Positions 1 through 64,000 are shown, counted from the stretch's first letter. The stretch: DNA of 64,000 nt from Bdellovibrionales bacterium (GCA_019637855.1 JAHBUX010000003.1:62001-126000); one strand, 5' to 3'. The notes: generated by a model not told the origin, from the sequence alone. Numbers and translations: made by a program.

Positions 1-281
1 GCGGCGCCAGCCTTGGCGCCAATTGTACGATCGTTTGTGGAGTTACCGTGGGGGAATTCGCTTTCGTCGGCGCGGGGGCCGTGGTTTCAAAAGATGTTCC
101 CGCTCACGCTTTGGTCGTAGGCGTTCCAGCCCGCCGGCTCGGATGGATGTGTCAGTGTGGCATTCAGCTGACAGCCGACCGCGGAGATGTCTACTGTAAG
201 GCCTGTGAGTCCAGCTATCATATTCAGGGCGAAACGTGCCGCGCCAAAAAGCTTACTGGCATTATGGCTGACAAAAGCTGA
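1..281 (+). CDS. Sugar N-acetyltransferase, left-handed beta-helix (WbpD/WlbB-like), 5' truncated
   Basis: This is the C-terminal part of a hexapeptide-repeat acyltransferase whose 5' end lies outside the window; the open frame continues to the left edge. Repeats such as [17 protein letters not shown] are followed by [25 protein letters not shown], the usual end of the left-handed beta-helix of the WbpD/WlbB family. Those enzymes acetylate the 3-amino group of UDP-2-acetamido-3-amino-hexuronic acids. The last 45 residues hold a CxC...CxxC arrangement that could bind zinc, as the tails of some relatives do. A WbpB-like oxidoreductase and a WbpE-like aminotransferase lie at the other end of the locus (38248-40437), which fits this substrate. 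The family is clear; the exact sugar is inferred. Confidence 0.85.
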
Positions 282-486
282 GGCAAATTCCTTTAACCAG
301 CCATAAACCTTCGACAGCTATCAATTTTATACAAACTGCTCCACCTCACCGACGATTTTTATAAACGCCCACTAAAAATATAGTATTAATTATTTATAAA
401 TAAATAACATTAGTATTTGCAATAACGAAGAGGACGTCGGAACGTTGTTAGAAACCAACCTTAGTTCAAATTCAAAAGGAGTTGAA

Positions 487-1263
487 ATGAACAAACGAGT
501 TCGTTACCTAGCAGTAGCTGGCATCGGCCTGATCGCCACTGTCGCACTTGCACAGCTTAAGCCCAATAGCTTGAATTTTGTTGCACCAACAATAAATGAC
601 AAAGCAAACGTGTACGAACCGAGAGTCGGCGAAATAGTCTACGATTCATCGGACTCTACTTTCTACGGTCGCTTCGATGTCGGCGGAATTCCCGACTGGC
701 AGCCTTTTTCAGCAGGCGCATCGACAAGTAATCCATCTGGAACAGTTATAATTTTCGCAGGTACGACCTGTCCCAGCGGTTATCTTCCCGCAGATGGAAA
801 ATCTTATCTTCAATCAAACCAAACTTCGCTTTTCGCCGCTATTTCTACTGCCCACGGGGATGGTAGCACCGGCTCTACCGGTGACGTTGGATGCCCCTCT
901 GGCTCTGGCTGCTTCAATGTGCCAGATTATCGCGGACGTTTTTTGCGCGGCGTGGATGCATCAACTGGACGTGACCCAGATGCAGCTACTGGACGCGTCG
1001 CTATGGCCGCAGGAGGAAACATCAATGACAACGTGGGCTCCGTCGAAGAAGATGCGTTTCAAGGTCACTACCACAGTATCCAAGGTGGCGTTTCAAGTGG
1101 TCCCGGTACTGTAACTCTACGCGCCCAAAATAGCGGTTCAGCCGGCGCTGGTACCTTTTTTACCATAGGCGCTCCAATCTCAGATGGCTCGAATGGAACT
1201 CCTCGCACAAGCAGCGAATCTCGTCCCAAAAATGCATTTGTTAACTATTGCATAAAAACGTAA
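487..1263 (+). CDS. Secreted phage-tail-collar-domain protein (tail-fibre-like)
   Basis: A 258-residue exported protein. The ATG at 487 is chosen because AAAAGGAG lies just upstream and the next 22 residues form a signal peptide ending ALAQ. Residues about 25-75 form a short N-terminal module ending in a YDSS...W(Q)PFSAG pattern that recurs in the protein at 8827. The rest looks like a phage tail collar domain: IIFAGTTCPSGYLPADG, then FNVPDYRGRFLRGVD, a His-rich HYHS stretch, and the typical end SRPKNAFVNYCIK. In phages this domain sits at fibre tips and trimerises. No other phage genes are nearby and the protein has a signal peptide, so a chromosomal surface adhesin or fibre is more likely than a prophage relic. 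The role is inferred. Confidence 0.85.
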   Translation: MNKRVRYLAVAGIGLIATVALAQLKPNSLNFVAPTINDKANVYEPRVGEIVYDSSDSTFYGRFDVGGIPDWQPFSAGASTSNPSGTVIIFAGTTCPSGYLPADGKSYLQSNQTSLFAAISTAHGDGSTGSTGDVGCPSGSGCFNVPDYRGRFLRGVDASTGRDPDAATGRVAMAAGGNINDNVGSVEEDAFQGHYHSIQGGVSSGPGTVTLRAQNSGSAGAGTFFTIGAPISDGSNGTPRTSSESRPKNAFVNYCIKT

Positions 1264-1271
1264 AGGATTTT

Positions 1272-1299
1272 GAGCTGGAAGGGGCATCTCTTCCAGCTC
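1272..1299 (+). terminator. Hairpin terminator candidate after the tail-collar gene
   Basis: A perfect 10-bp stem (GAGCTGGAAG / CTTCCAGCTC) with an 8-nt loop begins 9 bases after the stop codon at 1263. The T-run is weak, so termination is plausible rather than certain. The gene on the other strand ends at 1319, so the hairpin may serve both convergent genes. Confidence 0.6.
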
Positions 1300-1318
1300 T
1301 TATGGATGGAATCCGCCC

Positions 1319-2053
1319 CTAGCTTTTGGCCAGGCGACGGGAAGCGATCGCTAGTGTCGAGTCTTCGATAATATGAAACGGGAGCTGTTTAGAGTTACAA
1401 AACTCCATTACCGCGCGAGTAGACCCTAAATGGTTCCGATCTACATCGTGCCAAACAATAATGCCATCATCATTCAAACGCGAGAAGACCTTGGCACTGT
1501 CCACATGCACCATTTCATAGCTATGATCTGCGTCGATGAAAGCCATATCGATTTTTGGAATTTGCGAAAAGTCATAAGTGCGAGTATCGCCCCAAACTTG
1601 AATAATTTTGGACTCGAAAGCTGTACCTCTAAAATGCTCTCCGACAGGAAATGAACATAGCTCCTGCGGCCAATTAAATGTGCGGATCTCAGAGTTGGGG
1701 AGCACATTGGCAAAGTTAAGCGTGGTACGACCACGGAAAGTTCCGACCTCTAAGAGTCGTTTTGGCTGTAAGTGGCCTGCCAAATGACAAAGAATCGTGA
1801 GCTCCCTGGGGGACACTCCACCGGGCGTGAGGTCACCACGTAAAAGCGGTTTGCACGTAACTTGGTCTGGAAGACCTAAGCGCTCACAAAGATCTTCGAA
1901 AGAAATCATGACCTTCGAATCAGTGAAAAGAGGCTTCGCAGCAGCGTGCAAAACATTGTTCCATGGAAGATCGTTGATGCTGGCAAGAGAGGATGGCTGA
2001 CTTAGTACTGCCATCACCTGTTTAACCCGTTTTACAATCTGAAAACTGCGCAT
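1319..2053 (-). CDS. Class I SAM-dependent methyltransferase (Methyltransf_24 / CmcI-like)
   Basis: A 244-residue protein if started at ATG 2053; a GTG at 2068 is the alternative. The Rossmann motif I is LLEVGTFRGRTTL, followed by an acidic position in the second strand and by MAFIDADHSYE, typical of the Methyltransf_24 group that includes CmcI-type and O-methyltransferase-like enzymes. The IVWHDVDR segment supports the family. It is followed, beyond a 59-base gap, by a sugar-phosphate transferase and an aminotransferase on the same strand, so it probably methylates a sugar or glycolipid of the surface polysaccharide. The substrate cannot be read from sequence. Confidence 0.8.
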   Translation of the reverse strand: MRSFQIVKRVKQVMAVLSQPSSLASINDLPWNNVLHAAAKPLFTDSKVMISFEDLCERLGLPDQVTCKPLLRGDLTPGGVSPRELTILCHLAGHLQPKRLLEVGTFRGRTTLNFANVLPNSEIRTFNWPQELCSFPVGEHFRGTAFESKIIQVWGDTRTYDFSQIPKIDMAFIDADHSYEMVHVDSAKVFSRLNDDGIIVWHDVDRNHLGSTRAVMEFCNSKQLPFHIIEDSTLAIASRRLAKS

Positions 2054-2112
2054 GGTAAGACACCCCACTTTTTAATCGCCTACCTTATCCATCCCCCGTT
2101 TTGGAGGCAAGA

Positions 2113-2748
2113 TCAATGCGACGGAGGCGTTAACCTTAGCATAGAAAATAGGTTGATACGGATCCCCAAAGGTCGCAATACCGTGAGTACGATTACGACC
2201 AGGTCACTTACCATTCCACTTTTCTCAGCGTACTCGAGGTTTATTCGAATCTTTTCAGGCATTAGGGTCTGCAGGTAATATGCTTCTGGATCATTAACAC
2301 CCCCTAGAATTTCTGCCTCATTGTAAAATGCGAACGAAGCCGGATCAGTTATGCCAGGCAACAACTGCAATACCCGTTTCTGCACTGGAGAATATTTATC
2401 CGTGTACCTCTGAACCTCTGGTCGAGGCCCTACAAAACTCATTTCGCCCAGCAGCACATTCCAAAGCTGGGGCAACTCGTCCAACTTCGTCTTACGTAAA
2501 AAGTGGCCCATAGCTGTGATACGGGAGTCCGTTCCAATCGTAATTGCAGGACCCAACGAATCAGGTTGAACCCGCATACTCCGGAACTTCCACATCCGGA
2601 AAGGTTTGCCCCCCAAACCTGTGCGCCATTGGCCAAAAAAAACAGGGCCACCATCGCCCAGCTTAACTGCGATCGCACTAATTAAAAATAAGGGAAACAA
2701 GATGATGAGCCCCAAGAGAGCCGCCATGAAATCAAAAATTCGCTTCAT
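2113..2748 (-). CDS. Initiating sugar-phosphate transferase (PglC/WcaJ C-domain type)
   Basis: A 211-residue bacterial sugar transferase (PF02397 family). It moves a sugar-1-phosphate from a UDP-sugar to undecaprenyl phosphate at the inner membrane and starts repeat-unit synthesis. It has the small PglC-like form: MKRIFDF at the start, one hydrophobic re-entrant helix (residues about 8-30), then [36 protein letters not shown] and GPRPE. All are conserved active-site blocks. Its ATG overlaps the stop of the upstream aminotransferase by 4 bp (2745-2748), so the two are translationally coupled. With the PglF-like dehydratase at 40572 this suggests a diamino- or amino-sugar as first sugar. Confidence 0.92.
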
Positions 2749-3908
2749 CTCGCAAACTTCTTACAAATATCATCCACCGCTTCGACCACGTCTTCAGCGT
2801 CGGCCGTGGTCATCTTTGAACTCAAAGGCAAACTCACCATGCGCTGGAAAGCCCAATGTGCATTCGGAAAACTCTCCGGCGTCCAACCATATTTTTTGGC
2901 GTAATAGGTCAACATATGTACAGGCAAATAATGAACGGAGCTTCCAATGTTGCGCTCGCCGAGTTCGACGATGAACTGATCACGATCAATGTTTAAGCTA
3001 TCGAGATTTAGCAAAATAACAAACAGATGATGTGAGGACTGAACATCCGGACGAGTGCGCACCAGTTTCAGATATTTTGAATCCTTAAAAGCGTTTTCAT
3101 AGAGGCGAACGACGGCCATACGCGCACTATAGAGTTCATCCAACCGATTGAGTTGCGCCAAACCCAAAGCAGACGCCATATCTGGGAGATTATATTTATA
3201 ACCAGGCTCAACAACGTCATACTTCCAAGAAGCACCCTTAGAAAAACGGTTCCAAGCATCTCGGCTAAGCCCGTGCAGTGCCAACACGCGGGCTTGATCG
3301 ACAAGAGCTTTACTTCCGGTCAGCATCCCACCTTCACCCGACGTGATATTCTTGGTGGCATAAAATGAAAAGGTGGCCAGGTTCTCTGTATCCCCTACCC
3401 ATTTCGCACCAATTTTCGAAGGCATGCAATGAGCCGCATCTTCAACCACCTTAACGCCATGCTTTGCCGCTAAAGCGTTGATCGTATCCATGTCACAGGG
3501 CTGCCCCGCATAATGAACAGGTGTGATGACCTTGGTCTTCTTGGTGATCGCACGTTCAATTTCTTTAGGATCGATAAGAAGCGTTTCTCGATCAATATCG
3601 GCCAAACGAGTTGTTCCGCCCAGATGCTCAACTACGTTGGCGGTGGCGCAAAACGTGAGAGGTGTAGTGATCATCTCATCGCCCTCACCCACTCCGTGGA
3701 CCGCCATCGCCAAATGTAGACCCGCAGTACAAGAGTTTAGAGCCAAAGCGGCAGGAGCATTTACTCTCTTCTGAAACGCTTGTTCGAACTCTTTGGTCTT
3801 GGGGCCAGAGGAAAGCCAAAGTCCCTCTTTAACAACCGCCATTACGGCTTGCACTTCGGCTTCGCTCAATGCGGGAGGAGAAAAAGATAAAAACGATTCA
3901 CGGGCCAT
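2745..3908 (-). CDS. DegT/DnrJ/EryC1/StrS sugar aminotransferase (PglE/WecE-like)
   Basis: A PLP enzyme of 387 residues that aminates a nucleotide-linked keto sugar. The ATG at 3908 starts the standard N-terminus (MARESFLSFSPPALSE). An open frame extends up to 4058 but lacks family similarity and would overlap metF. Lys186 in FSFYATKNITSGEGGML is the expected Schiff-base lysine, and the VEDAAH segment is the PLP-ring site. It overlaps the PglC-like transferase gene by 4 bp. Acting after the 4,6-dehydratase at 40572, it would make a 4-amino-4,6-dideoxy sugar. That pairing is inferred from families and not from adjacency. Confidence 0.88.
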   Translation of the reverse strand: MARESFLSFSPPALSEAEVQAVMAVVKEGLWLSSGPKTKEFEQAFQKRVNAPAALALNSCTAGLHLAMAVHGVGEGDEMITTPLTFCATANVVEHLGGTTRLADIDRETLLIDPKEIERAITKKTKVITPVHYAGQPCDMDTINALAAKHGVKVVEDAAHCMPSKIGAKWVGDTENLATFSFYATKNITSGEGGMLTGSKALVDQARVLALHGLSRDAWNRFSKGASWKYDVVEPGYKYNLPDMASALGLAQLNRLDELYSARMAVVRLYENAFKDSKYLKLVRTRPDVQSSHHLFVILLNLDSLNIDRDQFIVELGERNIGSSVHYLPVHMLTYYAKKYGWTPESFPNAHWAFQRMVSLPLSSKMTTADAEDVVEAVDDICKKFAR

Positions 3909-4040
3909 ACAACACTCGCTCTTGTTTCGGCCAGTCTGTGACCAAGCTTTCGCAAATGCAACAGGCTCCGGTGACTCGGCGGGCCACATCGGCTTTACTC
4001 TTGCCTCACCGACCCCAAGCCCGCATAAATATTGAGATCT

Positions 4041-4985
4041 ATGCGAGTTATCGACCATATCAATGCTGCCACTGGGCCGTCATTTTCTGCTGAAATTATT
4101 CCCCCTCCACGCGGCCGTAGTGTTCGCGATTTGATTGAGGTTGTGGAATGCCTAGGGCCCGTACGACCACGCTGGATCGATGTCACTTCGCACTCTTCCA
4201 CCGCCAACATCCATGAAGATGCCAAAGGCAACTTGCGCCGTAAGATTTTTAAGAAACGTCCTGGCACGATCGGCATCTGCGGAGTTATACAAAATCGCTT
4301 TAAGATCGACACTGTCGCCCACGTACTCTGCCAGGGCTTTACTCGCGAAGAGACCGAAGACGCTTTGATCGAGCTCAATTTCCTAGGTGTTGAAAACATT
4401 CTCGCATTGCGCGGTGACGGCTCTAACTACGACAAACCCGTCGACAAACATCGCTCGGTAAATACCTATGCTTGTGACTTGGTAAAACAGGTCAAAGATT
4501 TGCGCGATGGCCAATACTTGGAAGATATCAGCAACTCTGTGGCTCTCGATTTTTGCGTAGGCGTTGCTGGCTACCCTGAAAAGCATTTTGAAGCCGCCAA
4601 TATGAAAACCGACCTTATGTATCTTAAGAAGAAGGTCGATGCCGGCGCCGAATACATCATTACGCAGATGTTTTTCAACAACGATCGCTTCTTCAGTTTC
4701 GTGAAAGAGTGTCGTGAAATCGGCATCAAGGTGCCGATCATTCCTGGCATTAAGGTGTTACGTTCGCTCAGTCAGCTACGTTCAATTCCCCGAACTTTCC
4801 ATATCGACTTACCTGACGCTCTCGTAGATGAAGTTATGGAAACGCCTGAGCATGTTCAGACGATTGGACGGCGCTGGGCCGAAAATCAAGTCAAAGCCTT
4901 GCTGGATAAGGGCTTCAACAATATTCACTTTTACGTCATGCAAGACGCGAATATGGTGTCACAGATCGTTCAGACGGTAAGCTAA
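4041..4985 (+). CDS. metF: Methylenetetrahydrofolate reductase
   Basis: A 314-residue TIM-barrel flavoprotein that reduces 5,10-methylene-THF to 5-methyl-THF, the methyl donor for methionine synthase. Conserved segments are [11 protein letters not shown] (the E of the catalytic FE motif), [14 protein letters not shown], and [19 protein letters not shown] 4041 is preferred over a TTG at 4032. The stop TAA shares one base with the ATG of metH (4985), so the pair is tightly coupled. The gene is divergent from the aminotransferase at 3908 and appears to be housekeeping inserted between glycan genes. Confidence 0.95.
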
Positions 4986-7900
4986 TGGTTTCAGCCGGTA
5001 CATTAAAAGAACTCACTGAAGCCATGCGCTCGCGCATCCTTATTCTGGATGGGGCCATGGGTTCGCTTATGCAGCAGAACAAGTTTGTCGAAGAGGACTT
5101 TCGCGGCGAACGCTTTAAAGACTTTCCAGTTTTAGTTAAAGGAAACTTCGACCTTCTGAATCTAACTCAGCCTAAAGCAGTACAAGATATCCATTTAGCC
5201 TACCTAGAAGCAGGCGCTGAAATTATTGAGACCAACAGCTTCAATGCCAATCGCATTTCACAAGCCGAATTCAAAATGGAAGACTTGGCCGCCGAGATGA
5301 GCCGCGAATCGGCTCGCCTTGCTCGCGAGACCGCCGATGCTTACACGGCTCGCACCGGCCGGCGCGTGTATGTTGCGGGTTCATTGGGCCCGACCAATCG
5401 AACCGCTTCGCTCTCTCCTGACATCAGTCGTCCCGCGTTTCGGGCCGTCAGCTATGACCAATTGAAAGAAGCGTATTTTGAGCAAGCCGAAGCGCTGATT
5501 GCCGGTGGTGCAGATCTTCTGCTACCCGAGACGACCTTTGATACATTGAATCTCAAAGCGTGCTTGGCTGCGATTCAAGAACTCGAAGCAAAGCTTGGCT
5601 TTAAACTTCCGGTCATTGTCAGCCTTACGGTTTCCGATAAGTCTGGTCGAGTTCTCTCGGGGCAGACCCTAGAGGCCGCTTATATTTCGATTCGCCACGC
5701 TCAACCGATGGCCGTTGGAATGAATTGCGCGCTCGGTGGCGAGGAAATGATTCCTTTAATGGCCGACATGTCTCGCTATGTGGACACAGCGATCAGCTGT
5801 TATCCCAACGCCGGCCTACCGAATCCGTTGGCCCCTACCGGCTACGACGAAACACCGGATTCTTTTTCGAGCTACCTCGAAAAAATGGCCACTGAGGGCA
5901 ATATCAATATTGCCGGTGGATGCTGCGGCACTACGCCCGCGCATATCCAAGCATTGGTAGAGAAACTAAAATCAGTTAAGCCACGCACCATGCCCGCATT
6001 AAAACCGACTCTGACCCTTTCAGGACTCGAGCCCGCACGCTTTCGCGAGGATATGGGCGCACCTTTTTGGCTCGTGGGGGAACGCACCAATGTGACTGGA
6101 TCCCCCCGTTTTGCGAAGGCCGTTAAAGCTGGCCAATGGGAAGCTGGACTTGAAATCGCACGCCAGCAAGTGAGTGCCGGCGCCAATGTTATCGATGTGA
6201 ATTTTGACGAAGCCCTGCTTGATGGCGTGGCTTCCATGCAGCACTTCCTCTACTTAATCGCTTCTGAACCCGACATCAGTCGCATTCCGATTATGATCGA
6301 CAGCTCGCGCTGGGAGATCTTGGAAGAGGGCTTGAAATGCATTCAGGGCAAGTGTGCCGTAAATTCGATCTCGCTTAAGGATGGCGAAGCGGCATTTTTG
6401 GAAAAAGCCCGCTTGCTTAAAAAGTACGGCGCCGCGGCCGTGGTTATGGCCTTCGATGAAAAAGGCCAAGCCTGCACTGTCGAAGAAAAAGTGTCGATCT
6501 GCACACGTGCTTATAAGCTCTTGGTCGAAAAAGCTGAATTCCCTGCATGCGATATAATTTTTGATCCTAATATCCTAGCCATTGCCACCGGAATCGCAGA
6601 ACACAACGAGTACGCAAAAAGTTTTATTGAGTGCATTCCGCTGATTAAAAAAGCCTGCCCAGGGGTTCGGATCTCCGGCGGCGTATCTAACTTATCCTTT
6701 AGCTTCCGCGGGCAAAACTTGATTCGCGAAGCTCTCCATACTGTATTCTTGCATCATGCAATCAAGGCCGGGATGGATATGGCCATCGTCAATGCCGGAA
6801 TGATCCAGGTGTATGAGCAATTGGATCCGGAATTGCGCGAGCTGTGCGAACGAGTCATTTGGAACAAAGATTCCGAAGCAACAGAAGCGTTGCTCAACTA
6901 TTCGCTCACTCATAAAAGCGATAAGTCAGCCAGCACTGCCACGACCAGTGAAGAGTGGCGCGAAAAACCCGTGGCTGAGCGTTTATCACACGCTCTTGTC
7001 AACGGCATTGAGAAATACGCCGAAGCCGATGCACTAGAAGCCTTCAAGAATTTGGGCTCAGCCTTAAAAGTCATCGAAGGTCCGCTGATGGACGGAATGA
7101 AGGTCGTGGGCGATCTTTTTGGCGACGGCAAAATGTTTTTACCTCAAGTGGTCAAAAGCGCGCGCGTGATGAAGCGGGCTGTGGCCGCACTTGAGCCGTT
7201 TATGCTCAAGGATGCCAGCAATGCTCCGGCAAAAGATAAATTCCTGATCGCCACTGTAAAAGGTGATGTTCACGATATCGGCAAGAACATCGTTGGCGTG
7301 GTCTTGACCTGCAACGGCTATCAAGTGATCGACCTCGGCGTTATGGTTGCAGCCGATAAAATCATCGATACGGCCATTAAAGAGAAAGTTCAGTTCGTAG
7401 GACTTAGCGGCCTGATTACACCTTCGTTGGACGAGATGTCCTTTGTCGCTCAGCAGTTTGAAAGCAAGGGTTTGAACATGCCGATCTTTATCGGCGGGGC
7501 TACGACCTCCCAGCTCCATACGGCGGTGAAGATCGCTCCCAACTACAGCGGGGCCATTCAACACGTCAAAGATGCCTCACTAGTGGTTCAAGCGTGTGCA
7601 GCGCTGACCGGAGATAAGAGCGAAAGCCAAACCGCTGAGATCAAAGATATGCAGCAGAAGCTGCGCGACAATTTCGCCAAAAGAGACGCCGCCTCCATTC
7701 TTCCTTTGGAAGAAGCCAGGGCGCGCCGCTATTTGCCCGATTGGAAGTCGGTTCCTGTCGCACGCCCTACTCGCGTGGGTGCTTTTGATCTGAGCATTTC
7801 ATTTGATGATTTACTGAAGTGGATCGATTGGTCGCCATTCTTTTGGACATGGGAGCTTAAGGGCAAATTCCCAGGGATTCTGAATCACCCGCAGTATGGT

Positions 7901-8635
7901 GTCGCGGCCCGAGATATTTACGACGAAGCGACCGCAATGATCGAAAAGATCCGCACAGAGGGTTGGCTAAAACCGAGGGTTCGGCTTGGGATCTTTAGAG
8001 CCAATTCTTTCAACGAATCTGTTCGTATCTTTCGCGGCAATGATCCGATGGACATTCATTTCCTGCGCCAGCAAGCGAAAGACTCCAAGTCCAACCTCTG
8101 CTTGTCTGACTATATTGCGCCGCTAGACAGCGGGCGTGAGGATTATATTGGTGTATTTGCCGTCACCTCTGGCGATGAGATCCAAAAGCGCGCGATCGCA
8201 ATGCAGGCCGCAAATGACGACTATGGCTCGATCATTATGAAGTCTTTAGGCGATCGCTTTGCCGAAGCACTTGCCGAGTGGGCCCATCACGAGTTCCGCA
8301 CAATTTGCGGGATAAAAGAGAACTTCAATCTGGAAGAGCTGCTCGAAGAAAAATACCAAGGTATCCGCCCGGCGCCAGGCTATCCTGCCTGCCCGGATCA
8401 CGCGCTTAAGGTCGACATTTGGAAGCTTTTAGGTGGCTCTGATGCCATCGGTGCACGTCTTACAGAAACATATGCGATGGATCCACCGGGGACTGTTAGC
8501 GGCTTTATATTCCTCAACCCCGACTCCAAATATTTTCGAGTGCAGGGCGTCGGCGACGATCAAGTGGCAAGCCTTAGCAAGTTACGCAATCACGCACCTG
8601 AGCAAGTCAGCCGCTTCCTTGCAACCTTTTTGTAG
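4985..8635 (+). CDS. metH: Cobalamin-dependent methionine synthase
   Basis: A full-length, 1216-residue MetH that transfers methyl from 5-methyl-THF to homocysteine through cobalamin. The homocysteine domain covers residues 1-330, with zinc cysteines in GMNCALGG and [10 protein letters not shown]. The pterin-binding domain spans about 350-620 ([11 protein letters not shown]). The B12 cap is about 655-745. The B12 domain includes [13 protein letters not shown] near residue 760, whose His is the lower axial ligand. The AdoMet reactivation domain covers about 890-1216 ([12 protein letters not shown]). All four modules are intact. It is the second gene of the metF-metH operon. Confidence 0.97.
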
Positions 8636-8826
8636 TCAAACTGAGTAAGTTCATATCAATGCACAGGGAGTTCTCACGACTTCCACCGATAACATATACT
8701 TAACGCCTCGCACTGGCCATTTCTTAATTTTTCATATAAATAAACAAAATTAAATGATTTGAAGTAAGTGGCTAATCAATAAATAGTTACAAAACAAAAG
8801 TTAGTTAATCCCAAATAGGAGGGGAA

Positions 8827-9714
8827 ATGAAGAGGTCACTAATTGCGATTTTATTCTCAGCTGTCACTGCGCTGACTGTGCAGTCCGCGCTAGCCGGCGA
8901 CATGCGTCTTCTGGGCGTCGGCTTCGGCGCTCCAGAACTTGATGGCACCGCAGCTATTCCAAATCCTGAAACCGGTGCAATTATCTTAGATAGCAGCGGT
9001 CCTGCCTTCAAAGGATTTGATGGAACCGCATGGCAGACCTTTTCTGGCGGCGGGCCAACAACAACCCCTACCGTTCAGAAGTTCACCTCTGGTTCAGGTA
9101 CATATACAACCCCGGCAGGCACTCGCTACATTCGAGTCCGCATGGTTGGCGGCGGCGGTGGCGGCGGTGGCTCAGCAACTAGCAGCGCGAACAACGGCGG
9201 CACAGGCGGTACAGGTGGTACCACTAGCTTCGGGTCAATCCTGTCTTGCGATGGCGGTGCTGGTGGAGCGGGAGGTACTAACAGCGGTGTAGGTGGTGCT
9301 GGTGGGGCGGTGACGGTAAACAGTCCCGCAGTGGCAACAGTTTCCCTTCCTGGCGCGCGTGGCGGGAGCGCTACGCAGATGAACGGCACCGGGGTATTTT
9401 ATGCAACTGGTGCCGCCGGTGGCAATTCCCCCTTTGGCAGCGCAGGAGGAAGCTCTGGGGCTGACACCGTAGGAAACCCGGCGCACGCAAATACAGGATC
9501 GGGCGGCGGCGGAGGATCCGGTGGATCAACAGCTGCGCAGAACGGCGGAGCTGGTGGCGGTTCCGGCGGTTACATTGAAGCCCTGATATCAAACCCCTCC
9601 GCCACTTACGCCTACAGCGTCGGAGCAGCTGGAACCGTGGGCACAGCAGGAACTAGTGGCCGTAATGGTGGAGCCGGCGGCTCAGGCGTCATCATCGTAG
9701 AGGAGTTTTACTGA
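8827..9714 (+). CDS. Secreted glycine-rich tail-fibre-like protein
   Basis: A 295-residue exported protein with a strong ribosome site (TAGGAGGGG) before ATG 8827 and a signal peptide ending SALAG. Residues about 25-75 carry an N-terminal module (GAIILDSS, then F-x-G-F-D-G-x-x-W-Q-x-FSGG) like that of the protein at 487. After a Thr/Pro linker comes FTSGSGTYTTPAGTRYIRVRMVGGGGGGGGS, here in two parts: a short beta segment common at tail-fibre tips and then a long glycine-rich region of many GG/GGS/GGA repeats. It ends GGSGVIIVEEFY. Such polyglycine domains fold as bundled type II helices in phage adhesins. Nothing else phage-related is near. A surface adhesin or fibre role is inferred. Confidence 0.85.
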   Translation: MKRSLIAILFSAVTALTVQSALAGDMRLLGVGFGAPELDGTAAIPNPETGAIILDSSGPAFKGFDGTAWQTFSGGGPTTTPTVQKFTSGSGTYTTPAGTRYIRVRMVGGGGGGGGSATSSANNGGTGGTGGTTSFGSILSCDGGAGGAGGTNSGVGGAGGAVTVNSPAVATVSLPGARGGSATQMNGTGVFYATGAAGGNSPFGSAGGSSGADTVGNPAHANTGSGGGGGSGGSTAAQNGGAGGGSGGYIEALISNPSATYAYSVGAAGTVGTAGTSGRNGGAGGSGVIIVEEFY

Positions 9715-9740
9715 ATAGGTGCAGATTAGATCCCAAGACT

Positions 9741-9764
9741 GGGCCTGAGGTTTTCCTTGGGCCC
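9741..9764 (+). terminator. Strong hairpin after the glycine-rich gene
   Basis: A 10-bp stem (GGGCCTGAGG with CCTTGGGCCC, two G-U pairs) closes a TTTT loop 27 bases past the stop codon. There is no T-run after it, so it may terminate weakly or protect the 3' end. Confidence 0.4.
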
Positions 9765-9881
9765 AATAACAAAAGTCTGCCGAGATAGCCGTCTCTAAAT
9801 ATGTAGAGATAAAAAATAATAAATAAAACTGGTGTCACTCCGACCTTTCTTAGGCAACAATGCGCCTGAAAAAGGACTAAA

Positions 9882-10397
9882 ATGAATACAACCTCCACAT
9901 CAAGTTCGATCCATCAGGCTCTAGCCAATGTAGCCGCCGTAGTTATGGACGTAGACGGCGTCCTCACCGACGGAAAAATCTGGCTAGGTGACGATGGCGA
10001 ATGGCGCCGCTTCTTTTACATTCGTGATGGTCACGGGATTAAAGAAATAATCGCACGTGGCTACAAAGTCGCCTGGATCACGGGCTCGAAATCTATCGAC
10101 ATATCTGAGCGAGCCAAACGACTTGGGATTCACTATCTCGCCGAAGGCCAAAAAAACAAAGTGGAGGCTCTGAAAGAGTTCTTCCGCCAACATGATCTGA
10201 CAAAAGAGCAAACCGTTTACATTGGCGATGACACTGTCGATCTACCAGTCATGGAAATGTGCGGACTACGCGTTACTGTCCCCGACGCGATTGAAGAGGT
10301 CGCCGCATTTGCCCACCACACCACGACCCGGCGCGGAGGGGATGGGGCGGTTCGAGAGCTCTGCGACCTCCTTCTAGCTTTTGGTCCCTACAAGTAG
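9882..10397 (+). CDS. kdsC: 3-deoxy-D-manno-octulosonate 8-phosphate phosphatase
   Basis: A 171-residue C0-type HAD phosphatase that dephosphorylates Kdo-8-phosphate to Kdo. Motif I is MDVDGVLTDGKIW, motif II lies in WITGSKS, motif III is the Lys in GQKNKVEAL, and motif IV is YIGDDTVDLPVM. These match KdsC, which works as a tetramer without a cap domain. AAAGGA precedes ATG 9882 at normal spacing. It is first in a kdsC-kdsA-exporter operon, so Kdo synthesis is linked to polysaccharide export here. Confidence 0.93.
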   Translation: MNTTSTSSSIHQALANVAAVVMDVDGVLTDGKIWLGDDGEWRRFFYIRDGHGIKEIIARGYKVAWITGSKSIDISERAKRLGIHYLAEGQKNKVEALKEFFRQHDLTKEQTVYIGDDTVDLPVMEMCGLRVTVPDAIEEVAAFAHHTTTRRGGDGAVRELCDLLLAFGPYK

Positions 10398-10424
10398 TAG
10401 AGTGCTTACAAAAATGAGGAAAAT

Positions 10425-11285
10425 ATGAGCCCTTCTTTGTCACCCCTAGCCAATCCTGTAACGCTTGATGTCGGTGGCCAAAAAATCACCTGGGGTGACT
10501 GCTCCAATTGGGTTTTATTTGCCGGCCCTGACATCATCGAAGATGACGGCCTGGTCCTGGAAACAGCACAAGAAATTTCGCGTATTACGAAGAGACTCGG
10601 AATTCCTTGGATTTTGAAATGCTCCTATGACAAGGCTAATCGCCAAAGTGTTGGCAGTTTTCGTGGCCCGGGCGTTGATTCTGCTCTAACCTCGCTTGCT
10701 CGCATCAAAGCAAAGGTGGGTTGCGGTCTTCTCACCGACGTCCATGAAACAATTCAAATTCCACAAGTAGCAGAAGTCGCCGATGTAATTCAGATTCCCG
10801 CATTTCTCTCGCGCCAAACAGATCTCGTCATCGCGACGGCAAAAACTGGCAAGGTCATGCACATAAAAAAGGGCCAGTTCTTAGCCCCATGGGACATGAA
10901 GTCCATAGTCAAAAAAGCAGTCTCCGCAGGCAACGACCGCGTCCTGCTATGCGAACGCGGAACTACTTTTGGCTACAATCGCCTAATCAACGATATGACC
11001 GGCTTAGTGGAAATGCGCAATCTCGGCCACCCTGTTGTCATGGATGCCACACATTCCACTCAGCTCCCAGGAGCAACGGGAGAAAGTAGCGGTGGACGCG
11101 GCGATATGGTTCCGGCACTTGCTCGCGCGGCTATGGCAGTCGGTGTGGACGGACTCTTTATGGAAGTCCACCCAGATCCAACAAAAGCACTATGCGATGG
11201 ACCAACTTCACTGAAGCTTGGGAACCTCGAGCCCTTGCTCAATCAACTGACTGCCATTTGGAAGACTCATTTCAGCGAGTATTAA
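10425..11285 (+). CDS. kdsA: Kdo-8-phosphate synthase with Asp at the metal/Asn position
   Basis: A 286-residue enzyme that condenses PEP and arabinose-5-phosphate to Kdo-8-phosphate. Family blocks: KCSYDKANRQS, SFRGPG, LLTDVHE, DVIQIPAFLSRQTDL, CERGTTFGYN, MDATHSTQLPG, GLFMEVHPDP and CDGP. KdsA enzymes have either Cys (metal-dependent) or Asn (metal-independent) at one position of the first strand. Here the matching residue is Asp36 in FAGPDIIED (codon GAC). The other three metal ligands (His in ATHS, Glu in MEVHPDP, Asp in CDGP) are present. The variant may change metal use. ATG 10425 follows GAGGA; the next gene starts one base after the stop. Confidence 0.93.
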   Translation: MSPSLSPLANPVTLDVGGQKITWGDCSNWVLFAGPDIIEDDGLVLETAQEISRITKRLGIPWILKCSYDKANRQSVGSFRGPGVDSALTSLARIKAKVGCGLLTDVHETIQIPQVAEVADVIQIPAFLSRQTDLVIATAKTGKVMHIKKGQFLAPWDMKSIVKKAVSAGNDRVLLCERGTTFGYNRLINDMTGLVEMRNLGHPVVMDATHSTQLPGATGESSGGRGDMVPALARAAMAVGVDGLFMEVHPDPTKALCDGPTSLKLGNLEPLLNQLTAIWKTHFSEY

Positions 11286-11286
11286 G

Positions 11287-12078
11287 ATGACTAAGACCGT
11301 ATCCGCGCTATCTTACCACTTCGGTCTTCACCGTAAGTTTCTTGTTTACAACTTGATTCTACGGAACCTAAAAGTCCGCTACCGAAAATCCTTATTTGGA
11401 ATGATTTGGACTTTACTGATTCCGGCCGGCAGCGCGGTCGTCTACTATATTATTTTCTCATACGTTCTAAAGGTAAATGTCGAACATCACCTACTATTTA
11501 TCATGGCGGGCATTATCCCTTGGACGTTCTTTTCATCATCACTGATATCCGGAATGGAGTCTTTAGTCGGCAACTTTTCCTTGCTGAACAAAATCCCTCT
11601 TCCAATTCAAATTCTACCGTTTTCTGAAATACTCACTCATTTTATCACTCTACTGCTAAGCCTTCCAATAGTAGCATTGGTAATGCTGATTTCCAGTGTG
11701 CCGCCGACGTGGGCCTTGATTCAATATCCGCTTCTACTAGCGATACTATTTACGACTACTTATTCCCTAGGCCTTATCTTTGCGTTAGTGTTTGTATACT
11801 TCCGAGATTTGCGCTTCATAGTTCAACTAGCTTTGCAGTTTTGGTTTTATCTTACACCCATTATGTATACGGCGAATATGATCCCTGAAAATGCTCGATT
11901 CGCACTCTATTTGAATCCTGTTGGAACACTATTTATCGGCCTTAGTACATCAATATCTGAAGGCTATTTTATGACATCCCGAGAATGGTTAGTCTCACTA
12001 GGATGGTGCACGGCCCTCTTTCTAATCTCCATTTTTGCTTTTAGGCGAGTTCGCAATTCAATTGTGGAGTTTGTATGA
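11287..12078 (+). CDS. wzm: ABC-2 polysaccharide export permease (Wzm/KpsM/TagG type)
   Basis: A 263-residue inner-membrane protein with about six hydrophobic helices. The N-terminal NLILRNLKVRYRKSLFGMIW and the NKIPLPIQILPF segment match the ABC-2 family that moves lipid-linked or capsular polysaccharides. Its stop overlaps the ATG of the ATPase gene by 4 bp. Together they form one exporter. The upstream Kdo genes suggest a Kdo-containing glycan (O-antigen or a group 2-like capsule) as cargo. The gene name is by family; substrate is inferred. Confidence 0.9.
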   Translation: MTKTVSALSYHFGLHRKFLVYNLILRNLKVRYRKSLFGMIWTLLIPAGSAVVYYIIFSYVLKVNVEHHLLFIMAGIIPWTFFSSSLISGMESLVGNFSLLNKIPLPIQILPFSEILTHFITLLLSLPIVALVMLISSVPPTWALIQYPLLLAILFTTTYSLGLIFALVFVYFRDLRFIVQLALQFWFYLTPIMYTANMIPENARFALYLNPVGTLFIGLSTSISEGYFMTSREWLVSLGWCTALFLISIFAFRRVRNSIVEFV

Positions 12079-12827
12079 GCCAGGCAGCAATCGAGTTCGC
12101 CAATGTCGCCAAGTCTTTTCAGACCTGGCATGAACGCCCGCACTCTTTAAAAGAGGTTTTAGGCGACTTGATGATGCTTCGTCTTAAGGCAGGATGCGTT
12201 GAGCGCACTTCTGTTTTACGAAATATAAATTTGTGTATAAACAAGGGCGATTTTGTCGGCATAATGGGACGAAATGGAGTCGGAAAAAGCACCTTATTGA
12301 AGATGATCGCCGGAGTTTATCGCCCAACAGAAGGCACAATTCATACACATGGAAAAATTGCCCCCTTACTAGAACTCGGCGCTGGATTTGCACCCGAACT
12401 TAGCGGACTGGAAAATATATATCTAAATGCCTCGATTCTTGGCTTCGGCCACAACGAGGTAAATAGAAAAATAAACGAAATTCTCGAGTTTTCTGAACTC
12501 AAGGAGGCCATTAACCGCCCAGTTCGAAACTACTCAAGCGGCATGCTTGTTCGACTAGGATTTTCTATCGCAGTTCATTTAAATGCAGATTTACTTTTAT
12601 TTGACGAAATTCTTGCTGTAGGTGATGTCGGTTTTCAAAATAAATGCCTACAAAAAATTGATGAGCTGCATAAACTAGGAAAGACTATTATCTTAGTTAC
12701 TCACATTCCCGAGCAGGTCGAGGCATTCTGTAGCCGCTGCATCGTACTTGATCAAGAGGGCGTAATTTACGACGGGCTGCCGAATATAGGAGCAGAAAAT
12801 TACCGCCACCTATTTCATCAACGGTAG
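12075..12827 (+). CDS. wzt: ABC polysaccharide export ATPase (Wzt/KpsT/TagH type)
   Basis: A 250-residue ATPase partnering the permease at 11287. The Walker A is GRNGVGKSTLL, the Q-loop region lies near LLELGAGFAPELSG, the signature is NYSSGMLVRLGF, the Walker B is LLLFDEILAVGD, and the switch His is in VTHIPEQ. The LELGAGF...ELSGLENIYLN block is specific to polysaccharide exporters. It ends soon after the nucleotide-binding domain, so it lacks the C-terminal carbohydrate-binding domain found in long Wzt proteins that read chain-end caps. Its 3' end overlaps the convergent gene by 10 bp. Confidence 0.92.
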   Translation: MSQAAIEFANVAKSFQTWHERPHSLKEVLGDLMMLRLKAGCVERTSVLRNINLCINKGDFVGIMGRNGVGKSTLLKMIAGVYRPTEGTIHTHGKIAPLLELGAGFAPELSGLENIYLNASILGFGHNEVNRKINEILEFSELKEAINRPVRNYSSGMLVRLGFSIAVHLNADLLLFDEILAVGDVGFQNKCLQKIDELHKLGKTIILVTHIPEQVEAFCSRCIVLDQEGVIYDGLPNIGAENYRHLFHQR

Positions 12828-15634
12828 ACTTCGAACGACCTGTAATAACCGCTCATTAACTCGAAACAAAGTTTAAACTTTCGGTAGAAAAAACGTCCAA
12901 CTCGCATCAAACGCGGTCTTGATGACAATCTCCTCATAGCCTTGGTTACTATCAACGATTTCTTGCTTATAAAAGGTCTCTCCGACCGCTCGCGATAACT
13001 AGACTGAAAAAAGTGTTCGGCTAAATAGTCAGGCGTTAAATAGAAAAGTGTCTTATACCCCTGTGTTGTCGCCACATATGAAAATAATCTTTCAAAGGCG
13101 TGGGCCAGCGTTCCTCCAACTCCTATTGGCTCCTCCGGAAAATCTTCGTAAGAAATCGTTTCATTAAACAAAGGATTAAGTGCTGAGGTTCGGTACCAAA
13201 GCATTGTTCCTACCGAAAACACAAGCTCATTCCGGTTCGGTATTTGGGGTAGCTTAAACTTGTCGAGCAAGACACCAATAAGGTCTTCCTCCTGAATCGC
13301 TGAGTGCCCAAAAGCCGAATGGATATCAAATATACCCTTGAACATAGGAGGAAATATTGTTCCGATAGACTTATCTCGGCTAAACATAGCTACAATATCA
13401 ATTGTAGCCTGAAGAGATAAAAGATTGTCGAGCAAATACCGACGCCATATTTCTCCCATGTTACTTTCATATTGCACAGATTTTTTAGAATGAAAATGAC
13501 CGCAAATATCGTATTTTTTGTGAAACGGCCTCATCTCAATCAGCCAAGGAGCGATATCCCTCCCCCGATTTGGAACCTGAATGACTCGCACTTGATCTAC
13601 ACATGACAGAACTCGCACTGAAAATATAGCTTCAAGAACTTTGACACTATTCTTGTCCGTTGTCGTAATAAACAAATCTAAATTATATTTAATCGCCTGT
13701 AAATACTCGAAAAACTCCCACGCCAAATCTAAATTATATATATGCAAGTGAATCGCGATTCTTGGCTGAGGCCTGAGGAGACCCTGACTATCTATAGAGG
13801 CTGAGTTTTTTCCATACTTAAGCATACTAGAATCAAGAAACAAACTGCCCTGAAATACATTTTTGTTTGCCCTACTCATTTTATTAAGCAAGGTATCCTG
13901 GCGAATGTGATTAAAATCATCTGCGGAAATAATCTTCGATAGTAGGTTTATACTTCGATCTTTTGGCTCAAACAGTATCGCCATAGAAGCCCTATAAATG
14001 GCAAAAAGATCGACATCGTAGACCAACGGAAGGTACTCGCTCTTGAACGTTAGACAGAACTTTTCAACAAAATCGAATATCCCGCGGTGAATATCCTGCA
14101 TCGCCTCATTCGTTGCATGATCAAAAAACTCAGTTTCGTCAAACATAGGCCGATGGTCCCGCGAATAGCCCATACAGGAAGGTTCTGCAGAGGAAAACAC
14201 CTTCTCAAATAAAAGAGGAAAGGGACCACCTGGCAATTTACCAAGCAGGCTATAAGTTTTGATTTTATAGCCACGATCTCTTTTCTTGTTTAAGGAATCC
14301 CAGAGAGATATTTTGTCAATTTTGGTATTCACCAGATTCATAATGTCTAGAGGGACATAGCCATCATTACTATGATCGAAGATGGCAACCCTCTTGGACT
14401 CACCAAAACAAGTTTGAAAATACTTTTGCGCGCACCGCAGGTTTTCATTCAAAATCTGAGTGCATCTGGCGAGGTCGGTTATAGAAGCTTCGATCTTCAC
14501 CTTAAGATTTTCTGGTTTTATCTCTAGAAGTCGCTGATTTTCTGATTCTTTAAAATACTGTCTGAGTCCACTCAAGTAAAAAAGAGTTCGAAGGTCACAA
14601 TCTGAACTTCTAGCTTCCTCTGCGGCAGCCAAAAGAAACTCGACAACAGATCCGGTGTATTTCGACACCAACAAAGATCTATAGCTACAATATAGCTGTT
14701 GAGCCTCACAACCGGCATTCAATTGCCTACGAATGAATTCATAAACCTTCATCGGTATAAAGCCATTGCGTGAAGTAAAAAATATTTTGTCGTAGCCTTT
14801 CTGAACAGCCGAAAGATGGAGAACTCTCAAAGCGATTCCTAAGGCAAATGGCCCAAGAGCGTAATAACCAAAATCGTATAGATTATGGAATTTTTGATCG
14901 GCGGCCTTTGACTTCAAGGCCCTTTCTTCAGCAGCGAGGAATCCCAACACAAATGAAGATCGATCTGCGCCCCGTAAGTGATATCCACGCTCAAGCCTTA
15001 CTTCTCTATAGTGATAAGCCACTATACCTTTCTGAAGTGGCACCTTGAAATCGGATATTTCGTTGTCTCCTATGTGAAGCATCTGCGCAGGTTCTATGCC
15101 CTCTTTCGCAAGCACATGATCAAATAGAGCGCCAGAATCTTTCCTCTTCTTTAGATCCGAAGAAACGTAAAGCGCATCGTAATCTATTTTATGTTTCTTC
15201 AGTATCGCTTCAATCACAGACGACGGAAGATAGATATCCGATAAGATTACGATTCGCATATTCGCCGCACGAGCCTGCTCTAACAAGTCCACCATGTCGA
15301 TGTTTTTTAATGTTAGATCGATCTCGAGCTGAATCTCTTTGCTCTGCAGAAGAGCTCTTTGTGCATCGGTTAAATCCAGCTTGGCCTGAAGCCGATCATA
15401 AATTAGGTCCAACGTGACCTTTTCAACACCAATTTCCTCTATAAGAGAAACCTCAGATGATCGCCGAGCAGATGAAAATAATTTTTTACCGCATACGACT
15501 TTTTTGTAGTAGTCGTCCAAAAACAAAAAGAGATCGGCTGGATTCAAACAAGGGCGAAAAAGGAGCGTATCGAAAACATCAAAACTAACTACTTTAAATA
15601 AATCAGACTTAATATGGTTCTTTATGTCAATCAT
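12818..15634 (-). CDS. HAD - middle domain - RgpF fusion protein (rhamnan synthesis F-like)
   Basis: A 938-residue multidomain protein. ATG 15634 follows GAGGTGC at good spacing; the longer frame to 15748 would run into the DAHP synthase gene. Residues about 1-230 form a HAD domain: SFDVFDTLL, VILSDIYLP, a Lys in KKRKDSG, and IGDNEISDF. Next comes a block with GYYALGPFALG and FFTSRNGFIPMKVYEFI. The last 300 residues are RgpF-like: IAIHLHIYNLD, VPNRGRDIAPW, CGHFHSKKS and GTMLWYRTSALNPLF. RgpF proteins take part in rhamnan assembly, which fits the rfb genes nearby. The protein at 24620 has the same three parts in the order RgpF-HAD-middle. A glycosyltransferase role is likely; what the HAD part does is unknown. 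Confidence 0.8.
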   Translation of the reverse strand: MIDIKNHIKSDLFKVVSFDVFDTLLFRPCLNPADLFLFLDDYYKKVVCGKKLFSSARRSSEVSLIEEIGVEKVTLDLIYDRLQAKLDLTDAQRALLQSKEIQLEIDLTLKNIDMVDLLEQARAANMRIVILSDIYLPSSVIEAILKKHKIDYDALYVSSDLKKRKDSGALFDHVLAKEGIEPAQMLHIGDNEISDFKVPLQKGIVAYHYREVRLERGYHLRGADRSSFVLGFLAAEERALKSKAADQKFHNLYDFGYYALGPFALGIALRVLHLSAVQKGYDKIFFTSRNGFIPMKVYEFIRRQLNAGCEAQQLYCSYRSLLVSKYTGSVVEFLLAAAEEARSSDCDLRTLFYLSGLRQYFKESENQRLLEIKPENLKVKIEASITDLARCTQILNENLRCAQKYFQTCFGESKRVAIFDHSNDGYVPLDIMNLVNTKIDKISLWDSLNKKRDRGYKIKTYSLLGKLPGGPFPLLFEKVFSSAEPSCMGYSRDHRPMFDETEFFDHATNEAMQDIHRGIFDFVEKFCLTFKSEYLPLVYDVDLFAIYRASMAILFEPKDRSINLLSKIISADDFNHIRQDTLLNKMSRANKNVFQGSLFLDSSMLKYGKNSASIDSQGLLRPQPRIAIHLHIYNLDLAWEFFEYLQAIKYNLDLFITTTDKNSVKVLEAIFSVRVLSCVDQVRVIQVPNRGRDIAPWLIEMRPFHKKYDICGHFHSKKSVQYESNMGEIWRRYLLDNLLSLQATIDIVAMFSRDKSIGTIFPPMFKGIFDIHSAFGHSAIQEEDLIGVLLDKFKLPQIPNRNELVFSVGTMLWYRTSALNPLFNETISYEDFPEEPIGVGGTLAHAFERLFSYVATTQGYKTLFYLTPDYLAEHFFQSSYRERSERPFISKKSLIVTKAMRRLSSRPRLMRVGRFFYRKFKLCFELMSGYYRSFEVYR

Positions 15635-15656
15635 GCACCTCAATGCCCCCAAGACC

Positions 15657-17024
15657 TTATGTAAAAATGAGGTGGTCGTGAAACTCAAAGGCCGGCTTTG
15701 CCTGGAGCAACTCACAAACCTTAAATGCCAAGTCAATGGCCTGTTCATCGTTCAAACGAGGGTCACAAAATGTCTCATATTTCTCCGTCAGATCAATTTT
15801 TCTAGGACCGCCCAAGCACTCGGTGACATTTTTTCCTGTCATCTCCAAATGAAGGCCGCCGGGATAAACTCCCAGCCTCCGGCACACCGTAAAAAACTCC
15901 TGGATTTCCGATAAGATCTTCTCGACCGCGCGATACTTAATTCCGGCCTCATTTTTCTCTGTGTTGCCGTGCATAGGATCGCACATCCACACAACCGACA
16001 GACCACGAGCTTTCACGGCTGAGATTAAGCCCGTTAGGTATCTATCCACTTTACCAGCACCCATGCGTGAAATCAGAGTGATACGACCGGGAGTATTATG
16101 AGGGTTGAGCGTCTCAATCAACTGCAGCAAATCTGAGTTTGAGAGTGACGGCCCGCACTTAATGCCTATTGGATTTTCCACGCCTCGCAAAAAGTCAACA
16201 TGAGCTCCATCTGGCTGGCGGGTACGGTCGCCAATCCATAAGAAGTGCGCGGAGGTCGCGATATATTTGCCAGTACTTGCGTCCAGCCGGGTTAAAGCTT
16301 GTTCATAGGGCAACAACAACGCCTCGTGCGAGGTGTAGAAGTCCATGCGTTCTCGAGCACTTTGCTGGATGTTGTATTTTTGTATGAAATCAAACCGCTT
16401 TTGAATGAGGTGTGCTAACTCAAGGTACTTTTCTTTTATGGCCGCATTTTCGACAAAATCTAGAATCCAGTTCGGAGCCTGCTGAGTGTCGGCAAATCCA
16501 CCGGCAGCCATAGCTCTTAAAAAATTGAGAGTCGCTGTAGACTGGAAATAGGCCGTCAGTATTCGGTTCGGGTCTGGGACTCTTTCACTCTCGGTAAACT
16601 CACTGCCGTTAATAATGTCACCGCGATAGGCAGGCAAAGTAATGCCATTGATTGTTTCTGTGTCAGAAGAACGCGGCTTAGCGAACTGACCGGCACAGCG
16701 GCCAATTTTAACAATCGGCTTCTCACTCATAAAGGAAAAGATCACACTCATTTGCAGGAGGACACGAAAGGTGTCACGGATCGTTTCGGTATTAAACTCG
16801 GAAAAGCTCTCAGCGCAATCCCCTCCCTGCAGAACGAAAGTTTCGCCTTGAGCGGCACTAGCTAAAAGTTGTCTAAGTTGGAATACCTCGCCGCCAAAGA
16901 CCAATGGAGGTAGGGTTTCGAGTTTAGCCTCAACACGCTTAAGTTCGTTCTTGTCCGGATACGTGGGAAGCTGATGCGCCGCCCTGTCCTTCCAACTATC
17001 CTTGGACCAAAATTTTACTTTCAC
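15657..17024 (-). CDS. Class II (plant-type) DAHP synthase
   Basis: A 455-residue enzyme condensing PEP and erythrose-4-phosphate to DAHP, first step of the shikimate pathway. Class II blocks are all present: FVLQGGDCAESF, KIGRCAGQFAKPRS, AYRGDIING, TSHEALLLPYE, WIGDRTRQPDGAHV, SRMGAGK, WMCDPMHGNT and HLEMTGKNVTECLGG. The metal and PEP sites therefore look intact. RifH-type aminoDAHP synthases of ansamycin clusters belong to the same class and cannot be separated by eye. The gene lies 81 bp after an ATP-grasp gene and 22 bp before the HAD-RgpF gene on the same strand, within a glycan locus. It may be ordinary aromatic biosynthesis or a special pathway (see findings). Confidence 0.93.
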   Translation of the reverse strand: MKVKFWSKDSWKDRAAHQLPTYPDKNELKRVEAKLETLPPLVFGGEVFQLRQLLASAAQGETFVLQGGDCAESFSEFNTETIRDTFRVLLQMSVIFSFMSEKPIVKIGRCAGQFAKPRSSDTETINGITLPAYRGDIINGSEFTESERVPDPNRILTAYFQSTATLNFLRAMAAGGFADTQQAPNWILDFVENAAIKEKYLELAHLIQKRFDFIQKYNIQQSARERMDFYTSHEALLLPYEQALTRLDASTGKYIATSAHFLWIGDRTRQPDGAHVDFLRGVENPIGIKCGPSLSNSDLLQLIETLNPHNTPGRITLISRMGAGKVDRYLTGLISAVKARGLSVVWMCDPMHGNTEKNEAGIKYRAVEKILSEIQEFFTVCRRLGVYPGGLHLEMTGKNVTECLGGPRKIDLTEKYETFCDPRLNDEQAIDLAFKVCELLQAKPAFEFHDHLIFT

Positions 17025-17105
17025 TTCTAATCTCTTCTCAAAATATATTCTTAAAAGGCTTGACTATGAAGTCTAGGCCATAGCTCCTCGTGAGGCAAGC
17101 CACTA

Positions 17106-18245
17106 TCAAGAAAGGGTATATATATCTCGATCTAATAGAGACTTATATCCTTCTACAAGAAGGTCATGTGAATGCTGTTCGCAAAATAAAATACCCGCCC
17201 GAGTTCCCTGACGCCCAGTTAAAATCTGACCAATTGTTTGCAAAGGGAAAAAAGCACGTACATTAACAGGCGGCGAAAATTTAATGCCACAAAAGATCAA
17301 AGTATCCACGGAGGAAACGGTATGACGAAGAACATGTCGCTGTTCAAAAGATTGGGTTATCAGCTGCGTACCAACAAAATAAGATGCGTATTTGGCGGCG
17401 TATTTAAACCCGGTGCTATATTCAATCAACAACGAATAAAGATCGCCAGGACAACGGCGAGTCAACTCGATGATCCACGGACCAGATTCATTTAGAATAA
17501 ACTGAGTGTGCAGCAATCCGTCCTTCAAATTCAAAAATCCACAGAGTTTTTCCAAACTTTTCTCGAGCGTTACCATGTGCCGCTCGGGAACTGCATGATC
17601 TATATAACTTGTATCGACAGCAAATTCATATGCAGAAGAACCTTCCCGTACATAGAAAGAGTTAGTAAGTTTACCATTTTCAACGAAGGCACTACAGCTA
17701 TAAAGAGGTCCTTCAGCAAAGGTCTCAAAGATGGCTCCTGCACTCGGACTAACCTCTATAGCAGCTTGATATGCAGCCACCATTGCAGATTGATCGCCCC
17801 CATCAAAAATGGTGACACCCCTGCCGCTAAAGGCATCAACCGGTTTACAGATAAACCGTCCACACAAAGGAAAGCTCTCCTTCGCAACGACGAGCGGCGC
17901 GGGCATACTAAGTTCTTCACATAGCCGCCGGAACTCTAGTTTATTACTGATTTTCCGATTGATTTCCGGCGAGTCCGCATACGATGAACTCACCTTCAGA
18001 CGTGAGCATGTTTCAAGAGATACGTCAGTGCATCCTGGTACAACACGTTCTATGTGCAGGGCCTCAATGTGCTTCTCTACCTCGAGGTAATTTCGATAGT
18101 CCTGCTGAATCCAACGCGAGCCAGCCCTTCGAGCGAGAATATCGCCCTCACGATTGCCAATTACCCAAACGTCATGCCCCTCTTGGACTAGATAGTCATA
18201 TATGGGAACCGCAGCAAGTGCCGTATCAACAAGAAGAACCTTCAT
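17106..18245 (-). CDS. ATP-grasp domain ligase
   Basis: A 379-residue ATP-grasp enzyme started at ATG 18245 (MKVLLVDTALAAVPIYDYL), where the pre-ATP-grasp Rossmann fold begins; an ATG at 18281 is possible. The fold is shown by VVPGCTDVSLETC, the FICKPVDAFSGRGV nucleotide lysine and glycine loop, an acidic FETFAEGP strand, and IIELTRRCPGDLY with its metal-binding Glu. ATP-grasp enzymes join a carboxylate to an amine or thiol through an acyl phosphate. Relatives in glycan clusters add amino acids or acids to sugars. The partner is unknown. It precedes the DAHP synthase on the same strand, so it may use an acid from that pathway, but this is speculation. Confidence 0.8.
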   Translation of the reverse strand: MKVLLVDTALAAVPIYDYLVQEGHDVWVIGNREGDILARRAGSRWIQQDYRNYLEVEKHIEALHIERVVPGCTDVSLETCSRLKVSSSYADSPEINRKISNKLEFRRLCEELSMPAPLVVAKESFPLCGRFICKPVDAFSGRGVTIFDGGDQSAMVAAYQAAIEVSPSAGAIFETFAEGPLYSCSAFVENGKLTNSFYVREGSSAYEFAVDTSYIDHAVPERHMVTLEKSLEKLCGFLNLKDGLLHTQFILNESGPWIIELTRRCPGDLYSLLIEYSTGFKYAAKYASYFVGTQLITQSFEQRHVLRHTVSSVDTLIFCGIKFSPPVNVRAFFPLQTIGQILTGRQGTRAGILFCEQHSHDLLVEGYKSLLDRDIYTLS

Positions 18246-18390
18246 GATGTTATTTTTAGACTTAGACGGATGAAAAAGCATGCAAAACCTGACAAGTGCC
18301 CAAGCTTCTCAGAAGGACTCTCATGAATAGGGCTTGCCTTATTATCGCTGCCCAAGATAAGTTTTTCAGGTTGTTTGGAGAAGACCATTT

Positions 18391-19503
18391 ATGGCTAAGC
18401 CCTTGTATGTAGCCCAGCCTTTACTTCCCGCCTTGTCTGATTTCCACACACTTCTTGGCGAGATATGGCACTCCAAAGCTCTTACCAATGAAGGGCCTTT
18501 TCACCAACGGCTAGAGGCTGAAATTGGAAAGTATCTAGATGTCCCAACGTCGTTGCTATTCAATAATGGCACCATTGCACTTCTTGCTGCTTTAAAACTT
18601 TATGACTTGCAGCCTGGTAGTGAGGTTATCACGACACCTCTGACTTTTGCTGCGACAGCACATTCTATTTCTTGGAATGGTCTCGTGCCTGTTTTCGTTG
18701 ATGTCTTGCCAGAGAACTTAACGCTTGACCCCAAAAGTGTCGAGAAGGCAATAACCAATAAAACCTCCGCGATCATGGCCGTTCATGTTTATGGCTCCGT
18801 TTGTGAACTGGAAGCTTTACAGGAAATTGCAACACGGAATAATTTGCGTCTTTTGTACGACGCCGCCCATGCCTTTGGTGTTACTGTAAAAGGGCGCTCG
18901 ATTGCATCTTTTGGCGATGCTTCTATTTTTTCATTCCACGCCACGAAGCTCTTCAATACTTTTGAGGGCGGACTAGTGGCTACTCCAAAAGAGACGGATA
19001 AGGCATCTCTACGTTGCTTGAGAAACTTTGGAATCAAAAATGAAGAAGAAGTCGTATCCATTGGAATCAATGGCAAAATGAACGAGCTTCAGGCTGCAAT
19101 TGGCCTATTGAACTTGCCGCTCATAGAAGAAGAGAAGCGACTGCGGTCGAACTTGCGGAAGAAATACAATGAAGTCCTAGGACATCTACCAGGCATCACG
19201 ATTCAACAGCCACAGGATGGAGTATCGAGCTCCGAACAATATTATCCGTTGATTATAGACGAAGGCGCCTTCGGAAGATCTCGTGATGAAATTTACGGTG
19301 CGCTAAAAGAACACTCGATTTTTTCAAGAAAATACTTTCATCCCATTTGCACTGACTTCAGCCCCTATAAAAACTGGAAGGTCACTTCGACTAGACCTAG
19401 TCCATATGTTAACACAGTAAAATCAAGAGTACTTTGCCTTCCATTTCATAGCGGCGTGCTGGATGAACACTTTGAAAAAATATCGAAAGTGTTCGTTGGT
19501 TGA
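18391..19503 (+). CDS. DegT/DnrJ/EryC1/StrS sugar aminotransferase (VioA/FdtB-like)
   Basis: A 370-residue PLP aminotransferase. Lys186 in FSFHATKLFNTFEGGL is the Schiff-base lysine; the HATK-x-F-(N/H)-T-x-EGG form is typical of the VioA/FdtB branch, which aminates dTDP-keto-6-deoxyhexoses. YDAAHAFGV contains the PLP-ring Asp. A dTDP-glucose set (rfbBA) lies at 29810-31713 and could supply the keto sugar. It is transcribed with the gene at 19538 (34-bp gap) and divergently from the ATP-grasp gene. Assignment to a branch is by motif only; the sugar is not known. Confidence 0.88.
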   Translation: MAKPLYVAQPLLPALSDFHTLLGEIWHSKALTNEGPFHQRLEAEIGKYLDVPTSLLFNNGTIALLAALKLYDLQPGSEVITTPLTFAATAHSISWNGLVPVFVDVLPENLTLDPKSVEKAITNKTSAIMAVHVYGSVCELEALQEIATRNNLRLLYDAAHAFGVTVKGRSIASFGDASIFSFHATKLFNTFEGGLVATPKETDKASLRCLRNFGIKNEEEVVSIGINGKMNELQAAIGLLNLPLIEEEKRLRSNLRKKYNEVLGHLPGITIQQPQDGVSSSEQYYPLIIDEGAFGRSRDEIYGALKEHSIFSRKYFHPICTDFSPYKNWKVTSTRPSPYVNTVKSRVLCLPFHSGVLDEHFEKISKVFVG

Positions 19504-19537
19504 TTTTATAGCGAATGGTTAAATTGGGAAGTACGGA

Positions 19538-20866
19538 ATGGGAAAAATGCAGAGCGACCTAGGCTTTAAAGGAGCAGTAACAGGATCTACGACCTTCTCA
19601 ACATTTTCTAGTTTAGAACTTTTGATCCTTAAGCCATACCGTTTTATAATTGGCATCGCGCGCCGTTTCGTTGCGTCATTTGGATTTTTGGTCTATCGCA
19701 ACCTCCCCCTTTCAACACAGCAAAAAATACGACTGCGACATTACGCATTCAAGTTCATGCCCACTTTATTTGTGGGATTGTCATCCTATGAAGCCTGGGC
19801 TTATCAGACTTCGACCACCCGGCTGCAAGACATCCTGCTTCCCAAAGAACTATCTGCAGCCAAGAGAATTATGATCTTCTTGGTGCCAGAGCACAACGCT
19901 ATGAGCGGGGGTATATATTCAATTTTCTCAATTGCACATCAGATGTGGCGCTTTCGCCATGTGCATGGATATGAAGTTCTTGTTATGACCAGACCAACTC
20001 CTGCTAAAATGTCATACTTTCGCAATAGCCATTTCAGAAACTTTGAGAATGTTTTTCGGTTTGATCAAATACTCAGGTTCGTAGAGGCTAGAGAAATATA
20101 TCTGCACATTCCTGAATACGCGGCACCCACCTTTTTAGACTACCTGACAGAGGAAGAGTCTTCTTATCTGAAAAAACTAGAGAAGCTCCATATTAATATT
20201 CTGAACCAAAATATTAAGCTTATGCCCAGCAAAACTCAACTCCGTGCGCTGAGACATTTTTGTAAAGACCTAAGTCAGTCGGTCGCCCACCATGCTTATT
20301 ATAACCAAGGAATAGCCAATACCTATAATCTACCGACGTTGTTTATGCCCGCCTACACAGATCTTAGCAACTATCCGCCGGCCGATCTTAGTAAAAAAGA
20401 AAAATTGATCATCTATTCGCCCGACGAATCTCCCCATAAGAAAGATTGTCTGGAGCAGATTTCTCGTGAACTTCCTGAGTTCAAGTTAGTTGAGATTCGA
20501 GATATCACGTTTGACCGCTTTATGGACTATGCAACCAGAAGTATGTTTTCAATTACGTTCGGCGAGGGCTTCGACGGCTATTTGGCACAGCCGATTTTAC
20601 AGGGTGGTATTGGATTTGCGATCTACAATGATGACTTCTTTCCGTCGCCTAACTTTAAGAATTACAGCAATATCTTCGATAGTCCTGAAGATATGGTGAC
20701 AGGTATTTGCGCAAAAATAAGACATCTCAGCAAGGATCAACAGGCATATAAAATGCTGAATGTTCAGCTTTCGAATGAGTACAGTAAGCTGTACTCATTC
20801 GATGAGTATGTTGAGCAGATCAAAAGCCTATCCGTTCGTAGATTTGGGCTGCTTCCTCATTCTTGA
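19538..20866 (+). CDS. Putative glycosyltransferase (GT-B-like, unassigned)
   Basis: A 442-residue protein I do not recognise with certainty. The region after residue 105 reads like the N-terminal half of a GT-B glycosyltransferase (IMIFLVPEHNAMSGGIYSIF, a glycine-rich loop after the first strand). A second half holds LIIYSPDESPHKKDCLEQIS and FSITFGEGFDGYLAQP, similar to the nucleotide-sugar half of GT4-type enzymes with its EGFG-like acidic motif. The first 80 residues are basic and aromatic and may lie on the membrane. It follows the aminotransferase gene on the same strand, so transfer of an amino sugar is plausible. The start could also be ATG 19547. Confidence 0.55.
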   Translation: MGKMQSDLGFKGAVTGSTTFSTFSSLELLILKPYRFIIGIARRFVASFGFLVYRNLPLSTQQKIRLRHYAFKFMPTLFVGLSSYEAWAYQTSTTRLQDILLPKELSAAKRIMIFLVPEHNAMSGGIYSIFSIAHQMWRFRHVHGYEVLVMTRPTPAKMSYFRNSHFRNFENVFRFDQILRFVEAREIYLHIPEYAAPTFLDYLTEEESSYLKKLEKLHINILNQNIKLMPSKTQLRALRHFCKDLSQSVAHHAYYNQGIANTYNLPTLFMPAYTDLSNYPPADLSKKEKLIIYSPDESPHKKDCLEQISRELPEFKLVEIRDITFDRFMDYATRSMFSITFGEGFDGYLAQPILQGGIGFAIYNDDFFPSPNFKNYSNIFDSPEDMVTGICAKIRHLSKDQQAYKMLNVQLSNEYSKLYSFDEYVEQIKSLSVRRFGLLPHS

Positions 20867-20963
20867 GGTTATGCCGACGTCGCCTTTTCGGCTAAGTTTA
20901 GAAGAAACCCCTACGCAGCTAGTATTTGACACCCTATTGATGGCCTGCGTTCTTTCAAAGACC

Positions 20964-22256
20964 TTACATACGCCGTTTAATCCAGCGCAGAGGGGCAGCG
21001 ATTCTCCGCGAAGCTTTATTCAACCGATGGAGCAGAAGACGGCCCGGGAATCGCGCTGAAGGGCCGCGCGCGTGAGCAAAAATCACAGTTTCATCGCCAT
21101 GAACCGTACTGTGCTGCAGATAGAACTCGTAACCCAATTTCAGTCGATCGATTTCTTGTGGAATTTCAAAGAAATCAATTAGCTTATGATAGACACTGAT
21201 CGCTAAGGTCGGTCGATATTTTATAATCGTCTCGAGACCACCTCGTAACGCCATCATCTCGGCTCCCTCAATATCCATCTTGATAAGATCAACCCTCGGC
21301 AGCCTCTGCTCCCTAACAGTCTCATCGATTGAAGTAGCAGTGAATTTAAGACTACCTGATCGTAAAGACGTAGATGCAGATGTTTTGCCGCTATCTACAT
21401 GAACTTGTGTTGCAGGCCCACTACCTTCAATTGACATAGTGGCGCCTGGCTTTATCCAAACCGGTCTTGGTATGACCGTAATCCTCTTGGCAAGATCAGG
21501 ATTTAGCCTCATATTCTCTTCGAAGATTTTTAAATTTCCCGGAAAGAATTCATAAGAAATGACTCTTCCGGTTGAACCAACAGCTTGGGCGAAATTTAAA
21601 GACGTACCCCCAAAGCAAGCGCCACAATCGATGACGTAGTCGCCCTCCTGGGGGCGAATTACATTTTCACGCCCACGCATATAGTATTGCGAGTATATAA
21701 ACTCATTGAAGACGCCGAATGCGTCGGAATATAATTCTACGTTGTCACCTATTGCGCGTAGATTCATCTTATTCATTTTATAGGGACTCAACCCGGCCAG
21801 AGCGGTTTCGTCAAGACTTTGGCCGTCCTTTTCGAGCGTTACCAGATCGCTCAAACAGTCCCAAAAATTCTTGCTATCTAGAGGCATCTGAACGTAGCGC
21901 CAACCAAGAGATCGATAAGCGAGTACAGTCAGCAACAACATCTTAGAGTCTGAGTCAGCAAGATGCCGATAAAGCCAATCTAAATTGTTTTTATATTGGT
22001 CCACCACGGAAAGAGCATGACGAACCAAAGCGCTTGTCTTAGCGTCCGTATCCTGAATCGACGAGACATCGATACCATATGGCTCTGGTGACATTCCAAA
22101 GTTTTTTCGGTGATACCGGTCGACATTGCCATTAATCGCGCACCACGAAACCACATTCGTAAAATCGACCAGAAAATCTCCGGATGGTTCCTTGATAGCA
22201 CTCCATGCAATTGGGTTTTCCTCAAACGTTCGATGGGGATTTTTTATAGCAATCAT
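20964..22256 (-). CDS. FkbM family methyltransferase
   Basis: A 430-residue protein whose C-terminal half is an FkbM-type SAM methyltransferase: YVIDCGACFGGTSLNFA (motif I), RVISYEFFPGN, and VDLIKMDIEGAEMMALRGG. The first 190 residues are an extra domain of unknown role, so it is longer than most FkbM proteins. Its ATG overlaps the stop of the Gfo/Idh gene by 4 bp; the two form an operon. FkbM enzymes in glycan loci usually O-methylate sugars. This is one of three FkbM genes in the locus. Confidence 0.87.
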   Translation of the reverse strand: MIAIKNPHRTFEENPIAWSAIKEPSGDFLVDFTNVVSWCAINGNVDRYHRKNFGMSPEPYGIDVSSIQDTDAKTSALVRHALSVVDQYKNNLDWLYRHLADSDSKMLLLTVLAYRSLGWRYVQMPLDSKNFWDCLSDLVTLEKDGQSLDETALAGLSPYKMNKMNLRAIGDNVELYSDAFGVFNEFIYSQYYMRGRENVIRPQEGDYVIDCGACFGGTSLNFAQAVGSTGRVISYEFFPGNLKIFEENMRLNPDLAKRITVIPRPVWIKPGATMSIEGSGPATQVHVDSGKTSASTSLRSGSLKFTATSIDETVREQRLPRVDLIKMDIEGAEMMALRGGLETIIKYRPTLAISVYHKLIDFFEIPQEIDRLKLGYEFYLQHSTVHGDETVIFAHARGPSARFPGRLLLHRLNKASRRIAAPLRWIKRRM

Positions 22257-23422
22257 AATCCGCTCCCTACTTTACCCTCTTGCATCGATTCCCACTGTTG
22301 CGTCTCGGCAGAGGAGTTTATGGTTTCCATCATCTTGAGACCTTCAAGCGCGGTATCAAGACTATAAATGTCGAAGTCTTTCAAATCCTGCTTCGCCGCT
22401 TTCTTCTCCATTAGGATGGCAACATCCCAATAAAAATTGGCAAGTGCCTCGATAAATCCTGCTGGATGACCAACTTTAAACCGTGCATAGCGGGACTCAG
22501 ACGCGACTACAATAGAGTTATTCCCCCGATCGATCACGGTGCGATTACCATAGACATCAGAGAGCGCTAGCTCTTCTGGATATTGTTGGACCCATTCGGC
22601 GCTGCCAATTTCACCCAAGACACGAACGCTCAAACCGTTACTTCGGCCAAGTGCGACTTTGCCATACCAAATGTTGGCAACCAGCCCCTCCTCGTAACTT
22701 GCAAGGCAATTAACGTTGTCGATAATATCCGAGAAGTTCCCAAGGCTATCGCATTTAGCAACGAGCCTCTCAGGTGAGAGGCCTGTAAGATATCGAATGA
22801 TAGAATGCACGTGAACACCTAGATCCAGGGATACAAACGACACTCTCTCTGGATCTCTAAGGCGCCAGCTTTGCGGCACCATGGGTGTATTATCCTTTTT
22901 TAGCTTAGCAAAGCCTTCTTGCGGCATTTCTATATGGATTTGATGAATTTTGCCCAAGCGCCCCACTTCAATCAAATGTTTGAGCTCACGCAACATGGGA
23001 TAACCTAAATAATTGTAGACTACCGCAAGGTCAAAATGGCCTTTCGGCATAATTTCTTTGAGGCGAAGAATCTCTTGTACCGACGTAGCAAGCGCTTTTT
23101 CACAGATCACGAAAACTTTTTTTTGTAGGCACTTCTCGACTTGTTCGAAGTGCAAATCGGTCGGCGTGATGATCAGAGCCGCATCAATATTGCCCGCTTC
23201 CTTTTCCAACAACTTGTCGACATCTTCATATACGCGATTGGCGGGCACTCCAAAGCTTTCAGCTGTTTCTATATTAATTTTGTGATCGCGACTAAAGCTT
23301 CCAGATACAACTTCGAATTTACGATCCATACTTAAAGCAATACGGTGGGCGCGGCCTACGGCCGATCGGATTGACCCACCGATACATGCCACTCGAAAAG
23401 GTCTAGACAATTCGTTGCTCAC
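22253..23422 (-). CDS. Gfo/Idh/MocA family oxidoreductase
   Basis: A 389-residue NAD(P)-dependent sugar or cyclitol dehydrogenase. GTG 23422 is chosen because GGGGAG lies 4 bases upstream and the Rossmann fold starts at FRVACIGG. ITPTDLHFEQVEKCLQKKVFVICEKALA holds the catalytic Lys of the EKP motif, here EKA with Ala for Pro. LDLGVHVHSI and GHPAGFIEALANFYWD mark the substrate domain. RifL-type enzymes of the kanosamine/AHBA pathway belong to this superfamily, but so do many unrelated enzymes. An A8 run in the coding strand (plus 23117-23124) encodes the QKK stretch. It is coupled to the FkbM gene. Confidence 0.85.
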   Translation of the reverse strand: MSNELSRPFRVACIGGSIRSAVGRAHRIALSMDRKFEVVSGSFSRDHKINIETAESFGVPANRVYEDVDKLLEKEAGNIDAALIITPTDLHFEQVEKCLQKKVFVICEKALATSVQEILRLKEIMPKGHFDLAVVYNYLGYPMLRELKHLIEVGRLGKIHQIHIEMPQEGFAKLKKDNTPMVPQSWRLRDPERVSFVSLDLGVHVHSIIRYLTGLSPERLVAKCDSLGNFSDIIDNVNCLASYEEGLVANIWYGKVALGRSNGLSVRVLGEIGSAEWVQQYPEELALSDVYGNRTVIDRGNNSIVVASESRYARFKVGHPAGFIEALANFYWDVAILMEKKAAKQDLKDFDIYSLDTALEGLKMMETINSSAETQQWESMQEGKVGSGL

Positions 23423-23537
23423 GTTCTCTCCCCGCCAGCAGGCTGCAGCGCTGCAATTGATCCACAACAAAAGACCATTTAAGGCTGGTGGACCCTTCCT
23501 TATACGCGAAAAATAAAATATAAGTATTCAGACTCGT

Positions 23538-24644
23538 ATGGAACTAAATTTTAATAAAATTAACGTAAATGTCCCTGGTAACAACTACGAAATTCAGATT
23601 TCTGCAGGTGGACTCGAGAGTTGCCTTGAATTGATTCTAAAAACCCACAGTCCCGATCGACTTATAGTAATTACGGACACGAACGTAGCCCCCCTTTATC
23701 TTAAGTATTTTCCCGAGCAGTCCAGCTTACCTATGCATGTCATTACGGTTCCTGCAGGGGAAGCGACAAAGTCATTCGATAACTTTCAAAATATTTGCGA
23801 GGATATTTTGCGTTTCGGTGTGACCCGAAAATCTGTTCTCGTGGCCCTTGGCGGAGGAGTGGTTGGCGATCTGGTAGGCTTTGTGGCCAGCACTTTGTTG
23901 CGTGGTTTACGATTTGTACAAGTGCCAACTACCCTTCTCGCGCAGGTCGACAGTTCGGTCGGGGGGAAAACTGCCATCAACAGTAAGTATGGCAAAAACC
24001 TAGTCGGCGCTTTTCACCAGCCGAGCTTAGTCATCATCGACGTTTTGACTTGTCACACGTTGGCTGAGGCAGATTTCATCGACGGTTATGCTGAAATTTT
24101 AAAGTATGCGCTGATCGACGATGGCGATTTTTTTATCTGGTTGAATGAGAACTTGCAGGCCATTCAGAAGCGCGACCCACAGTTTCTTCAAGAAGCGGTA
24201 CATATAAGTTGCCTAAAGAAAGTTAAATACGTAGAGGCCGATGAGCGCGAGCAGAATGTTCGTGCACTTTTGAACTTTGGGCATACATTTGGACATGCAA
24301 TAGAATCCCTATCCAACTTCTCCATTTCACATGGTGCGTCTGTGGCCATTGGGATGTGCATGGCCTCTGAATTTAGTTTCTCTCTCGGATTAGTTGGCGA
24401 GGATGTCCATCGGAAGATCCTAGATCATGTGGGTAGAGCCCGTTTACCTACGCGCTGTGCCTTTTCAATTCAACAGATGCTGCCTTTCATGCGCAAAGAC
24501 AAGAAGGTCGTTTCTTCCGATGGTCTAACTTTGATTTTGCTTGAAGACCTCGGACGAGCTGTAGTTCGCTCTCGATTGCCCGAAGAATCACTTGTTCGCC
24601 ACTTTGGATCCTCAGATTCTCAGACGAGCCCTCTACCACAGTAG
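23538..24644 (+). CDS. aroB: 3-dehydroquinate synthase
   Basis: A 368-residue NAD- and metal-dependent cyclase turning DAHP into 3-dehydroquinate. GGGVVGDLVGFVASTLLRG binds NAD. VPTTLLAQVDSSVGGKTAIN and GKNLVGAFHQP are active-site blocks; the Glu of YAEILKYALI and the two His of NFGHTFGHA and SHGASVA region are the usual metal ligands. It reads as a true DHQ synthase rather than a 2-deoxy-scyllo-inosose synthase, although an aminoDHQ synthase (RifG-like) cannot be excluded. It is divergent from the Gfo/Idh gene, and its 3' end overlaps the convergent RgpF-HAD gene by 25 bp. Confidence 0.93.
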   Translation: MELNFNKINVNVPGNNYEIQISAGGLESCLELILKTHSPDRLIVITDTNVAPLYLKYFPEQSSLPMHVITVPAGEATKSFDNFQNICEDILRFGVTRKSVLVALGGGVVGDLVGFVASTLLRGLRFVQVPTTLLAQVDSSVGGKTAINSKYGKNLVGAFHQPSLVIIDVLTCHTLAEADFIDGYAEILKYALIDDGDFFIWLNENLQAIQKRDPQFLQEAVHISCLKKVKYVEADEREQNVRALLNFGHTFGHAIESLSNFSISHGASVAIGMCMASEFSFSLGLVGEDVHRKILDHVGRARLPTRCAFSIQQMLPFMRKDKKVVSSDGLTLILLEDLGRAVVRSRLPEESLVRHFGSSDSQTSPLPQ

Positions 24645-27211
24645 TCGTCATCAAGTAGGACCTGACGTAAGGTCCGTGATTCCGACAAATATTGCCTAGA
24701 GGCAAAAAGTCCAAAGATCTCGGTAACCATCTCACACTCAGGCCTGAGTGTCGGCGCAATGGTTTTCCTCAGCCTCACAATGTCATCAACATACTGATCA
24801 ATACCACTTTGGAGCTTAGCTCTCCACGGGCGAGTCGCCAACTCACCGGACCTAAGTTCTTTATAATTGGGTATTCCCGCATGGTAGTTCACAACCTGGG
24901 CTTCATCCGAACTCAAAAGCTTTTCCAGTTCAAAACTATTCGCCAAAACTTTACATGACAGTCCATCAACAATACCTTCACCGAAACATCCGGCTACCCG
25001 AACTTGAAAGCGGTCGCGCACCATCAAACTCTTGGAATTTGTTGCGAGATAAAATCCATGCACTGGCTTGTCCAAAATGACATTGAGTGCAGCCTGAATC
25101 GTTCCCGCGTAGCCTATATCAACAACACCAACATCCTTGACATCACCAAATTCGGATAAATATCGCAGCAAACACGGCAACTCTGCGTCCTTCTGCGCCT
25201 CGATTTCAGGCCACAGCTCTTTCAGCAAAGGCTCAATGGGATGCACATCTTCATTCTGAATGACAAAACGCGAATCTTCTACCCACACCCCTTGATCGCG
25301 CAATTCGCCAATTCGTGCAGTGGTCAGGCTGATTCCAAAACGCTCTCTTAGAAAAGCAGATCCCCCCCCCGAATGATAGCTGGACTTCGCAATATTCAGA
25401 ACATCAGAAAATGAACGGATTGACGGCACACCAACAGATCTCCGCGAAACGACCATGTACCTGGACTCGGGTGACTGCGCATCTCTGCCGTAGAGCTTAT
25501 CATACACGCGCTTAATCACTTGTCCTTCACGGGAAAGAAACCAAAGCTTTTTTATCCCAGACGCCCGCGCTTCGTCATAGAGCCACGCCGCAAAGTGAAC
25601 TATTAGCGGACCTACTACGCTATAGCCAATGTGACTTACGTCGTTTGATACGGGAATATGACCGACAGAGCCTGGGTCAAGACCAAGAGTTTGAAAGTTC
25701 GCGTTGGCCAGCAACCCGCCCGTTACCTGATCATTTACCAGGTCGGACTGAAAAGCGTGCTCCATAACCACACTTAATCGCGGCCAGCCTCGGGACAGTT
25801 CGGCGGGACGCAAAATGTGGAATGCCTTCATTCCCAGGGCTGAAGGTAGATGAAAATCGGAGAACTCGTCATCTCCGATCATCAGGCAGTCTCCAGGCTC
25901 TAGATTCTCTTCTTTCAAAATGCGCCTATAAACGTCGCCCGTGTATCTACCAAGCTCACCGCCTTCGGACAGATAAAGAGAGTTCCATCTACGGATCCCC
26001 GCCTCTTCCAGCATTTTTTCGATCGCCCCTTTCGGAAGAGAACAATCGCCGATCAAAATCACACGCTTATCAAGAGACAAAGCCTTGTTGAAAGCCCGTA
26101 TCAGATCATGTCGCGGCTGTGCGAGTGCCCTTTGATGCATACCGAAGGTACGAACAAAATCAGGATGCATAAACGGCTGTAATAGTAGCGTATCCGAAAT
26201 ATCAAAAATCACTGCTTGTATAGCGCGATCCTCAATCTGCTTGTCCAGCTCAGCGGCCGGACGCGCGACATATTGATCAAAGTTCCAAAGCGACCAATGT
26301 CCTGGATCCTTGTCATCGGTCAATACAACTCCGCTATACCCTTGTTTTTGGGCTACGAGAAAAAAAAGACGCTCCAAGCAATCGGCTAGGGATCCCTCTG
26401 CTGGGTCAGACTCCTCATGAAAGTCGCCGGGCTGAAGCCCCAGATGGAATAAAGGCTGAAGAGATTGGGTACGAGCCCAGAACATCGAGCCTCCAGGATA
26501 ATGGAAGTATCCGGACGGCGTACGAATTCCCAGTCTCTCGCACAGTTTGACACCTTCGACTCTATTCGCGAGCCAGGTGCCGGCCGTATAAGGAACCAGC
26601 GAAAAGCTTTGCGGATACACAATGCCAACGCGTTGATCACGGAAGAGATGAAAAATTTTACGAATGTCTTCCACTCCACCAATCAGTGCCTCAAGAAGAT
26701 ACTCACGCCAGCCCCTGAGCAAATTTTTAGTATGAAAATGCCCGATGAAATCATGCTTGAGTAGTCGCACTCCGAACTGACAAAATAACGGTGCAATATC
26801 CCGACCGCGATTCACGACAAATTCGATAGCCAGCTCGTCAATATTGGAAAGATCTGAAAATGCCTTTAAGCAAGTCTCTCTCAATGAGAGATCTGCAACT
26901 GAAACGTATAGAGAAAACCTAAAAGGCATGAGACCCAGGTGCCTACGCATTTCAGATATCGAGTCAACTTGACAAATGTGAATGTGAATCCCGATCGATC
27001 CAGGAGATTCGGTCGAGACACCAGCGACGGACTTGATATTTATAATATCCAAATCCGCGAATGAAAGCTCTGGCGACAAAGATGTCTGGCTTGAGCGCCA
27101 AACCCTATAGTGAGCCACATCAGAAAATATAAACCCAAAATAGGAATAGACGAAATCAACGGCAAACGCCCGCAACCGTGCCGGCAAAAGCCGGTAAAAC
27201 GATCGGCCCAT
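24620..27211 (-). CDS. RgpF - HAD - middle domain fusion protein (permuted relative of 12818-15634)
   Basis: An 863-residue protein started at ATG 27211, with GGAAG upstream; TTG 27247 is a longer alternative. Residues about 50-320 are RgpF-like: IGIHIHICQVD, VVNRGRDIAP, GHFHTKNLL, and GGSMFWARTQSLQPLF. A HAD domain follows (IFDISDTLL, VILIGDCSLP, MIGDDEFSDF), in which motif II has Gly instead of Ser/Thr and motif III has Arg for Lys. The last third contains GYSVVGPLIVHFAAWL and LWFLSREGQVIKRVYDKL, matching the middle block of the protein at 12818. The order of modules is therefore permuted. A run of nine G in the coding strand sits in the SGGGS codons and could slip. Likely a rhamnan-type glycosyltransferase. 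Confidence 0.78.
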   Translation of the reverse strand: MGRSFYRLLPARLRAFAVDFVYSYFGFIFSDVAHYRVWRSSQTSLSPELSFADLDIINIKSVAGVSTESPGSIGIHIHICQVDSISEMRRHLGLMPFRFSLYVSVADLSLRETCLKAFSDLSNIDELAIEFVVNRGRDIAPLFCQFGVRLLKHDFIGHFHTKNLLRGWREYLLEALIGGVEDIRKIFHLFRDQRVGIVYPQSFSLVPYTAGTWLANRVEGVKLCERLGIRTPSGYFHYPGGSMFWARTQSLQPLFHLGLQPGDFHEESDPAEGSLADCLERLFFLVAQKQGYSGVVLTDDKDPGHWSLWNFDQYVARPAAELDKQIEDRAIQAVIFDISDTLLLQPFMHPDFVRTFGMHQRALAQPRHDLIRAFNKALSLDKRVILIGDCSLPKGAIEKMLEEAGIRRWNSLYLSEGGELGRYTGDVYRRILKEENLEPGDCLMIGDDEFSDFHLPSALGMKAFHILRPAELSRGWPRLSVVMEHAFQSDLVNDQVTGGLLANANFQTLGLDPGSVGHIPVSNDVSHIGYSVVGPLIVHFAAWLYDEARASGIKKLWFLSREGQVIKRVYDKLYGRDAQSPESRYMVVSRRSVGVPSIRSFSDVLNIAKSSYHSGGGSAFLRERFGISLTTARIGELRDQGVWVEDSRFVIQNEDVHPIEPLLKELWPEIEAQKDAELPCLLRYLSEFGDVKDVGVVDIGYAGTIQAALNVILDKPVHGFYLATNSKSLMVRDRFQVRVAGCFGEGIVDGLSCKVLANSFELEKLLSSDEAQVVNYHAGIPNYKELRSGELATRPWRAKLQSGIDQYVDDIVRLRKTIAPTLRPECEMVTEIFGLFASRQYLSESRTLRQVLLDDDYCGRGLV
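25362..25370 (-). repeat. Nine-G homopolymer inside the RgpF-HAD coding strand
   Basis: Nine C on the plus strand give nine G in the coding strand, spanning codons for Ser-Gly-Gly-Gly-Ser. Gain or loss of one base would shift the frame and remove about the last 250 residues. Tracts of this type act as phase-variation switches in surface-glycan genes of other bacteria. Confidence 0.9.
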
Positions 27212-27365
27212 TTTAACCACTTCCGACTTAAGCACTTTTTTAACCAAAATGGCCTACCCCACACCGCGACGCAACAGCAGTTCTTTAGATGGATTAATCT
27301 AATGAAAAACAATAAGAATATCAATATGGCTGCAGATCAATACAGGCGCCATTCCCAGGAGCTTC

Positions 27366-27923
27366 ATGGAAGTTGTACAGACGCATCTTAACGGCGTTTG
27401 CCTTATCATCCCTCGATGTTTTCTCGACCTAAGAGGTTTTTTTACGGAGAGATTTCGCGTCGACCTATGGCAACAACACTTTCCTGAACATGGTGGCTTC
27501 ATTCAAGATAATTACTCGTGGTCGAAAGCCAAAGTCCTGCGTGGTTTGCACTACCAGGCCGAGCCAGTCCAAGGAAAGCTGGTAACATGCGTAGCGGGAT
27601 CCATTCTGGACGTCGTTGTCGACCTTCGTAAGGGCTCCCAAACCTACGGTGAGTACGACGCGTTTTCCCTATCGGCTGAAAAGCCTCAGTGGCTTTGGGT
27701 TCCACCAGGCTTCGCCCACGGCTTTTTTGTCACCAGCGACTCTGGCGCTGGTGTGGCCTATAAAGTGGACAGTCTTTACAATCCAAAAACCGAAGGCTCT
27801 TTACGCTGGAATGACCCGACACTTAACATAGACTGGCCCGATAAAAATCCGATTTTGAATGAGAAAGATAAGCTCGCCGATCTATTTTTGGACTACGATA
27901 AAAATCCTCGCTTCCGAACCTGA
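27366..27923 (+). CDS. rfbC: dTDP-4-dehydrorhamnose 3,5-epimerase
   Basis: A 185-residue cupin-fold epimerase (RmlC) of dTDP-L-rhamnose synthesis. VLRGLHYQ holds the catalytic His, VVVDLRKGS and WVPPGFAHGFFV are family blocks, and AYKVDSLYNP carries the conserved Lys/Tyr region. ATG 27366 follows AGGAGCTTC. It is separated from the other three rfb genes, which are on the opposite strand 1 kb downstream with an FkbM gene between. It is divergent from the RgpF-HAD gene. Confidence 0.95.
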   Translation: MEVVQTHLNGVCLIIPRCFLDLRGFFTERFRVDLWQQHFPEHGGFIQDNYSWSKAKVLRGLHYQAEPVQGKLVTCVAGSILDVVVDLRKGSQTYGEYDAFSLSAEKPQWLWVPPGFAHGFFVTSDSGAGVAYKVDSLYNPKTEGSLRWNDPTLNIDWPDKNPILNEKDKLADLFLDYDKNPRFRT

Positions 27924-27925
27924 AT

Positions 27926-27933
27926 CCCCCCCC
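27926..27933 (+). repeat. Eight-C homopolymer just after rfbC
   Basis: A run of eight C begins two bases after the rfbC stop codon, in the 162-bp gap before the FkbM gene. Length change would not alter a protein but could affect read-through. A TATAAT at 28011-28016 might be a -10 box for the next gene; no good -35 goes with it. Confidence 0.7.
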
Positions 27934-28085
27934 AGACAAATCAGATTCCGATCCACTTATCGTACGATTGACTTCAATGAAAATCCCGGCTTAATTAATA
28001 CCGGTCTGAGTATAATCTTTGTTAACACTCACACAAACTGCGGGGCGCTGCGTACGGCCGCCAAGTTCCCCTCGCCGGAGGCGTT

Positions 28086-28916
28086 ATGAAACGATTGCAA
28101 CTAAAGAAACGGATCAAGAATTTTCTCCATTTTGCAATATCATCTTCAACTCCAAAAAACGTTAGGGAGAAACTCTTAAAAGAAGAATTAGAACAACATG
28201 CCTATTCCGTAAGGCAGTTGATCGCACAACGCAGCCGTCTCTTTGCCACAATAAACCTGGCAGGTCAGACAGATCTCAAAAAGGTGTTGGACTGCATTGA
28301 GACCACCCAGTCGCAGTTTCTCGCGGATATTTTCTGTCTGCTATTGAACGGTGGCAAAGAAAATGGATTCTTCGTGGAATTTGGGGCCTGTGACGGACGC
28401 ATAATCAGCAATACCTCACTACTTGAAAGTCAATTCGGCTGGAAAGGCATTCTTTCTGAGCCTTCAGTCAAGTGGCAACCGGCTCTGCGCGACAATCGCA
28501 AATGCGCCATCGAAACCCGCTGCGTCTGGTCTGCCAGCGGAGAAAAACTGGAGTTCGTCGAAGCCGAGGAAGACGCCTACGGAACTCAATCCGCAATACT
28601 GAAGACAGCACATAAAACAAGAAAGCATCGGACGAACGAAAAGTATTTAGTAGAATCGATAACACTAGCCGACATGCTTCGTGAGCACTCAGCACCTAAG
28701 CAAATAGATTTTATTTCCATTGATACGGAAGGCAGCGAATACGAAATTCTGAAAGCTTTCCCGTTTGATGAATACAAATTTGGTTTTATGGCCGTCGAGC
28801 ATCTTGGACCGGAAGAAGAAGGCCGAATTAAAACGCTTTTGGAGTCCGTAGGTTACAAGCAGGTCCTTCGAGATGCCTCAGGACACGATGGGTTCTATGT
28901 TCCTGCGAATACTTGA
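28086..28916 (+). CDS. FkbM family methyltransferase
   Basis: A 276-residue SAM methyltransferase with the FkbM form: GFFVEFGACDGRIISNTSLLE (motif I), WKGILSEPS (second-strand acidic residue), and DFISIDTEGSEYEILKAF. The first 85 residues are basic and helical, without a clear signal peptide. ATG 28086 follows CCGGAGG. It stands between rfbC and the convergent rfbBAD operon, so methylation of rhamnose or a neighbouring sugar is plausible but not shown. Confidence 0.87.
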   Translation: MKRLQLKKRIKNFLHFAISSSTPKNVREKLLKEELEQHAYSVRQLIAQRSRLFATINLAGQTDLKKVLDCIETTQSQFLADIFCLLLNGGKENGFFVEFGACDGRIISNTSLLESQFGWKGILSEPSVKWQPALRDNRKCAIETRCVWSASGEKLEFVEAEEDAYGTQSAILKTAHKTRKHRTNEKYLVESITLADMLREHSAPKQIDFISIDTEGSEYEILKAFPFDEYKFGFMAVEHLGPEEEGRIKTLLESVGYKQVLRDASGHDGFYVPANT

Positions 28917-28941
28917 AGCGATCGATTATAGAACGGCAATC

Positions 28942-29808
28942 CTACGCCTTTCGCGCACAATCCTCTAGCGCCGACGTCCAACTGCGTAGTCCTATCTGAA
29001 AATCGGTTGATATTTTTTCTAAGGAGAGTCGTGAATTTAGTGGACGTTTTGCTGGTGTTGTATATTCACTGCTCTTAACCGGAATGACATTTTTTACTTT
29101 GAGATCTTTGCCTGCCGCTTTCAACAGCTTGAATATTTCGACTGCAAAGCCATACCAAGACGTGACGCCACCATTTGCCAAATTATAAATGCCGTTGAGA
29201 GCTAAAAAATCGCGATGTTCAACTATCTGCCGTATTGCTCGAGCAAGATCCAGAGCATATGTGGGCGCACCTATTTGATCATCGACAATGCGTAACTCTT
29301 CTCTCTCACCGCCCAATCTAACCATAGTTTTAAAGAAATTATTTCCAGTTCGACTATATACCCAAGATGTCCGCAGAATTATGTGATGACAGTCGCTACT
29401 TTTCACAGCGACTTCTCCGGCTAGCTTGCTCTCTCCATACACGTTGATCGGATCTGCAATATCGTTCTCAAGCCATGCCTTTTCGCCATTACCGCTGTAA
29501 ACATAGTCGGTAGAAACATGAACAAGCGAGCAATAATTAGACTTACACCATGCCGCGATCTCACGCGGAGCCTCTCCATTAATAGCAAAGGCGCTTTGCC
29601 GATCGCTTTCGGCCTTATCTACGGCGGTATAAGCCACTAGATTGACGACTACTCTTGGTCGCATACTATCCAATATAGAATGAATATCTGAAGGTCTCTC
29701 AAAGTCACATTCCAAGCGAGATACATAGCGGGCATTCTCTAGAACCTCGCGCAGAGCAGTGGAAACTTGGCCTGAATATCCAAATACCAATATTTCCTTC
29801 TCATTCAT
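28942..29808 (-). CDS. rfbD: dTDP-4-dehydrorhamnose reductase
   Basis: A 288-residue short-chain dehydrogenase (RmlD) that gives dTDP-L-rhamnose. VFGYSGQVSTAL is the dinucleotide loop (GYSGQV in place of the more common GxxGQLG), VNLVAYTAVDKAE and VHVSTDYVYSG are family blocks, and YGESKLAGE is the catalytic YxxxK. WVYSRTGNNFFKTM follows. It is last in the rfbB-rfbA-rfbD operon, one base after rfbA. Confidence 0.94.
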   Translation of the reverse strand: MNEKEILVFGYSGQVSTALREVLENARYVSRLECDFERPSDIHSILDSMRPRVVVNLVAYTAVDKAESDRQSAFAINGEAPREIAAWCKSNYCSLVHVSTDYVYSGNGEKAWLENDIADPINVYGESKLAGEVAVKSSDCHHIILRTSWVYSRTGNNFFKTMVRLGGEREELRIVDDQIGAPTYALDLARAIRQIVEHRDFLALNGIYNLANGGVTSWYGFAVEIFKLLKAAGKDLKVKNVIPVKSSEYTTPAKRPLNSRLSLEKISTDFQIGLRSWTSALEDCARKA

Positions 29809-29809
29809 C

Positions 29810-30685
29810 TTAGAGCAATCCGTGTTTTAATAGTCCACGCAAGTAGTTCCCATAAGCTCCTATAGGTAGCTTTTCGACAATTTCAAGTAGCTTTTCCTTA
29901 TCGATAAATCCTTTGTGAAAAGCAATCTCCTCAAGGCAAGCGATCTTCAGGCCCTGACGTTCCTCAATAGTCTGAACAAAATTAGCGCTCGATAGCAATG
30001 TCTCAGGAGTTCCAGTATCTAGCCAAGCAACTCCGCGACCCATAAGTTGCACATCCAACTTCCCCATTTCCAAATAGCTTCTATTTAAGTCAGTAATCTC
30101 AAGTTCTCCACGTTTCGACGGCTTTAATGCACGAGCATAAGATGTTACATTACCATCATAAAAATATAGTCCCGTAACTGCCCAATGGGACTTAGGCTCT
30201 TTAGGCTTTTCTTCAATCGATATCGCTCGCATTTGGTCATTAAACTCAACCACGCCGTAGGCTTCGGGATTGCGAACATGATAAGCAAATACTTGAGCTC
30301 CATCAGTTAACTTTGCAGCCTGATTGAGTGTCTGTGAAAACTCATGGCCATAAAAAAGATTGTCGCCCAGAATTAAGGACACCGGCTGCCTATCGATAAA
30401 GCTTTCTCCTATGAGAAAAGCTTGCGCGATACCAGCAGGTTTTTCTTGAACACGGTACTCAAACCGCACACCAAGTTCACTACCATCTCCAAGAAGCGAT
30501 TCAATCATCGGGAGATCGCGAGGCGTGCTGATAATCAATATTTCGCGGATTCCCGCCAACATCAAAACCGACAACGGATAGTAGATGGTTGGCTTATCGT
30601 AGACCGGCAGAAGCTGCTTGCTGACAGCACGAGTCATCGGAAACAATCGAGATCCGGAACCTCCGGCTAAAACGATCCCCTTCAT
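29810..30685 (-). CDS. rfbA: Glucose-1-phosphate thymidylyltransferase
   Basis: A 291-residue nucleotidyltransferase (RmlA) making dTDP-glucose from dTTP and glucose-1-phosphate. [16 protein letters not shown] is the nucleotide loop, [11 protein letters not shown] the base and phosphate site, [10 protein letters not shown] the metal Asp, and VTGLYFYD a sugar-site block. Its ATG overlaps the rfbB stop by 4 bp. It feeds dTDP-L-rhamnose and possibly dTDP-amino sugars made by the aminotransferase at 18391. Confidence 0.96.
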
Positions 30686-31713
30686 TTTTTTTGTTCCATT
30701 ACAGCTTCAGTCCATTTTTTGTTGTCTATGTACCAACCTACTGTTTGATTGAGCCCATCCTCAAAGCTTTCGTATTTACGTTTGAACCCTAGTTCGTCTT
30801 CGGCCTTACTATCGTCAATCGCGTAGCGCCAATCATGACCCGCCCGATCAGTAACAAATGTGATCAGTTCGTCATACTTTTTACCATCACCGCGTGGACT
30901 GACTTCGTCGAGGATTGAACAGATACGGCGAACGACTTCCAAATTTTTGCGCTCACTACGACCACCAAAACAATAGGTCTCCCCGACCATACCCTTTTGC
31001 AATGCCAGAAGAATTCCGCGTGCATGATCCTCCACATGGATCCAATCACGTACATTTGCACCCTTACCATAGACAGGCAGCGGTTCACCTCTGAGCGCGC
31101 ATGTGATCATACGAGGAACCAATTTTTCAGGCAGTTGTCGAGGGCCATAGTTATTCGAACAGTTGGTGACGATTACTGGCAACTTGTAAGTTTGGTGCCA
31201 GGCTCGCACAAGATGGTCCGAGGCCGCCTTGGTTGCCGAATAGGGGGAGTTAGGCTGATACGGACTTCTCTCCGTAAAATATCCCGTATCTTCAAGTTCG
31301 CCAAAAACTTCATCCGTGGACACGTGCAGAAATCTAAAATCTCTCTTCTCTTGCTCACTCAACTCGGAATAATACTTGCGGGTTGCCTCAAGCAGACTAA
31401 AGGTTCCGACAACATTGGTTTCAACGAACGGTTTTGGTCCATGAATGCTGTTATCGACATGTGATTCGGCTGCGAAATTAACTATAGCCGTAACTCTAAA
31501 ATCTCGCGAGGTTTGCAAAACCTTATCGTAGTCGCGAATATCGCCCTTAATAAAGTCACATATACCTGGCTCTAAACAATCTTGTATATTGGACTTGTGG
31601 CCTGCATAAGTGAGCGCATCGTAAATTACGGTTCGCGCTCCGAGCGCCTTAGCCTCACGAATAAAAGCACTTCCAATAAATCCTGCAGCTCCCGTGACCA
31701 GAATTACTTGCAC
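30682..31713 (-). CDS. rfbB: dTDP-glucose 4,6-dehydratase
   Basis: A 343-residue extended short-chain dehydrogenase (RmlB) forming dTDP-4-keto-6-deoxyglucose. [12 protein letters not shown] binds [15 protein letters not shown] and HVSTDEVFG (the TDE catalytic acids) and [12 protein letters not shown] (YxxxK) are all canonical, and [14 protein letters not shown] follows. First gene of rfbBAD; a good promoter candidate lies at 31744-31772 on the same strand. Confidence 0.96.
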
Positions 31714-31743
31714 GCCCCAACTCCCAAAATTAATTACCGAAGT

Positions 31744-31772
31744 AAGCTAGTAACGAAACGCGTCGCTGTCAA
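31744..31772 (-). promoter_or_regulatory. Sigma-70-like promoter candidate for rfbBAD
   Basis: On the minus strand a perfect TTGACA (plus 31767-31772) is followed after 17 bases by TAGCTT (plus 31744-31749). Transcription would begin shortly before the rfbB ATG at 31713. The -10 box is only partly consensus. In the rest of the 297-bp gap 31714-32010 I see nothing else clear. Confidence 0.5.
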
Positions 31773-32010
31773 ACGCAGCTGCGAAGAAGCCTAGTGACAC
31801 AAAGCATTGTTAAAGGCTGATTTCTGTAGACGTGTGTACCCATCAAAATCACCTTACAATTTGAGAGGAGTTTCGCAAGAACGCGACATACTCATAATGA
31901 AAAATCTAGGTTGCGATCAGTCGAAGAACTGGCTACACAAGCAAGATTGTTGACGACAGAACAAATCTAGCTTCACACCTGCAATTCAGTCGCCCCTGCG
32001 CGAGGGCACT

Positions 32011-32853
32011 TTAGCGTTCATTGTGCAAAAGGATGCTTCGCGATACGAAGACCCTAGATAACAAGGCCGCCCAGTAGACTTCAAGTCCCATAAAGCTCGT
32101 CACTGGATGCAAAATGACGTTTCTGAAAAATGCCAGGTGCTTGAATACAAAATAATCTAAGCGCAAATCAAACTTCTCAGAAAAAGCCAGTCCCGACTGC
32201 TCCATCACTTTCAACCGTTGCCACGTAGACCAGACATTGCGAGAGCAACCGCCTTTATGATGGGTGATAACCGTTGGAAGAGTAGTATTGGGAATATCTG
32301 CGCGAATGCACTTATAGAAGAAATCAATATCTTCCCAATACATAAAATAATCTTCACTAAAGCCGCCGACGTTCCAAAATGTCTCCGGTGATACAAGAAT
32401 ACTTGCACCTATATGCCAGCGCTCCACTGCGTCAGGTGCTACAAAAAGGTTATACATATTCTTCAAGGTCGGAATGACGTGACTGGTTTTCTCAATCTTG
32501 CCTTCGACGTTTGCCAATTTAGTAGTGAACGTGCAGTTTTTCTCCGCCTTCAAAGCAGTCTCATAAGCTGCATTGATAGAACCATCCACCTGAGTGTCAG
32601 GGTTCAAAAAATGAAGCACCGTACCCGTAGCTGCGCGGGCGCCTCGATTACACCCCTTAGAAAACCCGAGGTTTGTATTCTGAAATAGAATTTTGACTTT
32701 ACCTTCACACGGCAGGTCGACCGTAGATCCATCGGAGGAACTGTTGTCGACAACAATTACTTCGTAGGGAACTCGAACGTGCTCCTCAATACTGCGAAGG
32801 CAATTGCGAAGCAAATCACGCGAGTTGTAGTTGACCGTCACGATGGAAATCAT
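32011..32853 (-). CDS. GT2 family glycosyltransferase (rhamnosyltransferase-like)
   Basis: A 280-residue GT-A enzyme. ISIVTVNYNSRDLLRNCL and VIVVDNSSSDGS bind the nucleotide, VLHFLNPDTQVD holds the DXD-like acidic motif, and FMYWEDIDFFYKC is the ED catalytic-base region of WbbL-like rhamnosyltransferases. HHKGGCSRN resembles the end motif of that group. Given the dTDP-rhamnose genes just upstream, L-rhamnose transfer is a reasonable guess. It lies 52 bp after the GT4 gene on the same strand. Confidence 0.88.
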   Translation of the reverse strand: MISIVTVNYNSRDLLRNCLRSIEEHVRVPYEVIVVDNSSSDGSTVDLPCEGKVKILFQNTNLGFSKGCNRGARAATGTVLHFLNPDTQVDGSINAAYETALKAEKNCTFTTKLANVEGKIEKTSHVIPTLKNMYNLFVAPDAVERWHIGASILVSPETFWNVGGFSEDYFMYWEDIDFFYKCIRADIPNTTLPTVITHHKGGCSRNVWSTWQRLKVMEQSGLAFSEKFDLRLDYFVFKHLAFFRNVILHPVTSFMGLEVYWAALLSRVFVSRSILLHNER

Positions 32854-32905
32854 GACCTAACGGTAGCCTTTGATAGACAAACCGTCACGTCGGCAAACCA
32901 TTTGC

Positions 32906-34120
32906 TCATTGCGTTGATAGCTTCCGTGTAAATGAAACGACGCGGTTGGTAATTCCTAAGACCAGAGAAACAAAACGAGAAGCCAAGGAGCTCCTATCAA
33001 CCCGTCCCTCCCTGGCAACATGTTCAAAAATCCCCAACTCTTTATAGACTGTCTGCTGAGCGCCAAACTTTCGTTTTAGTTCTGTCCGACTCAACGTGAC
33101 CGTTGGTAGCGCAGGAAGCCTAGGATCTTCATTATTGATGTAGCTCACATTTTCAAACTCACCCACCATGAGCTTACAGATCGGGATGTCAGACACCACA
33201 GTCGGCATACCAAGGCACGCCATCTCGCACATCACCACACCTTGGCTATCCCAACGCGTGGGCAAAAGACCGACACGGTATTGATTGAAAAGCTCCGGCA
33301 TCTCAACCTGGCGGAACTTTTTCTTAATCACCGTGAGATTTGATGGCGGAGGATTGAAATCGAAATACTTTCCAGTTCCATAGACATGAAATGTCCATTG
33401 AGGATTTCGGCGCGCCAACTCGACCACAACATCAACCGCATACTTTGGAAGATCGAAGGATCGCAAGGTAACAAAGTCCGCAAGTTTTGGCGAATTGGGG
33501 TCATAAGTCGACTCTTGAAAAGCCGGATGGATGGGGTTGTTGATAACAGAGACGTTCACGTAATCATCAAGCTTGAGCCGTAAACATTGCTCAACATTTT
33601 TACGCAACCACTCCGACACGAACACCAATGCCAGGCGCGAATCTTTCTGCGAGCGAAAGTACCATGCCCAAACCCGCACCTTGAGCCAATCATAAAGGGC
33701 CAATGCCTTGAGCTTTAAACGCATTTTAAAATTCAGTTGAAACGCGTATGGCTGTCCCGACTGATTTGCCGCATCGATAAACTCATGCCCATGCCCGATG
33801 ATGACCTTTGCACGAATGGCCGCACCATTTTTTAGCATAAACCTCAAGTGATTGCGGAGGTTCGGCGCATGAAAGACCAGCACGTCAAACTGCGAGAGCT
33901 GAGCCGCCGTAAAATCGCCCTCCGGCAACACGGATAGGTCATCCCATAAATAGGCTTCTTGGGCTCCGAAACTAAGTACAGTTACCGCGTGACCGGCCTC
34001 GCGATAAATAACATTGCGAGCATGAGTGAATGCCATCGCATCCGGACGCGCGGGAGTAGGATAGTCCTGGCAAACTACGCAAATATTGAGTCCGGTCGTG
34101 GGAAGATCTCCACTACGCAT
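32906..34120 (-). CDS. GT4-like glycosyltransferase
   Basis: A 404-residue GT-B enzyme. The N-terminal half begins NICVVCQDYPTPARPDAMAF and includes VIIGHGHEF. The C-terminal half has FHVYGTGKYFDF, VEMPELFNQYRVGLLPTRWDSQGVVMCEMACLG (quoted here as separate parts of one block), with the EX7E-like acidic residues around VMCEMACLGMP. This is the GT4 pattern of retaining transferases. The gene overlaps the upstream FkbM gene by 8 bp, so the two are co-translated. The donor sugar is unknown. Confidence 0.82.
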   Translation of the reverse strand: MRSGDLPTTGLNICVVCQDYPTPARPDAMAFTHARNVIYREAGHAVTVLSFGAQEAYLWDDLSVLPEGDFTAAQLSQFDVLVFHAPNLRNHLRFMLKNGAAIRAKVIIGHGHEFIDAANQSGQPYAFQLNFKMRLKLKALALYDWLKVRVWAWYFRSQKDSRLALVFVSEWLRKNVEQCLRLKLDDYVNVSVINNPIHPAFQESTYDPNSPKLADFVTLRSFDLPKYAVDVVVELARRNPQWTFHVYGTGKYFDFNPPPSNLTVIKKKFRQVEMPELFNQYRVGLLPTRWDSQGVVMCEMACLGMPTVVSDIPICKLMVGEFENVSYINNEDPRLPALPTVTLSRTELKRKFGAQQTVYKELGIFEHVAREGRVDRSSLASRFVSLVLGITNRVVSFTRKLSTQ

Positions 34121-35021
34121 CTAACGACACTTCCTTCGGCAAGAAGAGGAAGTTCAGCAGGCTTTGGTTAGGTCGAATTGAAGTTACCGGAACGGGGCCT
34201 TCATTGGTCAAATGATAGTACTTGTAGTCTAACCCACGCAGCAAAGCTTCGATTTCATGCGCCGCCTGGTCACGAATGACCTCACAGACAATTTTTGGAC
34301 GAAATCTAGCAATCGTTTTTAAGGCACCGCGAATAACCGCCGGCTCCGTAGTTTCAGTATCAATTTTGATCAAGTCGCAGCTCTGAATACCCTTGCTCTC
34401 TACGTAATGATCCAATGTGGTAAGGCGAATTTTCTCCGAGAGCATCTGGTCCGAGTTGTCGAACTTTGCAGAACCCATGGCAGAGCTTCCCGTCGGTAGC
34501 ATAATGCCCTTTGGAACCGCGAGTTCCAAAACTCCCTCATGATCTCCCAACGCAAGTCTATTTAAGCGTACGTTATGAAAATTATTTTTTTCTACGTTGT
34601 TTTGCAAAATTCCAAACGCCGTGGCCATGGGCTCAAACGAATGAATCTCTTTTGTCTGCGGAAACGTCGCCGCCATCAAAGAGTATATGCCCGAGTTGGC
34701 CCCCACATCGAAAAAGGCGCCGCCCGTTTTAAAGTATTTGGTGAGAACCTTTGACGTAGCTTCTTCAAAACCCATAGCGCTGCCAAAAAACACACGCGAA
34801 GCAATCGAATCCGAGCCATCCGAATACATGAAAAAATCTTTGCCCAACGGATAACGCACACGAATTTCACCGCGTACTGGAAAGACATACTTCCCTTTAT
34901 ACAGCGATGGAGATGAAGACTTAGATAACAGGAACCGCCCAATCGCGTTGATTGGTTTCAGTCGCAGAAACGAGTACGCCATTAAGCGTATCCACTGAAA
35001 CAGCGATCCTAACATTCCCAT
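34113..35021 (-). CDS. FkbM family methyltransferase
   Basis: A 302-residue protein. ATG 35021 is chosen for its strong ribosome site (AAAGGAGCG) although the frame opens at ATG 35105. Motif I is GGAFFDVGANSGIYSL, followed by IHSFEPMATAFGIL and SCDLIKIDTETTEPAVIRG, classic FkbM blocks. It begins a small operon with the GT4 and GT2 genes. It probably methylates a residue laid down by these enzymes. Confidence 0.88.
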   Translation of the reverse strand: MGMLGSLFQWIRLMAYSFLRLKPINAIGRFLLSKSSSPSLYKGKYVFPVRGEIRVRYPLGKDFFMYSDGSDSIASRVFFGSAMGFEEATSKVLTKYFKTGGAFFDVGANSGIYSLMAATFPQTKEIHSFEPMATAFGILQNNVEKNNFHNVRLNRLALGDHEGVLELAVPKGIMLPTGSSAMGSAKFDNSDQMLSEKIRLTTLDHYVESKGIQSCDLIKIDTETTEPAVIRGALKTIARFRPKIVCEVIRDQAAHEIEALLRGLDYKYYHLTNEGPVPVTSIRPNQSLLNFLFLPKEVSLDA

Positions 35022-35103
35022 TCGCTCCTTTTGCAAAACGCGGATACTATCATATTGATAAGTCTTGACAATCAAAGACTCGGGCCGCGAAATCACATTG
35101 TTC

Positions 35104-36351
35104 ATGTCAACCCGAGAAGCCTTTAAATCACTGTATAAGCATCAGTTTTTTTCGCTCTCGGCGGGCGTCGCGGCGTCTAATGTCATCAGTCTAATAGCCA
35201 TGCCTTTCTTAGCTCGTCTCTACGGGACTGAAAGCTTCGGTATCTTCGCCCTCTTCTATGCGATCACCGCGGTGCTTGGCACATTCTCTACGCTGCGCCT
35301 AGACCAAGCTATTCCGATCATAGAAGACGAGAGGGAACGCACCGCTATTTCTCACATTTCCTTGGTATCAACAGTCGCTATAGCCGCAATATTCTGGCTA
35401 ACTTGGACGGCGACGCCAATCAAAGATCTTATACATGCTCCGCCCGATGCCCTCTTTGGCCTCTATACTGCGATCGCAGTAGCTCTTCTAGGGGTTTTGA
35501 ATATCGAAAGTCAGCTCGCAATTCAGAGCGGACATATGAAGGTGATTTCTGCCCGCTATTTGGGCGAGAAGATTACCACCGTGGCCTGCTCATTCGCCTT
35601 TTTTAAAATGTCGTCATATGGTCTCGTTCTCGCACAAATTTCCGGATACATCATCTCGATCACCATTTTAGCTATCGGCAACAGAGGTATCCTCTGGCGC
35701 GGTTTTTCACTCAATCGCAAATATGCTCATAGTGTTTTTATAAAATATCGAGATTTCCCCCTTCACAACGGGGCGTCGACTGCGTTTCAGATTCTCACCC
35801 TGCAAACGCCAGCCCTAATCTTCTCGACCCTGTTCCCACTACAAATCCTCGGACTCTACAACCTCGCTCAACGAATTATGGACGCGCCAAATACGATCGT
35901 CGGCAGCTCTTTAGGTACGGTTTTCTATCGGCGCCTTCTTGAGGCACCGAAAAAAGATTTGCACCGCATTTATTGGCGAACAATGAAGTGGGCAGGAACA
36001 CTTCTTCTCGGCGCAATGATAGTCGTCGCTGGTTTTGCCAAACCGTTAATTGAATTTGCATTCGGAGATGGATGGAAAGAATCAGCTACAATTCTTATCC
36101 TACTTATGCCGGCGGGACTGTTCCGTATGCTTTTCTTTGTTGGCCAAAACTGCTTGGTGATTCTACGCCGGCTCGATTTCGGTCTCGGGGTTGCAGTTGC
36201 GACCTTCATTTCGACCGTCATCGGGATTCTAGTTGGCTATTCAATCTTTGGAACCATCGAAGGCGCGGTTGGAATCTCGAACGTAGGGGTAGCCCTCAGT
36301 CTTTTTTTCGGTCTCTATCTGATTAAACGTGAACTCGAACGAGTGATTTAG
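35104..36351 (+). CDS. Wzx-like polysaccharide flippase
   Basis: A 415-residue membrane protein with about 12 hydrophobic helices, of the MATE/MOP exporter superfamily that flips undecaprenyl-linked repeat units. GVAASNVISLIAMPFLARLYGTESFG at the N-terminus (shown here by its start GVAASNVISLIAMPFL and RLYGTESFG) is the standard Wzx opening. The start is uncertain: no strong ribosome site precedes ATG 35104, and TTG 35065 is possible. It converges on the methyltransferase gene with a 4-bp overlap. No Wzy polymerase is visible in the window. Confidence 0.87.
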   Translation: MSTREAFKSLYKHQFFSLSAGVAASNVISLIAMPFLARLYGTESFGIFALFYAITAVLGTFSTLRLDQAIPIIEDERERTAISHISLVSTVAIAAIFWLTWTATPIKDLIHAPPDALFGLYTAIAVALLGVLNIESQLAIQSGHMKVISARYLGEKITTVACSFAFFKMSSYGLVLAQISGYIISITILAIGNRGILWRGFSLNRKYAHSVFIKYRDFPLHNGASTAFQILTLQTPALIFSTLFPLQILGLYNLAQRIMDAPNTIVGSSLGTVFYRRLLEAPKKDLHRIYWRTMKWAGTLLLGAMIVVAGFAKPLIEFAFGDGWKESATILILLMPAGLFRMLFFVGQNCLVILRRLDFGLGVAVATFISTVIGILVGYSIFGTIEGAVGISNVGVALSLFFGLYLIKRELERVI

Positions 36352-37241
36352 GGCTTTCTTGCTCGAATGGCCAATATCGCCATGGAATCAGCGTCTGCCA
36401 CACCTTGCGACTCCCAGTGACGAAATGCATAGGCACAGCGCCAGATCCATGAAGGAGCTGAATGACCCGTAAAGCGAATCCACAATCGCTCTACGAAGCT
36501 AAGACAGGACTCTGACCACCGACCATAGCCACTAATTTTAACTTCAGAAAAGCCGACTGCTTTAAGTAGTTCAGTTAAGCCCGACGTCGAGAACTGCCAA
36601 ATATCTGTTAACGGAACTTCCCCCTTAGGTCCGTGTTTTTTGCCAACTAACGCCAAGAGGCTGCGTTGAATCAGGTTTTGCCAATACATGTTCGAAGGAC
36701 TCGGCTCACCTGTAATACAAATCACACCACCAGGCTTTAGTATCCGACACATCTCAGCCAAAAATGTTTTGGTGTCAGGAATGTGATGGAGAAAGGAGTT
36801 TCCCATAACACAGTCAAAACTATTTGTAGGAAAGTTTGTGGACATGATGTCGCCACTTTGAACTTCAACGCCATTCACACCTAACTCACGAGCACGATTT
36901 TCCAAAATTTTGAGAGCATCCTCATTGAGGTCAAAAGCCACGCATTTTTTGAACAAGCCCCCTCGCATCAGATTGAGGCTCACAAAACCTGTTCCGGCAC
37001 ACACGTCTAAAATCGTGCCATACTCTTTTGGAGGAAGCTCTTCGAGTCGACCGCTTAGCTCTCGAAACGACCAATCCGCCACAGGAAGAAAATGAGCTTT
37101 CGCATAGTCGCCATCCAGTTCGGCATTGGCAGATATAACCTTCCTCTGGCCCTCCTGAGACAAAGTGTAGCGACTCGCTAAGTAAGGCGCGAGTATTGGC
37201 CTAACGAAGTCATTAAGCTCCTGTGGATCCTTCTCAATCAC
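36348..37241 (-). CDS. Class I SAM-dependent methyltransferase (Methyltransf_11)
   Basis: A 297-residue enzyme. ILDVCAGTGFVSLNL is motif I, VAFDLNEDALKIL the second strand, DCVMGNSFLHHIPD motif IV, and ILKPGGVICITGEP the post-motif. The profile is that of UbiE/Methyltransf_11 enzymes. It is last in the operon 40437-36348 after a GT2 gene, overlapping it by 4 bp. It likely methylates a sugar or lipid carrier-linked intermediate. Confidence 0.87.
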   Translation of the reverse strand: MIEKDPQELNDFVRPILAPYLASRYTLSQEGQRKVISANAELDGDYAKAHFLPVADWSFRELSGRLEELPPKEYGTILDVCAGTGFVSLNLMRGGLFKKCVAFDLNEDALKILENRARELGVNGVEVQSGDIMSTNFPTNSFDCVMGNSFLHHIPDTKTFLAEMCRILKPGGVICITGEPSPSNMYWQNLIQRSLLALVGKKHGPKGEVPLTDIWQFSTSGLTELLKAVGFSEVKISGYGRWSESCLSFVERLWIRFTGHSAPSWIWRCAYAFRHWESQGVADADSMAILAIRARKP

Positions 37242-38251
37242 GTCGTCATACTCTGCATAGAAGCGCGCGGGCGTGAGTTGTTAATCAAGAAATCCCAGAT
37301 TCCTAGCCAGTAACCGGTGCCATAGCCCATATGCAGGACGAAACAGGCACGGAGCGCGCGTACCCGGTCTATCAAGAGCAGATTGGGGCCCGCTAAGAGC
37401 AAACCCAGAGTTACATAGGCAGCGGCAGTCCAAAACAACAGCGGCCAGAAAACTCGTGCTTTCCACAGCATCAGTGGGCCTATCAGCACTAAAAAGGCGA
37501 CAAAAATCGCCGGCGCCAACTGACGAACCGTGGTGACTGCGGCGTGCTTCTTGTTCACGTAAACTTTGAAATAACCGTACTGCTGATATTGCTTAAACGC
37601 TTTTTCTAGGCTCGCGCGAACCAAGTACGTGGCCTTGGCCTCATGAACATACATGATCAGAAAACCTTTACGACGTAACCGAAAGTTGAATTCGTCGTCC
37701 TGATTGCGCGTTAGCGACTCATCGAAATAACCCAGTTCTTTAAAGATCGACGCGCGATACATCGGAATACCGACCGTGTCGACATACGCATCCGACTTCA
37801 ATGTGCGGTAATTGCCACCACCCACTCCAAACTTAGATTCCATCGCCAAGCTGATGGCCTGCCCGTCGGTTGTATCATGCACATGTTGGTAATCGCCACC
37901 CGCGCACGCCACGCGCGCACGAGTCTGCAAGGTCTTGAGCAACAAAGGAATATAAGATGGCTCCAGGATATTGCGGGCGCCAACGATCTGAATGTAATCA
38001 CCAACCGCATTCTTAATTCCAATGTTAAACGCGAAAGGTGTGAGCTTATGAGGATTATCCACCAGCTTTACTCTTGCATCCTCACCCATAAGCTCGCCCA
38101 CGATCGAGCGCGTGCCGTCGGTCGACATACCGTCGACCACGATCACCTCCAGATTGCGATGCTGGCTGCGCAAAATGGCATTTACGGTCGCGGCAATTGA
38201 TTTGGCCTCGTTACGACACGGAATTACGACCGATACCATTTCTCCGCTCAT
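37238..38251 (-). CDS. GT2 glycosyltransferase with C-terminal membrane helices
   Basis: A 337-residue enzyme. VSVVIPCRNEAKSIAATVNAIL and VIVVDGMSTDGT bind the nucleotide sugar, and LTRNQDDEFNFRLRRKG is the catalytic (Q/E)DxE region; the usual DXD sits near VGARNILE, where it is weak. The last 100 residues form about three hydrophobic helices, as in ExoA-type membrane glycosyltransferases. ATGA overlaps (4 bp) link it to both neighbours. Acts at the inner membrane on lipid-linked sugars. Confidence 0.87.
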   Translation of the reverse strand: MSGEMVSVVIPCRNEAKSIAATVNAILRSQHRNLEVIVVDGMSTDGTRSIVGELMGEDARVKLVDNPHKLTPFAFNIGIKNAVGDYIQIVGARNILEPSYIPLLLKTLQTRARVACAGGDYQHVHDTTDGQAISLAMESKFGVGGGNYRTLKSDAYVDTVGIPMYRASIFKELGYFDESLTRNQDDEFNFRLRRKGFLIMYVHEAKATYLVRASLEKAFKQYQQYGYFKVYVNKKHAAVTTVRQLAPAIFVAFLVLIGPLMLWKARVFWPLLFWTAAAYVTLGLLLAGPNLLLIDRVRALRACFVLHMGYGTGYWLGIWDFLINNSRPRASMQSMTT

Positions 38252-39348
38252 GCTTTTGCTACCCCCCTAAATACGCCCACCACTCGCTTCATTTGCTCAA
38301 CCGTCATCTCTGGAAAGAAAGGCAGACTTAAAATGCGGGCCGACATCTCTTCGGAAACCGGAAACTGCCCCTCTTTATAACCCAGCGGCGCAAAGGCCGG
38401 CTGACAACTCAACGGAATCGGATAATGAATGCCGCAGTCAATGTTCTCACGCTTAAACGCATCCATCACCTCTTGGCGATTGGACACTTCAACCACATAC
38501 AAATGGTAGACCGGCACAGACTCGGCACGCGGCTGCAAAACTCGAAAGCCCTTCAAGCTCTCATCGTACTGTTTGGCCACCTCGCGACGACGCTCTGTCC
38601 AGGCCGCAAGCCGAGTCACTTTGGTCGCAAGCACCGCTCCCTGCAAACCGTCCATGCGGTAGTTAGAGCCGAAGAACTGGTGCAGATATTTATCCTGACG
38701 ACCATGATTGATATAACGTTCAATGAACTCAAAATGCTTGGCGTTCTCGGTCAAAATAAATCCCGCATCGCCAAAGGCACCCAAGTTCTTACCCGGATAA
38801 AAACTAAAGGTCGCCAAATCCCCAAATGTGCCGACCGCCTGCCCTTTCCATTTGGCCAACTGCGCTTGAGCGCAATCCTCAACGACTTTCAATTTATGCT
38901 CGCGCGCAAAAGCCATCACCTGGTCCATGGGCTCCGGCAAACCATAGAGATGAACCGGGAGAATGGCTTTTGTTTTCGCCGTCATTCGCCGAGCGGCGTC
39001 TTTGAGATCCAGCTGGCGGTATTCGCTATCGATCTCCACCAACACAGGCTTAGCGCCGACTTCAACCACCGCCTCGGCCGTCGCGATAAATGTGTGATTC
39101 GGCACAAGCACTTCATCGCCATGCCCAACATTTAGAGCCCTTAAAGCAACAGTGATTGCCCCCGTGCCATTGGCGCAACCCACGCCATATGTCCCACCAT
39201 GTAGGCGCAGAAAGTCTTTATTGAAGCGCTCGACAGGGGCGCCCTGAATAAAGCTTCTACTTTGCACAACTTCAGCGATAGCCGCATTCAACTCCGACTC
39301 CAGACTCTTGTTCTGGGCCGCCAAATCCATAAACGGGATTTTTTCCAT
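38248..39348 (-). CDS. DegT family aminotransferase (WbpE/WlbC-like)
   Basis: A 366-residue PLP aminotransferase. The opening IPFMDLAAQNKSLESEL is typical of the WbpE/WlbC branch, which puts a 3-amino group on UDP-3-keto-GlcNAc uronic acid. VVEDCAQAQLAKWKG and Lys187 in FSFYPGKNLGAFGDAG are the PLP-site blocks. The ATG follows directly after the stop of the Gfo/Idh gene. With that WbpB-like enzyme and the acetyltransferase at the window start it forms a plausible WbpB-E-D set. Confidence 0.9.
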   Translation of the reverse strand: MEKIPFMDLAAQNKSLESELNAAIAEVVQSRSFIQGAPVERFNKDFLRLHGGTYGVGCANGTGAITVALRALNVGHGDEVLVPNHTFIATAEAVVEVGAKPVLVEIDSEYRQLDLKDAARRMTAKTKAILPVHLYGLPEPMDQVMAFAREHKLKVVEDCAQAQLAKWKGQAVGTFGDLATFSFYPGKNLGAFGDAGFILTENAKHFEFIERYINHGRQDKYLHQFFGSNYRMDGLQGAVLATKVTRLAAWTERRREVAKQYDESLKGFRVLQPRAESVPVYHLYVVEVSNRQEVMDAFKRENIDCGIHYPIPLSCQPAFAPLGYKEGQFPVSEEMSARILSLPFFPEMTVEQMKRVVGVFRGVAKA

Positions 39349-40437
39349 TTACACCTCGATGTCGCGGATAACGCCCAGACGACACATCTTCGGGACAAAA
39401 CGCAAAGAGACCTCTTTGCCAGTCTCCACCGATTCATAAATCGCCGAGATCAGCTCAAGAGATTTGCGGCCCTCAAGGCCATCCACCAAAGCAGCGCGTC
39501 CCTCACGAATGCTTTCGACAACCTTGTTCAGGTATTCAGTGTGACCGAAACCGTACACATTCGGCGGGGCCACGCGATACTTTTCAACGACTTCACCATC
39601 ATCAGGAAGTGGCTCACTAAAGTTCCAAGTCTTCATTTCATTGACGGCAAAACCGCCGATTTCTACCGTGCCTTTTTCTCCTAGAATAGATAGAGAGCCT
39701 TCAAGGTCTTTAGGACGAGTGGCCGTCGTGGCTTCAATCACACCCAGTGCGCCGTTTTTGAAACGTACGATCACAACGCCCGTGTCTTCGGTTTCGATAT
39801 TCACGAGGCTCGTCGATGTCTTTGCGAACACAGACTCCACATCGCCCATCATCCACTGCAGTAAATCGACATGGTGCGATGCCTGATTGGCAAACACACC
39901 GCCATCATAGGCCCATGTTCCACGCCAGCTGTCTTGGTCGTAGTACTTCTGAGTACGGCACCAGCGCACACGCACCGTGCCCAGAACCAGTTTGCCGAAA
40001 CGGCCAGCTTCCATGGCCTGACGCAATTTTTTAACCGGATGATTGTAACGGTTTTGCTTAACCACAAACAGACGAACACCCGCCGCATCGCAAGCCGCAA
40101 TCATTCGATCCGCATCTTGCAGAGTGAGCGCCATCGGTTTTTCGACGACCACGTGCTTACGGTACTTAGCCATATCGATCGCGTGCTGAGCATGTAAACC
40201 AGACGGAGTCAGGATCACCACCACGTCGATATCTGATCCCATCTTCTCCATCATCTCGAAACGGTCAGAAAAAGCGGCGACACCCTCGTGCTTTTCAGCG
40301 ATGACTTTGGCGCGCTCGAATTTGTCGTCGCACACAGCCACCAGGCGGGCGCCACTGACCGCTCCTGAAGTGAGAGCGTCGACATGCTTAGGGGCAATCC
40401 GGCCGCAGCCGATAAGCGCAAAATTCAGCTTGGACAT
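39349..40437 (-). CDS. Gfo/Idh/MocA oxidoreductase (WbpB/WlbA-like)
   Basis: A 362-residue NAD-dependent sugar dehydrogenase started at ATG 40437 after AAAGGA. NFALIGCGRIAPKHVDAL binds NAD, VVVEKPMALTLQDADRM carries the catalytic Lys of EKP, and GVFANQASHHVDLLQWMMG is the substrate-domain block with its His. The N-terminal GCGRIAPKH form fits WbpB/WlbA 3-dehydrogenases of UDP-GlcNAcA. It starts a coupled four-gene operon (oxidoreductase, aminotransferase, GT2, methyltransferase) and is divergent from the dehydratase at 40572. Confidence 0.88.
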   Translation of the reverse strand: MSKLNFALIGCGRIAPKHVDALTSGAVSGARLVAVCDDKFERAKVIAEKHEGVAAFSDRFEMMEKMGSDIDVVVILTPSGLHAQHAIDMAKYRKHVVVEKPMALTLQDADRMIAACDAAGVRLFVVKQNRYNHPVKKLRQAMEAGRFGKLVLGTVRVRWCRTQKYYDQDSWRGTWAYDGGVFANQASHHVDLLQWMMGDVESVFAKTSTSLVNIETEDTGVVIVRFKNGALGVIEATTATRPKDLEGSLSILGEKGTVEIGGFAVNEMKTWNFSEPLPDDGEVVEKYRVAPPNVYGFGHTEYLNKVVESIREGRAALVDGLEGRKSLELISAIYESVETGKEVSLRFVPKMCRLGVIRDIEV

Positions 40438-40571
40438 CGCCAATCCTTTTGAAGATTTAAAGCCGGATTCTTACCAAATTCCATGGGCCCACGCACGAAC
40501 TGCAAAACCCTGCTGACGCTATGCGTTTTTCGGTTTGACCAGAGGCCCGGGAACAGGAATAAACTCCTCTA

Positions 40572-42506
40572 ATGCACCAGTTCCTCAAACGCTTCTCTCC
40601 CAACCGGTTCAGTCTGCTGCACATCGGCCTGGATGCCGTTCTGCTGACCTTTTCGCTCTACTTAAGCTTGTGGATGCGCTTAGGCGAGGGGCGTATCGAT
40701 CAGCACTTGTTGGCACTGAACAACTTCGTGATTTGGTTGGTACTAATTCGTCTCGGAATCTTTTTATGCTTCGGCATCTATCAAAGTCTGTGGCGTTACA
40801 TCTCCACCCACGACGCATCTCGTTTGGCAGGTGCCGTACTGTTTTCCGTACCGTTCTTGTATTCGTTCGTCTACCTGATGCCGTCTTTGGGCTACCTGCC
40901 GCGCTCTTTATTTTTTATCGACGCCTTCGTGTCCACCGCCCTGCTTATGGCCGCGCGCCTCGCCCGCCGACGACTGTTCGAATGGCAGATGCGGCCGCAA
41001 AAAGGAGCGGTGACTCTTGGCAAGATGATCATTTACGGCGCTGGTCAGAACGGGCGCCTGCTCGCTCAACGGCTGCTTAGCGATCCCGCCCGCGATCGGG
41101 AGTTGCTCGGTTACATCGATGACGATCCGGCTAAGCGCAACAAGCAGATTCAGACCCTGCCCGTGCTAGGTCACCATGATGAGCTTGAGAATATTATCGT
41201 GCGCTCGGGCTGTACGGAACTAGTGGTGGCCATCACCTCACCGCCCTCGGATCTAATGCGCGAGCTTGTGGTGCTCGGCCGTCGCCTTGGTGTGCGCGTG
41301 CAGCGTATCGCTCACTTCGATGCTTCGACCAATGTGAATCGCAATGAAGCTTTATACCGGCAGGTCGAGTTAAAGGACTTGTTGAACCGCGCCTCGGCCG
41401 ATGTGGATTTGCCTTCACTTAAAGGCTTGCTGGAGAACAAAGTCGTTCTCGTGACCGGCGCCGGGGGTAGCATCGGCTCAGAGGTCGCGCGCCAGATTGC
41501 GCGTTTTTCGCCAGGTAAACTTTTGCTGCTCGATCATTCCGAATTCGCGCTTTATGAAATCGATCGCGAACTCCGGCCGTCGGCTCAGGACTTTAGCCAT
41601 ATTCATCCGCTGATGGTCGACATCAAAGATCAGCGCATGCTGGAAAACGTGTTTGAGAAATACAAACCCGAGGTGGTCTTTCACGCCGCTGCCTATAAAC
41701 ACGTGCACCTTGTCGAAGCCAATGTGGCCCCGGCCGTGCTCAACAATGTGCAGGGCACGTGGAACCTCATACAGCTGTGCGAACGCTTTGGCTGCGAACG
41801 CTTCGTGATGATCTCGACCGACAAAGCGGTCAATCCGGTCGGCGCCATGGGTGCAACCAAGCGAGTGTGTGAACTCCTGACCAGCTTGACCGGCAAACGT
41901 ACCGGTAAGCCCTACTCCTCCGTTCGCTTTGGCAATGTGCTAGGAAGTTCAGGTAGTTTGATCCCTTTGCTCAGCAAACAGATTCAAGATGGCGGGCCGG
42001 TCACAGTGACCCACCCCGATATGACCCGCTACTTTATGCTGATCCCCGAAGCGGTTTCTCTGGTGTTGATGTCGGCCACTCTGTCTGAGCCCGGCGACAT
42101 CAACGTTTTGAAAATGGGGGAGCCGATTCGGATTTTGGATCTGGCGCGAAGCCTTATGGCCTTAATGGGCAAGAGCGAGTCCGAAGTCGGCATTGCCTTC
42201 ACCGGCGTTCGCCCCGGCGAGAAGATGTTTGAAGAGCTGTATCTGACCGGCGATGAACTCACTACCCGCCATGCTGAGATTCTGACCGTGCCACGCGGGG
42301 ATTCGAGCAGCGAGCAGTTTATGCAGGGATTGGTAGCTCAGGTTGAGCGCTTGATCGCGCTGGCGGAGAATGATGAGAGCGAGCTGCTATCGGCCTTAAG
42401 GCAGATGGCGAATCCGAGTGGCGCTACCGGTAGCGTAGCGGCTGGTAGCGCTGCAGTAGGAACGGCTGACAATAATCCGCCCTCGGGTTCTGTTCGTATT
42501 CATTAA
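40572..42506 (+). CDS. Membrane UDP-sugar 4,6-dehydratase (WbpM/PglF/CapD type)
   Basis: A 644-residue protein. About four N-terminal membrane helices (residues 10-130) are followed by a CoA-binding-like Rossmann segment (MIIYGAGQNGRLLAQRLL) and then the catalytic domain: VTGAGGSIGSEVARQI, FHAAAYKHVHLVE, ISTDKAVNPVGAMGATKRV. Met replaces the usual Tyr of YxxxK, as is normal for this group. It makes UDP-4-keto-6-deoxy-GlcNAc, substrate for PglE-like aminotransferases. The last 35 residues are low-complexity Gly/Ser/Ala/Val. The stop is 12 bp before the first copy of a long repeat. Confidence 0.92.
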   Translation: MHQFLKRFSPNRFSLLHIGLDAVLLTFSLYLSLWMRLGEGRIDQHLLALNNFVIWLVLIRLGIFLCFGIYQSLWRYISTHDASRLAGAVLFSVPFLYSFVYLMPSLGYLPRSLFFIDAFVSTALLMAARLARRRLFEWQMRPQKGAVTLGKMIIYGAGQNGRLLAQRLLSDPARDRELLGYIDDDPAKRNKQIQTLPVLGHHDELENIIVRSGCTELVVAITSPPSDLMRELVVLGRRLGVRVQRIAHFDASTNVNRNEALYRQVELKDLLNRASADVDLPSLKGLLENKVVLVTGAGGSIGSEVARQIARFSPGKLLLLDHSEFALYEIDRELRPSAQDFSHIHPLMVDIKDQRMLENVFEKYKPEVVFHAAAYKHVHLVEANVAPAVLNNVQGTWNLIQLCERFGCERFVMISTDKAVNPVGAMGATKRVCELLTSLTGKRTGKPYSSVRFGNVLGSSGSLIPLLSKQIQDGGPVTVTHPDMTRYFMLIPEAVSLVLMSATLSEPGDINVLKMGEPIRILDLARSLMALMGKSESEVGIAFTGVRPGEKMFEELYLTGDELTTRHAEILTVPRGDSSSEQFMQGLVAQVERLIALAENDESELLSALRQMANPSGATGSVAAGSAAVGTADNNPPSGSVRIH

Positions 42507-42517
42507 AGTGGGCTCCC

Positions 42518-42714
42518 CAATACGCCGAAATCTACTACGTCTGGTTGAGACATTTCGATGATAAGGCATTGCTTGACCTCCCTTCGTACGAAGGGATTCA
42601 GGCTCAAAAGGCGAGCGGGAAACCCACCTCGCCTTTTGCATTTTTAGAACCACGCTCTAAAGCAAATTAGCGTTCAATGGTAAGACAACGGATCCGGCGC
42701 TCGGCGGACCGGCC
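42518..42714 (+). repeat. Structured ~196-bp direct repeat, copy 1
   Basis: Starts CAATACGCCGAAATCTACTACG and ends GGCGGACCGGCC. It contains a perfect 16-bp palindrome CCCTTCGTACGAAGGG (42580-42595) and the hairpin listed at 42605. Differences from copy 2 are mainly single-base insertions or deletions outside the palindrome and stem, as expected for a non-coding element whose structure matters. It may be a small RNA, a terminator cassette or a decayed mobile element. Confidence 0.9.
42605..42638 (+). terminator. Terminator-like hairpin in repeat copy 1
   Basis: A perfect 11-bp stem (CAAAAGGCGAG / CTCGCCTTTTG) with a 12-nt loop, then CATTTTT. The A-run before and T-run after the GC stem suit intrinsic termination in both directions, useful between the convergent genes ending at 42506 and 43276. 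Confidence 0.75.
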
Positions 42715-42816
42715 CCGCTGGGGGAACCGTGGCAGCAGTGCGGCGGCAGAACAACGGCCGGACCTCACTTTTACGCTTTGGAGTTGTACCCGTTTTTTGA
42801 TCTTGTACTCGTTTTC

Positions 42817-42843
42817 ACTTCCGCTGCGGAAAACCGGTGCGTC
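42817..42843 (+). repeat. 27-bp dispersed element, copy A
   Basis: The sequence from ACTTCCGCTGCGG to GGTGCGTC is exactly the reverse complement of 57197-57223. It includes the palindrome TCCGCTGCGGA-like core (TCCGC...GCGGA). It lies in non-coding DNA, as does the other copy. Confidence 0.85.
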
Positions 42844-43075
42844 AAAAAGCGGCGATATCGAAAACGGCTAACTATACGCATTCATTCTGACCCAAAAAGT
42901 GGGCTCCCCGCTCGCAGCTCCGTGAACGCTTACCCTTCTGACTTACGCCCAGTCCAGTGAACGGCGACACATTGGAGCAACGTTCACTTAAACCGTATTC
43001 AGATTAGATCCGAGATCCGCCGCAGCACTTCTAGAAAGAGAACGAGGACAGACAGAAGCGCTTTAGCAAATCCCA

Positions 43076-43271
43076 CAATACGCCGAAATCTACTACGTCT
43101 GCTGAGGACGTTTCGATGATAAGGCATTGTTGACCTCCCTTCGTACGAAGGGATTCAGCTCAAAAGGCGAGCGGGGAAACCCACCTCGCCTTTTGCATTT
43201 TTAGAACCACGCTCAAAAGCAGATTAGCGTTCAATGGTAAGACAACGGATCCGGCGTTCGGCGGACCGGCC
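43076..43271 (+). repeat. Structured ~196-bp direct repeat, copy 2
   Basis: Second copy in the same orientation, 558 bp downstream of copy 1. The 16-bp palindrome is at 43137-43152 and the hairpin at 43161-43195. It ends five bases before the stop codon of the histidine kinase on the other strand. Recombination between copies would delete the 558-bp interval. Confidence 0.9.
43161..43195 (+). terminator. Terminator-like hairpin in repeat copy 2
   Basis: The same perfect 11-bp stem as copy 1, with a 13-nt loop (one extra G) and CATTTTT downstream. On the minus strand it lies about 80 bp past the histidine-kinase stop, with a T-run there too, so it could end that operon. Confidence 0.75.
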
Positions 43272-43275
43272 GCGA

Positions 43276-45396
43276 CTAAACTTGTCCCAGAACCGGGCCG
43301 CGGGTATTGAGCCAATCGCAGCCGCGAGAGTAGGCACGCTGAAGATCGGCGAATTTTTCTGACGTGCTCTCATCCAGCTTACAACGCTCAAGCTCTTCAC
43401 AGAGCTGACCCAAACGCGCCAACCCCAAAGTGCGCCCCGTAGACTTCAAAGCGTGCGCCAGATGCTTGAACTGCTTTTCTTCCCTCGCATTCAAAGCCTT
43501 CTCCATCTCCTGCAATTGCTCACTGCCCGAACGCAAGAAATCGTCCACCAACACATCCTTCAACGGACGATCACCCGATTGATACCCCTCCAAATGATCC
43601 AAAACATTTTGGTCGAACTCAGGCCCTGAAGCCAGAGGAAGAAAACGCTCTAAGATAGTGCGCAAGCGGTCAATGTCGACCGGCTTGCTGATAAAATCAT
43701 TCATCCCCACCGAAAAACAACGATCACGATCCGCACTCATACCCTCAGCCGTAACCGCCACAATCGGGATCGGCTTACGCCCCTCACCCGCCTCCCACTC
43801 GCGGATCTCAAGCGTCGCCTCATAACCATTCATGCCCTGCATCTGGCAATCCATTAAAACCATGTCGTACACGCGCTTCTTCACCGCCGCCACCGCCGCG
43901 TAACCATCTTTTACCAACGAGTACGACAACCCAAAACTCTCTAAGAACTTACCCACCACCGCCTGATTGATCGGCTGATCCTCAACGATCAACACATGAC
44001 CCGACAGCAAGCGAGCACTCGGCCCGCGTGACACGCCCGAGGTGCGCGGCGATTTGGCCGGCTCGGCCATAAAGGTAAACCAGAAACGCGAGCCTTCCCC
44101 CTCTTCGCTCTCCACACCGATCTCGCCACCCATCGCCGCCACCAACTCGCGCGCGATCATCAACCCCAAACCACTACCGGTCGGACCCGCCGGCGCCGAA
44201 CGATGCACCTGCGAAAACTTCTGAAACAGACGCGACTGCAGATCGCGCGCGATGCCCCGACCGCTATCATGCACCTCGACCATAAATTCATAGCGACCGG
44301 CCTCCAGAAAAACCGCCGAAACAGAAACACGCACAAACCCCTGATCGGTGAACTTCAAAGCATTGCTCACCAAATTCACCAACACCTGGCGCAGCCGATT
44401 CGGATCCCCCCACAAATTCTGCGGCAGATCGGCCGGCCAATCGAGCTGCAGCTCCACGCTCTTCGAACGCGCCCAGTAGCGCAGCAAATCCAAAACAGAC
44501 TCGAACACGCCCTTAAACTCAAAATCCTGAAACTCCAGCTCCAGACGACCCGCCTCGATTTTGGAGTGATCGAGAATGCGATTGATCAATCCCAACAACG
44601 AATCCGCTGAAGTTTTGATGGTCTTCACATAAGAACGCTGCTCCTCGCTCATCGAGGTATTCATCAATAACGTCGCCATACCCATCACACCGTTCATGGG
44701 CGTGCGGATCTCATGGCTCATGGTGGCCAGAAAGTCCGACTTCAAGCGCGACGCCTCCAGCGCCGACTCGCGAGCCGCTTGCCACTCACGCGACGTGGCC
44801 TGCAAAAATCTATGACTGCTTAATATAAAAAACAGCGCCAAGCCTGAACCCAAGGCCAAAAACACCGCCGCCACACGCGCCAAACTGGCCGCTTCCGCCT
44901 CTTGCTCGGCCAGCAAGGCCCGCTCACCGCGCTCAATATCGCGGCTCGCCCGACGAAGCTGAGTCACTGTCTCCAAACCAAAACTCTTGGCCAACTTAGC
45001 CGGAGGCTCCTCACCCACCCGAGACAAAAGGCTTTCCAATTCCGCCACCCGACTTTGCGCCAAAATACTCAGCTTATCGACCAAGTCAGGCTGAGAAATT
45101 AAAGGCTTCAGATCTTGAATCTCTTTGGTCAGTCGATCGCGCGAACGGTTGTAGTTGGCTAGAAAATCCGGGCTGATGGTAAGGACATATCCGCGCGCCG
45201 CCGTCTCCAAACGCTCGACCACGTTTTGCACCTGATTGACTTGATAAATCGTCTCGTTCAAATCCGAGATGGCGCGGTTCATTTGCAAGAAGCGGAAAAT
45301 ACTGGCACCGGCCAGCACGCAAACGATAACGAAGGCGGTAATACCGACCGGGAATCCCCAGCTGCGTATCCAGCTTGCCACTCGAGCAGCGCTCAT
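43276..45396 (-). CDS. Hybrid sensor histidine kinase (CHASE3-HisKA-HATPase-REC-HPt)
   Basis: A 706-residue membrane kinase. Helices at about 17-38 and 172-197 flank a periplasmic CHASE3-like helical domain (residues 40-165, with ETAARGYVLT). His228 in TMSHEIRTPMNG is the phosphorylation site. The ATPase N-box is near 330-350 and the GSGLGL loop near 407. A receiver domain has Asp516 in DMVLMDCQMQGMNG and the Lys of ISKPVD. An HPt domain follows with His648 in LAHALKSTG. All four phosphorelay residues are present. No response regulator with an output domain is adjacent. It starts 10 bp after icmF, so it may be co-transcribed. Confidence 0.93.
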   Translation of the reverse strand: MSAARVASWIRSWGFPVGITAFVIVCVLAGASIFRFLQMNRAISDLNETIYQVNQVQNVVERLETAARGYVLTISPDFLANYNRSRDRLTKEIQDLKPLISQPDLVDKLSILAQSRVAELESLLSRVGEEPPAKLAKSFGLETVTQLRRASRDIERGERALLAEQEAEAASLARVAAVFLALGSGLALFFILSSHRFLQATSREWQAARESALEASRLKSDFLATMSHEIRTPMNGVMGMATLLMNTSMSEEQRSYVKTIKTSADSLLGLINRILDHSKIEAGRLELEFQDFEFKGVFESVLDLLRYWARSKSVELQLDWPADLPQNLWGDPNRLRQVLVNLVSNALKFTDQGFVRVSVSAVFLEAGRYEFMVEVHDSGRGIARDLQSRLFQKFSQVHRSAPAGPTGSGLGLMIARELVAAMGGEIGVESEEGEGSRFWFTFMAEPAKSPRTSGVSRGPSARLLSGHVLIVEDQPINQAVVGKFLESFGLSYSLVKDGYAAVAAVKKRVYDMVLMDCQMQGMNGYEATLEIREWEAGEGRKPIPIVAVTAEGMSADRDRCFSVGMNDFISKPVDIDRLRTILERFLPLASGPEFDQNVLDHLEGYQSGDRPLKDVLVDDFLRSGSEQLQEMEKALNAREEKQFKHLAHALKSTGRTLGLARLGQLCEELERCKLDESTSEKFADLQRAYSRGCDWLNTRGPVLGQV

Positions 45397-45406
45397 TCAC
45401 TTCACC

Positions 45407-48400
45407 TCAAATGTTGCGGCGGTACTTTCCGCCCACTTCGTAAAGGGCTGTGGTCATCTGTCCCAACGAACACACGCGCGCGGCATTCATCAAGGCCGCA
45501 AAAATGTTCTTATTCTGAACAGCCGCCGCCTTCAACTTCTCCAGTTCGCTCTCGGCCTCAGTCTTCAAACGCGCTTGGTACGCATGCACGTTGTCCAGCT
45601 GCTGTTTTTTCTCAGCCAGCGTGGCCCGCGCCATCTCGATCTTCGGCGGCACATAGGCCGGATCCAAAGTCTGCGGATCCACAAAGGTGTTCACGCCCAC
45701 AATCGGCAAAGAACCGTTATGTTTCAATGTCTCATAGTGCAGAGATTCATCTTGGATGCGACTGCGCTGATACTGCGTTTCCATAGCACCAAGAACACCA
45801 CCGCGTTCGTTGATACGCAGGAACTCCTCCAGCACCGCCTCTTCCACCGCTTCAGTCAGCCACTCGGTAAAGAAGCTGCCTTGCAGAGGGTTCTCGTTCT
45901 TAGCCATGCCGAACTCTTTGTTGATGATCAGCTGAATGGCCTTGGCACGACGAACGCTCTCTTCCGTCGGTGTCGTGATCGCCTCATCATAGGCGTTGGT
46001 GTGCAAGCTATTGCACTGATCGAAAATCGCGATCAATGCCTGCAGCGTGGTGCGAATATCATTGAACGCAATCTCTTGCGCATGCAAAGAGCGACCCGAC
46101 GTTTGAATATGGTACTTCAGTTTTTGCGAGCGCTCATTAGCGCGGTACTTATCGCGCAATGCAATCGACCAGATCCGGCGCGCCACCCGCCCGATCACCG
46201 TGTACTCGGGATCAAGACCGTTGGAGAAAAAGAAGGAAAGATTCGGCGCAAACTCATCCACCTTCAGACCGCGCGACAGATAGTACTCAATATAGGTGAA
46301 GGCGTTGGACAAAGTCAGCGCCAGCTGAGTGATGGGATTGGCCCCCGCCTCTGCGATATGATAGCCGCTGATACTGACCGAATAGAAGTTGCGCACGCTG
46401 TTCTCAGTGAAGAACTGCTGAATATCGGCCATCATCTTCAACGCAAAATCGATGGAGAAGATACAGGTGTTTTGTCCCTGGTCCTCTTTTAAAATGTCGG
46501 CCTGCACCGTTCCGCGCACGGTGGATAACGTCCACTTACGAACTTCATCAGATTCCGCCGCAGTCAATTTCCGACCAAGCTCTCGTTCTTTCTTCGCCAA
46601 TTGCTGATCGACGGCCGTGTTTAAAAAGAACGCCAAAATCATCGGCGCCGGACCATTGATAGTCATCGAAACGCTGGTCGACGGATCACACAGATCAAAA
46701 CCGTCGTAGAGCTTCTTCATGTCCTCGAGCGAAGCGATGCTCACACCACTCTCGCCCACTTTGCCATAGATATCCGGGCGCAAATCCGGATCTTCGCCGT
46801 ACAATGTGACGCTATCAAAGGCGGTGGATAGTCGCTTGGCCGGTTCACCTTTGCTTAAGAAATGAAAGCGACGATTGGTGCGCTCGGGCGGGCCTTCACC
46901 GGCAAACTGCCGCGTGGGATCTTCTTCTGTACGCTTCAAGGGGAACACGCCGGCCGTATAGGGAAAGGCGCCAGGAACGTTTTCCAATTTCAAATAGCGA
47001 TAGCGATCGCCCCAATCGGCATAGGAAGGCACCGCCACCCGTGGAATATTCAAACCGCAAAGACTCTGGCGCACCAAGGCCTGGCGGATCTCGCGACCGC
47101 GCACTTCGTACACAAGTTCATTTTGCGAATACTCTTCGTGCAGCCGATCAAAGCTGCTGAGCTCAGCCCACTCGTCGTCACTAAAACGTTTGCGAAACTC
47201 CTCACGCTTTGACGCCAGCTCGGCGGGCAAACGGCCACCAGCTAAACGCTCGACCTGAGCCAAGGCGCCCAAATTGGAAGCCACCCCGGCCTTATCTTTC
47301 ACATCGGCTTTGTATTGGCGAACTGTGGAGACGATTTCGGCCAGATAATTTTGCCGTTCAGGCGGAACCACAGTCTGCTTTTCGCTTCCGATCAACGAAG
47401 CCTTTTGCGCCGCACTTAAACTAAATCCGGGTGCACCCTTGGCAACCAAGGTTTCGGTCAGCGCCACAAAGAGCTGATTCACGCCGTTGTCATTGAAGTT
47501 TGAAGCCTGCGTTAAAAACACCGGCACAGGAACCGTATGATCAAAGATCTTACGCGCACGGCGATACTGCTTTTGCACATCCCGATGCGCGTCCAAAGAG
47601 CCGCGCCGATCCGCCTTGTTGATCGACACCAAATCGGCGTAATCGATCATATCGATTTTCTCAAGCTGGCTCTGAGCGCCAAACTCCGACGTCATCACGT
47701 AAAGACTTAAATCGCTGACTTCCAGAATGCGCGAGCTCGCTTGGCCAATGCCAGAACTCTCCGCAATCAAAAGATCGAACTCATACCCTTTTAAGAAATC
47801 CAAAATTCCCGGCAAGGCCAAGGCGATTTCAGAGCCGGAATTGCGCGACGCCAAGGAGCGCATGAACGTTCCCGGTCGTGCCAAAGCATTCATACGGATG
47901 CGATCGCCGAGCAGGGCTCCACCGGTACGCCGCTTGGACGGATCCACGCAGACCACGCCAATGCGACTTTTCGGAAACTGATTTTTAAAGCGCACCAGAA
48001 GTTCATCGATCAAAGACGACTTACCGGCACCACCAGTCCCGGTGATCCCCAACACCAAAGGCTTTCCGGATTTACGCGCGAACGCCGCCAAGGCCTTATC
48101 GGCCACCGTCGACGGTTTGCCGTTTTCCAAACCGGTCAGCGCCACACCCAATGCCGTCATCGGCAAAACCGCGTTGGCCACCGACTTCTTATCCACTTGC
48201 AGTTTAGCAGCCGCTTCGGTCAGATTGAAATCGCAAGCCTCCATAATCATACGGATCATGCCTTCCAATCCCAAACGACGCCCGTCATCGGGATGAAATA
48301 TCTGAGCAATGCCGTAGTTTTCGAGTTCGCGCTTTTCCTCATGCACGATGACGCCGCCACCGCCGCCGAAAATCTTCACATAGCCCGCGCCAGCTTCATC

Positions 48401-48643
48401 CAAGAGATCCTTCAAGTATTTGAAGTACTCCATATGACCGCCCTGATAGGAGCTCACGCAAACACCCTGCGCGCCCTCTTGCAAAACGGCTTCCGCCACC
48501 TCTTGCACCGAACGATTGTGACCAAGATGAATGACCTCAGCACCCATGTCCTGCAGGACCCGGCGGATCACATTGATGGCGGCATCATGTCCGTCAAACA
48601 AAGATGCGGCCGTCACGACTCGGATGGGGTTTTTCCAGCTCAT
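45407..48643 (-). CDS. icmF: Fused B12-dependent acyl-CoA mutase with G-protein chaperone (IcmF)
   Basis: A 1078-residue natural fusion. Residues 1-135 are the cobalamin-binding domain (SLFDGHDAAINVIRR, the DxH motif). About 165-400 is a MeaB/MeaI-like GTPase with GITGTGGAGKSSLIDELL and VCVDPSKRRTGGALLGDRIRM (parts of one block). The C-terminal 560 residues are the mutase barrel (VSISGYHIAEAGANP, FAPNLSFFFSNGLDPEY). IcmF enzymes interconvert isobutyryl- and butyryl-CoA; some accept isovaleryl/pivalyl-CoA. The GTPase guards adenosylcobalamin loading. The stop of the enoyl-CoA hydratase gene is directly before its ATG. Substrate preference is inferred from the fused form. Confidence 0.94.
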   Translation of the reverse strand: MSWKNPIRVVTAASLFDGHDAAINVIRRVLQDMGAEVIHLGHNRSVQEVAEAVLQEGAQGVCVSSYQGGHMEYFKYLKDLLDEAGAGYVKIFGGGGGVIVHEEKRELENYGIAQIFHPDDGRRLGLEGMIRMIMEACDFNLTEAAAKLQVDKKSVANAVLPMTALGVALTGLENGKPSTVADKALAAFARKSGKPLVLGITGTGGAGKSSLIDELLVRFKNQFPKSRIGVVCVDPSKRRTGGALLGDRIRMNALARPGTFMRSLASRNSGSEIALALPGILDFLKGYEFDLLIAESSGIGQASSRILEVSDLSLYVMTSEFGAQSQLEKIDMIDYADLVSINKADRRGSLDAHRDVQKQYRRARKIFDHTVPVPVFLTQASNFNDNGVNQLFVALTETLVAKGAPGFSLSAAQKASLIGSEKQTVVPPERQNYLAEIVSTVRQYKADVKDKAGVASNLGALAQVERLAGGRLPAELASKREEFRKRFSDDEWAELSSFDRLHEEYSQNELVYEVRGREIRQALVRQSLCGLNIPRVAVPSYADWGDRYRYLKLENVPGAFPYTAGVFPLKRTEEDPTRQFAGEGPPERTNRRFHFLSKGEPAKRLSTAFDSVTLYGEDPDLRPDIYGKVGESGVSIASLEDMKKLYDGFDLCDPSTSVSMTINGPAPMILAFFLNTAVDQQLAKKERELGRKLTAAESDEVRKWTLSTVRGTVQADILKEDQGQNTCIFSIDFALKMMADIQQFFTENSVRNFYSVSISGYHIAEAGANPITQLALTLSNAFTYIEYYLSRGLKVDEFAPNLSFFFSNGLDPEYTVIGRVARRIWSIALRDKYRANERSQKLKYHIQTSGRSLHAQEIAFNDIRTTLQALIAIFDQCNSLHTNAYDEAITTPTEESVRRAKAIQLIINKEFGMAKNENPLQGSFFTEWLTEAVEEAVLEEFLRINERGGVLGAMETQYQRSRIQDESLHYETLKHNGSLPIVGVNTFVDPQTLDPAYVPPKIEMARATLAEKKQQLDNVHAYQARLKTEAESELEKLKAAAVQNKNIFAALMNAARVCSLGQMTTALYEVGGKYRRNI

Positions 48644-49426
48644 TTAATGTCCTTGAAAATCCGCGGGGCGTTTTTCAACAAAGGCTTTAATACCTTCGAG
48701 ATGATCTTTGGTTTCAAAGGTGCGGCCGAACAGATCGGATTCCAGTTTCAAACCTTCGGCCTGTGTACGATCACTGCCATGATTGATGGCCTCTTTGACC
48801 CAAGCCATGGCCATCGGCGCACGTGTCGCCAACACGCCCGCAAGCTTGCGCGCGGCAGGCATCAGATCGGCGGGCTCACACAGCTGCGTGAACAGTCCCC
48901 ATTCGTAGCCCTGCTGCGCGCTGAACATCTCGCCACTCAACGCCACACGACGGGCCAGAGCGCGACCGAGGTTACGACTCAAACGCTGAGTGCCGCCATA
49001 GCCCGGAATCAATCCCAAAGTCACCTCGGGCAAACCCCATTTGGCTTTGTTCGACGCCAACATAAAATCACAGGCCAAAGCCAGCTCTAAACCGCCACCT
49101 AAAGCAAAACCATTCACAGCCGCAATCACCGGAAACGGCAAGTCTTCAATTTTTTGCATCAACGCCTGACCCTGCACCGCCATCTCGCGGGCCTGGGCCG
49201 GCGACAAGCCTTCCATCTCTTTGATATCGGCGCCGGCGACAAAAGCCTTTTCGCCTTCACCGGTCAAAATGCAGGCGCGCACCTCGCGCTTTTGATCGAG
49301 CTCATGCAAAAGCACGCGCAGATCGGTCAACACCTGCTTGTTCAAAGCGTTCATCGCCTCAGGGCGAGCGATGGTGATCGTGCCGACTTTGTTTTCCACC
49401 GAATAGCGGACGCTCTTGAGATCCAT
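48644..49426 (-). CDS. Enoyl-CoA hydratase (crotonase family)
   Basis: A 260-residue crotonase. KAFVAGADIKEM and NGFALGGGLELALACDF build the oxyanion hole. Glu in GGGLELA and Glu in LPEVTLGLIPGYGGTQRL sit at the two catalytic positions. It hydrates short 2-enoyl-CoAs such as crotonyl-CoA. It lies 3 bp after the dehydrogenase gene and directly before icmF, giving a butyryl/crotonyl-CoA route. No acyl-CoA dehydrogenase is in this operon. Confidence 0.93.
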   Translation of the reverse strand: MDLKSVRYSVENKVGTITIARPEAMNALNKQVLTDLRVLLHELDQKREVRACILTGEGEKAFVAGADIKEMEGLSPAQAREMAVQGQALMQKIEDLPFPVIAAVNGFALGGGLELALACDFMLASNKAKWGLPEVTLGLIPGYGGTQRLSRNLGRALARRVALSGEMFSAQQGYEWGLFTQLCEPADLMPAARKLAGVLATRAPMAMAWVKEAINHGSDRTQAEGLKLESDLFGRTFETKDHLEGIKAFVEKRPADFQGH

Positions 49427-49429
49427 GCT

Positions 49430-50287
49430 CTACTTGCCCTCGTAGGTGTAAAAACCACGGCCGGTTTTGCGCCCCAGCCAACCAGCCTCAACGTACTTCA
49501 CCAACAGCGGACACGGGCGATACTTAGTGTCGCCCAATCCATCGTGCAGCACATTCATAATCGCAAGACAGGTGTCCAGCCCGATAAAGTCAGCCAAGGT
49601 CAAAGGACCCATCGGTTGATTGGTGCCAAGCTTCATGGCTTGATCGATATCACCGACAGAGGCGATGCCCTCATGCAAAGTGTAAACAGCTTCGTTGATC
49701 ATCGGCATCAGAATTCGATTCACGGCGAAGCCCGGCATGTCTTTGACTTCTACAAATGTTTTACCCAGCTTCTCGGCAAGGGCGGCCACTTGTGCGAAGG
49801 TGTCGTCGGAAGTTTGCAGGCCACGAATGCCCTCCACCAACTTCATCAACGGCACCGGATTCATAAAGTGCATGCCCGCCACTTTTTCCGGACGCTTCGT
49901 GGCCGCAGCGATCTTGGTGATCGAGATGCTGGAGGTGTTCGAACACAAAATGGCCGACGGTTTACAGATCTGATCCAACTCTTTAAATGTTTTGAGTTTA
50001 AGATCGATGTTCTCGGCGATGGCTTCCACGACAAAATCACAATCGCGGAAATCGGCCAGCTGAGTTGATGTGGTCACCAAAGCCAGAAGCTCTTTTTTCT
50101 TCGCTTCCGTTAAGGCCTCTTTTTTGATCAAGCGATCACAGCTCGAAGAGATGGTAGCAATCCCCTTGTCCAAAGCGCCTTGCGCGATATCGACCATCTT
50201 CACTTCGATGCCGAAGCTGGCGACAACTTGCGCGATTCCATTTCCCATTTGGCCTGCGCCCAACACACCCACGCGATGAGGAAGCAT
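49430..50287 (-). CDS. hbd: 3-hydroxybutyryl-CoA dehydrogenase
   Basis: A 285-residue enzyme started at ATG 50287, where GGAG lies 6-7 bases upstream; ATG 50299 is an alternative. RVGVLGAGQMGNGIAQ binds NAD(P). CSNTSSISITKIA, the His of GMHFMNPVPLMKLVE, and the PGFAVNRILMPMINEA block give the active site and dimer domain. It oxidises 3-hydroxybutyryl-CoA to acetoacetyl-CoA. Second enzyme of the short-chain acyl-CoA operon with the crotonase and IcmF. Confidence 0.93.
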   Translation of the reverse strand: MLPHRVGVLGAGQMGNGIAQVVASFGIEVKMVDIAQGALDKGIATISSSCDRLIKKEALTEAKKKELLALVTTSTQLADFRDCDFVVEAIAENIDLKLKTFKELDQICKPSAILCSNTSSISITKIAAATKRPEKVAGMHFMNPVPLMKLVEGIRGLQTSDDTFAQVAALAEKLGKTFVEVKDMPGFAVNRILMPMINEAVYTLHEGIASVGDIDQAMKLGTNQPMGPLTLADFIGLDTCLAIMNVLHDGLGDTKYRPCPLLVKYVEAGWLGRKTGRGFYTYEGK

Positions 50288-50343
50288 GTGACTCTCCATG
50301 TTAGATTTGTGGGTGAAACTATATAACTAGCGCGTGGTTAACG

Positions 50344-51378
50344 TCAAAAGCGAACCACACCGCTGGGGGAAAGACTCCACACCAGACGGATCTCGTCATT
50401 AGGGATATTGGCCCCTTCTTCAATGACTTTAGAGCCCACCAAAATCAGGTTGGAGGAACGCGTGCGGTTGGAAAACACCAGCGCCAGGCTGGCCTTTTGC
50501 TCCAAATCCTTGGCCACCTTGAGATTGGGGTCAAAACGGTCATAACGAGCCACGGTGGTGAAGCCCTTTGACCACTCATAGCTGACGTCCAAATGGCCGG
50601 TATGGAACTTTTGAACCTTGACTGACTGTTCGTTCTCGCCGACATAAAATTCGAGCACGAACTCCCATTGCCGCTCGGTGTAGGCATTGTAAATCCCGCC
50701 CATGCGCCACTTGGCATCACGAGAGGTGTCGATCCCCGCCAACGTGTCACCGGAAGTTCCCGTCGAGGTGGGCTTGGTCTCACCAGTTTGACCGGCAAAA
50801 CCCAACTCAAAATTCTCTTTGCGAAAGCCCCAGCGCGCCGTGTACCAAATCTGCCCGTCCACGTCAGTGTCGCTCTCGCCGTTATGTACGACGAAGCCGG
50901 TGTACCATTGATTGTGCGAAACCTCGTAGGAGAAGCCCACATCCCGTAACATCATAATCCGCTTTTCAAACAGAAAGCTGCGCGGGAAAATCAGATTGCG
51001 CTCCCACTGCCGACCCTCATAACCGAACTCCACCGGCACGCGGCCCAAGCGAAAACGGCCGTAAGGGTCGTTGTATTCGGCGTAGGCTTCCACCAGCGTG
51101 ACATCCTCCGCGACAGTCGGTTGATAGCGAGCAACCGGATTGAGCAAGGTGCGTGGGCCAATACGAATCACGCTGGAGAATTTCTCTTCCAGCTCCCAAC
51201 GCAGAGCGAATGAGCTTTCGCCGATGGAAAATGCGCCTTCACGGCGCTCGCGGTAAGTGAAGTTGGGACGTAGCAGGAGGTCGTGGATTTTCAACTCACC
51301 GATATCCTCGCGGATGACGGCAGCCTCAACGGGCGCTGCGGCTCCGAACAGTGCGAGAATAACTAAGAAAAATCCCAT
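50344..51378 (-). CDS. Outer-membrane beta-barrel protein
   Basis: A 344-residue exported protein. A short signal peptide (MGFFLVILALFGAAAPVEAA) precedes alternating hydrophobic/polar strands rich in Tyr, Trp and Phe. RFRLGRVPVEFGYEGRQW and WYTARWGFRKENFELGFAG are strand-like. The last residue is Phe (SGVVRF), the usual barrel-assembly signal. I do not recognise a specific porin family. It lies on the same strand between the RelA/SpoT-like gene and hbd with 50-60 bp gaps, so may be part of the same transcript; fatty-acid uptake is possible but unproven. Confidence 0.75.
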   Translation of the reverse strand: MGFFLVILALFGAAAPVEAAVIREDIGELKIHDLLLRPNFTYRERREGAFSIGESSFALRWELEEKFSSVIRIGPRTLLNPVARYQPTVAEDVTLVEAYAEYNDPYGRFRLGRVPVEFGYEGRQWERNLIFPRSFLFEKRIMMLRDVGFSYEVSHNQWYTGFVVHNGESDTDVDGQIWYTARWGFRKENFELGFAGQTGETKPTSTGTSGDTLAGIDTSRDAKWRMGGIYNAYTERQWEFVLEFYVGENEQSVKVQKFHTGHLDVSYEWSKGFTTVARYDRFDPNLKVAKDLEQKASLALVFSNRTRSSNLILVGSKVIEEGANIPNDEIRLVWSLSPSGVVRF

Positions 51379-51429
51379 GCGTTCATCGTATCCGAAGCCA
51401 GCCAGAGGCTCAAATGACGCGTGGCTTAA

Positions 51430-52509
51430 CTAGACTAAAACACGCTGCCGAGCCCGGGCTCTTTGGCGAGCTTTGTACTCATCGTGCGACGCCGGTCCAG
51501 ACAGTGAGCGCAAGTAGTGCTCATAGTCGAGGATTTGCACCTCATAGGGATAGAAAAAGCTGAAGGACTTTTGCGTTTCCGGGTGAGTGACCCGGACCAG
51601 CTGGCGCGTGATAAACTTGATAAAGCGATAGTCGCGACTGGTGAAGCTGTTGTGCTTTTCGAGAAAGCGCGCACGCTCGGCTTCGACCGCCAAGCGTTCA
51701 TTCAAAACCTTGTCCACTTCGCTGACCGGCATATCCGTCAGCCGCGGCAAACCCTCCACCACCTCTAAGAAAAGATTGGCCGGGAAGAGTGTGTTGTTGG
51801 ATTGATTCGGAATCACATTGGCCGGCGACACTACATGGTTGTTGACCAGAAAGCGCATCACGCGAAAAACGTCGAATAGAGTCGCGGTCACAAAACGCAC
51901 CCCGATTTTGTCGAGCAGCCCGAAGGCCACCTCATCGGGTTTGGCCAGCAGCTTGGTGATGGCCGAGTCAGAATCTTTAAATGGTTTAATATCGAACTTC
52001 TGCAGGGGGATGACGTCTTCATCGCTGCCGCCCGCAAGGCGGATGCCGCTGACTGCATCCTTTTGCACGAACTGTCGATATGGACGGAAGATCTCTTCCT
52101 GAATCTCGAGAGAGAAGTAATTGAACAAATCGTTATGCAGCTGCGAAATGACATGCATCACTCTTAACAACGCACAGGCCCAGCTATGTAGGCTGCCCTG
52201 CGAAGAGTCACGCATCGAGGCGATCAACAGGAGATTGGAGATATCACTGAGTTGCTTGGGATCCGAAAGCTCTTCGGGGACAGATTCTCCCTCTTGTAAG
52301 AGCTGAGTGCGAATGTAGATCACTGCGCGTGAGTGGATTTGCCACAGCTTTTCGCGATCGGCCTCCACATCGGTGTCGTAGCCGTAGGACTTCAAATAAG
52401 CGCGGGCCTCGTCCTTCGACTTCAGATTCAAACGCGGTGTTTCGATAACTGCGCGACCACCGATGAGCGAATGAAATGTTTCCGGATCGAACTCCAGGTT
52501 CAGTTTCAT
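51430..52509 (-). CDS. Orphan protein with RelA/SpoT-like nucleotidyltransferase features
   Basis: A 359-residue soluble protein I cannot name. Residues about 175-225 (DIKPFKDSDSAITKLL then LLDKIGVRFVTATLFDVFRVM) resemble the start of the RelA/SpoT synthetase fold, where K...S...K is followed by D-x-x-G-x-R. Residues about 322-346 (YEVQILDYEHYL, GPASHDEYK) resemble the E-x-Q-I ... G-x-A-x-H-x-x-YK end of that fold. The N-terminal 150 residues are helical and unrelated. No HD hydrolase, TGS or ACT domain is seen. Whether it makes (p)ppGpp or another nucleotide is unknown. It precedes the beta-barrel and acyl-CoA genes on the same strand. Confidence 0.6.
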   Translation of the reverse strand: MKLNLEFDPETFHSLIGGRAVIETPRLNLKSKDEARAYLKSYGYDTDVEADREKLWQIHSRAVIYIRTQLLQEGESVPEELSDPKQLSDISNLLLIASMRDSSQGSLHSWACALLRVMHVISQLHNDLFNYFSLEIQEEIFRPYRQFVQKDAVSGIRLAGGSDEDVIPLQKFDIKPFKDSDSAITKLLAKPDEVAFGLLDKIGVRFVTATLFDVFRVMRFLVNNHVVSPANVIPNQSNNTLFPANLFLEVVEGLPRLTDMPVSEVDKVLNERLAVEAERARFLEKHNSFTSRDYRFIKFITRQLVRVTHPETQKSFSFFYPYEVQILDYEHYLRSLSGPASHDEYKARQRARARQRVLV

Positions 52510-52548
52510 CCCCTAAGGGTAAAGGCACACTTTTCGACTTGGCAACCT

Positions 52549-53253
52549 TTAGTTACAGACGAAAAAGCCGCACGCCGGAACTTTAAAGTTGCCAAGCGGG
52601 CGTTGTTGGCCGTTGACCGTATAGGACATCTGACCGGTGAAATACTGTTGATTGATCGTGCCCTGCATGATGACGCTTCCGATATTGTCGGTAAATACTA
52701 GGTTCACCTGATTGCCTTGCACGGAACCCTGGGCGCCGACAAAACCCTCTTGATCATAACCGATATGCACAAAGATCTGCGGACGCACGCTGCCGTCAGA
52801 ACGAGTCATGCCCGTTTTGTCGTCAAAAATCTCGATGTGTAGGCGAGCGCGTGATCCGTCGAGCTGACCCGACGACATCTGCCCCATCATACCGGGAGCG
52901 CCGTTGCCACGCATAGCCGCCTCACCCCAGAACACCACACCGGTCTGTTGACCCGCCTGGGCGCTGACATAACCAACAGAGTCCTCCGGCGAGGCACCGT
53001 TCAACATCGGAGAGGTGAAGTAAAACAGCTCTTCTTGAAACATCTGCTGGTTGTTGTTCGTCACCTCACCCCATTGGGTGCTGTAAGAACCGGAACCAAA
53101 CGGAGTGGGATAACCATTCGGGTTTACACGCAGCGAACTCGCGCGGCCATCGCGACCAATGCGAGTGCGGTCACGCGGAGTTTTTTGTTGGCAACCGGTG
53201 GCCACCACAGCGATTCCAAGCAGTAAAATAAAGGCAAATTTTGATGGAGACAT
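52549..53253 (-). CDS. Putative lipoprotein
   Basis: A 234-residue protein with a lipoprotein signal peptide: a hydrophobic stretch then VVATGC with Cys21 as the lipidation site. The mature part is rich in Gly, Gln, Asn and Ser and ends in a beta-rich domain with two Cys (FKVPACGFFVC). No family recognised. No Asp at +2 (Gln follows Cys), so outer-membrane sorting is likely. It is first in the minus-strand run down to 43276 and divergent from the lipoprotein at 53429. Confidence 0.7.
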   Translation of the reverse strand: MSPSKFAFILLLGIAVVATGCQQKTPRDRTRIGRDGRASSLRVNPNGYPTPFGSGSYSTQWGEVTNNNQQMFQEELFYFTSPMLNGASPEDSVGYVSAQAGQQTGVVFWGEAAMRGNGAPGMMGQMSSGQLDGSRARLHIEIFDDKTGMTRSDGSVRPQIFVHIGYDQEGFVGAQGSVQGNQVNLVFTDNIGSVIMQGTINQQYFTGQMSYTVNGQQRPLGNFKVPACGFFVCN

Positions 53254-53428
53254 GATTCTCCCTCCCGTTCACTGTATTTACATTGGCAACGCCGGTGCCA
53301 CGGGAGCTCTGCTTATTTTCGCTTTGGAGGCGTGCTTGAGACCGAACTGACATTTCCTGTCCTCACCCGTCGACCCCGTTGACGGTCGTCTCATTTTGAG
53401 ACAACGTCTAGAGCTTGCGGAGGAATAT

Positions 53429-54235
53429 ATGCGTCGTCTGAGTTCAGTTCTCCTGGGCCTGATGCTGATCTGCGGTTTAAGCGGTTGCGCCAGCTATTTC
53501 ATGCGTAAGGATTGCGAGAAAACCAACTGGTATCAGTACGGTTATGACGTGGCGATGTCGGGCAAACGCCTCGATGCCGACGACAAAATCAAGCAGTGTC
53601 AGAAGGTCGAAGCCAAGATGAGTTTCAGCGAGCTCGACACCGGCTTTAAAGCAGGTATGTCCAAGTACTGCACTGGCGACAATGTGTTTGCGGTGGGCAA
53701 GGCGGGAAAGCCGTTCTCTTATGATATGTGCGATGGCGAAAGCGCCAGGAAGATGCGCGCACAGTACGAAAAAGGTTTAGCCGTTTTCTGTACTACTTCG
53801 AACGCTTATCGTTTCGGTGCGGATGGCGGCCTGTATTTGAATGTCTGCCCCAAAGAGGTTGAGAATGCGTGGCTCACCGAATACCGTAAGGGACGCAAAA
53901 TTCACTTGGCGGCGGTGATTGAAGAGAAAGAGCGCGAGGTCACGCGCTTAAGTCAAGAGCTCAGCCGCTTGGAAAATCAACGCAACATTTTGAACATGCG
54001 GCAGGCCTCACTGTTAAACCGCACGGTCTTGAAACGTGAGCAGGTGTTGGATGCGCGTACGGGCACCTACCGCGAGCAGGTTTCGCAGGTGCCGGATGAA
54101 TCCGCCAGGCAACAAAGTGATCGCCTGCAAACGGAAATCTCAGGCGTGGATTACGACATCAAGCGCACGCGCGAGAAATATGAAAGCCTGACTTCGGAAG
54201 TGAGCAAGCTACGCACCGAAATGGTGGCTTTGTAA
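53429..54235 (+). CDS. DUF2799-like lipoprotein with C-terminal coiled coil
   Basis: A 268-residue lipoprotein. ATG 53429 follows CGGAGG; the lipobox is LSGC with Cys20ish. The first half has repeated C...W/F...G.. units with the pattern of DUF2799 (NWYQYGYDVAMSG, GFKAGMSKYCTGDN, YEKGLAVFCTT). The second half (from about residue 165) is a heptad-rich coiled coil (EEKEREVTRLSQELSRLENQ). The role is unknown. The next gene begins 13 bp after its stop, so the pair may work together at the outer membrane. Confidence 0.8.
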   Translation: MRRLSSVLLGLMLICGLSGCASYFMRKDCEKTNWYQYGYDVAMSGKRLDADDKIKQCQKVEAKMSFSELDTGFKAGMSKYCTGDNVFAVGKAGKPFSYDMCDGESARKMRAQYEKGLAVFCTTSNAYRFGADGGLYLNVCPKEVENAWLTEYRKGRKIHLAAVIEEKEREVTRLSQELSRLENQRNILNMRQASLLNRTVLKREQVLDARTGTYREQVSQVPDESARQQSDRLQTEISGVDYDIKRTREKYESLTSEVSKLRTEMVAL

Positions 54236-54248
54236 AGGCGAGGTCAAA

Positions 54249-55562
54249 ATGCCCTGCTGGAAGCGATGGCTTGTGTGCGTATTCGCAGCTTTCTCCGCCC
54301 TGCCCGCCGCCGCCGACGACGCCGCCGCCCAGGCCTCTTCGTTCACTGGTCTTTTGCGCTCCTCCAACGATTACTATCCCTATCATTTAGGTGGTGAGCC
54401 GACGGCGGATTTGGTCCCTTACGTCAGCACGGAACTTTCTTTTAAAACTAAGCTGAATCAGACTGCTCACTTCAGCTTAAAGCTCTTTGCCTTAGCCAAT
54501 CCTGAATCTAAAAGTGCGCCGGAGAAACTCTATGCTGATCTGCCGGAAGCCTTGCTTGAATGGAAGATCGGCGATTTTAAATTGCGCGGTGGCATGAATA
54601 CGTTGAGTTGGGGCATCGTGGATACCTCAAGCCCTTCGGATGTGACGAACACGCAGGTGCTGTTTCATCCTTTGCGTACTTTCAAGCAAGGGGCTCCGAT
54701 GGTGGAGGCGACGTATGGCCAAGAGAGCTTTGGCATTCACGCTCTTTATATTCCTTGGCAACGACGGCCACTGTTGCCATCGGAGGACTCGCGGTGGTTA
54801 CCTCGCCGTTTTTTGCTGAACACTGTCGAGGGGCATACGCGAGTGAATTTACCGACGCTCTCTGTGTACAAGTATGACCCTGCGGAGACTTTGAATGAGG
54901 CGCTTTCGAACAACTATGGGTTGAAACTGCACTCGCATTTAGGGGCGCTGGCTTTGCAGCTCACGCACTTCGAGGGCGCATCACCTTCGCCCAAAGTGCG
55001 GACGATGGTCACGGTTGTCGCCTCCGGCACCGATGCACAAGCGCAATCTCCCATTCGTATTTCTCCGGTCACCTATCGAGTTCGCACCACAGGATTTGGT
55101 GCAGCCTATGCGTTTGAGAATTTGATTGTGCGAGCCGAGTCCGCCTATCAGCATACGATCTCAAAGGACCCACTGCTGCAACCATGGAGTTGGGCGAGTG
55201 TTCTAGCCTTGGAGACGAATGTGGATGTGGGTGCGAGCTCTATGATTTGGCTGCTGCGGTACTATCACACGGAGAACCCGCAGGCGCCGGATGGCTTTAT
55301 CTCATCTTCCTATCGTTTGTTTGATGAGACGGCGGTACTCGGAACGCGATGGGCCTATTCGGATGATCTGACCATCAACGGATCGGTGCTCTATGAAGCA
55401 CGTGACCGAGGCTGGTTTTTGACGGCTGGCTTTGATCAAAAGCTCAGCAATGTTTTGAATTGGGGTATGGCGTGGCGGGAGCTCTCAGCCTCCCGCGACG
55501 GTTGGATCAAGACCTACGAACGCAATGACCACGCCAGCATGGAAATTACCTATTACTTTTGA
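54249..55562 (+). CDS. Outer-membrane beta-barrel protein
   Basis: A 437-residue protein with a signal peptide (ending PAAADDAAA) and alternating beta-strands through its length, ending ASMEITYYF with terminal Phe. LRGGMNTLSWGIVDTSSPSDV resembles strands of DUF1302/alginate-export-like barrels, where a conserved W-G turn marks the early barrel. Exact transport role unknown. It follows the DUF2799-like lipoprotein by 13 bp. Confidence 0.75.
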   Translation: MPCWKRWLVCVFAAFSALPAAADDAAAQASSFTGLLRSSNDYYPYHLGGEPTADLVPYVSTELSFKTKLNQTAHFSLKLFALANPESKSAPEKLYADLPEALLEWKIGDFKLRGGMNTLSWGIVDTSSPSDVTNTQVLFHPLRTFKQGAPMVEATYGQESFGIHALYIPWQRRPLLPSEDSRWLPRRFLLNTVEGHTRVNLPTLSVYKYDPAETLNEALSNNYGLKLHSHLGALALQLTHFEGASPSPKVRTMVTVVASGTDAQAQSPIRISPVTYRVRTTGFGAAYAFENLIVRAESAYQHTISKDPLLQPWSWASVLALETNVDVGASSMIWLLRYYHTENPQAPDGFISSSYRLFDETAVLGTRWAYSDDLTINGSVLYEARDRGWFLTAGFDQKLSNVLNWGMAWRELSASRDGWIKTYERNDHASMEITYYF

Positions 55563-55665
55563 TGGCCAGCGAGGCACCTCAACGGTTCGACTGCCAAGGT
55601 TTTTCCCAACCCACTAACGGCCTATCCGGCAAGAATGACTGGCTGCTAACGCCCGACTACTGGTC

Positions 55666-56592
55666 TCATGAACCATCTTGCCTGTGGGTGGACCTTCGGC
55701 TCCGCCAGCGATTGACTCGATACTGTCCGAGTTTTTGCTCTGCCACCAGTTGGTTGTGAGCTCGGCATAGACATCGATAGTTCTTCAGCCGATCCTCACC
55801 ACCCATTGCGCGTGGGCGAATATGATCAACTTCGACCTGAAAACTTGTGCCACACACCTTTCCAGTGGTTTCGTCTTTATATTCGCAGCGCCTCTGAACA
55901 CGGTGTAGAGAGACCTTCTTCGCCGTTGCACGCCTCTCGTTCTCTGGTGCTTTTTCCATCGCGGAGGTTGCGCGTTGACCTTGCTTTTCAATGCGGGCGC
56001 GAAACTCTTTAAGAAGTCGAGCGAATATCTTGCCCGTATCACCCTTTGGCTCGGCGTGAGAGAGATAATTTTTCACCCACTCCAAATCCTTAAATCCCTC
56101 GGCGCTTATATTAAAGGACAATCGAATTTGGTCAGCGCTAATCACGGTTTTGCGTTCTTGATAGACGTCGTCCGAAATCTCCGGAAACATAGTTACCAAC
56201 GTCTGTTCCGCCTCAAAAATGGTTTTGTTTTCGACCTTGCTGACAACCTCAGCCTGCTCTTCCTTCGACATCTTTCTACCGGAACGTTTTTCTTTAGCGC
56301 GAATAGCGCTTTTGGCCTTGGCCATGGTGCTAAGATTCAGTTCACCAGTCTCAAGCTTAGCGGCGGCCTGTGGCACATCACGCAGCAGTCGGGCTGCTTC
56401 AATGCGGCGATAGGCCGAGGACTGAGCGTAGCCGAGCCCATGAACGAGCCAATCAAACAGACTGGAAAAGCCACGCTCTAAATGAAGTTTGCGCGCTTCC
56501 GCCAAGTTGATCAGGACCAGCACTCTATTTGTCGCTCGACGCTCATCAGAGAGGGCCGCTCGCATCTGTCGTTCAATTTCATCAATGGTCAC
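55666..56592 (-). CDS. HNH endonuclease family protein
   Basis: A 308-residue protein. GTG 56592 is preferred because GGAAGG stands 5 bases before it; GTG 56598 is the other option. The N-terminal 200 residues are helical (HLERGFSSLFDWLVHGLGY, then SSAYRRIEAARLL). The C-terminal 60 residues form an HNH motif: CEYKDE...GTSFQVEVDHIRPRAMGG and NYRCLCRAHNQLVA, with the DH, N and H residues and zinc-like cysteines. Such proteins occur in many copies in some genomes and may behave as selfish or defence nucleases. No intein, intron or partner gene is near. A promoter candidate lies upstream. Confidence 0.87.
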   Translation of the reverse strand: MTIDEIERQMRAALSDERRATNRVLVLINLAEARKLHLERGFSSLFDWLVHGLGYAQSSAYRRIEAARLLRDVPQAAAKLETGELNLSTMAKAKSAIRAKEKRSGRKMSKEEQAEVVSKVENKTIFEAEQTLVTMFPEISDDVYQERKTVISADQIRLSFNISAEGFKDLEWVKNYLSHAEPKGDTGKIFARLLKEFRARIEKQGQRATSAMEKAPENERRATAKKVSLHRVQRRCEYKDETTGKVCGTSFQVEVDHIRPRAMGGEDRLKNYRCLCRAHNQLVAEQKLGQYRVNRWRSRRSTHRQDGS

Positions 56593-56621
56593 AATCACCT
56601 TCCGCGTTTTTCGATGTTGTT

Positions 56622-56650
56622 TTTGTATGACAAGGACTTGGGGAGGTCAA
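56622..56650 (-). promoter_or_regulatory. Sigma-70-like promoter candidate for the HNH gene
   Basis: On the minus strand TTGACC (plus 56645-56650), a 17-bp spacer, and TACAAA (plus 56622-56627), about 30 bp before GTG 56592. Confidence 0.45.
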
Positions 56651-57088
56651 ATTTTTGGTTAAATAAATTGTATTTGACGCTTGGGTTCTATCCGATTTTC
56701 GGACTAATCTTTTTATGTTTATATTAAGAAATAAGTTGCCAGACAAATGCTATGTTCGTACTTCTGTTGGCTCGAAAAATGTGAGCGCTGGGCTTTTCAG
56801 AGAAGCCGTGAATATATGATGCGAGTGTTCAGTTGAGTGCACGGAAGATTGATTGCTGAGTGATGTGTGGCGTGGTGATTCAGGTGTGATTTCGGGTGGC
56901 GATTCGGGCGACATGATGACTTCGGCGGTGAATTTGTTGGTCACTTCGAGTGATGGCATAGTGCCTTCGGCGGCCACTTCGAATTCCGACCACGAAAGCG
57001 CCGTCGAGAAAGTAAGAAGGCGACTAGAAGCGGTCCGAATTCCTCTTCTTGACCTCTCTCAGAAAAAACCGTCCGAACTATTACCCTT

Positions 57089-57110
57089 CCATGCGCGCGG
57101 ATGCGCATGG
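57089..57110. repeat. Perfect 8-bp hairpin in non-coding DNA
   Basis: CCATGCGC / GCGCATGG with a 6-nt loop. No T-run; not a standard terminator. Function unknown. Confidence 0.6.
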
Positions 57111-57196
57111 AATAGCCTTCTCATGGACGGACAGCCTACGATGCCAGTAGGAACAGCACCTCGAAGACGCTTTCCTCGGCCAAGCTCTACGTTTAT

Positions 57197-57223
57197 GACG
57201 CACCGGTTTTCCGCAGCGGAAGT
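57197..57223 (-). repeat. 27-bp dispersed element, copy B
   Basis: Exact reverse complement of 42817-42843, 14 kb away, again in non-coding DNA. The flanks differ apart from weak similarity of a few bases. Confidence 0.85.
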
Positions 57224-57603
57224 AACAATTTTTGTTTATATAAAAGAGAGTTGAGATAGAACTACGACCCATAGCACTCAGCCCACTGAGTAAGCCTTGT
57301 CTTCGAACAGCCAACTCACAGCGCCATCAAGACGCAATCATTAGGGCCATTAAAACAACTGCATCAATACACATCGACACCCCCGATAGGCTATCGCTGC
57401 CATTGATCTTTGCCCATCACTCCACCCCGCTATGATTGGGCACTACACCACCAGCCGCACCGTCGCTTCGATCACTCCATCGCCCTCGCCGCATCACCCA
57501 CCAATCCGTCACCACTCACGACGCAACGCTTTCCAAAAAGGAAACTGGTACCTTTCCCCTTCCCGTGCTCCAATTTTTAGAAGACCACGGAAGGGGAATT
57601 CTT

Positions 57604-58524
57604 ATGTTGCGCAGGCTATGTGTGTTTGCAGCGGCACTCGCAGCGGTGAGCTGTAGCGGCGGCAGTTCCAGCTCAAACAGCAGCAACACGCCCGAAGACG
57701 CCTACACCATCCCGGAAAAAGTAGAATTGGATGCGAAGCTCTTCCCCGTGATCACAGACACACAATTTATCGAAGCGAAAGAGCTACTCAACGCCATCCA
57801 CTCCCTGAACTCACTGCGCGAACATATTCTAGTCGACCCAGGCGAAACCGATCGCTCCAAGGAAAACAGGGATCTGTCCTTCGCTAAACTCACCACTGAG
57901 CAAAAAGCCGCCGTCCTCAGCATCAACTCGCGCTGTCAACTTTCCGATGAACCCGCCGACCCCAAAACCCTCAGCAGCGAACTCAATATGATCGAAGAGC
58001 TGCGCACCGTAGGCCCCGACTGCCCCGCCCTGCTCTCCGACCGCACTCACCTACGTTGGACCGTCCTCAACACAGACGCCAAAGGCGAAAGTGGAGCCGT
58101 TCGCATCTACGTCCACAACATCCTGCAATCGATTTATAACGAAGACGATCTGGCCCGTGCCGCCGGCGCCTCACGTTTTAGCGTCGAGCTCGTGGCCCGA
58201 GGCCGAATGGAAATCGAACCAGAATCCTCACGCACCTTTGCGCGCGTCACCGGCGGCGGCAGCGCCGAGCTCGTCAACCCCGCCCTCGGACATATGGATA
58301 TTCGCCTGAAAGGTGAGTACCTAGACAAAGACGACACGCGTGAACTGGTGCTCTACGTGAACTTCTCGATCAAAGAAAAAACCCATAGCCTGGCCTTTCA
58401 TTGCTATGAAGACGCCGATGGCCTGATCAAAGTCGATCGCTTTGTGATTGGAAATCGCGAACTCAACGCGGAAGAAAGAGAAGCCGCGGGCGTGAATGAT
58501 CTCGCCCGCATTCTATTGAACTAA
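57604..58524 (+). CDS. Putative lipoprotein
   Basis: A 306-residue protein. ATG 57604 follows GGAAGGGGAATTCTT and gives a clear lipoprotein signal (LCVFAAALAAVSC, Cys17ish), followed by a Ser/Asn/Gly linker of about 15 residues. The open frame extends upstream to 57436, but that part has neither signal nor ribosome site. The mature domain has about six Cys-free beta-rich segments after an alpha region; no family recognised. Converges on the FadB-like gene with a 28-bp gap. Confidence 0.78.
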   Translation: MLRRLCVFAAALAAVSCSGGSSSSNSSNTPEDAYTIPEKVELDAKLFPVITDTQFIEAKELLNAIHSLNSLREHILVDPGETDRSKENRDLSFAKLTTEQKAAVLSINSRCQLSDEPADPKTLSSELNMIEELRTVGPDCPALLSDRTHLRWTVLNTDAKGESGAVRIYVHNILQSIYNEDDLARAAGASRFSVELVARGRMEIEPESSRTFARVTGGGSAELVNPALGHMDIRLKGEYLDKDDTRELVLYVNFSIKEKTHSLAFHCYEDADGLIKVDRFVIGNRELNAEEREAAGVNDLARILLN

Positions 58525-58552
58525 GTCCTGCTCTTAGGAAACCAAACCTCTA

Positions 58553-60760
58553 TCAAACCCCGCGCTCAGCCTGAGCGCCGACACCATTTTCTACGCCGCC
58601 CTTATGGCTGGTCGCATAGAACTTGCGATTGGTCTTCGCCAAGTTGGCCAAAGGCTGCGCCGGACGCAAACGCGAACCGCACTTGCTGGCGTAAAGTTCA
58701 AGCTCTTGCGCCACATACTGCGTTCCCAAAGCATCCGCGTACTTCAACAAGCCACCACGGAACGGCGGGAAACCGGTCCCCATAATCATCGCCAAATCCA
58801 CATCCTGCGGCGTTTGCACAATGCGATCCTCAATCAACGCCAACGAAGCCTCGTTGATCATAGTGAACACACCACGCTCCAAACACTCTTTCTCCGTCAG
58901 CGGATTGGTCGGCGCGCCCAAACCTAACTCTCCATATACCGCACGATCCACCGACAGCTGCTGCCCCTTGGCATCGTAGAGATAAAACCCCCGACCGTTC
59001 TTCTTTCCCTTACGCGAAGATTCATTCAACGCCGTGATCAGCTTAGGCACCTCGATACGATCGCCCAAAGACTTGTGGAAAATCTTTACCACTTTAATGC
59101 ATACATCGAGTCCCACTTCGTCCATCAGACGAAACGGCCCCATCGGCATGCCAAACTTGTGCGTGTACCAACGGTCAACCACATCAATGGCCATCCCGTC
59201 TTGCATCAAGAACATCGCCTCAATCATGTACGGCATAAGCAAACGATTCACCAAAAAGCCAGGACCGTCTTGCACCACCACAGGCGTCTTGCCCATACGC
59301 TTGGACAATTCGAAAATCGTCGCCGTCGCCACATCGGAAGTCTTCGGGCCACGAATCACTTCCACCAACGGCATTTTGTCCACTGGGTTAAAGAAATGCA
59401 TACCGACAAAATTCTCGGGATGAGGATGAGCTTCCGCCATCTCCGTCACACTCAAGGACGAGGTGTTAGTGGCAAAGATGCACTCAGGATTCAGATGTTT
59501 CACGGTCTCCGCGATCACCTTCTTTTTGAGATTCATATCCTCGATGATGGCTTCAATCACCACATCCATCTGCTGAAAGCCCGAGTAATCCAAAGTGCCC
59601 GAGATGCGCGACATCTTGGCGTCGAAATCGTACTTCGTAATGCGTTTGCGCTTCAGGTACTTGCCAAAGATCTCGCTGGCGTGACGAAAACCCACCGCCA
59701 ACTGCTCATTGCTAATGTCCTTCATGCGCACCAAAATCCCTTTGTCAGCCGCCACCTGGGCGATACCACCGCCCATAGTGCCCGCGCCCAACACGGCGAT
59801 GCTCTGAACCGGCAAGGGCTTAACGTCTTTGCCCTCCACCCCAGTCTGCTTTTTCACCGCTTCCATCATGTAGAACAGATCGATCAGGTTCTTCGAAACA
59901 GCGGTCGTTGCGACCTCGATAAAGCATTCCGCTTCAATGGCTAAGGCGCGCTCGCGCTGACTCATGCCATAGGTGCGCGACACCACTTCGAGTGCCTTCA
60001 ACGGCGCCGGATAAAAACCCTTCGTCTCTTTCAACACACCTTTTTTAGCTTGGCTGAACACCACCGGGCGACCCAAGAACGAGTCCATAAACTTGTTCAT
60101 AGCGCCCACCGGACGATAGGTCTTGCGGCGCTTTTTCGCACCGGCGGCGATCTTCTCACGCGCCCACGCCAGCGCCCGCTCCTCCAGCTGCTGAGCCGGA
60201 ACACAAGCATCCACCAAACCGATCTTTTCGGCCTTCCGTCCATCGACCGCTTTGCCCGCTAAAATAATATCTAAAGACGCCGGCAAACCCACCGTGCGCG
60301 GCAAACGCACACAGCCACCGAAGCCCGGCAAAATGCCCAGCTTCACTTCCGGCAAACCAATCTTGGTGTCAGGAGAATCCGAAGCGATCCGGTAATCGCA
60401 GGCCAGAACCATCTCACAGCCGCCACCTAGACAGGCGCCATTGATGGCCGCAATGGTCACCAACGGCAGATCTTCCAGCGCGTTGAAGATCTCATGCGCT
60501 TGAGTCAGAACTTTATTGAATTCCTCTTTGGTGTTGATGCGCTTGATCTCTTCGATGTCCGCACCAGCAATGAAGATCTTCGATTTGCGCGACACCATCA
60601 CAACGGCTTTGAACGAAGATTTCTTCAGCTCCTCAACCACTTCACGCAGACGAAACATCACCGGAGTGGAGAGCTTGTTGACCTTCTCGCCAAACAAATC
60701 CCACTCAAGCAGAGCGATATCGCCTTTAGGAACAATACGCAGGCTTTCTTGGATGCTCAT
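58553..60760 (-). CDS. fadJ: Fatty-acid oxidation alpha subunit: enoyl-CoA hydratase / 3-hydroxyacyl-CoA dehydrogenase (FadB/FadJ type)
   Basis: A 735-residue bifunctional enzyme. N-terminal crotonase (residues about 1-200): FIAGADIEEI, NGACLGGGCEMVLACDYRI, IGLPEVKLGILPGFGG with both catalytic Glu. A linker follows, then the dehydrogenase from about 310: IAVLGAGTMGGGIAQVA, FATNTSSLSVTEMA, GMHFFNPVDKMPLVEVIRG with its His. The C-terminal repeat ends the protein. ATG 60760 lies 2 bp after the thiolase stop, so the two subunits are made together. FadB and FadJ cannot be told apart safely from sequence here. Confidence 0.92.
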   Translation of the reverse strand: MSIQESLRIVPKGDIALLEWDLFGEKVNKLSTPVMFRLREVVEELKKSSFKAVVMVSRKSKIFIAGADIEEIKRINTKEEFNKVLTQAHEIFNALEDLPLVTIAAINGACLGGGCEMVLACDYRIASDSPDTKIGLPEVKLGILPGFGGCVRLPRTVGLPASLDIILAGKAVDGRKAEKIGLVDACVPAQQLEERALAWAREKIAAGAKKRRKTYRPVGAMNKFMDSFLGRPVVFSQAKKGVLKETKGFYPAPLKALEVVSRTYGMSQRERALAIEAECFIEVATTAVSKNLIDLFYMMEAVKKQTGVEGKDVKPLPVQSIAVLGAGTMGGGIAQVAADKGILVRMKDISNEQLAVGFRHASEIFGKYLKRKRITKYDFDAKMSRISGTLDYSGFQQMDVVIEAIIEDMNLKKKVIAETVKHLNPECIFATNTSSLSVTEMAEAHPHPENFVGMHFFNPVDKMPLVEVIRGPKTSDVATATIFELSKRMGKTPVVVQDGPGFLVNRLLMPYMIEAMFLMQDGMAIDVVDRWYTHKFGMPMGPFRLMDEVGLDVCIKVVKIFHKSLGDRIEVPKLITALNESSRKGKKNGRGFYLYDAKGQQLSVDRAVYGELGLGAPTNPLTEKECLERGVFTMINEASLALIEDRIVQTPQDVDLAMIMGTGFPPFRGGLLKYADALGTQYVAQELELYASKCGSRLRPAQPLANLAKTNRKFYATSHKGGVENGVGAQAERGV

Positions 60761-60762
60761 CT

Positions 60763-62112
60763 TTAGTTCTCCCTCTCCAGAATCACCGATCCGCCCTGCC
60801 CGCCTCCGATGCACAAAGTGGCCAGGCCGAACTGCACGTTGCGTTTCTTCATCTCTTTCATCAACGTCACCACCAAACGCGTGCCGGTCGCACCCACTGG
60901 GTGACCAAGCGCTATGGCGCCGCCGTTGACATTCAAGGTGGCCGGATCAATGGTGCCTACCTTTTTGTCCAAGCCCAATTTGTCTTTAGCGAACTGATCC
61001 GAGTCCAAAGCTTTCATACAGGCAATCACTTGAGCCGCGAAAGCTTCGTTCAACTCAACCAAACCAATATCCTTCAAGGTAAGGCCGGCACGTTTTAGGG
61101 CCACCGGTGTGGCATAGGCGGGACCTAGTCCCATGCGTTCAGGCTCCAGACCAGCAAAAGCATAACCGCGGATCGAAGCGATGGGCTTATAGCCCAACTC
61201 ACGTGCCTTCGCACGGCTCATCAACAACACGGCACCCGCACCGTCGGTCAGAGGACAGGCGTTGCCGACTGTGATCGTTCCGTACTTGCGATCGAAAAAC
61301 GGTTTCAATTTGGCCAATTGCTCAATGGTTTGCTCGGCCCGCGGACCGATGTCCTCAACCACAAACTCTTTAAAGGAGGGTGGCAAGAACACCGACGCGA
61401 TCTCCTCACCCAAACGACCACTTTTTTGCGCGGCCACGGCCTTTTGATGACTGGCCAGCGCAAACTTGTCTTGCTCTTCGCGCGAGATGTTCCACTCTTT
61501 CGCCAACAGCTCGGCAGTTTGCCCCATATTGATGCCAACAAACGGATCGGTCAGGCCTTCGACCACTGAAACACGCGGTTTGTGCGGAGACGCCACCAAC
61601 GGCGAGGTGGTTACCAGTTCCATCACCTGACGCAAATCGGTTTTGATCAGATTGAACAGTCCCGAAAGCTGCTGTCCCGTCGAGCGGGCCCCCATCAGGC
61701 GTTGAAACGCCTGCACAAACGGTTTGCTCATAATCAACGGCAGCTGCGACATATTCTCAGTACCGCCGGCGATCACCGTGTCACAAGTGCCGGCGCGAAT
61801 ACGCTCGAAACCGGTGGTGATGCTCTCTAAAGCCGAAGCGCAATTGCGATGCACGCTGACAGCGGGAACATTCAACGGCACACCTGCCCTTAGCGCCACC
61901 ACACGAGCGATATTGACCGCATCGGGCGGATTGCCGGTGTTACCGATGATAACTTCATCCACCATATTCACATCGAGATTGGATCGCTCGATTAACTCAT
62001 GCACGGCCACGCGGCCGAGCTCAGCGGGATGAACATCTTTAAACTTGGTGTCGGATTTCACGAACGGTGTGCGAACACCTTCGACGAGGACGACGTCGCG
62101 GTCTTGAGCCAT
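60763..62112 (-). CDS. fadI: Acetyl-CoA acyltransferase (thiolase, FadA/FadI type)
   Basis: A 449-residue thiolase started at ATG 62112 after AAGGAG. VHRNCASALESITTGFE holds the nucleophile Cys, NVNGGAIALGHPVGATGTR the His, and LCIGGGQGGSVILE the second Cys. The length (449) is closer to FadI than to the 390-residue FadA. It forms the beta subunit of the beta-oxidation complex with the downstream gene. Cleaves 3-ketoacyl-CoA to acetyl-CoA. Confidence 0.92.
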   Translation of the reverse strand: MAQDRDVVLVEGVRTPFVKSDTKFKDVHPAELGRVAVHELIERSNLDVNMVDEVIIGNTGNPPDAVNIARVVALRAGVPLNVPAVSVHRNCASALESITTGFERIRAGTCDTVIAGGTENMSQLPLIMSKPFVQAFQRLMGARSTGQQLSGLFNLIKTDLRQVMELVTTSPLVASPHKPRVSVVEGLTDPFVGINMGQTAELLAKEWNISREEQDKFALASHQKAVAAQKSGRLGEEIASVFLPPSFKEFVVEDIGPRAEQTIEQLAKLKPFFDRKYGTITVGNACPLTDGAGAVLLMSRAKARELGYKPIASIRGYAFAGLEPERMGLGPAYATPVALKRAGLTLKDIGLVELNEAFAAQVIACMKALDSDQFAKDKLGLDKKVGTIDPATLNVNGGAIALGHPVGATGTRLVVTLMKEMKKRNVQFGLATLCIGGGQGGSVILEREN

Positions 62113-62326
62113 GCTTGTCACTCCTTAGTTGCTCTATGACGGTGCGCGCCTCTCCTAGAAAAGTCAATCCGAAGGTGTCTTGAAACAGAGATCCAATATC
62201 CGATGCTTAAGATTGCATTTTCGTCCGCACCCACTCTCCATCTTTTTTCCCGCCGATAATGTCCGGCACCACCCTTGCTCACTCAGGATTTGACGACTTC
62301 GCACACCTCGGGAGGAGGGGGATTTT

Positions 62327-62491
62327 ATGAAAGCTATGTGGATTTTGCTGCTCACTTTAGCAGCTATGGCGCAGGCGGCCCAAGCGCAAGACATGTTCTA
62401 TGACAAATGCGCCGCCACTCTAAACGCAGTTGGTTATAACTCCGAACTGGACCCATACACTACGTCGTTCAAGCAAACACTTTTACGCTAA
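62327..62491 (+). CDS. Short secreted peptide (54 residues)
   Basis: ATG 62327 has a strong ribosome site (GGGAGGAGGGGGA) and the frame runs 54 residues to TAA at 62489-62491. The first 21 residues are a signal peptide (MKAMWILLLTLAAMAQAAQA). The mature part is 33 residues, acidic to neutral with one Cys (DMFYDKCAATLNAVGYNSE). No family recognised. The good start signal and signal peptide argue that it is real. It is followed 15 bp later by a small membrane-protein gene. Confidence 0.6.
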   Translation: MKAMWILLLTLAAMAQAAQAQDMFYDKCAATLNAVGYNSELDPYTTSFKQTLLR

Positions 62492-62506
62492 GAAGGAGTG
62501 CCTTCT

Positions 62507-62791
62507 ATGTCCACCACCACTCTCTATTATGTGTTTCTAACATCCGCAGCCGTCACAACCTACGCTCTCTATCCACTGTGCGCGAAGTTTCCGCAGTTGC
62601 GCTGGCGACTCTATTTAATGAATGTCGGCATGCTGTCCTCCATTGGCTTTTGGCTAACCTTTGGTGAACCCTCCGACCGCTGGCTCGCGCTGCTGATCGT
62701 TAATGGCGTTTTTCAGAACATTCTTTTGGCCGCCGATCACCGCCCAGGCCGTGCCCTGATTCCAGGCACTTACGCCCGCTCCGCAGATTGA
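62507..62791 (+). CDS. Small membrane protein
   Basis: A 94-residue protein from ATG 62507, preceded by AAGGAG. About three hydrophobic segments (YYVFLTSAAVTTYALYPL, LYLMNVGMLSSIGFWLTF, WLALLIVNGVFQNILLAA). No family recognised. It sits between the short secreted peptide and the malic enzyme gene on the same strand. Confidence 0.65.
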   Translation: MSTTTLYYVFLTSAAVTTYALYPLCAKFPQLRWRLYLMNVGMLSSIGFWLTFGEPSDRWLALLIVNGVFQNILLAADHRPGRALIPGTYARSAD

Positions 62792-62840
62792 CATTGCCGT
62801 CTCCCCGCCCATAAGCTTCGAGGGTTGGGAGACATCATAA

Positions 62841-64000
62841 ATGAACCGCACCAGTCTCGATAAAGAAGCGCTCGAGTACCATTCCAAACCTCGTCCTGGA
62901 AAAGTGGAGGTCATCTCCAGCAAAGAGTGTCAGACTGAACACTCTCTTTCGCTGGCCTACTCGCCTGGGGTCGCGGCTCCTTGTAAGGAGATCGCCAAAG
63001 ATCCAAGCAAAGTCTACGAGTACACCACCAAGGGCAATCTGGTGGCGGTGATCACCAACGGCACCGCGGTTTTAGGTTTGGGCAATATCGGCCCGCTGGC
63101 TGGCAAGCCCGTGATGGAAGGTAAAGGCGTTCTGTTCAAACAATTCGCCGGCATCAACGTTTTCGACATCGAGTTGAATGCTCCGGGTGTTGAGGAGTTT
63201 ATCGCGGCGGTGAAAGCGCTGGAACCCACCTTCGGTGGCATCAACCTGGAGGACATCGCCGCTCCCGAGTGCTTTGTGATCGAAGAGCGTTTAAAAGCCG
63301 AAATGAAAATCCCGGTGTTTCATGACGATCAGCACGGCACCGCCATCATCAGTGGCGCGGCCTTGATCAACGCCTGCCTTGTCACTAAACGCAAAATGTC
63401 CAGCGTGAAGGTGGTTTTTAACGGCGCAGGCGCCGCGGCGATTTCATGCGCGAGAATCTTTAAAGCGCTGGGCGTGAAGTCGCAAAACATCATTATGTGC
63501 GACTCACAAGGCGTGGTTTACAAAGGCCGCACCAAAGGAATGAACAAGTACAAAGAAGAGTTCGTCGTCGACACCGAAGCCCGCACGCTGAGTGATGCGA
63601 TGAAGGGCGCCGATGTTTTCGTAGGCCTGAGTGTGGCCGGCGCTGTCACGCCTGAAATGCTTTTGGGCATGAACAAAAAGCCCATCGTGTTCGCCATGGC
63701 CAATCCAGATCCAGAAATCCTGCCCGATGTGGCCAAGCAGGTGCGACCCGATGTGATCATAGCCACGGGTCGCAGTGACTTCCCCAATCAGGTGAACAAC
63801 GTGCTCGGTTTCCCCTCAATCTTCCGCGGCGCCTTGGATACGCGCGCCACTCAGATCAATGAGGAGATGAAACTTGCGGCCGTGCATGCGCTGGCGGAGC
63901 TGGCGCGCGAAGATGTGCCCGACAGTGTGTCGGCCGCCTACGCCAACCGCGTGTTTCATTTTGGTCCCGATTACATCATCCCGAAGCCTTTCGATAACCG
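62841..64000 (+). CDS. maeB: NADP-dependent malic enzyme, 3' truncated by the window end
   Basis: An open frame from ATG 62841 to the last base (386 codons, no stop). It oxidatively decarboxylates malate to pyruvate. [10 protein letters not shown] contains the catalytic Tyr region. [19 protein letters not shown] and [13 protein letters not shown] hold the catalytic Lys. [15 protein letters not shown] and [10 protein letters not shown] are the metal-binding blocks, and [17 protein letters not shown] the NADP site. The frame still reads [13 protein letters not shown] at the edge, near the end of the malic domain, so I cannot tell whether a phosphotransacetylase-like C-terminal domain follows. 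Confidence 0.93.

Follow-up and report, generated by a model that had tools for sequence, protein, structure and literature searches.

Gene clusters of the AHBA/aminoshikimate type, such as the rif set described in PMC8788734, are built from the same broad enzyme families as the locus reported here, i.e., class II DAHP synthase (DAHPS), 3-dehydroquinate synthase (DHQS), DegT aminotransferase, Gfo/Idh oxidoreductase and HAD proteins. As a reference for this type we took a cluster of Streptomyces shenzhenensis (L044), with genes assigned from its ORFs, that contains a Gfo/Idh-HAD fusion, an AHBA-synthase-like DegT, a type II dehydratase, a RifG-like cyclase, a RifH-like DAHPS and a ROK kinase. 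However, each of these enzymes in our window (the whole stretch of 64,000 nucleotides that was analysed) falls in a different subfamily and several of the steps are absent from it. The VioA pathway found in the flagellar-region locus of a Burkholderia glumae plasmid (H86/L126) has an aminotransferase like ours (46.9% identity), but its acyl part consists of a ketoacyl synthase, an ACP and an acetyltransferase, where the window has an ATP-grasp protein and a Gfo/Idh oxidoreductase. Two Rhizobium plasmids (L120 and L121) carry ATP-grasp, Gfo/Idh and VioA genes adjacent to each other, all three homologous to those of the window (30, 47 and 46% identity, respectively), although with no DAHPS or DHQS nearby. 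Members of the sugar phosphate cyclase family are likewise found within glycan loci of relatives (the TIGR04425 cyclases of G001 and G110), but with neighbours unlike those of the window DHQS. Finally, the primary shikimate entry enzymes (TIGR01357 and TIGR01358) resemble the window pair in sequence, active-site columns and phylogenetic placement, the differences being the location of the pair in a polysaccharide locus, its long branches and the presence of a complete primary set elsewhere in the genome.

The genome (3.37 Mb, 99.98% complete) belongs to a member of the Bdellovibrionales, and the polysaccharide locus is a block from about 11 to 37 kb of the window around the aro-type pair. ABC exporter genes, two RgpF-like proteins, rmlABCD, several glycosyltransferases, FkbM methyltransferases and a flippase-like gene were found in it, a content that bears out the polysaccharide setting proposed for the enzyme set in the initial annotation. 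The G+C of the genes in the block was 41–50%, versus 53–56% in the flank past 39 kb. The ORFs of the DAHPS, DHQS, DegT, Gfo/Idh and ATP-grasp proteins are intact and coincide exactly with the coordinates given for them before, and profile searches, with significant matches, agreed with their family assignments. The genes are the following:

12818..15634, minus strand: HAD and RgpF-like glycan protein, HAD-IA match fused to RgpF; possible ORF start at 15748
15657..17024, minus strand: class II (type IIA-like) DAHP synthase, extra copy, GTG start (PF01474, 629 bits; TIGR01358, 618.6 bits)
17106..18281, minus strand: ATP-grasp carboxylate-amine ligase-like protein (PF02655, 24.8 bits, weak; homologue in the Rhizobium trio)
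18391..19503, plus strand: VioA/DesI-type sugar 4-aminotransferase (DegT), predicted product dTDP-Qui4N (PF01041, 309 bits)
19538..20866, plus strand: protein without family match, candidate glycosyltransferase (homologue near a VioA-type gene in Hymenobacter)
20964..22256, minus strand: FkbM-type methyltransferase (homologue in a Peribacillus exosporium glycan locus)
22253..23470, minus strand: Gfo/Idh oxidoreductase, start probably at 23422 (PF01408/PF22725)
23538..24644, plus strand: 3-dehydroquinate synthase (AroB), extra copy, canonical active site (TIGR01357, 350.8 bits)
24620..27247, minus strand: RgpF-like glycan protein (RgpF match), degenerate HAD-like motifs by eye
27366-27923, plus strand: rmlC (TIGR01221)
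28942-31713, minus strand: rmlD, rmlA and rmlB (sequence reading)

The rmlABCD genes are predicted to supply dTDP-4-keto-6-deoxyglucose and dTDP-rhamnose. The DAHPS gene is located between the ATP-grasp gene (81 bp gap), upstream and in the same direction, and the first RgpF-like gene (22 bp gap), the three on one strand, and is apparently co-transcribed with both. The DHQS gene is divergent from Gfo/Idh and does not form one operon with the DAHPS gene. Of the HAD modules described before on both flanks, the one at 12818-15748 was found, fused to RgpF, while the protein at 24620-27247 matched RgpF and had no significant HAD match; both are multidomain glycan proteins and not free phosphatases. 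Single-sequence structure models of the ATP-grasp protein and of the 19538-20866 product gave a pLDDT of 35, too low to be informative. Upstream there are KdsA- and KdsC-type genes that belong to ordinary Kdo synthesis, separate from the DAHPS.

The window copy is the only class II DAHPS of the genome. The class I family gave two matches, one of them the KdsA of the window and the other, on contig C12, a DAHP synthase that belongs to class I-beta and was identified as DAHP_synth_Bsub. C12 carries also a second aroB, together with aroA, aroC and a gene for a fused shikimate kinase/shikimate dehydrogenase protein that probably, by reading, has a dehydratase part as well; the DAHP synthase and menaquinone genes are close by. 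The second DAHP synthase and aroB that the initial annotation proposed to look for are therefore both present, in a complete primary set, and the window pair is additional. The genome gave one match to the AroE N-domain and none to type II dehydroquinase, and thus no second gene of the shikimate/quinate-dehydrogenase type was found. Since a complete and separate primary aro operon exists, aromatic biosynthesis does not depend on the extra pair. It ends precisely at the first carbocyclic acid of the pathway, and duplicates of two successive steps would lie within 9 kb of each other in a 3.37 Mb genome with a chance probability of about 0.4%.

Both window enzymes have the features of primary ones. 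The DAHPS scores above the cutoff of the class II equivalog (618.6 bits, cutoff 614.7), its active-site motifs are intact and it retains 88 of the 92 columns invariant in primary enzymes, including the region lost in secondary ones. The DHQS is above the aroB equivalog cutoff (350.8 bits, cutoff 305), retains 39 of the 40 columns near-invariant in primary AroBs and is canonical at G110, F115, S139 and K189, positions where RifG-type enzymes (that of L044 and a related Streptomyces enzyme) have T, L, A and R. Its assignment to the AroB-related cyclases of TIGR04425 was rejected by score (263.7 bits, cutoff 400) and by a GGKT motif instead of the GSKS variant. Judging from these residues, the product of the pair should be ordinary 3-dehydroquinate (DHQ) and not amino-DHQ. 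In the DAHPS tree the window copy was placed outside the clade of its phylum (100/97) and inside a primary clade formed with that clade and Alphaproteobacteria (95/91), whereas in the DHQS tree it grouped with proteobacterial AroB (93/96) and not with the AroBs of the phylum. The terminal branches were long in both trees. By their placement, and by the 88 retained columns of the DAHPS and the four canonical residues of the DHQS, neither enzyme belongs to the RifH or RifG group; both branch with primary enzymes, away from the L044 counterparts. The initial annotation had set two things against its own proposal, that the window copies were the sole aro genes and that they branched with primary enzymes: the first is ruled out by the C12 set and the second is what the trees show.

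Among 148 genomes of relatives only two other class II DAHPS were found, both in the same order and in trp or tyr operons, and across 369 genomes of the phylum 15 others gave a match; where the neighbours could be read, they were tyrA or other aro genes. Almost every relative has a single AroB, in most cases 30–37% identical to the window DHQS, and those in the loci that were read mostly belonged to the C12 type, as part of aroB-aroA operons. Vertical inheritance from the class II DAHPS and aroB operons of the phylum was not supported, as the window genes fall outside both clades, and the position of the two sequences indicates that both were likely acquired horizontally from outside the phylum. 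AroB matches on plasmid records of Lactococcus and Streptococcus corresponded to ordinary aroB contexts. A second DAHPS and DHQS pair in a polysaccharide locus was not found in 57 named loci or in the 369 phylum genomes.

Regarding the aminotransferase, the best match among solved structures was 2po3, which we take to be DesI (the entry is labelled "4-dehydrase"), with 210 bits versus 99 for AHBA synthase. The identity was 30% to the RifK of L044 versus 47% to VioA, and among plasmid genes the B. glumae VioA was the closest, so that the protein is not of the RifK/AHBA synthase type. The score was below the cutoff of the narrow DesI equivalog (282 vs 650 bits); the protein is nearest to characterised dTDP-4-keto-6-deoxyglucose 4-aminotransferases and rmlA and rmlB are present, which makes it a VioA/DesI-type enzyme whose product should be, from its sequence, dTDP-Qui4N. 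The family score of the ATP-grasp protein was weak (cutoff 23.2). The Gfo/Idh protein has the catalytic K and D/H motifs, among solved structures it is nearest to uncharacterised or cyclitol-type family members, and it is not of the RifL type, with no BLAST match at 1e-3 to the RifL-RifM fusion of L044. Homologues of it in G268 and G270 were in unrelated contexts.

In Rhizobium leguminosarum (L125) we found a VioA 96% identical to that of the Rhizobium trio, with WbqC and GNAT genes replacing ATP-grasp and Gfo/Idh and with similar flanks (paired iminopeptidases, a LuxR regulator and an ABC transporter). This looks like the exchange of an N-acylation module, and the analogy suggests that the N-acyl group of Qui4N is the product of the VioA, ATP-grasp and Gfo/Idh trio. 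Two ATP-grasp genes come after a VioA-like gene in Bacteroides finegoldii, again with no DAHPS or DHQS beside them. Because these two genes are missing from the Rhizobium and Bacteroides arrangements, the ATP-grasp protein there may act on an unrelated substrate.

The reading that we prefer, tentatively and with somewhat less than even confidence, is that the locus makes a polysaccharide with N-acylated Qui4N (viosamine), the acyl group being a cyclic acid for which the DAHPS and DHQS provide DHQ. RmlA, RmlB and VioA would produce dTDP-Qui4N; the DAHPS would condense PEP and erythrose-4-phosphate, and the DHQS would cyclise DAHP to 3-dehydroquinate, creating a dedicated pool. The Gfo/Idh protein might act on the keto-cyclitol acid, by reduction or another adjustment (e.g., to quinate), the ATP-grasp protein would link the carboxylic acid to the 4-amino group as an amide, and the sugar so modified would be methylated and then added to the glycan. 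DHQ, quinate, shikimate or a later derivative are candidate acids, and we infer every substrate link, including DHQ as the acyl-group precursor. In support of DHQ as precursor are the redundancy with the primary aro set, the foreign but canonical pair, the adjacency of DAHPS and ATP-grasp and the recurring trio. Against it are the trio without the pair elsewhere, the pair in no other polysaccharide locus found, the weak family scores of the ATP-grasp protein and the lack of a common operon for DHQS and DAHPS. A narrower version, with a quinate or DHQ-type cyclitol acid made by the own DAHPS and DHQS of the locus, modified on the ring by Gfo/Idh and amide-linked to Qui4N by the ATP-grasp protein, is rather unlikely. 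We know of no glycan structure with quinate on Qui4N, and in the open literature (subscription journals were mostly outside the search) we found nothing relevant on O-antigens with quinate or shikimate, or on either acid attached to viosamine, nor a description of such a link from the shikimate pathway to a glycan. Of the shikimate- or aminoshikimate-derived group initially proposed for the glycan, the shikimate-pathway origin stays as the best explanation and the aminoshikimate part does not.

The main alternative, a serious one, is that the pair are spare primary enzymes, isozymes or hitch-hikers on exchanged DNA, with no role in the glycan, and that the VioA module uses an amino or hydroxy acid or something else. 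Polysaccharide loci are hot spots of genetic exchange, and canonical active sites and a primary-type phylogeny fit this possibility; as the trio exists elsewhere without DAHPS and DHQS and the pair was not found again, it is nearly as likely as DHQ being the acyl precursor. However, the genes for two consecutive steps both remain intact in a 9-kb stretch where glycan genes on either strand are interspersed with them, with the DAHPS apparently sharing a transcript with the ATP-grasp and a glycan gene, in a genome where the primary pathway was already complete. It is improbable that the pair boosts the flux to chorismate, a later aromatic acid (e.g., 4-hydroxybenzoate or protocatechuate) being the substituent: the later steps are present once, on C12, and could serve for this, but we recognised neither a dehydratase or lyase nor an aromatic-acid enzyme among the genes of the block. 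Dephosphorylation of DAHP and its use as a Kdo-like sugar acid (3-deoxy-heptulosonate) would agree with the HAD domain adjoining the DAHPS and with the Kdo-type chemistry of the kdsA/kdsC-type genes 5 kb off, but a canonical DHQS in the block would consume DAHP and no extra CMP-sugar-acid synthetase was recognised there, which makes it very improbable. The least credible is the aminoshikimate/kanosamine (AHBA-like) pathway of the initial annotation, unsupported beyond the broad families, given that the DAHPS and DHQS are canonical, all the enzymes are outside the L044 subfamilies, the HAD regions are parts of RgpF-type proteins and, as already noted there for kinase, transketolase and dehydratase, no RifM, RifN, RifJ or transketolase was recognised in the block or the window ORFs (kinase and transketolase by ORF reading only).

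The locus is possibly a variant of the Qui4N acylation loci and not a new kind of system, and it illustrates that a resemblance to an aminoshikimate cluster can arise from family names alone. Spare DAHPS and DHQS genes beside those for the synthesis and probable acylation of an amino sugar indicate that the coat of this bacterium may carry an unusual ring-shaped acid. If so, VioA, ATP-grasp and Gfo/Idh together, with or without DAHPS and DHQS, would be a predictive signature, the N-acyl groups of amino sugars would include a new class, and duplicated entry enzymes would feed the shikimate pathway straight into surface glycans.

The block of the window polysaccharide locus that holds the extra DAHP and DHQ synthase genes is flanked by two large RgpF-like proteins (12818-15748 and 24620-27247), both on the same strand and one of them with a fused HAD domain. 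Another DegT/Gfo-Idh pair is found at 38248-40443, and together with a hexapeptide acetyltransferase located about 40 kb away (L007, 9686-10282) it appears to resemble UDP-2,3-diacetamido-uronic acid synthesis.

The primary aro operon of this genome, adjoining men genes on contig C12 (L006, 3932-13374), codes for a 578-aa shikimate kinase/shikimate dehydrogenase fusion that probably includes the dehydratase too. Its AroB is divergent (221 bits against a cutoff of 305), with the conserved residues retained. AroB-related cyclases of the TIGR04425 type, with GSKS in place of GGKT, were detected in polysaccharide loci of two relatives, G001, of the same genus (L104, 8571-9629; 396 bits, cutoff 400), and G110 (L105, 8735-9820; 439 bits, same cutoff). 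An SDR gene adjoins in both, and in the G001 locus a ThDP-dependent enzyme is encoded as well, along with a PhyH-like gene.

An additional VioA/ATP-grasp pairing comes from another phylum, in Bacteroides finegoldii (L146, 7989-12447), where a VioA-like gene has two ATP-grasp genes after it, together with an oxidoreductase gene. In Rhizobium, VioA is near-identical between two plasmid loci (L120 and L121) and the R. leguminosarum equivalent (L125), but the downstream sets differ, ATP-grasp plus Gfo/Idh in the former and WbqC plus GNAT in the latter. This looks like a natural allele swap, and the exchanged sets are probably N-acyl modules.
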